Shown: piece by piece, positions 1 to 64,000 of the stretch
How positions within the stretch are numbered: position 1 is the first letter of the stretch
Layout: each line of letters opens with the position of its first letter
Origin: Maylandia zebra
Lineage: Eukaryota; Chordata; Actinopteri; Cichliformes; Cichlidae
Direction: 5' to 3'
DNA length: 64,000 nucleotides
NCBI RefSeq assembly: GCF_041146795.1
Contig: NC_135176.1
Span: 15,245,286 to 15,309,285 of the forward strand
Notes under the pieces: generated by a model
What the model saw: the letters and a program-made list of their open reading frames with translations, nothing else
Told to the model about the DNA's origin: nothing
Databases searched by the model: none
Made by a program: the position numbers and the translations under genes

Positions 1-1448
1 CTGGTCACGAGATACACATTTTTTTCCTTGTGGGGAACACAAGAAAAACAGTGGTTGGACACTGCGGCACAACTGTGTGTGATAAACGTGCGATCTTGCT
101 ACCTTTGCAATGGTTGCTTCTAAAACTGGACCAGGTCTGCAACCACTTGCAGTCCAGTTATCCACTTTTCCTCTTAGGGTTTTGCTTATTTCAGAAAGAC
201 AATGACAAAACTAATTGTACAAATATATAAGGACAGTGTGGCTCTGAGCTCAATAACTCACAGTCTGTTTAGGCAACATCACCCAGCTCTACATAAAATT
301 CTATATCTTTTGTTGTTTTTACAGACTTGGCTCTATGATGAAGCTATACAGCATACATACAAAGTTATCACACCTTGTGACTCGCAGCTCTGGTCCACCA
401 AATGTAGAGCAGCATTGGTCTCCCGGGTGCAAGGTATGCAAATGGGCCTGAAAAAATTTATTATTTCAAACATTCCAAACAATAAAAAGTGTTTTATCAA
501 TAATCAGTAAATCAGTACAGTACAAACAGAATAATTTGCATAGCCTAATTTCTTACCTCACGTTAGTGGATATGACAACATATTTCTCCAGTTGGATCAG
601 AGCCACATCATAGTCATAAAACTCGTTAATGCCTTTATTCTTTTTGGCAGTAACATTGTAGAGTGGATGATAAAATAAAGTTTTTGCTTTTTTAACTGAA
701 AAAAAAAATCAGTTGTATTATTGTTAATATCATCAATCAAAAACATTAGACATATTTATCTATAGCAAATTTATAAAACAGGGTATCATGCTATCTTTAG
801 ATAAAGTTTTCATTACTTTTGTTATCTCCATCATCAATTTCAACAGTGACTTTTTCAGGCAAAAAACCAAACACGCAGTGAGCAGCAGTCAGGACGAACT
901 CAGGCGTCACCAGAGAGCCCATACATTTCTTCGAGTGACCGTCAGCCTAAAATTTGAAATAAAAAACAATCATATACTTAGACTGCTGCATGCACTGAAG
1001 CAAGACACGCTTAATTTACATAATTAATCTACTATGTAAAACATCTGGTAGGGAGAACATAGCAATATGGTAGATGAATCTGATGTCTGTTCACCTAAAA
1101 ATAAAAATTCATTAAATCTATGAGTTTTTGCAGGGGCGTAATTTCCAGGGGGGCTATGGGAATTTACTCAGATTTATTTATTCAATGAGACAGACCCCCC
1201 CCCCCCCCCCCTCCCCAATGTTCAGCACAAAGTTATGCCTATAAGTTTTTGGATGGTTCACTAGCAAACATGTAAGGATAGAGATTTATATATTCAGTCG
1301 CATTACTCTACTGGTTTAAATGAAACAGCGAAACTTTTCACCTGAGTAGAAATAAACACCATCCATGGATACATTTTCCTCTTCAGCTCATTGCGGTTAT
1401 CCGTATACTCTTTGTGAAGTCCACAGAGACCCTTGACTTCATCTTCAT
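1..1448 (-). other. Serine protease domain exons of the factor B-like gene (partial)
   Basis: Exon 1342-1448 holds the GLCG cysteine linker and the start of the protease fold (PWMVFIS). Exon 817-946 contains the catalytic His in LTAAHC. Exon 557-695 contains the catalytic Asp in DYDVALI. Exon 374-447 reads RPICIPCTRE, matching the RPICLPC segment of factor B/C2. A candidate next exon begins at 26 and runs off the left edge (G-K-K-C-V-S-R-D-Q). That assignment rests on frame and a weak family match only. The Ser box lies outside the window. Confidence 0.8.
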
Positions 1449-4400
1449 CTGCATGAAAACAATAAATGAATGATATTTAAAAATAGAAAATCCAGTGTTG
1501 TTCATGTAGATAGCAGAAGACAAGGAATACATTTTTTTGTTATGTGTTTATCAATTAAATTTCTTTTGCAGCTTTCAGCACGGAAGAGAAGGGGCACTTA
1601 GCTTACCATTTAAAATAGTCAGGGAGATGGGGCGAGTAATCGCGGTAATCACTGAGGCAGGAAACAGCTGATCTTTTTGTTACAGGTAAAATGATAAAGG
1701 ACGTGAGGCAGACAGGGACTGTGGCCTGCTGCACAGACAGGTTGCATAAGTATACAACATGGATGTAGCCTCCAGATTGGAAAAATTAATTTCAAAGTGC
1801 CAATTCAGAAGTGCTTTAAGCCTAAATTCTATCAGAGGGCCACCAGATTGGGGTAATTGTGGTGCTGTAGAAGTTTACAGGGGAAAAGGCTTTTTGTCTT
1901 GATCTCTGTAATTTATTATTGAAATATTAAGTATGTTTAAAAAGAACAAACAACAAAAAAAAAACAATGCGTGTGCGAGTTCCCATTCAGACCTGCCCCT
2001 CCAGTCCCCAAAATCAACATCTTAGCTGCAAGATGCAAAAAGCCAGTGGTTGACATCGCGATAGTTACATTAATCATCTGGTCGTAGGTTGCTTATGTTC
2101 ATGGACTCACATATGACTGCATGTAAAACTGCACGTAGCTTCTGTGAGGAAAAATTCCCCAGGCTTTGTATTTTCTAATGTGTTTGTTTGTAATTCAGTT
2201 TAATTTCTAAGTCCTTAAATCTGAAATAATTAAAGTTCAATTTCTGTTTACGTAGTGGGTTTGCTTTCATTTTAGTTTTTATGTTGTGGAGAGCATTTGT
2301 TAACTATAATAACTGTGCTTGCATATGTAAGCACAGTGAGCCCATTCCTAATGAGTTTATGCTCGCAGGTCCTCATTTTAAAGTCTTCTTGAATACAACA
2401 TCATCTATATTTTGTAAAATACAGTCCACATTAACACTGCAGCTCAATGAGTGTGCAGTTTCACAGTAAGATGTTTTTTTCATGACTTATCATTATTTTC
2501 TTATTGAAGTTTTTAAAATTTCGTTTTCATCTGTTCTGTGAAGCACTTTGCAATTTTGTTCAATTCTAAATTGGTTTTTATAAATTATTATCATCAGTAC
2601 TGCTGTTGTTAGTAGTAGTTGGTAGCAGCAGCAGTGAAGACTGAAGTTGAACAATGAACATTAGGCTGCATTCAGTTTGGATTTCAGTATCTCAAACCCT
2701 TTACATTACATTAAACTGCATTATACAGGTCCAGAGGGATACATGATCATATTTCTATCACGGCTACATCACTGGTGTCAGGCTAGATAAAGAGTAATCG
2801 CTCTGATCTCAGGTACTTTAGGAAACGAGAGAACCAAGCAGGCCTCCAGTTATGATCATTTGTCTCCCTTGTGTTTATTAGTGCTGGATGATGAATGCTG
2901 GAGTGAATGCAAACACACAAATACACACACAGCTGAACTACAAACAGATGGACGTTCATGCTTCACTTCAAACACAACTTACTGATCATTTCATCAAAAG
3001 TGTCTTGTAGTTTTTCTAAGTCCTTAACTCTGAAATAATGGGTTCCTCCAGTTCCTGCTGTGAGGGGCATTAGGTCATCATCAAAGATGTCATCTCCAAT
3101 GGCAAAGATATAAATGTCTGTAGCAGAATGAAGCATAACATGTTTATTTATATACAATATATACAGAATGCTATTGAGCACGCTATGCATTAAAGCGAGC
3201 ATCGAACAAGAAACTGTTGTGTATCAATAAAATGTTATTGTAAAGAAGGATCAAGTTGGAATGATTACACTGTATAAAAATAGAAACATGCACAAATTGG
3301 ATGGAAAACTCACCAAGATAGTCGTCTCTGGATCCATCTGCCAGGTTCAAATACGCTGAGTTTTTTATTTTCGCTACAGTGGGTGCTGGTGAACCGCCCA
3401 AGTTATAAGCCCCTGTTGTGAAAAACAATGACAAAACCTTTTTTTTTTTTTAAAAACAATATTTTTAGATATTATTAGAGCCAAAAAAAAAAAAAAACAA
3501 CCACATTGTGATAACAAGAAGTTAACGAGCATTTCTTATTGTTGACGGCAGAGTTAATCAAGAGGCTGGAAATACCATCTGTAAAAACGATGATGACGTG
3601 ACGATGCTCCTTAAAATTCTCTCCAGCTCGAACCTTTATAAGAGCCATTTTCTCCAAGAATTCCTCAAAGACAAGGTTCAGATTTGTTCCCGTGTTTCTG
3701 TCTTTGAGCAGGAAGAAGCACAAAACGCACATTCCTTAACTTATTGTTAGAAACAAACTAACAGAGTACAATAGCAATACGTGCTTTACTCACCACCGAT
3801 ATCAAATTCTTCTAATTTAGTTTTGACATCTGATAGTTTGGCAGTGCCGTCCATAAAGTCAATAATGTTGACAATTTCATAGAGTTCAGAGGAGAAAAAG
3901 ATGATTTCGTAGTTTGGGGTCACGGCAAAGGAGGCAATCTGTTGATACATAAAGGAAATCAGTTACATAAAGAGTTGATCTCATATGAACTTCTGTCACG
4001 CCATTGTGAACACGTGTAAACTTAATGCAACACCTCCTTACATTTCAGATTGCTTATGTTTGTTATTTTGTTTAGTAATTGGTCCATAAATCAGCAGCTA
4101 GCGTATCCTGTGCTGAACATTGACAACCAGCCAAAGGACTCATGCCAAGAAGCATCAGTCACGGTTATGAATTGTAATACATAATGAAATTTACTTCTAA
4201 TGGGACGTTGTGGTGGCAGCCAGATTGGATGAGATTTAGTGTGTACGTTATGTGTACATCATGGAAGATGCGCTCCTTAAAGTGTGTCAGAGTAAAAAGC
4301 TTCACACTCACGTACGCCTGTGGGTCCATGTGCCACATTTAAAGGCAGAAATAAACCAGTGACACGTGAATAATTAAACTGCAGCCTGTCATTTTATCAA

Positions 4401-7400
4401 ATATCTGATCGAATGTTCTAAAGACTCAGCGAATATGTTGCCAGCATCCTTCAACAGCAGCCTGTAGCTTCACCCTATGCACAGCGTTAGACCTCCAAAC
4501 TGAGCCTGCAATTTGCAAAGCAATCCTAATATAACTCCAGTCCAAGCCCAATGTTGCTGACTGTTCGCAAAATCAGCACGCTATAGCACAAAAGGAGGTT
4601 TTGTAGCAGCATAAAAAACAAAAAGCTTCCAGTAAAATGTGCTTTCATATCATTTTGGAAAACTCTACTTTTGACTTTTTTTCTCAATTTTTGAAAGAAA
4701 AGCTGTTTGTTTCTCACCGTTGTGATGAGTTTCACCACAGCGTCTCTGGATTTATTGACATAATCTTCGCTGATGCTGTCAGAAATATCCACACCAATGT
4801 AGATGTTAAGTGTGCCATTTTTTGAAATCCTGATTTTTCTGCCCTCCTGTGTTTCTTCTGAATGACAAAAGATACTGTCAGCTTACACCTCACAAACAAA
4901 AGTCTGAATAAACACTGTCATTGTTAAATTATTATACAGATAGCAACTCTGTTACACTATATGTTTGCATATATTAGCACATTTTGTTGGGCTGAATTAA
5001 CAACAAAGAAGCATGCATTATTATGCTATGATTAATTCTCTCATAACACCCCCAGTCATTGCCACAAGTAATTTTATTGTTATTTAAATATGCCTAAACA
5101 GCAAAACGCACCCATCACTTTATTAGATACACTTGTTCAACTGCTCATTAAAGCAAAAATCGAATCTAATGCAGATGTGGTCAAGACGACCCACTGAAGT
5201 TCAAACCGAGCATCAGACTGAAGAAAGGTGACTGAGTAGATCAGAAACTGCTGACCAACTGGGATTTTCTCGCACAACCATTTCTAGGATTTGCATAGAA
5301 AAAACTACATATCCAGTAGGGGTGCAACGATATTCGTATCGATATTGAACCGTTTGATACAGTGCTTTCGGTTCGGTACGCATATGTATGAACAATACAA
5401 AATTTGTAATTTATTTTATCAACTTTCCTTCTGACGATGCTGTCTGTGTTGAGCGCTCAGTGAATCTGCGTTCGACTACTCCGCCTAGGGTCGACAGTGC
5501 AGCCTAGGCGGAGTAGTCGAACGCAGATTCACTGAGCGCTCAACATAGACAGCATCGTCAGAAGGAAGAGCGCAGGGCAAGCTAGCGAGACAGAAGTTAA
5601 GCTCCCCTTGTAACATGGACCTCCCCCACCCTCATTCAGATCTGGCGTTTGGAATTATTTTGGTTTTCATGTGAGGTATGACCCTGAAGGTAAGTGAGTC
5701 ATGGACTAAAGTAAAACAGTATGTTGGATGTGCCGTGCAATGCTCAATTACATGGGTGGGAACTAGTGTGTTAGCGCAGTTAGCTCGTTAACGTGTTGGC
5801 CGTCTAGCCCCATGCAGGGGGGGGGGGGATCGCGGTAGCTCGTTAACGGAGATTTGCCGTGTTGTGGCGTTAAGGTCATTTCAACGAGAGTAACCTGAAA
5901 GCACTAGTGGGAACACAACGAATATGACTGCACATTTACACCGACATCATCCTAGTGCAAAGACAAGTGGAAGCAGAAAAAAAAACAAGCAAGCATGCTA
6001 CTAACTTTAGCCGAGTCATTTAGACAGCTGTTTAATATGCTGCTGAGAATATAGCCCAGAAGAAGCGGATAGTATAGCTTTTATTTTGGAAAGAGACATT
6101 TCTCTGTAATAAACTCTCTTTTCCAAAGATGAGTGATTCTTCAATCAGATACAGGGCTCGCAATATCGCTAGCCCAACGTCCCGGTGCTAGCGATTTTTT
6201 CAGTCGGGGTACCAAAATCTATCTCTGCCCTGCCCGTCGGGCTATTGTAGGAAGAAAAATATATGTCAATGCTTTTGCATTCTTTCGGAAATGTAGCTGG
6301 GTAATTATGTCATTGGCATCGGTGAGCCACTGTCAATATGTGACATATTGAAATCTCGTTTGAATTTGCGCTTGTTCTTTTGCTTTCACTTTGCAATCGC
6401 GCGAACTGTGTATAGAGAGCGACAGCACTGATCTGTGAGTGATGATAATTTGCGCACCAATTCCTCTGACATCGTCTTATTAATTGTTAGCTTACTATGC
6501 AAACATGAAACATGACAAGTGAAATCTCCCGCAGCTTAAACATGTGAGAGGTTGATCGCGCAGAGAATCGCTGAGCTTATGTGAGTGCGTGTGTAAAAGC
6601 AGCAGGATTTATATTTGACTACGATGACCTGGATGACTGAGAACCTTCACAGACAGATATATATTTTAGTTCTGCTGAGCCAAATAAGACAGGTCAGGGT
6701 GAAGAAGTGACAGCCAAAGAAAAGCTTACCACAAAACGGAGAAGTTATGACAAATCAGACTATAAGGCAAAAAGAAAGTGCAGCTTTATGGTTTCATGGA
6801 CAAAAGAATTTCTGTGGCTGCAATATGACGAGCTAAATAACCAGGGCTGCACATAAGTGGTCCGCAGGTGCGCATTCGCTGTAAGAATAAAAAACACGCA
6901 CAAGGGTTAGGGTTAAATTTAAAAACTGTACTTTTGAGTTAAAATATATATTTATAATTTTAATAAATGACAAATTAAAAAGGCATGAACATTTTTTATG
7001 TATCGAAAAAATATCGAACCGTGACACCAAAGTATCGAACTGAACCGAATCGTGAATTTTGTGTATCGTTGCACCCCTAATATCCAGGGGTCAGAGGTCA
7101 TAGAATAAAAATGGCCTGTAAATGGCCTGTATTTGTATAGCGCTTTACTAGTCCCTGAGGACCCCAAAGCGCTTTACACATCCAGTCATCCACCCATTCA
7201 CACACACACTGGTGATGGCAAGCTACATTGTAGCCACAGCTGCCCTGACATTGTAGCCACAGCTGCCCTGACATTGTAGCCACAGCTGCCCTGACATTGT
7301 AGCCACAGCCGCCTATGAATGGACAGACTTCTTTGAGCTGATAGGAAGCCAACAGTAACTCAGATAGCCACTTGTCACAACCAGAGGTGGCATAAGTATG

Positions 7401-8717
7401 CATATTTATACTTAAGTTGAAGTACAAATATTTGTGTTAAAAGTACTCTGGTAAAAGTTGAAGTACTGAATCAACTTCTTTACGCAAGTAAAAGTGAAAA
7501 ACTAAAGCTTGAATCAGATATGTAAAATATGAGCAGAGAAAAAGTAGAATTTTTTTTAAAAAAGCTCTATTTTTTGTTACATGTGTGTTAGAGAGTGACT
7601 TTGCCTTCACACCTAAACTGGAAAATTTGTACAGCCAGGGGTGAAAGTGGGATTCAGTGGATGTGGTACCCTAAGATCCGTTGTACTGACTCAGCATGGG
7701 GAACAATAACCTCAGTATAATTTTTATTGTGAGTTGTAGATTTTCTTGGTGTACAAGCTGCGATCAGCTGACTTGCTGCTGTTCCTCTGATGTTTACTGC
7801 TCTTCGTGGATTTACAAAACTGAGTTCAATGAGATGTAAGCAGATGTTTCACAAACATTTATATTTCCAATATAAAGTTGATATAAAGGCCGGATTCAGG
7901 CAATGAATCTCAGCATCAAATTCAGCTTTGCTACTCTTGATGTAAACCTCTGGTTACAAAAAAAGTATGCAGGAGAGCATCTCTGAATGCCTGACACATC
8001 AACAGAAGACCACTCTGGCTGTCACTGCTGTCAGCTAAGAGCAGGAGTGCGAGACTACAATTCATACAGGCTCACAAAAAATGGACAACAGAAGATTTGA
8101 AAAAATTTGCCCGGTTCGATGAGTCTTGATTTCTGCTGCAACATTCGGATTATAGTGCAAAGACATTCATGATGTGTAAACAACTCCATGAAAGCATGAG
8201 CAATTCACCCTGCTGGTGGTTGTGCAATGATGTGGGATGGTTTTCTTGACAAATTATGGGCCAAACAGAACACATTTTAATGCCACTGCCTAAGTATTGT
8301 TGTTTACCATGTCTGCTGCTTTGCAATTGATTGATTGATTGATTGAATCTTTATTTTGAACATGTTGAAAAAGTATAAAAAAAAAAAAATAGAATTAAAA
8401 GAGACAAATGAACAAAGCAAACAAAAGGAAAACGAGCAACCACAACTCCAAATAACGTCCATGTTCAAAAAGGAGCAGGAAGAAGCATAAGCTTATTTAA
8501 TCCCACCCCTTTTCCACTATCTAGTATCAATAGACTACAGAAATACCTCCTTGTAATTACATTATATGTTATGTGTAATTTTTTTTTTTTTTTTAATATA
8601 TACACATATATGTTTCTATCTATCCATACCTACGTATATACACACATACGCACATATACACATTTTCAATAACCCCATTAACACCTGAAGGATACACAAC
8701 CTACAATTTTATATATA

Positions 8718-8782
<65 letters not shown>

Positions 8783-11583
8783 CATATATACCCATACCAA
8801 CAAACCCGTGCATGCGCACACACATGAAAATATTAGACAAGAACACCCTATCAAATCTCTACCTTTTCCCTGTACCCTGTAAAAACCATATCCTTAAACC
8901 GCTTTTTAAACTGCGCCATGCTTGGACATTGCTTCATATCTTTACTTAGTCTGTTCCACAGCTTCACTCCACACACAGAGATGCAAAAACTTTTTAATGT
9001 TGTACGGATACGAGGATGTTTTAAATTTAATTCCCCCCTCAAATTGTATCCCCGTTCCCTTTTAGAAAACATTTTTAGAATATTGGCAATCACAGCGTAC
9101 CCATCTTCTGATGGCTGCTCCCAGCAGGAAACCCACCATGTCTCAAAGCCCAAATCATCTCAAACTGGTTTCTCAAAGACTTCAGTAAATTAACTCAAAT
9201 GGTCTCCAGTCACCAGCTATCAACCCAACAAAGGATATTTGGGATGTGGGGATGATTCACATCTGAAGCCAACAGATATGCATTTTGCTGTCATGTGAAT
9301 ATAGACCAAATTCTCTGCTGAACGTTTTTCAAGATATCCTGTACCTGGGCTCCAGAATGGTACTAGCAAGATGTAGCTAATATAGTGTCCAGTGAGAGTA
9401 TGTAGTTGTTGATCAATAACTTACCTGTGGACTCTAAAGTGGTCAGGCTCTCTTTAATTGAATTGCCAAATGCCTTTGAAACCTCCAGTGGTGTGTCGAA
9501 GGTGTGTTTATCTGCAAGAAATACGTATGTGATATATAACAATTATACTAAAGAAAGACTTTATAACAAGGTGACTCTCAGGAGTTTCAGGAAACATTTA
9601 TAGATAAGAAGCTGGTGAGGGATCATATTGTCACTGCACACGTGATATTTAGATGGTCAGTACACATCTGCAGATCCTATTTGCTTAACCAGTGACTAAG
9701 TCACAGCAGGACGTGATCCCACACTGGCTTCCCACCATTAAGGCCTCCAAAGGAAAACAGTATATATCATACAACCAGAACATTTAAAAGAGCAAAGAGT
9801 GGCTAAGATGATGGCACAGAGTGTAAACAGTATGTGTTTGTGTCATTCTTACAGTAGCATGCTGGCTCAATGCCAGTCCACTCGCTGGTCTGCTGACACA
9901 CTCGTTCACTGGAGCCCACCAAAAACAGGTTTCCATTGCAGGTGTATCTCACCGTGTCATCAATTCCAAAAATATTCCCCACTCTTGAGGCACCAGGTGG
10001 GATACCAGGATTAGGACAATGATCCCCAGCTTTGGTAAGAAAAAAACCCAATGTCAAAAACACAATGGAAGGCCTGAATGCAAGCACCTACTCAAGAAAA
10101 GACCGTTGTGGGGCTACAACAAAAACCTTACATTCATCATACTGTGTGTTTTAACAGCTGTCAAATCTAAAGGTATAAAATGTCAATTTCAGTCTGTCTA
10201 AATATACATAATAAATTGTATTTTTTTAAATACGAGAATGAAATCTAGAAAGCTGGAACAGCAATGATCAAGTTTTAATCATTGCTGTTTGGGACTCACA
10301 GTCACGCCTGCAGATTGGAGTGGAGCCGCTCCACTTCCCATTCTTTAAGCACGCGCGTGTGACTGAGCCTTGCATTGTGTATCCAGAGTAGCACTCATAC
10401 GTGGTCTCGTTGTCCACATAGTACTTGTCCTGAGGGGGGGAGACACTTCCGTACTCTAGCACATTGGGGTCTGGGCATTCAATCACTGTGAAACAAAACA
10501 AAAGGACCCTCAGTTAATATGTTGTTATCAGGCAGTGTGAGGCAAGGGAGAAACATCTTTGCCACTCACGCCTGCATCTCTGAGCTGGAGATCTTTTGGG
10601 TTTTGGTCTCCAGGAGTTATTAGCCTGACATAAGCGGGTTATTGCTGGGTATGGATAGTAGCCCTCAGGACAGTGGTATACCAACATGCTGCCTCTCTCC
10701 AGGTTGTTACTCAGTGTGTAATTCCCTCCTTGCATTTGCAAATTACTCTCAGGGCAAGCACATCGAACACCAGCTCCTGAAAAAAAAAGTCCACAGTTCT
10801 CAGAGGCTACAATTTAAGTATATCATACACTTACATACGTACCACTACACAATTACTAAAGTAGTGTAAAATTGAAAACTTGCCTTTTTTTAAAGTGCAC
10901 AGTATGCAATGAATAAACATTCTTTTATTAAAATCATCATTTTATTATTTTATTAAAATCTTATCATCACGAACGGTTTATACATTGTTTTACTTACCTT
11001 TGCGAAGTATTGTTTGTATTACAAGAATTTAAATTGTTATGTTTTAATGTGTAAAAATGCAAAAGTCTGATATTTTATATTTAACACAACATTATTTCTT
11101 TATTTCCATAAATAGATGATGAACAACATTTAGAACAGACTTACATTTTCCGAAAAAAAAATCTTTAAAATTCACTATAATCACATTTGATGATGTTGCT
11201 ACTTGATAATGATTTTATTTATTTAATTCTTGGCAATATAACTACCTCAAATTAAGAACATAACATAGTTTTAAGAACATAAAACTATTGTACCTTAAGA
11301 AAAATAAGCATAGAAGTCTCTAAAACCTGATGGATAGAAGGACGTTTGTGTAATATTCAGTTATATATTAGTTAATAAATAAATATATTTGAAAATTGAT
11401 CAGTTTTTATATCTGTGTTATGAATACTAAACCTTATACAATGCATAAACCTAAATAAACAACAAAAACATTATTGGAAACTCAAAACTGTATATAATTT
11501 TTTATCTAAAATAAAAGTATCTTACCCATCCAAAGTGCACATAAAAGCGCTGCAAGCCGACTCAAGTGGATAGAAAATCCCAT
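1..11583 (-). CDS. cfb: Complement factor B/C2-like serine protease, 3' end outside window
   Basis: This is the zymogen that carries the catalytic subunit of the complement C3 convertase; it is secreted into plasma. Coding exons, read leftwards: 11526-11583, 10570-10776, 10300-10485, 9853-10029, 9425-9511, 4718-4857, 3794-3938, 3576-3701, 3314-3412, 2983-3117, 1342-1448, 817-946, 557-695, 374-447 and tentatively 1-26. All phases join without a frameshift, giving about 603 residues before the edge. The order is signal peptide, three sushi domains, linker, VWA domain and serine protease domain, which is the Bf/C2 architecture. The linker has GRKIRI just before the VWA strand, matching the Arg-Lys bond cut by factor D (factor B) or C1s (C2). 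The ATG was chosen because a hydrophobic signal follows directly. The catalytic Ser lies outside the window. Fish Bf and C2 are hard to separate, so the symbol could be c2. Confidence 0.9.
2983..4857 (-). other. VWA domain exons of the factor B-like gene
   Basis: Five exons (4718-4857, 3794-3938, 3576-3701, 3314-3412, 2983-3117) code the von Willebrand A domain. The metal-binding MIDAS motif D-x-S-x-S is present as DISDS, followed later by VFTDG, which supplies the second metal-site Asp. The end of the domain reads HYFRVKDLEKLQDTFDEMI, as in factor B. In this family the domain binds C3b or C4b in a Mg-dependent way. Confidence 0.9.
5317..7079. mobile_element. hAT-type DNA transposon, 1763 bp, with 8-bp target duplication
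   Basis: The ends are inverted copies (TAGGGGTGCAACGAT at 5317; ATCGTTGCACCCCTA ending at 7079). An exact 8-bp duplication, ATATCCAG, flanks the element at 5309-5316 and 7080-7087; 8 bp is the hAT hallmark. There is no open transposase, only short decayed frames, so it is non-autonomous or dead. It contains a 65-bp-arm hairpin (listed separately). It sits inside the older Tc1 copy. Confidence 0.9.
5425..5567. repeat. 65-bp-arm near-perfect inverted repeat inside the hAT element
   Basis: The left arm 5425-5489 and right arm 5503-5567 are reverse complements apart from one mismatch (TGTCTGTGTT against TGTCTATGTT), with a 13-bp spacer. The stem ends at CCTAGG on both sides of the loop. Single-stranded DNA or RNA from here would fold into a long hairpin. 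Confidence 0.92.
7105..7314 (-). repeat. 5'-truncated SINE fragment ending in a 23-bp tandem repeat
   Basis: The sequence shares TATAGCGCTTTAC, CCAAAGCGCTTTACA and CACTGGTGATGGCAAGC with the full SINE at 60,777-61,099, in opposite orientation. Inside it, a 23-bp unit beginning ACATTGTAGCCACAG is repeated about 3.9 times at 7225-7314, a local tandem expansion. It interrupts the decayed Tc1 element. Confidence 0.75.
8333..9090 (-). mobile_element. LINE 3'-end fragment (C-terminal reverse transcriptase region)
   Basis: The minus strand reads RGYNLRGELNLKHPRIRTT, then GVKLWNRLSKDM and FKKRFKDM, typical of the end of a fish non-LTR retrotransposon ORF2 (LWNSLP...FKK..K). The 3' end at 8333 is a short ATTG repeat, as in CR1/L2-like elements. 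The AT microsatellite 8709-8775 lies in its 3' untranslated part. It is 5' truncated and not active. Confidence 0.75.
8709..8775. repeat. (TA)n microsatellite
   Basis: A nearly pure TA run lies in the LINE-derived part of intron 5 of the factor B-like gene. Confidence 0.95.
9853..10776 (-). other. Three sushi/CCP exons of the factor B-like gene
   Basis: There are three consecutive phase-1 exons (10570-10776, 10300-10485, 9853-10029), each coding one complement control protein module. The usual cysteine pattern and the Trp before the last Cys are visible (for example GKWSGSTPIC and SEWTGIEPAC). Three modules is the number found in factor B and C2, where they form the Ba/C2b fragment and help bind C3b or C4b. 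Introns between them are about 80-270 bp. Confidence 0.92.
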
Positions 11584-14110
11584 CTTGAAGCTTAAACTGG
11601 GGGACAGTTTAAAAATGAGAGTATATTGCAGAAGTGGCCGATTTATTTCGGAATAGAGAGTGATGTTTAAACTGGGAGTGGACAAAGACCATCCTGGTAC
11701 TTATTAACTTTATGACCCGTAAAAGAGGATCAATACATGTTTATCACAGAAAACACTCAAACAATTTCTACATTTACATAAATCCTTCTCAACTGATAAC
11801 TTATTTAGAATTACGCAAAGATCTCTTATCTAATATATTACTTACAATGTGAGCTGGGACGCTATTTACAGTAGTTATTATTTGTAAACTTTGCTTTACT
11901 TTTATTACGTGCTGAGCATCTCAATTAAATACATAAATAAATACAACCAGTAGCAAAACATTTACCAAACTGATTAGGTTCATTAGTAATAAGATTTGCT
12001 ATACAAAGAGTCTCTGTATCTTTCAGCAATAAGAATGAAGATCACTTCATCACTTTGTGAAAGACTACGTGGAAAACTGACAAATTCAGAGTACACAAGG
12101 CACGAGGCCAAGAACTGATCCCGAATGCCCCCAATCTCTGGATCTCCAGCTGGTCCTCCATTAAAGACACACTTGACACTTTACTAGGAATATTTTGCTG
12201 TCTTTTTTCTTGATATCTTTTTTCTGGGAAGACTTTGCTCATGTTATGAAAAAGATGCCAAACTATGTGATGTTGTGTTATAACACCTGGTTGGTGCAGT
12301 AAGAAGTGACAAACAGAAAGCAGCTGAGCAGCTGAACCGCTGTATTAAGCAATTATCTTTCACTTAAAACAAAAGGTGAAGCACTACAGTAACAAAAGTG
12401 CTCTTGACTCAGATTTTTGATTTTTTGATTAACTGTTTTCATTTATTCAATTGTTTATATATGAAATAGTTAAATGCATCAACTACAAATGTGGGTTGCA
12501 TGGTTTGTGTTGTGTGTCCTGACCTTAACTAAGTTTTTTTGGATCCAGGATTTCCCGTTATGTGTACACATGCTGTCACATGTTACACGAAAAACAAAGT
12601 CATTGTGAAATCAAGACAAAGTACAAACATTCACTTCATCATTTCCCAAAAGCACCAGGCTTGCTTGTTGACACATTGATTCAAGTATTGATTAAACACT
12701 CCGTCGTGCCTCAAGCTCTCTCTGGCTTTGAGTTTGTTTTCTGAAAAACATTTAAGAGATTATGTTTTGAAAATGTGATTTTTTTGGTCTTCTTTTTAAT
12801 TTACATGCCACACAGACTAACTGGGCAGTTTTACAGTGTGAATACTGGACACATCAGTTCCTCCAGTAACAAAACTCCACTATTATTTTCCCTTTAGTGC
12901 CCTCAATTTGAAAAGCCTTAGTTCTGTAAGGGCCTTCTGAAATGACAGTATCTGCAGGAGCTTCCAGCTGAAGCTTCACACTTCCAGACACCTGAAAGTG
13001 GTTTAAATAAAAGCTTTGTAACATCCATTAACTAGAAAATGTTTTCTCACATGGCAAGAAAGGCTTTTTGAACATTCATTTGCATGAAACTCACAGCTGC
13101 ATTGCATTTCCCTTATTTTTGACCCATGTGTATTGTAGCACTTTTTGTTACTAAAATTGGATCTTGTGGATTCCACATGCAGCTAGCATGTTATTGTAAA
13201 TGTCATAATCTGTATTTCTTACATAGTTTTTTACACTGCACAATGAGTCACATTAGATTATTAACATGTAATTACATTAAGTGTGTGTATAAATATTGGT
13301 AAATATATTGTAGAAGGGAATAGATATTAGGACATCATTTTTAATGTCAGGGTAGTGGTAGAGTTTGGTGTCATTCTTTCTGTGTTGGTGCTGACCTGAG
13401 TTAGGGCGACTCTAAATGAGGATGGGTGGATGGGTGGGTTTTTGTTTTCTTCTCATGTTATTGTTTGTTTTCTATCTTTTATTATACTTCTTAAAACAGC
13501 AAAGTGCCAATTATTACTGTGAAACACCTGCATCAGTAATTTCAAAGAAAGATTTAAAATGTTTTTCAGCTCTTTACAAGCCCAATTCAAAAAGAATTGG
13601 GAAGCTGTCCAAAGCGCTGAAGACAGAATGCAATGACTGGCATATCTCATAAACCCAAATCTTATTTACATAGAAAATAAAAAAACATGCCACATGTTTA
13701 ACTTTATAGGCTCCAACCCCGTGAGACCCTAATAAGGATAAACGGAAGAGAATGGATGGATGTTTAACCCTTTCATGCCTAGTGTATCGTATTTAATACA
13801 TGCAGTTTTTTGTGAATTTTTGAGACTTCTACATCATCAGTGTGATTTGTTACCCGTTTTAAAGTATAAATAAATTTTGCAATGCTTTTTAAAGCATTTT
13901 TTAAAGGCCAGATGTAGCAAATATGACGCAAATTACAACTACTATAAGGGGGGAAATATCTAAATAACTTTATAAACAAATCTTTCAGCTGGTTCAATAA
14001 ACTCTCCATTTAAAAATTTTGTGGCAATTATTCAGGCTTTAAATAATGTTGAATAATGAATTGTAAATCTGGCATGTTTAATTCGAATAAGACTTGGATA
14101 ACAGTAGGTG
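11584..14110. other. Intergenic region between the factor B-like gene and chek1
   Basis: This is AT-rich sequence with no supported gene. A copy of a common fish repeat (CCCAATTCAAAAAGAATTGG, then ACAGAATGCAATGACTGG) lies at about 13,575-13,690. A short dispersed-repeat fragment ending in ATGGATGGATG lies at 13,700-13,762. The two genes are divergent, so both promoters lie here. I see no clear TATA box for either. Confidence 0.6.
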
Positions 14111-14240
14111 AACAGTAGGTGGCAGCAATATGTGTCTGACCGGCTAAACTCAAAGAAGAAGAAAAAGAAGAGAGGCGTAGAAGAAGACAAGGCGGAAATG
14201 CGGAAGTTATCGCCAATGAGACAACAACGCGCCAAATTTG
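14111..14240 (+). promoter_or_regulatory. Probable chek1 promoter with CTCF-like, CCAAT, ETS and E2F motifs
   Basis: Upstream of the chek1 start are a CTCF-like core (ACAGTAGGTGGCAGC, 14112-14126, one mismatch to the usual core), an ETS-type CGGAAG (about 14,201), CCAAT at 14213-14217 and an E2F-type GCGCCAAA at 14229-14236. chek1 is a known E2F target in vertebrates, so the last motif fits. Motif matches alone do not prove binding. Confidence 0.55.
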
Positions 14241-14340
14241 TGAAAAATCTTTAGAAGTCAGTGCAGCAGGTTGAAGACGTACGTCTGAGCTTTAAGGATA
14301 GCTACATGTGGCAGTCGCTGCTGTGTGAAAAGGCTGAGCA
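14241..14340 (+). other. Probable chek1 5' untranslated exon
   Basis: A non-coding first exon probably ends at 14340, where GAGCAG is followed by the good donor GTAGGT. The coding exon acceptor (CTCTAG) ends at 14573, one base before the exon that holds the ATG at 14575. The 5' boundary is unknown. Confidence 0.5.
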
Positions 14341-14535
14341 GGTAGGTTATTCTTTCATATTTTCGTATTTTAGTTTTCTTAGCGGTTTTCTTTTGAGCAT
14401 CATGACATTTGACAGAACTCTGTCAAAGTGCTGTCAAAGTTAACAGTTTTGCAAACCGGTAAAGGCTTAACAGACACTTGTTAGAAGAAATAGGACCCAT
14501 GTTGTGAAAATAACGAATACATAAGTAAATATTAG

Positions 14536-22355
<7,820 letters not shown>

Positions 22356-22501
22356 TGAGCAGATCTTCACACTAATGCTCTCTACCATGGACTGTAGAGA
22401 GGCAAACCTGTGTATATATTTACTTGTTTTGTTGATGTTTTTCATGTATTCTGCTGTTGAGTGAGTATGAGTTTGTCTACATTGTCGTTTGTGTTTCTGC
22501 T

Positions 22502-22507
22502 ATTAAA
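22502..22507 (+). terminator. chek1 poly(A) signal (ATTAAA)
   Basis: ATTAAA lies 147 bp after the stop codon and is the first plausible poly(A) signal. A further AATAAA-type site lies at about 22,550. Confidence 0.5.
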
Positions 22508-22739
22508 GACTGATGTGTTCTGATTATGTTTAAACAGTCCAAAGTCTTGAATAAATTATTAAAAGACCAAAGTTGTGCGCAGAGTATTTTGATAAATTCA
22601 CACTGTAGCTTTGCTGTTATCCATGAAAATCAAGTACACAGTACTGTTAAAGTCTGGAGTTATACCTCATTGCTTTATACTTTGTTAGGTGCTAGTTTGC
22701 TAGTCTTACCTTAAGGCTATCACGGCCTAGAATAACTGA

Positions 22740-23640
22740 AGATCTACACAGACATAAGTGTTATTTATTGAAACATATGCAAACATAAATAGAAATATAG
22801 AGTATAAGGCAATTCTAACAAGTCAATATTTGGTATGACCACCTTTATTCTTCAACACAGCCTGAACTCTCAAGGCTAAGTAGTCTTCAGGAATGGTTCT
22901 CCAGGCTTCTTGAAGGACATTCAAACCTCTTCCTTATATGTTGGCTGCTTTTTATTCGGATATCTGTCAACATGATTCCCACACTGCTTCAATAATATAA
23001 AGATACAGGTCTGGGGAAGCCAATTCGTGTTCCACTGTGTTTTTTCTGTTTATGTAAGCTTTTATTATACTGGCAGTGTGTTTGGGATCATTGTCCTTTT
23101 GAAAAGTTGTTGCCAATGAGATGGTTTACAGATGATGTTGCATGTTGGATCAAAACAGTAGTACTTTGCTCATCATAATTTCGTCGGTTTTGAAAAGCTC
23201 CAACACCACAGGCTGAAATGCTGCTCCAACCATGACAGAGCTTCCATGGTGTTTTACAGATGGCTGTGGACCCCGCTTGTACCTCTCTCCTGACCTCCTC
23301 TGTATGTATTGATGACAATTTCAGTAAAACATGACAAATTTGGATTCGTGACTCCATAAGAACTGTTACCACTAATTTTCAGTCCAGTTCTTGTGTATTT
23401 TGGCATACCTCAGCCTATTCTCCCAGTTTTCTTTCTTTAAGAATGGCTTTTTGACAGCCACGCTTCAGATGACACATTTCTGATCAAGTCTGATGTTTTG
23501 GTCCCGTTTCAGGTCTTTGTTGGATTTGTTCATTGACACGACTTTCAGATACTGTTCATTTGCTGTAAATAGCCTTTAGGCCTGCCACTTCTTTTGTCCT
23601 CTGCTTGTCCATTTTTTTTTTCACAGATTGAAATAAAGAA
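22740..23640 (-). mobile_element. Tc1-like transposon remnant
   Basis: The plus strand carries a run of phrases known from a common fish Tc1 element, such as TTGGTATGACCACCTTTATT, TGTGTTTGGGATCATTGTCC and CTTTTTGACAGCCACGC, which is transposase in antisense. Several deletions and stops are present. Another copy of the same family lies at 56,960-57,800. Confidence 0.75.
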
Positions 23641-23959
23641 AAATGAACAAATAATGTTTTCATGAAAATCTGATATTAACAGGGTGCCCAAAGACATGAT
23701 TTCAAACTGACTCTTTGCTGGGTTTAATGTCACATGTGACACAACAGTGAACTTTCTTATCAGTGTTAAAACCATTAATGTGGAAATGCTCAGGTACAAG
23801 GACTGGACTGAAAATGAGTGAAAAAGCAGCCAATGTCCAAAGAAAAACCCATCAGAAAGCCTGAAGATGTATTATTGTCTCCTTGGAAGCAAAATATGAA
23901 GAAATGGGAGATGGCTCAAGGGTTTTGCGTATTTCCTGCTGGATGGGTCGGATATATGA

Positions 23960-24108
23960 CTACGAGCCTGTCGCCTTGACAGTGATGGTGACGCTGACTG
24001 GCTCATTATCGTCTCCAGAGGGAGGGGCTTGGCTGGTGGTTGTTAGGGTGGCACTCATAGGTGAAGAAGTGAGGGGTGAAGATGCCCGGGGTAAAGCCAT
24101 GGCTGGAC
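23960..24108 (-). CDS. Alternative Ser/Thr/Pro-rich terminal exon of copy A
   Basis: Acceptor TTTTGCAG precedes GTCC. The frame needs one base from the previous exon and codes 49 residues plus TAG (starts PAMALPRAS, ends VSVTITVKATGS). The copy B counterpart (35976-36130) keeps the acceptor, frame and stop, differs mostly at third codon positions and has a 6-nt in-frame indel, so it is very likely coding. Exon 24266-24389 already ends in a stop, so this exon must join elsewhere. A phase-1 donor is available at the FN3 exon (27097), giving a soluble form, or at the transmembrane exon (24596), giving a new cytoplasmic tail. Confidence 0.75.
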
Positions 24109-27100
24109 CTGCAAAACATCAAAGTTCAGCAGATAAGACAGATGTGCATTACGATTTTTAGGCCTGCTGACGGTTGAAACATCTGCTTAGAGATATTCCA
24201 TCACTTCCATGTGGGCCATCAGCAACGTCCTATATGGGTCTATATGTGTGTTTATAGGTGTATGGTCATTTAGGGTAGCTCATCTTGCCTAGGCTGGATG
24301 ATCCACCAATCTCCTCTATTCCTCCCTCTGACGTGCTGACCACTTCATCCTCTGGGAAGTTGATGTTTTCCCTTGACTGGCTGTGCTGCCTGGAAGCAGG
24401 AAATGTTAAAACGCCATGTCTGTAGCAATAACTGCAAACAGGAAATCATTAATTCTTGGTTTTATAGACATATATCTAGATACTCACCTGCCAAATAACA
24501 AGTCATGTAGTCCTGGTGGAAAGAAGACGACATTAAAATCACAATGATTTTAAACAGATCAGCAGGATATTGGTGCTCATGTGCGGTGGACTCACGAGGG
24601 TTGTTGTTGCGGTTGCGGATTATGTACATGAGCAGCAGAACCGTAAGAATGGCTGCAAAGAGCATCCCACCAATAGCCGCTCCAATCACAGCAGGGTACA
24701 CATTGTAGCTTGGTTCAGCTGCAACACATCATAGTTACAGATTGCAAAAAAGTTCATATCTGTCAGAACACCGCAGCTACATCCAGGAGCTCGAGTGGTT
24801 CTCAACCCAGGTCAGTGTATGTCATGATTTGAAAACATCACTTTACTATTATCCTGTAAATAAATGTTGCTTAGGTTCTTCTTTAAAAGGAGCTCTGTTG
24901 AACAGAACAACGTGGATTCATTCATTCATTCATACAAGGGTTGAAAACCACTGAACCATCCTACCATGTTACAGTTCTAGTCAGATGTTTACATCTACTC
25001 ATCGGGGGCATGAATCTCATGATAAATTAAGGGTTTTAATGATTTATTTGAACTGTTCTTTTTTCAGGGTGGAAGGATTGTACAGCATACATCTTTAATG
25101 ACTAAAAAAACAAGAATTAGGTGCACAATTTTCTTTTTTTCTGTAATCAACAGAAATTAGCCTGTGTTAGCCTGTTTCATCTGCATTTTCAACCATGTAG
25201 CTGCTGATTAATGATGAAAATAAAGAATTTGGAGGTAGTCCTCCATCTTCACTATTCCACCCACTTTATGAACTTTATGTGCCACCATTGACGTCTGGCA
25301 CAGTGCTCTTAGCTTTGAAAGTCTCACCTTTACTCCAAACATACCTCTTAGTCATTGTGGTCAAATAGTTACCTTTAGTGTGGACAGTGATACTGGTGTT
25401 CCAGCAGTTTCTAGTTAATGGGAGGCTTGAGCCTTGTTGGTTCCTGGGTTGTTCCTGAACAACATAACCAATTTCCTCTGATCTGAGGGTGACCGTTTGG
25501 GTTTTCTTTGCGTCCTTGGCAAAGTGGAGGCACATCAGAATAACTTGTACTTATGCACTCTTGTTTGAACCAATGATCTTAGAATCTGTTTTAGAAATGG
25601 CTCTAAGAGACTTTCCGAACTGCAAATCTCTTCACTGAATTTCTTGGACTTTCTTGTTGTTGTGAGTATTAGTCAACCCAGGGAGTGCCCTCAGATGTAA
25701 TAATTCTTTATTACATCAGTAATAAAGACATATGCTGCACCATCATACAAGCCTATAAAAAGAAAAAATCAAAGAAATTGCTGAAACCCAAAATTACATT
25801 CATGCCAATGATGAGTGTATGAAAATCTGACCATAACTGCACAGGTTTCTCTGCAACCTAAATAAAACAAATGGCTTATTCAGAACAGTTTCCTGCAATA
25901 ATATAATACAAAGTGGCACATTTATCACACAGGATGAATTCGAGGGAAGATCAGGAGGACAGAAAAGAAGAAAGTAACAAGGAAGTGAGGGAAAGGTGTG
26001 TAAGCATGAGGTATGTGTCGTTGTTTGCATGTGTTTTTGTTTGAGTCTTTCACCTGAGTGGATAACAAAAACAAAAAAACACCACAGTTAGACACATTAA
26101 TCATAACACAACATTAAAGATTGTATCTCATAATTAGCAATGCTGCTTGAAAGAATCTTTTATATTCCTGTATAAAAATAACCTGAAGCATCATCTGATT
26201 TTAACACGAGTGTAAAAAAAAGACAACACAGTTAAGCAAATGACACAAAATATTATCTACCACCTAGGGAGATCCTAATGAACAGACAGTACACAAATAA
26301 TGGGAATAATAAGTCTTTGTTTTACTCCATCGAAGTGGTTGAACATCAACGCAAGGTGTGCAATAACGCCCTCTTTCACATTCATGAGTAAATAAGCAAT
26401 CATGGTGTGCTTGGCTGTTCAAAAAGAACTCTGTCCAGAGCACATAAGAGTCCTGTTGGTGTGATATTTGGCCCACTGTGTGAGAACAAAATAGATGCTT
26501 AATAGATGGTTTAACTGTATTTTAATTGTATTTTAATTGTAAATTGCGTGTTTGGAGAAAAGAGATCACTTCGTTCCCGCCTGTTATGAGAAAGTTGCAG
26601 CAAGATGAGGATCCTGTTCGATCACAAATTGATTTAATGCTAGTTTTTTTTTAACGGGTAAAGTAAAAGTCCCAATTTTAAGCCAATTTCTTGTATGCCA
26701 GACCGATGTTTAAGGTGCAGTTACTTCTGCATAATGTTAGGTCTGTACAGAAAGCAATGTTTCACATACCTTTGTCAGTCACAGTTGGATTGGATCGTCT
26801 TCCTCAGTAAAGAACTGATCATTAATATGTTTGTATCATTTGTTTAATTGGGGTCTTATCTACTTTTAGAGCTCATCGTGATCATGTTTTATGTCATGTT
26901 AATGGAGAAGTTTGAAACTGAACACACCTTTCAGAACAGTTATTATTACATCTATATGCATCATCTATATTACATATTATATATTACATGTTATATTACT
27001 TCATCTTTGTGATTTTGCCTCTTTTTATTTAAGCTTAACAAGCTGAAAATGCCCATCTCTTTGCTAAAAGTCTCATATGTCTCACATTTCCTGTACCTGG

Positions 27101-29029
27101 TGTCTTTGGAGTAGAAGGGTGTCCCACAGTGCGGTGGTTCACCGGTATGATGCGAAACTGGTAGGTAACCGTTGGCGTCAGGCTCCCCACTGTATAAATC
27201 CTGACAGCTGGATCCTGGAGGATGTTACGGTACCAGACTACGGGACCAACTTTCTCCTCCTTCCCACTTCCTTTCCTTTGTGGTTGCTCAGACATATTTC
27301 GGTGCTCCAGGAAGAAACCTGTCCAGCCTCCAACTTCCTGGTTCTTCACCACCCACTCCAGCTCCACCTCATTACGCTGTCGACTGGTGTACATCACTCT
27401 GACCAGGGTTGCATTGGGTGGCATGGGGTACTCTACAGAGATAACACAAACAAAAATATCCTCATCTGTATGACTTCTTTGTGATGACCACTTGTAACTT
27501 TTTATATAGCTCATCGACTTTCAAGTGGACTGTAACTTTATGGACAATAATTGTACAAACATCAGAGGTGTTATAGTATTCTGATCTTACACTCAGCAAG
27601 AAAGTAATTTAGAATTAAACATAGATTAATAATTCTTACTCTTGATGACTAAAGTGATATTGATTTCGGTTCCTCCCACTGCGTTGGAAGTGGAGCACCT
27701 GTACTCGCCGCTGTCTTGAGTTTCATCTGTGTCTCTCACAGTCAGATTGGCCCATGCAGACGTTCTCAGAAGCATGTACTTTGAGGTGTCTTGCACACCG
27801 ACACCCTGATTATTAAACCAGGTGATTTCATTGACAGGAAGGTAGTTGTCTCTCAGACTGCAGGTAAGCTGAACGTCGCTCCCCTCGTACACAGACACGA
27901 CTCTGCGCTGTGTCTGCAGCACTGGTGCCTCTACGTGTGACAATGTACAGACTAATTATTTAACAATTTATATCTGCTATTTGTTGTACAGTGAGAATGT
28001 GCACTCACCCAGTGTGAGTCTGCAGGTCTTGGTTTGGACCAGAAGTGGGTGTTTAGCGTGGCAGGTGTAAGGTTTCCCACTGCGAGCTGTGCCATAGTGG
28101 AGGATCAGGATGTTGAAGGTTTGTTCCCCACCTTTGCTCTGACCTTCGGGGCCCTCCCACCACACCAAGGCTTTCGGGGCCCCTCCCTCCCAGGAGCAGG
28201 ACAGCGTCAAGTATTGTTTGTCTTTAGTCACAAAAGCAAAACACAGTGGCTCTGCAGGGGGAATATCTGATGAAGGAGAGGAGAGATATAAACACATTCA
28301 GATACATGATCACAAAACTGCCACTAACTTATCTTTTACTGTTTGTTGACATTGCTGCACTCACATGTGCGTGTGCTGCACTGTGTCGACTGTTTCAGGG
28401 CAGGATGGGAGCCCAGGCATGTAAACAAACTGTTATTAGAAGTCAGTCCTCCAGAGGGCAGCATGATGGTAGTGCTGGAGGCTGAACTTGTTAGCTGGGC
28501 TGTGTTGGACTGATCTTGTATCAGGTCTCCAGTCCAGTGGAGGGAAGGTGAGGGGAATCCACCAGGCCAGGAGCACAGCAGCCGCAGAGAGGTGTGATTC
28601 AGAGCCGGCTCCACAGAACAGGACGGGGAGCCATCAGGGGGGTCTGTGGGGATATGATAGAGGTAACAAGGTAATGATGTGCCGAGTGGAGTAAACTGAT
28701 GTCATCAGGGCCCGGAACCTTTTTTTTTTTTCCAACTATTGCTACATTGTTAAGGTTGTTTGGTTAAAATAACTATACATAAATTATCGAAGAAGAGATA
28801 TGTTGTTATGATTTTGCTGTTTTTTTCTTTTGTTGGTGGTGGAGTTCTTCTGAAAATGTAATCTTAGCAAATAGCAAAAACATAAGACGTGTGCAAAACC
28901 AAAAGTAGGGAGAGTGAATGACGTGCTTGCCATGATTGTGACGTCACAGTGAGATACCTGCCAGAGAGTCCCATCAACTTCCAAGATGGTCCAAACAGGA
29001 GAACAGCTCAGCAAGCTTTCCATTATCTG

Positions 29030-29068
<39 letters not shown>

Positions 29069-32000
29069 TGAGACAGAGTTTGAAGGCGTTTAAGCTTTTG
29101 AAATAAGTATATCAGATGAATGTGCTGAATGGAGTCAGAAGACATTCAGAAAAAGAAACTGAAAAGGATTCTGCATTAAGTGAAATGATCAGGGAGATGT
29201 TTCTAGGTCAGAGATCCTGGGTGAAAATCAAAGATGTTTAACCTCCTAGGACCTGGCATCCACATATGTGGACATCACATTTTGGGTTGTCTAGACCAAA
29301 AAACGTAATTTTGCTCTACAAGGGCCTGATATCCACTTATGAGGACATTATACTGCCCCTGTTTTATCAAAATTAAAAACGAATATCCTCATATGTGGCT
29401 CTCTTTTTCTTAGGAACAAAAAATTCTGGTGATTCTTTGTTTTTACATTCATCGGGTCCCAATATGCCCAAATATCAAAGAGAAATTAAAAATACATGCC
29501 ATGGAAGAGTTTGGGTCTTAGGAGTTTAAGCTGTTGATAGTATTGTACTGAAAATGTCAAATCTGAACAGTTTGATCACATTTGACTCTTTTACACTCCT
29601 TGCAGTAACAAGAGAACAATAGGCTTTAGGGTAGAATTGACAGAGGAGTAAGATGCTTAATAGCATGATCAGAGATCAGAGGTCACACTCACAGTAGACG
29701 GTCAGGCTGATGGTTTTTTTGGAGCGGGTGTTAAGGTAGGTGTTCAGAGCCAAGCAGGCGTAGTCGCCAGTGTGCATGCGGAGGATCTTGGTGATGGTGA
29801 GCTGCGGCCCGCTGTAGACCTGTGAGTTGTTGTAGAACCAGACATACTGACTGGCTGGATTGGACTGGGCCTGACACAGCAAAGAAACAGTCTCTCTCTC
29901 CAAAGCCGAGTAACCCCGCTCTGTTATACTGTACGGAGTTACGTTTATCTGAGGAATGTCCGGGCCGACTGAGGAGAAAAATCATTGCTGTGAAATTTAA
30001 TGTGATGGACCTTCTGCTTCATTTAAAAATTGTCCACAAAAGCTGACTCATAACAAAATGTTTCATCCAAGTTAGTTTAGATTCACAAGATGACATTTTC
30101 TCTGAGAGTGACAAATGCTGATGATGCTGTAATTTACTGATTACTCACACAGAAAATGCCAAAGACAAGTTTAAATTACACAGAAAATATCAAAGTCATA
30201 CCAATTTCTGTTTCTTTAAGACTGTAACTTAAACCACTGTCTTATTCTTTTTGCTTCTTTTTAAAAAAAAAAAGTTTTACAAAAATCTCCATATTGATCC
30301 AACTTCCTCAACTTACAGATGGTGTCCAGCCACAAGCGGTTGGAGCTTTCACTGTTAACTGCGTTGCTGGCCACACAGCGGTACCAGCCGGTGTGGTTGC
30401 GGTTGACGTCGGTCACATTGATAACACTGCTGTCGCCCTGTGCGATGATCGTGATGTTACCACTGCGGGTTTCATGTTGCCACACGTACTGGATCGGTCC
30501 AGTCCCATTTTCCAAATTGCAGCGCATCCACATTGTAGATCCTTCCACTGGAGATACTTCACTCAGCGAGAGGTAAGGCTTAGTGACGGGGACTGCATTG
30601 GCGGCGAAGAAACACAGTGTTCAGTAACTGGAAAGATCATTTTACAAACAGAACAAAGCTGCAAGTTCCCACAAGCAGCAACATTGGAGATTGAACATGA
30701 GACCAGTGTCAAAAGGGGCCCTACAAAGGGGCCCTATGGCTAATTTTTTACTTTCTCCTGCCTTTACTTATGCTAATTTCGATTACAAAACAGGAGCTCA
30801 CCACTGTTAGCATTTAACATTTTCAATGCAGTCATTTGACAAAATAATGTTTCCTTTTCGGTATTTAATCTAACAGCTTTTCTACAGTCTCTGCTCCAGT
30901 CGAAGTGAATGAATTTTTTAGCAATAGTTCTTTCATGTCTACCATATTGCACTTAATGAGCTTCTCAAACATATTTCTTGGGTGGTTGGTGATGTTTCCT
31001 GGAGGTTGCTGACTCTCACTTGTGGAATCTGGTTGCAAAGAAAGTGCTACACCAAAACCCTCTGTGTGATTGCTTTGGTTGCTATCAGAGTGCCACAGTT
31101 GCTTGTAGTTTTTTGTGTTTGTCTGCAAGTATCCACTAACTACTAGCTAAGTTGCAGTTGGTCAAGGCCTATGTCACTTAGGCCTTCTTCATGTGATCCT
31201 ACATTGAAAACTTGATTGTTAAACATTTAAATTTGCTGACAAGTTAATTGTGTGGTTAGTGGTCACCTGTCTGCAAAACCTCAATACCGTTTATGGAGGC
31301 ACTTGCCAAACAAGCTAGTTTACATAAGCTGGGCCTCCACCCCCTTATCCTAAAATTCCTATTTTGTGGGCTTGAAAAAACAAGCTCACCCTTTAAAAAG
31401 GGTGAGAAATAATCGGTAGTGCCTGTATTCATCTTTTGTATGCAGTCTATGGTCCCTCTATGGCCAGCCTTAATACAAAGCTATAATCTCCTGATTATAG
31501 GGAATTGTGTTTTAGACTTTTATAATCTAAATCGTCTTTGCCAAATAAAGTAAAGAAGCCTTTATTTCATAAAGTTTTAAAATGCTCTGTTCAAAAGACC
31601 AACAAATAATCAAAAGACAAAGCAGCACATGCTGAACAGTAGAGTTTCTTAGATGATAAAAGTCAAAAAAAGAGAGAAATATCTACAGATTTTTATTTTC
31701 AGTTGTTCCATCTCTTCCTCTTTCTCTCCAATGCACATGGCAACAGGGATAGTAATACACTGTATAATAATTTAGGATAATACACCCAAGTAAACACAAC
31801 AAGTCTACTGTCCTATTTTGGAATATATAAGACAAATTAGCCATGTTGGAGAAATTGGGCAACAAGACTGAATGTCAGTCTCTGTTTCAGCTATAAACTG
31901 ACTAAAAATTTGTAGCATTCATGACAGCAGGAAGTCTTACCTCGGACAATGAGATGCACGTAGTAGTAGTAGACTTTGGGCTCGTTCTCTATGTCATAGA

Positions 32001-32950
32001 AAGCCTGGCAGGTGAATAAGCCTTGTGCAGCCAGAGGCAGCTTCTCAATGCTTATAGCTGCACTGTTTGAGATGACAGTCAGCTGTCCCAGCGTCTCAGC
32101 CAGCTTCTGAATCTTCGGTCCTCGTCCCACATTATACACCACAGCTTTTATGCCTTCAGTACCAGGCTTGGTGAAGCTCCATATGTACATGTCAGGTACA
32201 GAAGGACCACACTCCAGGATCACGGCTTTGCCCACTACCCCATACACACTGGCGTCCTGGTACACCACCTCATACATCTGGGTGTCCTTGTACACAACCT
32301 CTCCATTGGGGTTGATCTGCAGGGCTGGTGGTGGGAAAGGATACAAAGATATGAGTGTAAAGGAACAGGAGACGCTGGTGTTGTTTACCTCGTCGGTGTT
32401 CGGTCACAGGATTGATTACACAGTGAGTCTCAGAGGCAGCGTAACATTGTTACAAGTGATTCCAGGCATTTCTTTTCCTTAATTTCCACATGCAGGTTCT
32501 AAAACAGCTTTTGCTAGCATAGCCATTCTGCTTGTTATCTACAGTGCCCTGTGACCCGTCATTTAAATCAGTAAGAACCAAATAACTGTAGATGCATCAG
32601 TGTATTTGCTGCTCACCCCAAATTTGATTACAGAAATGCCAAATATATGTTCTTGGCGAATTTTGAAATGTTATATTGAATACTTTGCATTATTTATACA
32701 GTCTACATACTGATATGTGCTTTCAGAAAATGTAAATGTATGACATGCAAGTATTCAAATCCTACATTTTTGCAACAGCATTCCAGATCATGAAGAATTC
32801 ACTTCTCTTAATTTGCTGTTTTAAAGGATGTTTAAAAAGTAGGGGTTTAAATGAATCCACAGACACTGGAAAACTCTTACCATTTGACCCCAAAGTGACC
32901 AGACTGGTAGTTAGATATAGAATGGCCAGTCCTAGCAGTGGAGCCACCAT
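23960..32950 (-). CDS. Ig/FN3 transmembrane protein, copy A (VSIG10L2-like, tentative)
   Basis: This is a predicted cell-surface adhesion or receptor protein. Exons of the membrane form: 32881-32950 (signal peptide MVAPLLGLAILYL), 31941-32324 (Ig1), 30317-30592 (Ig2), 29693-29968 (Ig3), 28365-28643 (Ig4), 28009-28266 (Ig5), 27640-27930 (Ig6), 27097-27432 (FN3), 24596-24718 (transmembrane, VIGAAIGGMLFAAILTVLLL), 24488-24512 and 24266-24389 (tail, stop TGA). All domain exons start and end in phase 1, giving 813 residues. Cys pairs, core Trp and Y-x-C motifs are visible in the Ig domains, with many N-x-T/S sites. An extra exon, 23960-24108, offers another C-terminus. The domain order and the presence of chek1 nearby recall VSIG10L2, but the name needs a search. 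Tandem copy B follows upstream on the same strand. Confidence 0.92.
24968..25842 (-). mobile_element. Tc1-like transposon remnant in copy A intron
   Basis: The terminal repeats are inverted: CAGTTCTAGTCAGATGTTTA near 24,970 and TGATGAGTGTATGAAAATCT near 25,810-25,830. Between them the minus strand codes transposase pieces (YVWSKGETFKAKSTVP). It lies between the FN3 and transmembrane exons. Confidence 0.75.
25843..27096. other. Copy A intron sequence with nothing recognised
   Basis: AT-rich intron between the transmembrane and FN3 exons. No exon with both splice sites, and no repeat I can name. Confidence 0.5.
29031..29066. repeat. (TG)n microsatellite in copy A intron
   Basis: A pure TG run lies between the Ig4 and Ig3 exons of copy A. 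Confidence 0.95.
29238..29529. mobile_element. piggyBac-like MITE with TTAA ends
   Basis: The element is bounded by TTAA at 29238-29241 and 29526-29529, the target duplication of piggyBac elements. The inner ends are inverted: CCTCCTAGGACC and GGGTCTTAGGAG. It is about 290 bp with no coding capacity, in the intron between the Ig4 and Ig3 exons of copy A and absent at that place in copy B. Confidence 0.75.
30593..31940. other. Copy A intron between Ig1 and Ig2 exons
   Basis: No supported exon or named element. AT-rich with several short open frames lacking splice context. Confidence 0.5.
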
Positions 32951-33310
32951 GGTATCATGATGATCCCGAGTCCAACAACCTCTTTACTCCAAAAAAATGT
33001 GGAAAAGATCAAAAGGTGAAGCCTAACTGACCATTACAGCCCTCCTTCAGATGCCTGATGTTCCGTCTTTCGTACTCTCTGATCTGCAGGTCTTCTTGGA
33101 GATTCCAGTGCATTCAACTGAGAGTAGGAAGGGACGGAGGGTCAGTAAACTGATTTAGGCTCAATTATTAATGTGTTTTCCTTTCTCTCTATCCCTCTAT
33201 CCTTCTTTCTTTCTCCTGCTGGGTTAGAATAACACACTGACACCGAGACCATCTATTATACAAGAAAGCCACGTAAGTGGATGGGCTGGCCTTTCACACA
33301 CACACACACA
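32951..33310 (-). promoter_or_regulatory. 5' UTR/promoter region of copy A, shared with copy B
   Basis: The sequence upstream of the ATG (for example GGTATCATGATGATC, AGGAAGGGACGGAGG, AAACTGATTTAG) is repeated upstream of copy B at 51,354-51,720 with scattered changes. The duplication therefore carried its 5' regulatory sequence. No TATA box is clear. A short CA repeat lies at 33,296-33,316. Confidence 0.6.
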
Positions 33311-35975
33311 CACACCTGCACATTAACTAATGCAGTCACAGTTGCAGCTGAATCTGTCATTTGCGGACTTAATACCACAATCCTCTACACTGGAATTTCA
33401 TACAAATTTCAGATCTCTGGAATGCCATAAACATATATCTTTATCTATATATAAAATTTCTCTCTCTATATATGTAAATGTATAAATATATACAAGACAA
33501 AAATATATAGGTGGAGAGCTCTGCAAAAACATTTATGCAGTCAGAGTACGATTAAACTGCATTTGTAATGTGCAGTCATCTTGGGTGACTTGTGAGATTA
33601 AAGGCTTCAGATTTCAAAGGTTTTATGAGGATCCAAGGAGCAGAGTAAACTCTACCAGTGGGATTAAAATCATTCAGTAAAAGTATTCAGTATTTCACCG
33701 TCATGTTGCCTCACAGCATGCTCTCATTGCATGCCAACATTTAAAAATGTGATCTCCACTTTAAAGTGGACTGCAAGAATGCACAGTCTGTCCATCAAAC
33801 ACTTTTATTCAGTAATTGTAACCATTTTCAACATGTTTTTATGTTTATACAAGAGCAGAATAGACTGCTTGGTGGAGCCGTGAGTATGTAATGTGAGACG
33901 TTTGTCATGAATGAATGCAGGGCGCAGATCAGTTTCCCTCACTTGGCAGACAAACAGAATGATGGAATACAGCAGGTTACTCCCTTATTTAGGGGAAACT
34001 AATCAAATGTTAAAATGCAGCTTTATCCCAGCGTGAGATTTATTTAGGGAAATTAAGGCGTCTATAGTCCCGTGCAATTAATTCCTCAGGCACAGAAATG
34101 TGCCGTTCAGAATCATAATTTCTCAAATCAGATGCAGCCTTTCACTACAACAATTTGGCTAAGAGCTCTTTTCTATTTGTTGGTTTGTTTTGTTTTTGTA
34201 TTATATTTAGCATATAGACAAGAAAAGTTGGGACAGTGTCATGTTTACCACTGTGTAACATCCCCTCTTCTAACAACAGTCTGTAAACACCTGGGAGCTG
34301 AGGAGAGCAGCTGCTGGAGTTTTGTGGATATAGCTGCTTGATGATACTTCAAATGTTTTCACATCTAGACGTTTCTACTTACAAAGACATGTTGCTGCAG
34401 TAGATGCAGTATGCGGTTTGTCATTGTTTTATTGAAATATTCAGGCCTTCCCTGAAAAAGATGTCACCTGTTGCTCTAAAACCTGTATACACCTCTCAGA
34501 ATTGATGGTGCTTTTTCAGCAGCCAAGTTCGTAGGCACCATGCCATCAGAGACGCAGGCTTTTAAGCTGAGTCAATGGTCAGTGACTTTATTGTCCCCAG
34601 TGGGAAATTGATTTGCAGCATGTCCACACATCAAACAACAAATACATTTTTTTTTTTAAAAAAAAAGAAGAAAAGAAAAGAAAAGAAGATAAGCACTGAA
34701 AAAAAGATGGTTCCTTTTCTCTTTGGTCCAAGGAAAAGGTGCCTATGTTTTCCCAAAAAGAATTTCAATTTTGATCCACATACATGTTCATAAACAAATT
34801 ATAAAGTGTCTTATTGGTTGTTATATTTCTGTTACCTATACGTTTATGGTGACTTCCAATCAGTTTGCTTTGTCTTTTTTTTTTAGCATTCTAAACACAG
34901 AATTCAGCATTTTGAAAGATGTTACATGATTTATGTACAGAGCCATTCAAGATGTTCTTGCCTCCATGTTGTCCAGTCATTCCCAGTGATGGACACCTTT
35001 TGATACAGCTATAAAAGATATTGTGTGTAAAGCTTCAGTCTTGACCAAATATGACCAAATTTATGTTGATGTTATGTAGAATGATACGAAACGGGTTGTA
35101 AGTCTCAATAAATAAAAAAAGCTGTTTTTTTTTTTACGTATGTGGACTACAAACACTTAATCTTCTTTGATCATCTCCAGTAACATCACCTGATATCTAC
35201 AATGTTCTCTTTGCTACTGTAGTGTGCAGTGTGACTATGCCGAGATCTGTAAGGCATCAGAATAAAGGCTTAAAAAAGAGGTTTTAAAAAGATTTTTTTT
35301 AGATCAATCATTTTACTTTAAGGGAAATCATTGAAATCATCTAAAATTGGCCTAAATTTCAAACTACTGTCGGTGAGTCCAGCACTGGCCACCCTATCCA
35401 AATCACCCTAACATCAGTTGATGCAGAAAACATCTACAAGAACTCCAAAGGTGAATCACAGAATTTTTTCAGGTAATTAGAAGCTATTGGTGTAAAAATG
35501 CACATATCCACTGATCTGAATGAGAGATGTGCCTTATAAAGTGACTTTTTCTAGTGTCTGAAACTAGGATTTCTTTCACAAATACACATTCACACTTGAA
35601 TAGACACACTGGGGGCAACTCAAGGATGCTTCAACATGCAGACTTGAGGAGTTGTTTCTAATTGGTCGATGAACCACACTGTGTCCTGAGTGGTGACGCT
35701 GAATTGGATAAGCAGAAGATGGATGAGTGGATGGATGGATGGACTCAAAATATTTCTCCTATTTTATAAATAAAAAACTACAGTAGGCTGGTCAGAGTTT
35801 TCTGTATAACATTTAATTTACTGTGTCGAACATGCTTTAAATGACTGTGAGCTTTGCAGTGAAAAGTCGATGTGGGGAACTCGTAACTTTTTACTGTATT
35901 TTAAAAGAGCTCAAAAGCAAACTGTCAACAAAAATAGTCACATGTGAATTACAGCTGAAAGAGAGGGGCGTGTGA
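33311..35975. other. Spacer between copy A and copy B
   Basis: The first part up to about 34,000 still aligns loosely with the region upstream of copy B (52,100-52,560). A common fish repeat (AAAAGTTGGGACAGTGTCATG onwards) lies at about 34,202-34,560, then A/G-rich tracts at 34,640-34,690. No gene is supported. Confidence 0.55.
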
Positions 35976-36130
35976 CTATGAGCCCGTCGCCTTGACGGTG
36001 ATGGTGACGCTGACTGGCTTGTTATCGCCTCCAGAGGGAGGGGCTTGGCTGGTGGTGGCGGGGATGGGGGTGGCAGTCATAGGTGAGGAGGTGAGGGTTG
36101 AAGCTGCTCGGGGTAAAGCCGTTGCTGGAC
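35976..36130 (-). CDS. Alternative Ser/Thr/Pro-rich terminal exon of copy B
   Basis: Acceptor TTTTTCCAG precedes GTCC. It codes 51 residues (starts PATALPRAAS, ends VSVTITVKATGS) and TAG, in the same phase as the copy A exon. Substitutions between the two copies are mostly synonymous, which supports translation. It lies beyond the stop of the regular tail exon, so it requires alternative splicing. Confidence 0.75.
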
Positions 36131-39100
36131 CTGGAAAAAGACAAACATCAAAGACTATTGTTGGCATTTTGTTTTTTTCAACAAAGCTCATAATGAGGGA
36201 AAAATGAGCACATATCTATTAGAAAATGAAGTTCAGTCCAATTCATCATTTGCATCTATGCAGATGGGTAACTAAGAGTGCTGGCATTGATTATTGCTAA
36301 AAGATAAAGTCATAAAACAATCAAATAAACAACAACAACAAAATCCATAAAATAGAACCTAATGAATTGGATTTTTTTTCATTAATTAAAAATAGAAAAT
36401 AATTTAATCTGGACTCGAGACTATGAATCTATAAATGTGTCTATTCAACTTTCCTGGACTGGGTGATCCACCAGTTGCTCCCTCTGACCCACCAAACACT
36501 TAATCCTCTGGGAAGTTGATGTTTTCCTGCGACTGGCTGTGCTGCCTGCAGTCATCATCAAAGATGAAAAGGCATTACAAATAGTAATCGTTACCATCAG
36601 CGCTGCGAACTGGAAATGTTTCATTACCAGTCACCAGACACTTCATTAGGTACACCTGTTCACCTTATTGTTGAAGGGGTCCTTACCTGTGCATAAACAG
36701 GTTTTTGCCATACCTGCCAAAGCCCCGCTGCATTTGTGGCTATAAGTGTGAGTTAGAGCTGACCCGCTTAATGCTTATGTTTTCATTTTAGTAGAAGCAG
36801 CTGAGAAACAGTAGAATACAATGTCAAGCTAATGATTAAAGGCAAGGAGTAGATGTCTAAAAAGGGAAAATATATGAGTGTTGCCTCTGTGTCTAAAGGC
36901 CTTTACAAACCTAACTAGTAAAATTCATGCTAATGTTTCCAGCGTTAGTCCAAATAGTTTTTATACTCGCCTGTCTTACTAAAGTTGTTCACAGCCGTTA
37001 ATTTCATATGATGAATATTCTGCATTTGTCTTTTTGGATCAAGCTCGATTTTTCTAATTTTTCAGTATAGAATAAACAGATCTCATCAGTCAGATTAATG
37101 CTTTTGGCAACAAGTGCGCTTTTAAACTCAAAACTGACTGCTTCGGGTCAATCGTCTCTAAAATGATTTCTCTGCCTCCTCAGATCTGGGCCCATCTCTG
37201 CTAACTCGAACTCAACGTGCGCCACTGACATCCTGAAATATGTACAAAAGTGTCGATGTTGCAGTTTCAACTGCTGCATCAAACCATGAAATTGTCCCTG
37301 CTGCTCCCTTCTCTTGAGAACTGCATGAAACCTGAGTCTCAGTTCCACTTTCCTGCTTAGAAACTTCAGAAGCAGCTCATCGTCTCTTGATGTCGACCTC
37401 TTTTTTCCCCCCAAAGTTCCTCTTTTTTTTAGACTTATACTGTGTATATATACATTACAAAAACAAGTTCACATGTGAAAAATACTGAATGTGCAGGAAT
37501 CTGAGGTGAGTCTTTAAAAAAAAAAAAAAAAAAAATTTTATTAGTCCGTACTATGCAAGTAACTGGGAATAAATGCTAGAATGAAAGAATCTCAAGTTCA
37601 GAGGGTCCATTACCAAGTTTACTTATTTAAAAATAAGTAATACTGTGAATACGTACTATGAGACTTTTAGTAAATAGCCACATGGGACCACCCACCAGTG
37701 GGCCCGCCATTTGCAGGTATTGACATCAATTGTCTTGTTGAACTTTATATTGCAATATCAATAGTTGAGAGCAAGAACTTTCTTTTACCAGGAAGAAACC
37801 TCTGACAGAAGCAGGCTTAGGGAAGAGCAGCCATCTGTCTTGAGTGGTTGTAGGGGTGGAGGGGAAAGAGAAAAGAGAAAGCAAACATTCCTGCTAAGAG
37901 CGGCACATAAACACAGGCTGTAGCAACATAACTAAGAGCTGCTTGAGGGTTGCTTTATTTACTGCAATCTTAATCAAAAGGGAGGTAGAGCAGTTGTCCG
38001 CTTTCTGATTCTGGAAATTCTCAGAATCAGAAATAAGCCTTGAAACGGAGCTTGAAGGGCTCTATCGGGATGATATAGTACAAAAAGAGTTTAGAATTTA
38101 ATAGAGCCTGATTATTCAGGCTCGTTCTTTCCAGTCCTTGTTATTACTCTTGCTGCAGTGTTTTGAATCAGCTGACAGCTAAAAGTATAAGCAGAAAAGA
38201 CTCACTAATATTTACAAATGCAGGATGAAGAGCTCCATTCGGGCATCTCTTGACGGTGGCGTTTTGTACAATTTGGAAGGCACAGAACTAGAAAAAACTG
38301 AAGAAATTATATATCTGCTGAGTACAGAATGCCTTGTTTTTCCCCTGGAGGACCTGACATGATGGGGCAGGTGACCTCTATAAGCTGTAGAAACACCCCC
38401 AACCTGAGTCAATTTCTTTTAGATGTTTCTTACTGTTAGGAAGTTTTTTCTTACCATTGTAGCCAAGTGATTGCTCACAGGGGGTCATTTGATTTTGGGG
38501 TTTTCTCTCTATTATTGTAAGTTCTTTACTTTACAATATAATGCTACTCGAGGCAACTGCTGTTGTTATTTGGTGCTGTATAAATAAAATAGAATTGGAC
38601 TGAATTGAACTAAAAAGCACTGGATGATGTTTTCAAGACCTTACTTAACTTGTTACCCCTTGAACATCTCTTGAGTACCTTTAATAACAAGTTTTGACAC
38701 CTGAGTAATGATCAATAAAGACATGGTTTGATGATCATTAGAATAGATTCTGTGTTTTCCCGAGGTTATCCCTTGCAAGCTGTACAAGCAGAGGTTACCC
38801 ACAATAACTTCTGATGAACATGTAGCCGTTTTGTTCTGGAAACAAGACTGAAACATAACAGAAATGGTTCAGGTCAGAAAATATCACAGAGAATTCAGAC
38901 AGATTGGAAAGTAAAAGATGGTCCAACCCAATACTACCAGTGTGTACCTAATAAAGTGCCGGGTGAAGGTTGCAACAGATACACATATACTTACAAGCCA
39001 AACAGCAAGTCATGGAGTCCTGGGGGAAGATACAGAGTATTAAAGCTACATAATGTTGCTTTATGCACAGGTCAGCAAGATGCTGGTGGTGGTCATGTGT

Positions 39101-42100
39101 GTGGAGGACTCACGAGGATTGATGCTGCAGTTACGGAGGATGAACATGAGCAGCAGAACAGTGACAATGGCTGCAATCATCCCACCAATAGCTGCTCCAA
39201 TCACAGCGGGGTACAAATTGTTGCGTGGTTCCACTAAAACACATCAGAGTTAAACATTGCAAAGGAGCTGAGCTCTGTGAAAACACATCTGCAAAGTGAT
39301 AAGCATTCACCGTACCGTTATCCCATAATAGGAATGACTACTAGGTTCCACATTAATGTAAACTCTGTTGAACTAGAGTATTGTGGGTTAATTTTTCAGA
39401 TACATTTTAATACATTTTTGTTAAAGCCCCCCACCCACTTTGCCCAATTCTTTGCCAGTCTCATATGTCTCGCATTTCCTGTACCTGGTGTCTTTGGAGT
39501 AGAAGGGTGTCCCACAGTGCGGTGGTTCACCGGTATGATGCGAAACTGGTAGGTAACCGTTGGCGTCAGGCTCCCCACTGTATAAATCCTGACAGCTGGA
39601 TCCTGGAGGATGTTACGGTACCAGACTATGGGACCAACTTTCTCCTCCATCCGCTCACTTGAAGAGTCATTCCCACTTCCTTTCCTTCGTGGACGCTCAG
39701 ACAACCATCGGTGCTCCAAAAAGAAACCTGTCCAACTTCCTGCTTCCTCATTCTCCACCACCCACTCCAGCTCCACCTCATTACGCTGTCGGCTGGTGTA
39801 CATCACTCTGACCAGGGTTGCATTGGGTGGCATGGGGTACTCTTATACACACATAAAACAAACATAAATAAATATGACTTCGATATGACATCAATCCAGT
39901 TTGTATATCTAATCAATTAATGTGTGGATTTCCATTAAATAATGTGTAGTCAATTCTCAGACTACTAATTACTTTTAAGTAATACTTCTATTACCAATAT
40001 ATTAAACTGGAGATATTAACCCCTCGGCTGAATTTAGACAGTGAAAGCATTGTCTAAACTGCACAAAAGTAAAAAGTGAAAGAATGAGTTTTCCATGTTG
40101 TTTTTTTGTGTATTGAATTCTGATTTAAGGTGTTTTTAACTGGAAAATATCAGGAGAAGAAGTCGACACATTTCCCTCTCGCTTCACATCTTTATTCTAA
40201 GCTGACTGAGATTCATATGCTGTACAGACTCAAGGAATGTAATACAGTTCTCAACAGGGAAATTATTCAACAAGCCCAAAAAAGATCAGAAAAATAAAAC
40301 AGGTCCTTACTCTTGATGACTAAAGTGATATTGATTTCGGTTCCTCCCACTGCGTTGGAAGTGGAGCACCTGTACTCGCCGCTGTCTTGAGTTTCATCTG
40401 TGTCTCTCACAGTCAGATTGGCCCATGCAGACGTTCTCAGAAGCATGTACTTTGAGGTATCTTGCACACCGACACCCTGATTATTAAACCAGGTGATTTC
40501 ATTGACAGGAAGGTAGTTGTCTCTCAGACTGCAGGTAAGCTGAACGTCGCTCCCCTCGTACACAGACACGACTCTGCGCTGTGTCTGCAGCACTGGTGCC
40601 TCTACGTGGGACAATGTACAGACTAATTATTTAACAATTTATATCTGCTATTTGTTGTACAGTGAGAATGTGCACTCACCCAGCGTGAGTCTGCAGGTCT
40701 TGGTTTGGACCAGAAGTGGGTGTTTAGCGTGGCAGGTGTAAGGTTTCCCACTGCGAGCTGTGCCATAGTGGAGGATCAGAATGTTGAAGGTTTGTTCCCC
40801 ACCTTTGCTCTGACCTTCGGGGCCCTCCCACCACACCAAGGCTTTCGGGGCCCCTCCCTCCCAGGAGCAAGACAGCATCAAGTATTGTTTGTCTTTAGTC
40901 ACATAAGCAAAACACAGTGGCTCTGCAGGAGGAATATCTGATGAAGGAGAGGAGAGATATAAAAACGTTCAGATACATGATCACAAAACTGCCACTAACT
41001 TATCTTTTACTGTTTGTTGACATTGCTGCACTCACATGTGCGTGTGCTGCACTGTGTCGACTGTTTCAGGGCAGGATGGGAGCCCAGGCATGTAAACAAG
41101 CTGTTATTAGAAGTCAGTCCTCCAGAGGGCAGCATGATGGTAGTGCTGGAGGCTGAACTTGTTAGCTGGGCTGTGTTGGACTGATCTTGTATCAGGTCTC
41201 CAGTCCAGTGGAGGGAAGGTGAGGGGAATCCACCAGGCCAGGAGCACAGCAGCCGCAGAGAGGTGTGATTCAGAGCCGGCTCCACAGAACAGGACGGGGA
41301 GCCATCAGGGGGGTCTGTGGGGATATGATAGAGGTAACAAGGTAATGATGTTTAAAGTGCGGTGAAATCAAGGCCCAAGAAAGATGTTGTGTATTTACAA
41401 TGTTGGGCATGAGTAAGTTATAAAATTATTTGATTATATACACATATTTTGGGAAGCTGAGTTCAGGTTCATGAGCAACACCCAGGCCTGATTACTGACA
41501 GAACCAGAAGCTGCTTTACTGGAATCTGTCTGACAAAGTGAAGTAGGCGAAAAAAAACTCAGATAGCAACACATCAAAGTTCTAAAGAAACTCAAGAACA
41601 GATGAGAAACAACGTCACTGACATCTATCTGTCTGGAAAGGGTTACAAAGCTACTTCTAAGTATTTCGGATTCCAGCGAGTTATCCACAAATAACAAATC
41701 AAAACTTGGAACAGTGATGAAACTTCCCAGATGTAGCAGGCCTACCAAAATTACTCCAGTAGTGCATCAACAACTCATCCAGAAAGTCACAAAAGAACCC
41801 AGAAAAACATCTAAAGAAATCGAGGCTTCACTTTCCTCAGTAAAGGTCAGATTTCATGATTTAACAACAGCAAAGAGACTAGGCAAAAATGCTCCAAGGA
41901 GAAAACCACTCCTGACCAAAAAGGATCACAAAAGCTTGTCTCACATTTGACAATCACAAAACACGTTAAAATGGGTTAGGAGTCGCCTTGGAGTGGGCTA
42001 TAGCAATGAAATGGCCATTATATTTCTCTACCATATTTGTCCAATAAACATGGAGCATGGTCTGTCTTTGTAGAAACTGAGGTGTGGCACTTCTGCTTCT

Positions 42101-45100
42101 TGTTATTTCTTATTGACATCTTTAATTAGTATCTGAGTCAGACGTCATCCCCATACTGTGTTCATCCCCACAGCCAAGGATGAATTAAAACAAAGGAACC
42201 TATGAGGATTTCTGCATTATGGTAAATGTTAAATGGCCTGTATTTATATAGCGCTTTACCAGTCCCTAAGGACCCCAAAGCGCTTTACATATCCAGTCAT
42301 CCACCCATTCACACACACATTCACACACTGGTGATGGCAAGCTACATTGTAGCCACAGCCACCCTGGGGCGCACTGACAGAGGCGGAGAGGTTTAATTAC
42401 AGGAGAGGTTTAATTGAAAGTGAAATGATCATAATGGTTAGAGGTCAGAGGTCACACTCACAGTAGACAGTCATGCTGATGGTTTTTTTGGTGCGCGTGT
42501 TGAGGTAGGTGTTCTGTGCCAAACAGGTGTAGTCGCCAGCATCCACACGGAGGATCTTGGTGATGGTGAACTTCTGCCCGGTGTAGACCTGCGAGTTGTT
42601 GTAGAACCAGACGTACTGACTGGCTGGATTGGACTGGGCCTGACACAGCAAAGAAACAGCCTCCGTCTCCAGAGCTGTGTAGCCCTGCTTTACTGTACGA
42701 GGTGGAGTCACATCTATTTGAGGAACATCTGGGCCAACTGATGAGAAAACGTAGCAGTGCATGTAAGATATACAAGAAACAAACAACTTATGCTGAAAGC
42801 AGAGCAAGAAAATGTTGTTAAGAGCTAAAATTCAAACCAGGGTACAATGAAAAGTTTTATCATGTGATCCATGTAGGATCACACACAAAATTACTGCATC
42901 CTGTTGCCATTAGGTCACCAACTGTGGCGGTCATTTGTTGTAAAGCAGCTATAATGCCAAAAATTACTCACTCAGTCTGATCAGAAAAAATAAGCCATTG
43001 ACCAAAATATCATGATTTTGGTCATTTTTTCTTTTATCCAGTGATTCCCTACCTCAGCTTCAATACTTACAGATGGTGTCCAGCCACACGCGATCTGATG
43101 TCTGGCTGTTGATATTGTTGCTGGCGACACAGAGGTACCAGCCGGTGTGGTTGCGGTTGACGTTGGTGACGTTGATGATGCTGTTGTTGCCCTGTGCAAA
43201 TGTTGTGACGTCTTCACTGCTGGTTTCACGTTGCCACACATACCGGATCGGTTCAGTCCCATTTTCCACATTGCAGCGCATCCACATTGAAGATCCTTCC
43301 ACTGGAGAAGTATCACTCATCAGGATGTAAGGCTTATTGACGGGGACTACAATGAAGATGAATAACACAGATGTGTCTGGATGTTAACAGTCAGTAGTAG
43401 AACTGAAGGGCAGTAAACAAACACTAAAAAGATGATCTTATAATTTCATTTCCAGTATGTGTAAACCTTTGGCCAATCAGGACACCAAACTGAGAAAGAG
43501 GCTCAAAGTTTCTCGAATAGTATAGGTTTAATCTGATGTGGGCATGTTAATACAAAATGACTAATAAATGCTGATGCAGTGATACTATTTTATGAAGATA
43601 AAGGGACATGTGTATACCATTTGTCATTATGCTCAGACTTAACCAGTCATGTTTTGCAGAGTTCAAAGGACAAATTGTTGTCGCTGAGATTTTTTTTAAT
43701 AGATCAAGTAAAGACAACTCTTAAATGGTCAGCTTTAGAGGCACAATGAACCTTAAAAATTTAAAAAACAAACAAACCCCAGCTTATGAACACTGATAAG
43801 ATCATTTTGAATATATTTGTACTGCTGTATAATTTTGGGTAGTAAGACATCACATATAGATTTTTTAGCTGGTGGTCAGTTATTGCATGTGTTGTATCAA
43901 AGGACCTCAGATGCTGATTTTAAAATCATGTTAGTTTACTGAAAGATAGATAATTTGTTTCCAGGTGGAAGGAACACTCCAAATAATTTCCCGTGTATAC
44001 AAATGTGACTCTGCACTGCATCAGCATCGATCAAAAAGAATGAAGTGAAAATGTGCACTGACCCAGCGTGAGTCTGCAGGTCTTGGTTTCGACCAGAAGT
44101 GGATGTCTAGCATGGCAGGTGTAAGGTCTCCCAAACCGTACAGTGCTATAGCGAAGGGTAAAGTTGTTGGAGGTTTCTTCTCCACCTTTGCTCTGACCTT
44201 CGGGGCCCTCCCACCACACCAAAGCTTTCGGGGCCCCTCCCTCCCAGGAGCAGGAAAGCGTCAGATACTGTTTGTCATTAGTCACATAAGCAAAACACAG
44301 TGGCTCTGCAGGAGGAATATCTGATGAAGGAGAGGAGCGATATAAACACATTCAGATACATGATCACAAAACTGCCACTAACTTCTCTTTTACTGTTTGT
44401 TGACATTGCTGCACTCACATGTGCGTGTGCTGCACTGTGTCGACTGTTTCAGGGCAGGATGGGAGCCCAGGCATGTAAACAAACTGTTATTAGAAGTCAG
44501 TCCTCCAGAGGGCAGCATGATGGTAGTGCTGGAGGCTGAACTTGTTAGCTGGGCTGTGTTGGACTGATCTTGTATCAGGTCTCCAGTCCAGTGGAGGGAA
44601 GGTGAGGGGAATCCACCAGGCCAGGAGCACAGCAGCCGCAGAGAGGTGTGATTCAGAGCCGGCTCCACAGAACAGGACGGGGAGCCATCAGGGGGGTCTG
44701 TGGGCATATGACACAGAAAAAAGTTATTGTTTGGCAGCGATACTAAAGACGTTAGGTAGAAATTATTATATCAGAATAAAATAAGTGTTTTCATCATTCG
44801 ATATTTCCACTTCCCAAGAGAAATTGTTTGTGTGTCTGTGAGTACACAAGTAAGAAGAACACACGGTAGTGGTACAGGGCCAACAAAGGAGTTGAAATCA
44901 TGGTCAAGAGGTCAGAGGTCACACTCACAGTAGACAGTCAGGCTGATGGTGTTATTGGAGCTGGTGTTGAGGTAGGTGTTCTGTGCCAAACAGGTGTAGT
45001 TGCCAGTGTGCATACGGAGGCTCTTGGTGATGGTGAACTTCTGCCCGGTGTAGACCTGGGAGCTGTTGTAGAACCAGACGTACTGACTGGCTGGATTGGA

Positions 45101-48100
45101 CTGGGCCTGACACAGCAAGGAAACAGCCTCCGTCTCCAGAGCCGAGTAACCCCGCCTGGTCATATTGTACGGAGTCACGTCTATCTGAGGAATGTCTGGT
45201 CCAACTGAGGAGAAAGAATATGAATTCTTTCCCTTAATCAAGAAATAAGGGACACAGGCGTGTTATGTGAAAAACTCATATTAGTCTGATAAGAAATCTT
45301 GTTTTATGCTACAGTAAGAAAATTAACCCTTACTTGATACAGCCATAACTACAAGCTTTATCAACAAGGAAAGCTTCAAGCCCAATCTTAAAAGTAGAGT
45401 AGCTCTCTGTCTCCCAAACCCAAAGAGGGAGCTGCACAGTAGAGACCCTGATAGCTAAAGGCTCCGCTTCTCAGTGTACTTTAGGAAAATCTAGGAACAA
45501 CAAGTAAGCCTGCACTCTGAGAGCACTCAAAATGTTACTGTTAGGTTTTGAGGATGTTATGTAAATGTGTAATTAAGGGCTATATGTGAGTAGAGGGACT
45601 TTTAATTTGGTTCCTGATATTACAGAAAGCAAGAAGTCTGAGGTGTTTTCGAGCATCTGTGGGATTTGTCGGCGATATAAGTCAGATCTATGGAGGCCCT
45701 ATCTTGCAACGTATGGGAATTAAAGGATCTGTTGCTAAAATCTTGGTGCCAGATACCAGCACATTCTCTTTAAATTTAATCAGACATAAAATATCAAAGA
45801 AAAAACTGAATCATGCTGGGTACTAAAAAAATCCAAGTATAGAAAACAAAAATTTCGCTTACTTGTGGTCTGTAACAGTTGTGTGCTTTTAATTGCTTGT
45901 AGTTTTTTAATGTATTTACTGAAAACTTGTTTTAAAAATGTTTATATATTAAAACTCACACAGAGTGTTCAGCCACAGGCGGTCAGATCTCTCGCTGTTG
46001 ACGGCGTTGCTGGCAACACAGCGGTACCAGCCAGTGTGGTTGCGGTTGACATTGGTCATGTTGATGATGCTGCTGTTGCCCAGTGCGAAGGTTGTGGCGT
46101 TACCATTGTAGGTTTCATAGTGCCAGGTGTACTGGATCGGTTCCGTTCCATTTTCCACACTGCAGCGCATCCACATTGAAGATCCTTCCACTGGAGAAGC
46201 ATTACTCATCAGGATGTAAGGCTTACTGACAGGCACTGTGTTTAAGACAAAATCATACATGCAGGTCTGTTGAAGAAGAATATTGTCACATTTTTGACTA
46301 AAAATATGGATTATATGTTAACCTCTGGTATGTAAGCTTTAGTCAAATCCAGGTTCAAAGCTAAGAAAGGGGTCAAAGACTTCAAAATATTTGTCCCAAA
46401 GTTTTTCTCAACCAGTATAATTTTGTTCTTGGTTTGACCAGACAACATCTGTAATGGCCTGCTCATATATTAAAATGCAGATTTAATAGGAAATATAAAG
46501 CATGTTTACAAACTGGTAAAATAAATTCTTTTGGTCTCTATGGATGCAGTAGTTTCTCTATTCATGACAGCTTTCCTGTTTTCCTGTCTTCCTCTCTTCA
46601 CCCCAAACTGTCGATGCAGATGCCCGACCCTTAGTAACCCTGTTTCTGCTTGAGGCTTCTTCCTGTTAAATGGGAGTTTTCCCTTCCCACTGTCGCCAAA
46701 GCGCTTGCTCATAGGGGGTCATATGATTGTTGGAGTTTTCTCTGCTTTCTTTGTATTATTGTAGTATCTATCTTACAATGTAAAGCACTTTCAGGCAACT
46801 CTTGTTGTGATATGGTGCTTTATAAATAAAACTAAATTGAATTCGTGTGGTTGAGCAAATTCGTATGATGAGCATTTGTTATAACGAAGCATCACTCAGA
46901 TAAACGTGACATATTTTAACTTATTCTATGTAACATCCTGAATTAGAAAATATAAATTCAAATAAATTAATAATGGCATTTACGTTTTATTCCTTCCATT
47001 AAAAAGGTCTAAAAAATGTCTGGATTTGTACATGAAGTTGTCACAATTCAAAGGCTTAAAATTTTAAGGATCCTTTAAAATCTTTGTGCAATGTTTGTGT
47101 AGAAGTGATAACATGGTTCTCAGATTAAGTAAGCTGAACATCACTCGCACCGACCCAGTGTGAGGCTGCAGGTCTTGGATTGAACCAGAAGTGGGTGCCT
47201 GGCATAGCAGGTGTAAGGTTTCCCGCTGTGAGCTGTCCCGTACGGGAGGATGAGGATGTTGGAGTTTTCTTTTCCACCCCTGCTCTGGCCCGCAGGTCCC
47301 TCCCACCACACCAAGGCTTTAGGGAACCCTCCTTCCCAGGAGCAGGACATCATGAAGTACTGTTTGTCATTAGTCACGTCAACAAAACACACTGGCTCTG
47401 CAGGGGGAATATCTGATGGAGGATAAATCAAATGAGTGATGTTGAAAGTGTATAATCTTCACATTTACTCTCTCATTTGTTTAACTTTCTGTTGTTCTTT
47501 GTTGACATTTCTGCACCCACATGTGCGTGTGCTGCACTGTGTCGACTGTTTCAAGGCAGGATGGGAGCCCAGGCACGTAAACAAGCTGTTATTAGAAGTC
47601 GGGCCTCCAGAGGGCAGCGAGATTGCAGTGCTGATGAGGATGGTAGTGCTGGAGGCTGAACTTGTTTGCTGGGGTGTGTTGAACTGATCTTGTATCAGGT
47701 CTCCAGTCCAGTGGAGGGAAGGTGAGGGGAATCCACCAGGCCAGGAACACAGCAGCCGCAGAGAGGTGTGATTCAGGGCCGGCTCCACAGAACAGGACGG
47801 GGAGCCATCTGGGGGGTCTGTGGGGGGAGAACATATGAAGTTAGAAGTTGGTAGGATATTCATGAACAAGAAAGATGAAAATAAAAGTTGTTTGTAGTGT
47901 TTTATTAAAAATGTGAAATTGTGATTTTAATGACATTGTAGTGTTTTATAATCCTGGTAAATGCAGTACAGCGATGGAACAGCTCAGGTCAGTGCAGCAT
48001 ACAAGGATTGACAGAGGAGTAAGATGATTAATAGCATGGTCACGAGGTCAGAGGTCACACTCACAGTAGACAGTCAGGCTGATGGTGTTATTGGAGCTGG

Positions 48101-51100
48101 TGTTGAGGTAGGTGTTCTGTGCCAAACAGGTGTAGTCACCAGTGTGCATACGGAGGATCTTGGTGATGGTGAACTTCTGCCCAGTATAGACCTGGGAGCT
48201 GTTGTAGAACCAGACGTACTGACTGGCTGGATTGGACTGGGCCTGACACAGCAAGGAAACAGCTTCCGTCTCCAGAGCTGTGTAACCCCGCCTGGTCATA
48301 GTGTACGGAGTCACGTCTATCTGAGGAATGTCTGGTCCAACTGAGGAGAAAGAATATGAACGCAAATCAAGAAATAAGGGACACAGGCGTGTTATGTGCC
48401 TGTGAAACAAAGAAATCTTTGTTTTATGCGACAGAAAGCAAACTAACTCTAACTTGATCCATCATTAACTACAAGCTTTATCAACAAGGAAAGCTTCAAG
48501 CCCAAGCCCACATAACACAGGCGTGTTAAATGCAGATTACAGAAAGCTAATAAGAAATCCAGTTTAAAGTAGGACTCTTACTTAGTTTTACATTAGCAGT
48601 TGAGACATACAGCAGCTAAATTAACCCTAATATGTGTAATTCCCTAAAAATTCAGATAATTGCATAATTTTTGTACTGTGATCAGCATTTTTTGAATTTG
48701 GGGATAAAAGCCAAATTCTTAACAGGGCATTACTTTTTTTTTTAGATGGAAACAATACAGAAGTAAATAAATTTAACTGAAAAATGCTCAAAACACCTTC
48801 AGTGCATTAAGTTTTTACATACTGATGCTTTCTTTTAATTGTTAAATGAAGAAATGAATAACGAATGAAGAAATAGGTCTGCCTGATCTAATTATACTCA
48901 CAGAGGATGTCCAGCCATAGACGTTTGGAGCTCTCGCTGTTGACGGCGTTGCTGGCCACACAGCGGTACCAACCGGTGTGATTGCGGTTAACTTTGTTCA
49001 TGTTAATAATGCTGCTGTTGCCCATTTCAAAGGTTGTGGCGTTACCATTGTAGGTTTCATAGTGCCACACATACAGGATCGGTCCAGTCCCATTTTCCAC
49101 ACTGCAGTTCATCCACACTGTAGATCCTTCCACTGGAGGAGCATTGTTCACGAGGAGGTAAGGCTTGCTGACAGGCACTGTGGTTAAGATAAAGTTACAC
49201 ACGTGAAGGTATGTTTACCGTCTTCACTGAAAATGAGTCACAGTGTTCAATAAATAACACAATCTTCAGCTTCGAAGAGGCTTTGATATCAGTTAATCTT
49301 CCCAAGGCTCCTCCCCCTCAGTACCAAGGACCTCATTTTTGCACTTATAGCCCAGTCACAAACATCACACCCTTCAACTCCATTATATACTTTATCACAC
49401 CATTTTTGATTGTTAATGCACTCTGGCTGTTGTCTTTCTTCTGTCAGGAATGCTTGATGGCATGTTTAAGAGAACGTGTCAGATTCTAACATATTTCAGA
49501 GTCTCCATCTGCACTTCACTGCCTGGGACCTGGGCCTGTTTTTGTGTCTTCCGATGTAGTCACAAGGCCAACAGCAACTCCTGTTTAATCTGTGCTTGTA
49601 GTAGTAGAGACCTGAGACAAGTACAACAAACAAGATAACTGCTGCATGCACAAGGAGGAGGATCTGGTCTTTGCCTGCAAAGACAAACAGCCTGGCTCAC
49701 AGTTACCTTCTTGGTAATTTTCTGAGCAACCAAATACATAAGCTCTCCTCTTGTATCGCTTTAGTGGAAACCACGTTTCCACTGCAAGTCTCTTTGGAAA
49801 CTTCTTTGAAAAACATCTTTCACTACGTTGAGCAGCAAAGCGAAATACTGCCATTGATGGCTAGTAGCTTGAATCAAGAATCACTGATCACAGCAGGTGA
49901 CACTGACAAGCATCTTGGAATTTATGGCAGGCTGTGTTGACCAACTGAGCTCCAAAACTGTGTGTAGGGTGATATGAAAAAAGGGCCCACACCTGTGTGG
50001 ACATCAAGGTGTCACTTTATGCCTTCACTTTCTTGGCCTCCACATTTGGTGTACTATTCTCTCTTTCGTGACTCTTGGTTAATGCGGTCTTTATATGTAC
50101 ATATTTATAGAATTAAAATTATGTCCATTAACTATTGTTTTTAAAGTTTGGTCAACACATAGGGCACCAAGATGAAAGATGGCCCAAAGGTTTTTTGTTT
50201 CTCCAAGATTATTTTGCAACTGCTTCAAATATTAGTTTCTATAAAGCCGCTGAAGTTTTTCACCTTGTGCAGACTAGCTCTTTTTTGCCGTGATCTGAGA
50301 GTGTTTAGGAAGAACATTGTTTCTGAGGGGAGTTCTTACCTCGAACAGTCAGATGGACATAGTAGTAGTAGACTTTGGCCTCCTGTGCTATGTCATAGAA
50401 GGCCTGGCAGGTGAATAAGCCATGTGATGCCAGAGGGAGCTTCTCGATCTTTAAAGCTGAGCTGTTTGAGATGACTGTTGGTTGGCCGAGTGTCTCAGCC
50501 AACTTCTGGGTCTTTATTCCTTGACCCACATTATACACCACAGCCTTTATTGCTTCAGTGCCGGGTTTGGTGAAGCTCCATATATACATGTCAGGCACGG
50601 TGGTACCACACTCCAGGGTCACCGCGTTGTCCACCACCCCATACACACTGGTGTCCTGGTACACCACCTCCCCTTTATGATTGATCTGCACATCTGGAGG
50701 AGGCAGAGGATACAATGGCCAATGTGTGTGGGTACAATGTGTGTGGGTCCATAAAATAATGGACCCACACACAAACACTTTGTTTGTGAGTGTCTATTAA
50801 GCAACAGGAGACGGTGGTGTCAAATGCCTGGTCAGTGTTCAGTTGCAGGATTGATTACACAGTCAGTTTCAGAGGCAGTGTAATGTTATAAAAAGCAATT
50901 CTAATATTTTTTTAATGCCAGATTCAGTTTTCAAACACATTTTCTTTCTTCTTTGTTTTTAATTTCATCTGCAAGGTTCTGTATATCATCATTTGATCCA
51001 TGTGAGACAAATACAAACAGATTTATCCGTTTTTCTGTTTAAAAAACATTCCAAAATCTCAAATTTTTTTGAGCATAACGAATTTTGAAATGTGACAGAG

Positions 51101-51353
51101 AGTAAAAAATACCATAGAAATTGTAATAAGTCTTTACTAGTTTGTCTGTTATGCAATAATTCCAACAGAATTGCAGGTACTGAAGTACCTACTTAGGTGA
51201 TGTTATAATAATCAGTGTCTGATGTTATGTAGACAATAACAATAAAAGTGTAAATTAATCCACGGACACTGGAAAACTCTTACCATTTGCCCCCAAAGTG
51301 ACCAGACTGGTAGTTAGAAACAGAACAGCCAGTTCTAGCAGTGGTGCCACCAT
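35976..51353 (-). CDS. Ig/FN3 transmembrane protein, copy B, with 14 Ig domains
   Basis: Tandem paralogue of copy A. Exons: 51284-51353 (signal), 50340-50693 (Ig1); cassette 1: 48902-49177, 48065-48340, 47521-47817, 47155-47412; cassette 2: 45960-46235, 44929-45204, 44419-44697, 44063-44320; cassette 3: 43071-43346, 42462-42737, 41036-41314, 40680-40937; then 40311-40601 (last Ig), 39485-39841 (FN3), 39114-39233 (transmembrane, AVIGAAIGGMIAAIVTVLLL), 38995-39019 and 36500-36545 (tail, stop TAA). The frame is open throughout and codes about 1,515 residues; phases are 1-1 for every domain exon. It is a predicted cell-surface adhesion or receptor protein. Alternative terminal exon 35976-36130 is also present. 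The tail ends at ENINFPED, 23 residues earlier than copy A. Whether all cassettes enter one mRNA is inferred. Confidence 0.88.
37148..37414 (-). pseudogene. PIF/Harbinger-type transposase N-terminal fragment
   Basis: The 88-residue frame contains FCTYFRMSVAHVEFELAEMG and then PDLRRQRNHFR. It resembles the HARBI1-like pattern in which F-x-x-YFRMS precedes an F-x-x-LL-x-x-VGP-like stretch. No DDE core follows. It is inferred to be a transposon relic. Confidence 0.55.
37780..38610 (+). mobile_element. LINE-derived dispersed repeat fragments
   Basis: Segments such as GAAGCAGGCTTAGGGAAGAG, CTCTTGCTGCAGTGTTTTGA and the end GGTGCTGTATAAATAAAATA with a GAATTGAA tail belong to a common fish LINE-related repeat. 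A related 3' end is at 46,560-46,850, and an internal piece at 45,350-45,540. Confidence 0.65.
41440..41960 (+). mobile_element. Tc1-like transposase remnant in copy B intron
   Basis: The plus strand codes RPTKITPVVHQQLIQKVTKE and, after a short gap, KRLGKNAPRRKPLLTKKDHK, the DNA-binding part of fish Tc1 transposases. Only the N-terminal half is left. It lies between the second and third exons of cassette 3. Confidence 0.82.
42223..42392 (-). repeat. SINE 3' fragment in copy B intron
   Basis: Same family as 60,777-61,099 (TATAGCGCTTTACCAG, CCCAAAGCGCTTTACAT, TGGTGATGGCAAGCTACATT), in reverse orientation and lacking the tRNA-like head. Confidence 0.75.
44063..46235 (-). other. Copy B cassette 2 (Ig6-Ig9)
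   Basis: Four exons of 276, 276, 279 and 258 nt. The first two resemble cassette 1 (shared YNGNATTF and NTSSNNTISLTVYC), while the third is nearly identical to copy A and cassette 3. The fourth differs in its second half (FTLRYSTVRFGRPYTC) and has donor GTCAGT. The mosaic suggests duplication followed by partial conversion. Confidence 0.9.
45350..45540 (+). repeat. LINE-related repeat fragment
   Basis: AATCTTAAAAGTAGAGTAGC and GGAACAACAAGTAAGCCTGC match the internal part of the same common fish repeat found at 37,780-38,610. A short piece of it recurs near 48,470-48,510. Confidence 0.55.
46560..46850 (+). repeat. LINE/SINE 3'-end repeat in copy B intron
   Basis: The end reads GGTGCTTTATAAATAAAACT followed by AAATTGAATT, a typical fish LINE 3' end. 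It lies between cassettes 1 and 2. Confidence 0.6.
47155..49177 (-). other. Copy B cassette 1 (Ig2-Ig5)
   Basis: Four exons of 276, 276, 297 and 258 nt. The third has an 18-nt in-frame insertion (six residues around TTILISTAISLPSGG). Its donor is GTGGGT, and the fourth exon's donor is GTCGGT, both poorer than the GTGAGT seen elsewhere. This cassette is the most diverged of the three. Confidence 0.88.
49178..50339. other. Copy B intron between Ig1 and cassette 1
   Basis: About 1.2 kb. Overlapping frames of 89 codons exist on both strands around 49,585-49,940, without splice context or a recognisable domain. I cannot name this stretch. Confidence 0.5.
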
Positions 51354-51720
51354 GGTATCATGATGATCTTGAGTCCAACAACTTCTTTACTCCAAAAAAA
51401 TGTGTTTGAGATTGAAAGGTGAATATTTCGTGGCCCTGAAAATAGCACGTTATTGCCTGCCCTCAGGTGCCTGAGGCTTTCGTCGTTCTGTCTTTCTGAT
51501 GCACGAGTTTCTCGGGGAATCCAGTTGCAGAGACTGACTTCACAAGACTGAGAGCAGGAAGGGACGGAGGATCGGTAAACTGATTTAGACCGAAGTATTA
51601 ATGGGTTTTTCCTTTCTCTCTGTCCGTCTTTGTTTCTCCTGCTGGTTTAGAATATCAGTTATACCAAAATCATCTATTATGCAAGATATATGCATGAGTG
51701 GATGGGTTAGCCTTTCACGC
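51354..51720 (-). promoter_or_regulatory. 5' UTR/promoter region of copy B, shared with copy A
   Basis: Aligns with 32,951-33,310 (GGTATCATGATGATC, AGCAGGAAGGGACGGAGG, GTAAACTGATTTAG). Conservation at the same distance from the ATG suggests shared regulation, though recent duplication alone could explain it. Confidence 0.6.
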
Positions 51721-53549
51721 AACTACTCATACAGCCAAGGCTGCACTGGATGAAGCTGACATTCCTCTACACGTCTTTCACATGTGAAAATCTCACAAAG
51801 GTTTTACTGTAATGAAATCCTTTTTTTTTCATATTCATAGAGTGCAGTTTTTCTTTTATTTTCTTACATCATCCTCTTCAAGCTGTGACCAAAGTGGGAA
51901 TGCTGATCAATGTTATCAACAGTCATTTTCATATAGCCTCGCAGAGGATGCACTCAAAGCTCAGGGATAAAAAAAAAAAAGGGGGGGGGGATTAAAAGAG
52001 ATTAATATCTTCTTATGTTTTCTTTGTCCTTTGTTTTTCTTTTAGTGTCAGCTTAAATACAAAAATATCTTGTGCAAAAAACAAGAGGTTTTAATGATTT
52101 AGTAGGTGAGGATCTCAGCAAAAATATTCATTTGTATAGTCAAAGTATGATCAAACAATGTTTTTTTTATTGTATCTTTGTTTTGTTAGGTAAACAGTGA
52201 AATCAAAGGCTTCAGATTTCTTCATCGGATCATATGAGGAGCAAATGGGAAGCTTAACCTGTACTGATGGGATTAGTGTTGAAATTGATTTAGATATCTG
52301 GCATCATGCAGTCATTTGCCGTGTTTCCTCGTAGCATGGTCTTTATCATTGCACATACTAAGATGTATATTTCCAGTTAATAAAAAACGGATCCTGCATG
52401 TATGCACGGTCTTGGGGTCCATTTTTCCTAATCCTTCTTTTTAAAGAAAGTTTTTATCTTTGTAGAGGAGCAGGAGGGACTTTTAGGTAGCATGTAATGT
52501 GAGATGAGATCAGTTTTAGCTTCAGTTCATCAAATCCCAACAAGATATTAAGGTTCATAATAAATCAGAAAATGAATCCAAAAGAAAATAATCTGAGCCT
52601 GGTGCCACTCGGAGCAGTTTTGTTTTATGGAAGTACAACGTATGCATTTATATACTTATTGTCTGAGAGCTTAATAGTAAATCTGATCAGATTTATGCAG
52701 AGGAACAAGGCGTTCCCTTGGTACAATCAGAAACTGATTACAATATTCATCAACTTTAAAGCCCAGCGGCAGCAGCAGCAGACTCAAGAGTGAGTCGATG
52801 CACTCGCTTTCACTATAAAAACTGCACATTTGAAAGTAGCAGCTGACAAGGAGAGAGAGGGAGCTATGAGCCAGACATAGAATCCATAATAGATCTGTTT
52901 TTTTAAACATCTAGATTGTAAATATAATGGCAATTATAATCTTCTGGGAAATAACATTAAATCAAAACACACAAATTAAGCATTAAAAATGTTTTAATTA
53001 ACATGGTTTAGGTAGTCAGTCAGTTAATGATAGTTAATGATACCAGTGTCATAATGGTGAAGATTTAAGTGATTTAAGTATTCATGTTTAAAGCTGTAAC
53101 ATTGATGTTATTACTAAGCTAATATCCTCTTCCTTTCAGTGCTAAGCCTTGTTGGCCCAAATCCACATTTTAAATAAACAGGACTTCAGCATTAGGAAGC
53201 TAAAGTGTCATTTCTGGTTGTTCTTACAATTAGTGGGGCTGACACTTCTTGATCCCGCTGTTAATCTGCTTCTTTGAAATAATTAGCTAAATCCCTGAGG
53301 GATTTAAATCACAGAGTAAGTGTATAGTTGTGTACATGGGAGAGTTTGTTTGTGTGTGAAACTATCACACACAAACAAATTCAGTTACCCTTTCAGCATT
53401 GACAGGTTAAATTTTAATAACTTTTTATTCAGTCTCACTAGTTAAAAAGTAAATTGGTCACTAATGTTAGAGATTTTTTTTTTTATCCAAAATGAAAGAA
53501 AGCCATTGCAGACTTCAGTGTTTGTAACACAATTATTTAAATGGGCCGC

Positions 53550-54430
53550 CTACTTATAGAAACTTGATTAGGTAGATCTGTTCTATTGGTTAACTCAAAG
53601 ATCTAATCAGCCAATCACATGGCAGCAACTCACTGTCGAGATGACCTGCATTACAATGGAGTTGTAGGGTGAATAAAGTGACTTTGAACTTGGCACGTTT
53701 ATTGGCTAGATGGACTGTTCTAAATATTTTAAGAAACTGCTGATCTTCCCGCACAACCATCTTTCTGTTTTACAGAGAATGACTAGAAAAAGAGAAAACA
53801 TCCAGTGAGCAGCTGTTCTCCGAATGAAAATGCCTTATTGACGCCAGAGGTCAGAGGAGAAAGGCCTGACTGGTTTGAGCTGTTAGGTAGGCAAGAGTAA
53901 CTTTAATAACCACTTGTTACAGCCAAGGTATGCAGAAGAGCGTCTCAGACTCACCAAACAGGACAACTGAAAATTTGAAAGATGTTGCCCGGTCAGAAGG
54001 GTCTCAGATGGTAGGGTCAGAGTTTAGTGTAGATAACGTAAAAGCATGACTCCATCCTGGATTTTATTAATGACTCAGACTGGTGGTGTGATGGTGGGGG
54101 ATTTTTCTTTTTTGGGCCCTTAAGTGCCAACTGAGCGTCCTTGAAACACCGCAGGTTGTCTTTATAACCACAGTGTATCCATCGTCTTGAGGCTCCTGAT
54201 TCCAGCAGGATAACACACCATTATTAGATTAATTAATTAAATAGAGCAGCTTTGGGATGGGTTGGAACCGGATATTCCCATCCTGGACCTGCAGCAAATC
54301 TGCAGCAACTGTGTGATGCTGCCATGTCGGTATTAACCAAAATCTCTGAGGAGTGTTTACAGCACCTTGTTGAATCTGTGCCACGAAGATCTCAAACAGA
54401 TCTGAATGTCAAAAGAGGGTCCTACCATCA
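53550..54430 (+). mobile_element. Tc1-like transposon remnant
   Basis: The order of phrases (CCAATCACATGGCAGCAACT, GCACAACCATCTTTCTGTTT, TCCAGCAGGATAACACACCA, AAATCTCTGAGGAGTGTTTA) is that of the Tc1 family also seen at 5,106-9,405. LRQLCDAAMSVLTKISEECL is readable near the end. Multiple deletions are present. Confidence 0.8.
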
Positions 54431-54758
54431 CAGCCATGTTGCGGTGAGTTTGTTTTACCCAGCTACTAGACTGTTGAAGCACATTTATGTGATCATTTTT
54501 ATTTAACAAAATAACAACCAGTGTCAATGAATGCTAAAACCCACAGATACCACAAATAAAAACATCAACTTTACAAATCATCACATAATCTCCTCAGTAA
54601 ATAAAAACATTTTTCTTTACATAGAAAAAAAGGTAGATTATACAAAATACAAGCACAGCAGTAGTATTACATTAAACCAAGAGGTAAAATCAAAAGGTAA
54701 TATCTGTTGTTCCACGGGATGAAGACAATGGGAATCAAATATCAAGTAGGAAACTGTA

Positions 54759-54861
54759 TTTTCTTTTTTCTTTTTGTTTCCATTTACTTTTTCCTCTTTT
54801 CTTTTCTTTATTTTTTTCCTTTTTTTTTCTTTTTTTTTCCTTTTTTTTTTTTTTTTTTTTT
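54759..54861. repeat. Poly-pyrimidine (T/C) tract
   Basis: About 100 bp of T with scattered C; purine-rich on the nectin coding strand, downstream of the gene. Confidence 0.95.
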
Positions 54862-55105
54862 ACAAAATGATGCTATAGAGGATAAAGTAAGTAATCAACC
54901 ACATCAAGAGATAACCCCATCCATTCAGTTTGATATAATCAAAATCTAATACAACCATGAAATAGACATTTTTCAAAAGAAATTCAATTCACCTTTAAGG
55001 GTCACAGCCTTCCTTTTTTCATTGAACAAGTAGAGCACAATAAATCAGGACAAAGAGAGAAAATGTTTCCAAACTGGCCTTAATTCAAAGTCCAATAGCC
55101 AAACC

Positions 55106-55111
55106 TTTATT
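55106..55111 (-). terminator. Candidate poly(A) signal of the nectin-like gene
   Basis: AATAAA on the minus strand lies about 110 nt after the stop codon. Confidence 0.45.
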
Positions 55112-55221
55112 GTCCTTATCCTCAGTGGTGCAGAGACACTGCCCCATAGTCCAGTCAGGTTAAATATGTTTGGGGTTTTTTTTTGTTTTTTTTTCATTCG
55201 TGTCGTTTCGCTGATGTCGTT

Positions 55222-58200
55222 TCAGACATACTGCTCTTTGGGAAAAGTGTACGCTGCTACTCCTGGGGGAGGAGAGGACAGACCTGGTACAGAGGGGTAT
55301 TTAAAGATGGCAGTGGTGTGTGAAGGAGGAGAGAAGGTGTTTCCTGATGCGGCGGTGCTGCTGATGGTCGTTGCAGGGTTTGGAGGAGTAGAGTGGTAGG
55401 GGTGCTGGGGAAGAAATGTAAGAGGAGGGTTGATTGGAGGGGAGTAGGGCTCTGGGTAATCCTCTTTGTTACAGGCCAGTCTGTAGCTCACATAGTCAGC
55501 TGTGCTTGGAAGCTCTTCGTAAAACCGTGCTGAATGCTGTGAAGAAAGGAGGCGTGTTTATTAAAGATCTACAGTATTGTGAGTCGTGAATCATCTGTGG
55601 GGGGGTTTAAATTTCACTACACTGAAAAAAAGGGATTGCCCATCTCTTGGATTTATGTAAGCATCTTGCGTGTATTCAACACAATTGCCTGATGCTTTAA
55701 AGTGAAGTGTAGATACAGTATAGTGTAGAAACTGCATTATATGCAGAGATGGTATATTAAATTGTTCATATCATGTTCGAGTGAGTAAGTAAGTCAATAA
55801 TATAGCAATGTTAAATCTCGCGACACTGCATGTGATTTCATCTCGACGGCTTTGGATCGTCGTGGTTTGAGGAAGGCATCCATCTCAGTCAAGTCGAGCA
55901 GCCGCTGAAGGCTGGGTGATTGTTACATTTACAAAAGTCTAACTTGTAATTTGAACAAAATAATTTCATGTTTCTATGGTGAACGCAATTAAATCATGTA
56001 GGATTTGTATGAAATTCAACACCTTAATTTGTTCTTGTTGAGATGACATGATACAATCTAGTAAGAGTGGCTAGTTGCTGGACTTATGAAATTCACAAGA
56101 TCACATGAGATTTCAAACTTTTGTCAATTTTGTTGTCTCACAGCAAGAAGGTCCTGGGTTCAAATCTGCAATCTGGCTAGTTTGCACTGGGTTCTCTCTG
56201 GGTATTCTGGTTTCCTCCCACAGTTAAAAATCATGCAATTATTAGAGTTAGGTTAATTCCAAATTGCCCATGAATGGTTGTTTGTCTCTACTTGATAGAC
56301 TGGTGAGCTGTCCAAGGTGTACCCTGCCTCTTAATCTATCACTTCAGGGTTATGCCCCAGCCACCCCTCCAACTTGTATAAAGATAGGAGGAAGGTAATT
56401 GCTGTAAATCCATCCATCCATCCATCCATCCATCCATTCGCTTCCGCTTATCCTTTTCAGGGTCGCGGGGGGCGCTGGAGCCTATCCCAGCTGTCATAGG
56501 GCGAGAGGCAGGGTACACCCTGGACAGGTCGCCAGTCTGTCGCAGGGCCAACACACATTAAATCCATTTAATGTTTATGTTAACCAGACTCTAGACTTTG
56601 TTGAACATTATATAATATGAAGATAACATGTAGTATTTAAGTGACCACATAGTACTGGGGTAAAAGCTATTGAATAGTTTTGGAATAAAATGACAAAATT
56701 GTGAACGATTAAAATATTCCAGGAGTTCAACTTACTTCATCTACACATGTTTCAATCCTGTTTAATCAACACAAAATGCACAGGTTTATTGAATATGAAT
56801 AAGTTATGTTGATTTAACTAAGTTGTTTAAGTTTCTGCCAAAGGAAAACAACTGTGTGCCACCAATGTCCACTATTGAATTAAGTAAATCCAACATGGTC
56901 TTTTTTTCAGTGAAGGAAGATGGGAAACAGGTACAAACTTACATGGAAATACATAAATAAGGCATATAAGGCAAAAACAGAGTTTGTACAATTCTAATAA
57001 GATTTACAGTCAGTATTTAGTATGACTGCCTTTACTCTTCAACATAGCCTGAACACTCTCAGTCAAACTTTATTGTAATTTCCTTAATTAGTCTTCAGGA
57101 ATAATTCTTTAAGCTTCTTGAAGGGTACTCAAAGCTCTTCTTTGGATGTCGGCTGGCTTTTCCTCCGTTCTCTGTCAGGATGACCCCACGCGGCTAATGC
57201 TGATGTCCAGGGTCTGGGGAGGACAATCCATGACTGATAGTGCTCCGCTGTGTTTTTCTATCCAGGTATGCTTTTGATAGAATTGGAAGTGTGTTTGTGG
57301 TCATTTGCTATGTTCATGTTTTTCTATCTACTATAATCTATGTTCACCACTGGCTGAAATGCAGCTTTGAACCGTGACAGAACCTCCACAATGTTTTACA
57401 GATGGCTGAAGACAGTCACTGTACCTCTATCCTGACCTGATATCTAATGACATTTTTAAATTTGACACTGATTTTCAGGCCAGTTCTTGTGTAATGTGGC
57501 ATACCGCCACCCTTTTCTCCCTGTTTCCCTTCATTAAGAATAGCTTCTTAACATCCACACTTCCACTGAGACCAATCCTGATGAGGCGTCAGTGAACAGA
57601 AAACTATTCAAGAGAGGGGCCAGATGCATCTCCCAGCTCCTGTGTCATGTTTTTGCTGGATTTTTCTTCCTGTTTCTTAAGAAAGCGGCGTCAGATACTG
57701 TTTATCTGCTGTAAATAGTTTTCAGGTCTTCTGTTGTCTTCCACTTGTCCAGTTACTTGAAATTTCCTGAGAACATACTGCACACCAATCAAAGTTTTTG
57801 GCTAAAACCTATTTGGGGATCATCTAGATGCCAAATTACTATTTTATGCCTGTCAAACTGTGTTAAGGTTGACATTCAAATAACTAAATTGAGGGGGGGC
57901 TGCTGGTAATAAAGTGTCTAACAGTACAATTTAAAATTGGTTCTTTCTTTTGAACCAGTGTGTACACTCAACACTGGTTTATCCCTTGAGTTAAGTGACT
58001 TTTTTTAAGCTTGAATGACTCAGTCGGTGTTAAGTGGTTTAACAAACAAACAAATAATTCCTCTAAAAATGGTCATGAACAGTGGAAAAAGCAGCAAAGA
58101 AAAGCTTTAAAAGGCCTTTATGAACCTGGAAAACTTGCTCAAGCCCACTGGCTGTGGAACAGTTTACCACTACAATTACGTTTGCTTGACTCTGTGGATT

Positions 58201-58392
58201 CTTTTAAAAAACAGTTAAAAACTCTTCTGTTCAAACAAGCCTTTTGTTGATCTACATATTTTATATTTTTTACATTTTTTACATTTGATCTTTTACATTG
58301 TATATAATGTCTATTGAATTTATTGTTTATTTTAATATTTGTGTACAGCGCTTTGTGATTGTCTGTCTGTGAAAAGCGCTTAATAAATAAAG

Positions 58393-58456
<64 letters not shown>

Positions 58457-61400
58457 AAAAAACAAGTCTGTCTTCTTGGAAGGAAAACATGACGAAATAA
58501 GGGGTAATTGTATCTAAGCTAGTACAAATCCTGAACTATAGGTACATACTTCACGACATAAAAGTCCTCACTGAAGTTTCTGTCCTCTCAGTAGTGGCCC
58601 GGAACAATTTTATTTTTATTTCTATTTTATTAGTGGATTAGCCAAATCCCTGTGGACATTTTACAAACTTTTTAAATATGTGCTATCTAAATTCCACTCA
58701 GTGCAAACGTTACCTGGACGTCATCTGCTGGCCTTTTTCTTATTGGCTGGGACAATTTTCTGGATGGAGAGTCACTGATCAAGCAGAAAACAAAATAAGT
58801 GATGTATTAAAGGTTTTAAACCGTGTCGTAAAAAACAGGCACGTGTGAAGCAAAAAGATGGAGAGCTGTTTACGTACGAGGCGTCGTACTTTCTACTTCT
58901 TATTTTAAGCACCAGGACTGTGATAGTAATGCCCAGGAGCACTCCAGCAGCCAATAATAAGGCGATTACGCTGATGACATCACTCGTTGCGATCTGCGGT
59001 AATGGTTTTTCTGCAGAAAAAAAAACCCAACAACACACTTTTAAGGAAAAGCTCCAAAAACTGTGCAGCACGGAAAATTTGAGTGTAAAGCAGTAAGCAA
59101 AACCTTGTTTCTGAAGGAGTGTTATATATTACTATTATTAATAGTAAAGCATTAACAATATCAGAAGTAGCAATGTTGAATTTCAGACAAATTCATGTAA
59201 TCTTACCTAAAACGCTGACCTCCACGGAGCCCGATCTTGTCCCAATGCTGTTCGTTGCATCGCACACGTAGATTCCCTGCAGGTTATATGTGACCGGCCC
59301 TTTAAAGGTAAGGACGTTGTCTCGGATCTCAGCATTGCTCGGGATGGTGCCATTAATCCTGAACAGTACACAGTGGTGTGAAATCAAAGTTTACAAACCC
59401 AGGAGTACACCACAAAACAGAAGCTACAAAAATATATAAAGCCGTTAGGAATAATAGACTCCTGTGTAACTGATAAAGTACGACCAGATATTACAATGTT
59501 TCTTAGACACTCAGCAGCAGCTGTTAGGCTTTAACTTTTTAATTATGAAGCGGATTCTGATCTCCCTATGTGGAAGCTAAATTATAAAAACACCTTCTGT
59601 TCTTATAAGCCTCACTACCACTATTTGCCACTGGATATGAAATCTCCCAGGAAAATGAAGACTTGTTGAATCAAAACAGGTTTCTCCTGGAGCTATCTGG
59701 AGCTAAAACGGTGACTAGTAGGACAACAGAGACCACTACGTAAACTCTCCCCAGAAAAGGAAGAAAGAATGCTTTTATCGTAGGAAGCTAAAAGGGAAAG
59801 AAATAAAACCAAGAGGGAACCTCACTTCAGGGCTCGCAAGAGTTTAAAAGTTACATTCAGTCTATATTATTTGAACTGGTTCTTTATATAAAAGCCTGCT
59901 TACATCGCTGTGGGACAGGGTTTCTGTGACAACTAAAAATATAGCTCTTGAATGAGCTGTTAGGTCGGCCATTACACCCAAGATGGCATAAAAATGAGCT
60001 AAACTGAATTAAATTGACACTATTGTAATTTGGTCAATAGTATAAAGAGTTTACATGGTGTTTGTGACTATTAATCAGTCAAATGGCAGTTTAATATAAT
60101 GCATAAGCAGAAGCTGGAATCACACTCAGACACCACGCTGGTGAAGCCAGTGAAAATGATCTGCTCTCTGCTGCATGAGTGCTGAAAGTAAGAAAATAAA
60201 TGTTAGAGCTATACTCACACTCTCCACTGATACAGAGAGACGGCCGGGTTGGCATCAGCTATGCAGCTCAGCTGAACATTGTCTCGGTTCAGGTACCAGT
60301 TTCCATCAAACCCATCCACTAAAACATCTGGCTCATCTGTCGCACACATGCACAAACATTTAGCTGGCAATACTATCACAACAAAAGCTCTCAGTGCCTG
60401 TACTGTCATGTGGTTGTTAGGTTTAAAAGAGGCCTACACTGAATATCGAGGGTGACGCTGTCAGTGTAGACTTCCTCGTTGTAGGTGGTGACGCAGGTGA
60501 GTGTCTCTTTGTGCGTTTCTTTGCTGGGCACCAAAATGTAGTCGCTCTGAACCGTGAATGTCCCGTCTGAGTTCCTGTACTCTCGGGTGGTCACTTCTCC
60601 AGGTACCCTGGTCTCCCACCTGCTCACATCAGTGAGGACTTAATGGAGATGCACAAATACATGTGTATGCAGTAAATGTAACCTAAATGTTTATTTTAGT
60701 GGACAAAAAGTAGAAGTTTTTAAAAAGAGGAAAGCATGGAGATGAGACAGATTTAGCAGTAACACTCTCATTATCTGGGGCGATCGTGGCTCAAGAGTTG
60801 GGAGTTCGCCTTGCAATCGGAAGGTTGCCGGTTTGAGCCCCGGCTTGGACAGTCTCGGTCGTTGTGTCCTTGGGCAAGACACTTCACCCGTTGCCTACTG
60901 GTGGTGGTCAGAGGGCCCGGTGGCGCCAGTGTCCGGCAGCCTCGCCTCTGTCAGTGCGCCCCAGGGTGGCTGTGGCTACAATGTAGCTTGCCATCACCAG
61001 TGTGCGAATGTGTGTGTGAATGGGTGGATGACTGGATATGTAAAGCGCTTTGGGGTCCTTAGGGACTAGTAAAGCGCTATATAAATACAGGCTATTTACC
61101 ATTATCTGAAGATGACAAAGGCAAACCTTAATCAGAGGACAGCACGCTGTGAAAAGGAAAAGTGAATTCCCACACACCTGATTGTACCGGGTGGCTTTCC
61201 ATTGGAAGAGACGCAGGTAGCCACTGGAGTTTTTAGGTTGGATGAACGAGCCACCAGTGTTGGTGTGGACAGACTCATCTGAGTTGTTGGGCGAACTGTG
61301 AAAATGTAATACAACACAATGTTTGATGAAAGTGCTGATAAGTAAAACTATGGCTTTGACCTTATATAAACTGTATAGACAAAAGTACCGGGCCACACGT

Positions 61401-62885
61401 TACATGTACAGGAGCCATGAAGCTCCCAGCACACAGTTTTTGTGCTGATGTCAATGTAAGAGGAGGTTTGGAGCTCTGGAGTTACTGAGTCAGCAACTTT
61501 TATGCACTATGGAGCTCAATACTCAGCGACTTGTGATTCTTTACGTCACAGGTGTCAAACTCCAGGCCTCGAGGGCCGGTGTCCTGCAGGTTTTAGATGT
61601 GGCCTTGATCCAACACAGCTGATTCAAATGGCTAAATGACCTCCTCAACATGTCTTGAAGTTCTCCAGATGCCTGCTAATGAATGAAGTAATCATTTGAT
61701 TCAGGTGTGTTGACCCAGGGTGAGATCTAAAACCTGCAGGACACCGGCCCTCGAGGCCTGGAGTTCGACACCCCTGCTTTACGTGGTCTGGCTCTTTTTT
61801 TCCAGAGTTGCTGTGTTTCCTTAACACCTTAAGAACAACCGATTCTTTCACAAATGTTTGCAGAGGCTAAGTGTATGGATGAAAACACCTGAATTTAACG
61901 ATTAAGCGAAAGCTTTTGTTCATATAGCGTATCGACAGCAGTCACCTGAAAGCTGGTTTACACTGTATATTTAGGAAAGTAACAAAATCAATCAAGAAAA
62001 CTTCTGTTATATGAATGAAGAAATGAGTGCAACAGTGCATTCTCGACCTTGAAAAAAACTAAACTTGTTACAGATGAATAAAGAACCGCCTAGTAAAACA
62101 GGATTTTTTTTTTTTAAACGGTGCACTGATGATACTTTTTTTATTTTATTTAGGCCAAACAAAATTATGAAATAGTTGGGTTGTTTCTTGATTTGAATAT
62201 GATGTCTTCAAATGTCCTGGCATGTCTGACTGTGAGTGTTCAGATAATCAAAAAACTCTGTAATAAGCAGCTTAAAGGACGGTGGGACTGTTGATATTTT
62301 TAAGAGAGCAATACACTGGCACTCTAAATATTCAAATAACCAAACACATCATCTCTGACATTCATATTGGTTTTCCTGCTGGCAGATAAATGATGACAGC
62401 GATTGATGTTGTCTGTTAAAATTAGAGAAATATGAGGAGTAGATGCATTTGAATATGGACCTCACGTTACAAGTTTTTGTTCATGAGTCTACAGTTTCTA
62501 AAGTCCTGAACCTTTTATGCTTATCATAACTCTAACAATTTTACGTCCAGCATCTCCTGTCAAGGAGGGAGGATGGCAATCCACCTGTGCTACACCGACA
62601 GATCATCCATCAAAGGTCTGCCTTACCGTAGACAGTCAGGTTCACTGTGTTCTCTCGGTTTCCTGCGGGGAAGGTGGTGTATTCGCAGATGTAGGTGGCC
62701 TCATCAGAGAGGCGAAGTGAAGAGAAAGTGATGGTGGTGTCTTCAAGAGTGGGAGTTCGTCGCCTCACCGCTGCGTTCTTGAAGGTAACGCGGTACCTGT
62801 AGGGCAGGGCCACAGACACACCCAGGGATGGATTTGCTATTGCCACGTTCTGCTTTGTGCCGTTCACCAGTTTCTGCCATGTTAC
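55222..62885 (-). CDS. Nectin-family adhesion protein (nectin-1-like), 5' exon(s) missing
   Basis: This is a Ca-independent Ig adhesion molecule of cell junctions. Exons: 62627-62885 (V domain), 61178-61295 and 60438-60622 (second Ig), 60219-60336 and 59207-59358 (third Ig), 58878-59010 (transmembrane), 58714-58774 and 55222-55536 (cytoplasmic tail, TGA). The frame is continuous, 446 residues. The V domain keeps TWQK, NGTKQNVAI and ATYICEYTTFPAGNREN, and the third Ig has DGFDGNWYL and NSIGTRSGSVEVSV, all close to nectin-1. The transmembrane segment is VISVIALLLAAGVLLGITIT. The C-terminus KEQYV fits the E/A-x-Y-V motif that binds the afadin PDZ domain. The tail is Pro-rich with several Tyr and differs from mammalian nectin-1. 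Signal peptide and first half of the V domain were not found in 62,886-64,000. Confidence 0.9.
56409..56560 (-). repeat. (CCAT)n microsatellite and attached LINE-like 3' end
   Basis: CATC repeats are followed by CGCTTCCGCTTATCC and GACAGGTCGCCAGTCTGTCG, the familiar 3' end of a fish retrotransposon. It lies in the nectin tail intron. Smaller relatives are at 13,700-13,762 and 35,690-35,745. Confidence 0.7.
56960..57800 (-). mobile_element. Tc1-like transposon remnant in nectin intron
   Basis: Same family as 22,740-23,640 (CAGTATTTAGTATGACTGCC, TTCAACATAGCCTGAAC, CAGTTCTTGTGTAATGTGGC). Degraded. Confidence 0.75.
58010..58456 (+). mobile_element. LINE 3' end with (TTAC)n tail
   Basis: The plus strand codes HWLWNSLPLQLRLLDSVDSF and KKQLKTLLFKQAF, then GTGAAAAGCGCTTAATAAATAAAG and a 16-unit TTAC tail (58394-58456). 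It is 5' truncated and lies in the long intron of the nectin-like gene. Confidence 0.82.
59359..60218. other. Nectin intron within the third Ig domain
   Basis: About 860 bp with no recognised element or additional exon. Confidence 0.5.
60777..61099 (+). mobile_element. Full-length tRNA-derived SINE with target duplication
   Basis: The head contains a B-box-like GGTTTGAGCCCC (60830-60841) and an A-box-like TGGCTCAAGAGTTGGG, as in tRNA-derived SINEs. The tail reads AAAGCGCTATATAAATACAG, a LINE-type 3' end. The 8-bp duplication CATTATCT flanks it at 60769-60776 and 61100-61107. It lies between the two exons of the second nectin Ig domain. Confidence 0.78.
61547..61776. mobile_element. hAT MITE, 230 bp, long terminal inverted repeats, 8-bp target duplication
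   Basis: The ends CACAGGTGTCAAACTCC and GGAGTTCGACACCCCTG begin inverted repeats of about 50 bp that include GGCCTCGAGGGCCGGTGTCC. The exact duplication CTTTACGT flanks it at 61539-61546 and 61777-61784. It has no coding capacity and lies in the nectin intron after the V exon. Confidence 0.92.
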
Positions 62886-64000
62886 CTAAAGAAAGAAGGA
62901 TGATTCACGATGGAGAAAAGATGCCTGACATGACGGAGAACATCATACTGCTCAAGTTTGAAAGATCTTAGATGAGCCACAGATGTCACACAACAAATAT
63001 GATTTGAGGCAACATTCCTATTGTAGGAAATGAGTTTATCCCACTTGGGTCAGGCCCATCATTTTTTAGACAGTGGCACAAGTTTTGTAATTGTATCCCT
63101 GTACATCATAACGTATTTAAAATTAAATCAAATCAGAAAAGATAGATTAAAAAATCTTTATTTGCCACATACTAGAGACATTGAGCAGCGATTAGAGTCA
63201 AAGCTAAATAAAACAAAGATCAATTAAGGGGCAATATTTCAAGTTATTCCAAGTTTAAGGAACAGCAAGTCACTGTAAATTACTATAAACACTTAAATAA
63301 CTATAGTATGAAAACATATTGCATGCTATGGAAATGTTTATTACACTTGTGTGTATTTTAGTCAGTCCTTATTTTGTTTCTTGCCATCATTCTGATTGTG
63401 GCAGGAGCGAAGCTGTAGTGGAAGTGTGCTGTGTCTGCTGTGCTGCGTCTCAGGCTGTGTGCTGATTGTTTTTTTATTGTTATTAAGGATGGGGATGTCT
63501 CTGATGATATGAAGTGCTCTTATCTTACAGTGGTTTGTTTCATTGATGGAAGATGAAGCCTTATAATCCCTCTGCAGTCTTTATGACTCTCTGGAGAGCC
63601 TTCCTCTCGGCCTGGGTGGTGTTTCTGTACCAGACAGTAATGCCAGGAGTCAGGATGCTGTCCATCAGTTCTCTGTAAGCTTGAGTGAGGGCATGAATGC
63701 TCACTTCTGCCTTCCTGAGCAGCATGATGAAATAAAGCTGCTGCTGCTGGAGCTTTTTCACTGTTGCTGTGATGTTTACAGTCATAGTCAATGTCACATG
63801 AAAACCAAAGAACTTGTGGCTGTCGGCTCTCATTACCTCAGTCCTATTGATGGCTATAGAAGCGGGGGGTGTTTTCTGAAGTCTGCAATTATTTGATGTT
63901 TTTTTTATGTTAAGGAGGAGGAGGTTATTCTCCTCTCTGTAGACATTGTTTTTAACCAAGTCCCTATATGCAGACTCATCCCCCACCTTTTATGAGCCCG
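62886..64000. other. Upstream nectin intron to window edge
   Basis: No exon for the start of the V domain or a signal peptide was found. The right end holds a LINE fragment (63,561-63,990). Confidence 0.55.
63561..63990 (-). mobile_element. LINE reverse transcriptase C-terminal fragment
   Basis: A 141-codon frame includes DESAYRDLVK, REENNLLLLNIKKT, SHKFFGFHVT and GITVWYRNTTQAERKALQRV, the well-known end of a fish non-LTR retrotransposon ORF2. The frame is open here but lacks the catalytic core; the rest may lie beyond the edge. Confidence 0.85.

Follow-up and report, generated by a model that had tools for sequence, protein, structure and literature searches.

A tandem pair of VSIG10L2-like genes in Maylandia zebra with a three-block array of immunoglobulin exons in one copy

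Results

Gene models and domain content of the two copies

The analysed window, a 64,000-nucleotide stretch of Maylandia zebra contig NC_135176.1, contains two related genes on the minus strand, copy A and copy B (Table 1). In each, a single signal exon, a single FN3-like domain and a single transmembrane (TM) exon are present. The conceptual reading frames are open in both genes, and encode 855 amino acids with 6 Ig domains in copy A and 1515 amino acids with 14 Ig domains in copy B. From the signal exon to the transmembrane exon, all exons of copy B are open and flanked by splice sites. The FN3-like domain of copy A yields a Pfam fn3 match of 23.4 bits, just under the cut-off of 25. Exon by exon, dS and dN/dS were calculated with our own Nei-Gojobori script; dN/dS ranges from 0.15 to 0.64 for exons 0, a, b, d, FN3, TM and the last exon, indicating constraint. 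In the whole assembly, strong matches are found at two places for exon 4, two for the FN3 exon and four for exon c, all of them inside the window. A scan of viral contigs and genome contigs with exon 4 returned 14 and 97 pattern matches, with zero confirmed relatives.

Among the d exons, that of block 3 alone was scanned singly, and it falls under every Pfam cut-off. Its predicted structure reaches a pLDDT of 80.1 and matches two PDB entries at E <= 0.001, with TM-scores on the query of 0.49 and 0.67 and rmsd values of 6.3 and 7.6, which lends modest support to an Ig fold. The AlphaFold2 model of domain c (pLDDT 47.2) was too poor for use.

Table 1 Features of copies A and B in the window (positions counted from its first nucleotide).
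Feature	Position	Strand	Remarks
Copy A, complete gene model	23960..32950	-	12 exons, 855 aa, one block
Copy A side of putatively converted tract	27635..28680	-	exons c, d and 4 with the introns between
Copy B signal-peptide exon	51284..51353	-	MVAPLLELAVLFLTTSLVTLGAN; 90.0% identity with copy A exon 32881-32950
Copy B exon 0, N-terminal V-set Ig	50340..50693	-	phase 1-1; copy A counterpart passes Pfam V-set
Copy B block 1 exon a (Ig)	48902..49177	-	276 nt
Copy B block 1 exon b (Ig)	48065..48340	-	276 nt; 96.7% identity with block 2 exon b
Copy B block 1 exon c (Ig, C2-set_2)	47521..47817	-	297 nt including 18-nt insertion
Copy B block 1 exon d (Ig-like)	47155..47412	-	258 nt; weak donor GTCGGT
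Copy B block 2 exon a	45960..46235	-	276 nt
Copy B block 2 exon b	44929..45204	-	276 nt
Copy B block 2 exon c	44419..44697	-	279 nt; matches copy A exon c at 279/279 nt
Copy B block 2 exon d	44063..44320	-	258 nt
Copy B block 3 exon a	43071..43346	-	276 nt
Copy B block 3 exon b	42462..42737	-	276 nt
Copy B block 3 exon c	41036..41314	-	279 nt; matches copy A exon c at 278/279 nt
Copy B block 3 exon d	40680..40937	-	258 nt; matches copy A exon d at 252/258 nt; Ig-like fold modelled
Copy B side of putatively converted tract	40306..41351	-	98.9% identity, 1046 bp ungapped, two introns within
Copy B exon 4 (final Ig domain; I-set in copy A)	40311..40601	-	290/291 nt identical to copy A
Copy B FN3-like exon	39485..39841	-	strong matches in whole assembly: A and B only
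Copy B transmembrane exon	39114..39233	-	maximum hydropathy of 2.69 at aa 1466
Copy B tail exon 7	38995..39019	-	25 nt
Copy B tail exon 8 to in-frame TAA	36500..36545	-	TAA at 36502-36500; copy A has GAA at stop position
Copy B last exon	35976..36130	-	open, retains PVSVTITVKATGS; dN/dS 0.28 vs copy A

Identity of the gene pair

Copies A and B are most likely the fish VSIG10L2, type I membrane proteins of the adhesion type, an assignment made from one 17-residue peptide, the order of domains and a loose neighbourhood rather than from a tree. The peptide comprises residues 756-772 of rat VSIG10L2, DPIQESIDAPVNVTITV (PMC12409954), and is matched by the copy A tail DDNEPVSVTITV (PVSVTITV). Within this one short peptide, the copy A stretch ending in DDNEPVSVTITVKATGS and the rat residues have PVxVTITV in common (7/8 residues); copy B also encodes this motif in its last exon, which lies behind a stop codon. 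Mammalian VSIG10L2 is described with Ig domains, five in number, an FN3 domain and a transmembrane segment (PMC12409954), and copy A follows the same order of signal peptide, Ig, FN3-like and transmembrane domains, with six Ig domains instead of five. Near the pair, at 17.2-17.4 kb of the window, lies an exon of the CHK1 kinase (CHEK1; E 2.3e-28). In chicken, CHEK1 and VSIG10L2 are reported within one 1.8-Mb interval, 24: 0.1-1.9, but the entry for a narrower interval, 24: 0.1-1.1, lists CHEK1 without VSIG10L2 (PMC6356198). A review of the VSIG family names VSIG10 and VSIG10L (PMC9520664). VSIG10L2 is described as a marker of vestibular type I hair cells in rat and human (PMC12409954, PMC11156867). 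By analogy with the role predicted for the mammalian protein, the fish pair may function in adhesion.

Three four-exon blocks in copy B

The original prediction placed three four-exon blocks at 40680..49177, compared with a single one in copy A. Exon limits, lengths, phases and tblastn types bear this out: a 12-exon array occupies exactly 49177-40680 of the minus strand, the block starts are spaced by 2942 and 2889 bp, and the exon lengths recur from block to block apart from exon c (297 versus 279 nt), where block 1 carries the 18-nt insertion. Phase 1 is found in all 16 introns of copy B between the signal and transmembrane exons and in all 8 of copy A. Every block exon is phase 1-1, as had been proposed, and the frame is kept from one block to the next. 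The exons of copy A match their own-type counterparts in copy B at 68-70% (a), 76-81% (b), 89-100% (c) and 76-98% (d) amino acid identity, compared with mostly 25-35% between types (tblastn). A chance likeness of the blocks is excluded, since the same-type matches of exons a, b, c and d from copy A to copy B have E-values of 2e-41 to 2e-57. Counted as conceptual domains, the proposed increase from 6 Ig domains in the ectodomain to 14 likewise holds. As a conceptual gene, copy B carries a symmetrical multi-exon unit repeated in tandem within one open gene.

All 12 block exons are predicted to be spliced into one mRNA. In-frame skipping of block 1 exon d is possible because its donor is weak, scoring 0.21 where those of the remaining d exons reach 3.59-6.86; exons 4 and 5, however, have donors with equally low or lower scores.

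The cytoplasmic tail of copy B

The initial reading of copy B as one gene with an in-frame triplication of the block is supported, but had overlooked both the near-identity of exon c and a stop codon in the copy B tail. The in-frame TAA lies in tail exon 8, whose donor is GC in copy A and GA in copy B. The stop and the lost GC donor could mark a decaying gene or lead to nonsense-mediated decay. Copy B might accordingly be read as decaying, with the array a relic and the full protein no longer made, and the weak donor of block 1 exon d points the same way. We regard this as distinctly unlikely. The exons from signal to transmembrane segment have remained open with splice sites present, and no compared exon pair with silent changes reaches a dN/dS of 0.65. 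Furthermore, the last exon is in frame, with 132 of 149 aligned nucleotides identical to copy A (dN/dS in Table 1), and a direct splice from the transmembrane exon to the last exon would keep copy B in frame.

Silent divergence and near-identical tracts

The exons of the two copies differ widely in their silent divergence. Between copies A and B, dS amounts to 0.63 in exon 0, 0.34 in the transmembrane exon, 0.30 in the last exon, 0.088 in the FN3 exon and 0.015 in exon 4. Exon a has a dS of 0.33-0.46 among the blocks of copy B. For exon b, it is 0.086 between blocks 1 and 2 and 0.26-0.41 in the remaining pairs; for exon d, 0.07 between copy A and block 3 and 0.30-0.65 in the remaining pairs. 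Exon c of copy A, block 2 and block 3 is nearly uniform, with a dS of 0-0.014 and 99.6-100% identity.

Introns were compared in 24 pairs, z-scored against 60 shuffles each. A z of at least 6 was reached by nine pairs, namely all six of intron c-d, blocks 1 and 2 in introns a-b and b-c, and copy A with block 1 in intron b-c; five pairs scored 3.8-5.0 over at most 36 nt, and ten remained below 3. Apart from intron c-d, introns are mostly unalignable (z of at least 6 in 3/18 pairs). Intron b-c of copy A resembles that of block 1 (z 23 over 154 nt) far more than that of block 3 (z 5 over 36 nt). We rejected orthology of the copy A block to block 3 alone, because the link of exons c, d and 4 with block 3 is due to exchange, whereas intron b-c points to block 1.

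False copying of one or two blocks by repeat mis-joining in the assembly would account for several copies being nearly identical in and around exon c, but is very improbable. Divergence between the blocks of copy B is 11.6-21.7% in exons a and d, and the introns other than c-d are mostly unalignable; neither uncollapsed alleles nor mis-joins would yield such divergence. The assembly, from which rather than from reads this was judged, is moreover highly contiguous, with 962 Mb in 63 contigs and a 34.9-Mb contig at the locus.

Near-identity of exon c is best explained by gene conversion, as judged from the pattern of silent change. The longest identical exon runs of 221, 293 and 226 nt exceed those in any of 10000 shuffles (0/10000 in each of three comparisons), in a test that presumes equal rates along exons. 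Strong selection on the sequence would fit the c domain itself, which is identical in 92/92 amino acids across copy A, block 2 and block 3; we give it very little credence, as near-identity among these three extends to silent sites and to the c-d intron, and the tract shared by copies A and B ends abruptly at intron edges. GC-biased conversion may have been the cause: with a GC3 of 0.59-0.62, exon c shows no excess over the other ectodomain exons (0.53-0.77), but its total GC of 0.57 is the highest among them (others 0.50-0.55). No inverted repeats of at least 40 nt were found in 40-50 kb.

Three short genes instead of one are scarcely credible, even though the blocks are evenly spaced and a hydrophobic ATG start lies at 44406 of the minus strand in intron c-d of block 2 (the only candidate in 40301-51300), for the block exons all carry phase 1 into the next block; a tblastn search of the window with the signal and transmembrane exons of copy A, which an unrelated signal exon would escape, revealed one counterpart of each for copy B and none between the blocks.

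Discussion

Proposed history of the array

Taken together, we consider it probable that the locus holds a tandem fish VSIG10L2 pair in which copy B underwent an old in-frame triplication of a four-Ig unit, followed by repeated gene conversion. Tandem duplication with later conversion fits the data, whereas the fit is poor for an assembly repeat and for three genes. The ancestral unit would have consisted of four Ig exons, each symmetrical (phase 1-1), and copy B would have come to carry three such units in tandem, most likely by unequal crossing-over, whereby the predicted ectodomain would have grown by eight Ig domains with its frame unbroken. The triplication is old: the non-homogenised exons have a dS of about 0.26-0.65 and the introns except c-d are mostly unalignable. 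Later conversion may then have acted repeatedly, foremost on exon c among blocks 2 and 3 and copy A; blocks 1 and 2 would likewise have exchanged exon b. The A/B duplication may have preceded or followed the block duplication: intron b-c of copy A is far nearer to block 1 than to block 3.

With its longer ectodomain, copy B would present the N-terminal V-set domain at a greater distance from the membrane. As a speculative and rather unlikely extension, exon c could be a homogenised recombination hub in copy A, block 2 and block 3, where unequal exchange would add or remove four-Ig blocks (3383 bp, from exon c of block 3 to that of block 2) or fuse copy A with copy B (12.7 kb). Ectodomain length would then serve as an allelic or species-level dial on a hair-cell surface protein, with the tail of copy B altered by skipping of exons 7-8.

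The array offers a clean natural case in which old in-frame Ig multiplication and recent exchange are separately readable, because the unconverted exons keep the age and exon c keeps the exchange. There is "virtually no information" on the function of VSIG10L2, as one report puts it (PMC12409954), and the role of ectodomain length could be tested in a fish pair of which one member is long and the other short in this part. None of the published titles found names such a fish gene structure; a description inside the body of a paper could exist.

Comparison with known systems

As described, mammalian VSIG10L2 shares with the fish pair a signal peptide, a row of Ig domains, an FN3 domain (FN3-like in the fish genes), one transmembrane segment and the tail motif. 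It differs in its Ig number, against six domains in copy A and 14 in three blocks in copy B; the fish genes in turn form a tandem pair, with an early tail stop in copy B.

The best PDB sequence match is CEACAM5/CEA. Like the plan of copy B, CEACAM5 has a V-set domain followed by three tandem A-B Ig units, but its unit is of two domains, and it has a GPI anchor and is not known to contain FN3. The long homologous repeats of CR1 are built from SCR domains, not Ig domains. They likewise place a large domain cassette in tandem inside one gene, and vary from 3 to 6 between alleles through unequal crossing-over (PMC4842007). That cassette number is known to be polymorphic; for the fish array, one assembly was analysed.

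Zebrafish CEACAMz1 resembles copy B in its N-terminal V-set domain, long row of C2 domains (ten), one exon per Ig domain and exclusively phase-1 introns, and its authors ascribe genes of this type to duplication of symmetrical exons (PMC8274849). Unlike copy B, with its four-exon unit, it is described as GPI-anchored, with two domain types (A/B) in alternation and Ig motifs only (PMC8274849). Membership of the fish pair in the CEACAM family was rejected, as the ectodomain is not Ig-only: the FN3-like exon, slightly below the Pfam cut-off, precedes the transmembrane exon. The reported neighbours of CEACAMz1 include atp1a3, gsk3a and grik5 (PMC8274849); this human and zebrafish CEACAM neighbourhood is absent beside the pair, which is flanked by matches to CHEK1, to an SCR gene and to nectin-1.

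Primate CEACAM ectodomains show domain-scale gene conversion between Ig receptor paralogs as well, but there the N-domain is converted, which the authors tie to pathogens (PMC8860441), whereas here a C2-type exon would be affected, within and between genes. With CEACAMz1 and CR1 as precedents for the multiplication of domain blocks, the fish array is a further case of a familiar kind.

Organisation of the block array

Copy A and copy B are two neighbouring genes, both on the minus strand, which we call VSIG10L2-like. The original prediction that copy B carries three tandem blocks of four Ig exons (a-b-c-d; blocks B1, B2 and B3), of which copy A has one, is borne out at the claimed location, where self-comparison recovers five three-copy families. 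Every block exon lies on the minus strand. With exon limits fixed by in-frame acceptor and donor sites, the exons measure 276, 276, 297 or 279, and 258 nt in the three blocks, exon c of B1 being longer (297 nt) because of an 18-nt insertion. Block starts are spaced 2942 and 2889 bp apart.

Both models consist of signal peptide, V-set Ig (exon 0), block or blocks, last Ig (exon 4), FN3-like domain, transmembrane (TM) segment and cytoplasmic tail. From the signal exon to the TM exon A has 8 introns and B 16, every one of them in phase 1. Pfam cut-offs are reached in copy A by V-set, I-set, Ig_3, Ig_2 and C2-set_2, while the fn3 match (23.4 bits) falls short of its cut-off of 25. Scanned alone, exon d of B3 reaches no Pfam cut-off; its predicted structure (pLDDT 80.1) resembles Ig domains, including IgNAR C3, with modest scores. 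A tblastn search of the whole window with the signal and TM exons of copy A returned one counterpart each in copy B, which argues against the blocks being separate genes. A single hydrophobic ATG start was found in the c-d intron of B2, and B1d has a weak donor.

The copy B model contains 37 N-glycosylation sequons (one within the TM exon), compared with 12 in A, and a single a exon holds up to 6. The blocks likely yield a longer, more glycosylated stalk that would hold the V-set domain off the membrane. In every block, the domains encoded by exons c and d contain four cysteines each, whereas the remaining Ig exons have two fewer; the extra cysteines sit close to the domain ends in alignments. 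As dN/dS is below 0.65 for every compared exon pair with silent changes, the domains appear to be constrained.

Silent divergence and sequence exchange

Silent divergence across exon pairs is very uneven. Exon a differs by 0.33-0.46 between B blocks and by 0.37-0.49 from A; exon b by 0.086 for B1/B2 and 0.26-0.41 for the remaining pairs; exon c by 0-0.014 among A, B2 and B3 and 0.095-0.111 from B1; exon d by 0.07 for A/B3 and 0.30-0.65 for the remaining pairs. Outside the blocks, A and B differ by 0.63 in exon 0, 0.34 in TM and 0.30 in the last exon, against 0.015 in exon 4 and 0.088 in FN3. A gap-free A/B tract of 1046 bp (98.9% identity) spans exons c, d and 4 with both introns and breaks off abruptly 5 bp beyond exon 4; a second near-identical patch, past a diverged intron, covers the final part of the FN3 exon. 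In all three comparisons tried, the longest identical runs exceeded those of all 10000 shuffles. Nine of 24 intron pairs reach z of at least 6, namely the six c-d pairs, B1/B2 a-b (63), A/B1 b-c (23) and B1/B2 b-c (8.6); five lie at 3.8-5.0 over at most 36 nt, and ten below 3. Together, the uneven divergence, near-identical tracts and intron comparison point to an old triplication with later exchange, which would most simply be gene conversion. The exons beyond the exchanged stretches (a, 0, TM and the last exon) are old.

Copy number and the copy B tail

The whole assembly (962 Mb, 63 contigs) was searched with three queries. Exon 4 gave 5 matches, A and B being strong and the other three at 29-32% identity; the FN3 exon gave 4, again with A and B strong and the other two at E near 0.5; and exon c gave 10 at E <= 1, comprising four strong ones (A, B1, B2, B3), a further four at the d exons, and two weak hits at other sites. 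No third gene copy was therefore seen with these queries.

At a position of tail exon 8 where copy A reads GAA, copy B carries an in-frame TAA; the GC donor of A reads GA in B. The last exon of copy B is open, retains the PVSVTITV end and matches that of A at 132/149 nt (dN/dS 0.28); joining the TM exon straight to it keeps the frame. Either the copy B tail may be spliced another way, or decay may be beginning.

Identity and neighbourhood

The tail of copy A terminates in ...GDDNEPVSVTITVKATGS. For rat VSIG10L2, PMC12409954 gives DPIQESIDAPVNVTITV as the peptide, residues 756-772, against which an antibody was raised; it describes mammalian VSIG10L2 as carrying a single FN3 domain and a single TM besides its five Ig domains. 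The window contains a CHK1 kinase exon; in PMC6356198, the chicken chromosome 24 gene list 0.1-1.9 holds CHEK1 and VSIG10L2, and the list 0.1-1.1 holds CHEK1 without VSIG10L2. Based on tail peptide, domain order and a loose CHEK1 neighbourhood, the pair is provisionally named VSIG10L2-like. VSIG10L2 marks type I vestibular hair cells in rat and human, as stated in PMC12409954 and PMC11156867.

Related pieces in the same orientation flank the gene pair; they may belong to a dispersed repeat or be left over from the duplication that produced the pair. A single SCR exon was matched in the complement factor B/C2-like gene; von Willebrand and serine-protease parts were recognised by eye only, and Pfam gave no von Willebrand match in the two frames scanned. 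One LINE-like frame was scanned, its sole Pfam match being ALKBH8_N, under cut-off.

Features of the gene pair and its surroundings (L014 and L015 are other stretches with their own coordinates)
Feature	Location	Strand	Remarks
Copy A model	32950-23960	-	12 exons, 855 aa
Copy A tail exon 8, end	24281-24292	-	apparent end at GC donor CTAG|GCAAGA (GC-AG intron)
Copy B model	51353-36500	-	19 exons, 1515 aa
Three-copy families	40661-49185
Block starts	49177, 46235, 43346	-
Tc1-type transposase fragment in B3b-B3c intron	41606-41947	+	HTH_Tnp_Tc3_2, E 3.2e-5, 24.6 bits, under cut-off 31.5
106-aa open frame in long intron ahead of copy B tail exon 8	37151-37468	-	no Pfam match
Copy B tail exon 8	36500-36545	-
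Copy B last exon	35976-36130	-
Flanking related pieces	22821-23466, 57008-57563		67-83% identical
CHK1 kinase exon	17.2-17.4 kb
Complement factor B/C2-like gene	2963-10813	-	runs on into L014
C-type lectin domain exon	L014 2826-3248	-	adjoins complement gene; possibly layilin
Nectin-1-like V-set exon	62610-62885	-	E 8.8e-28
Second nectin-like exon	L015 5926-6405		downstream, by eye
LINE reverse transcriptase-like frames	63520-63989, L015 9099-9998	-	by eye

Comparison with known systems

Among the literature matches listed, no description of a VSIG10L2-like gene with a four-exon unit was found. Among PDB sequences, CEA comes closest to copy A. Zebrafish CEACAMz1 likewise has one exon per Ig, phase-1 introns and long Ig rows (PMC8274849), unequal crossing-over alters repeat number in CR1 (PMC4842007), and conversion between CEACAM paralogs is already known (PMC8860441). 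Given these precedents, the multiplication of domain blocks with exchange between them is of a kind already known.
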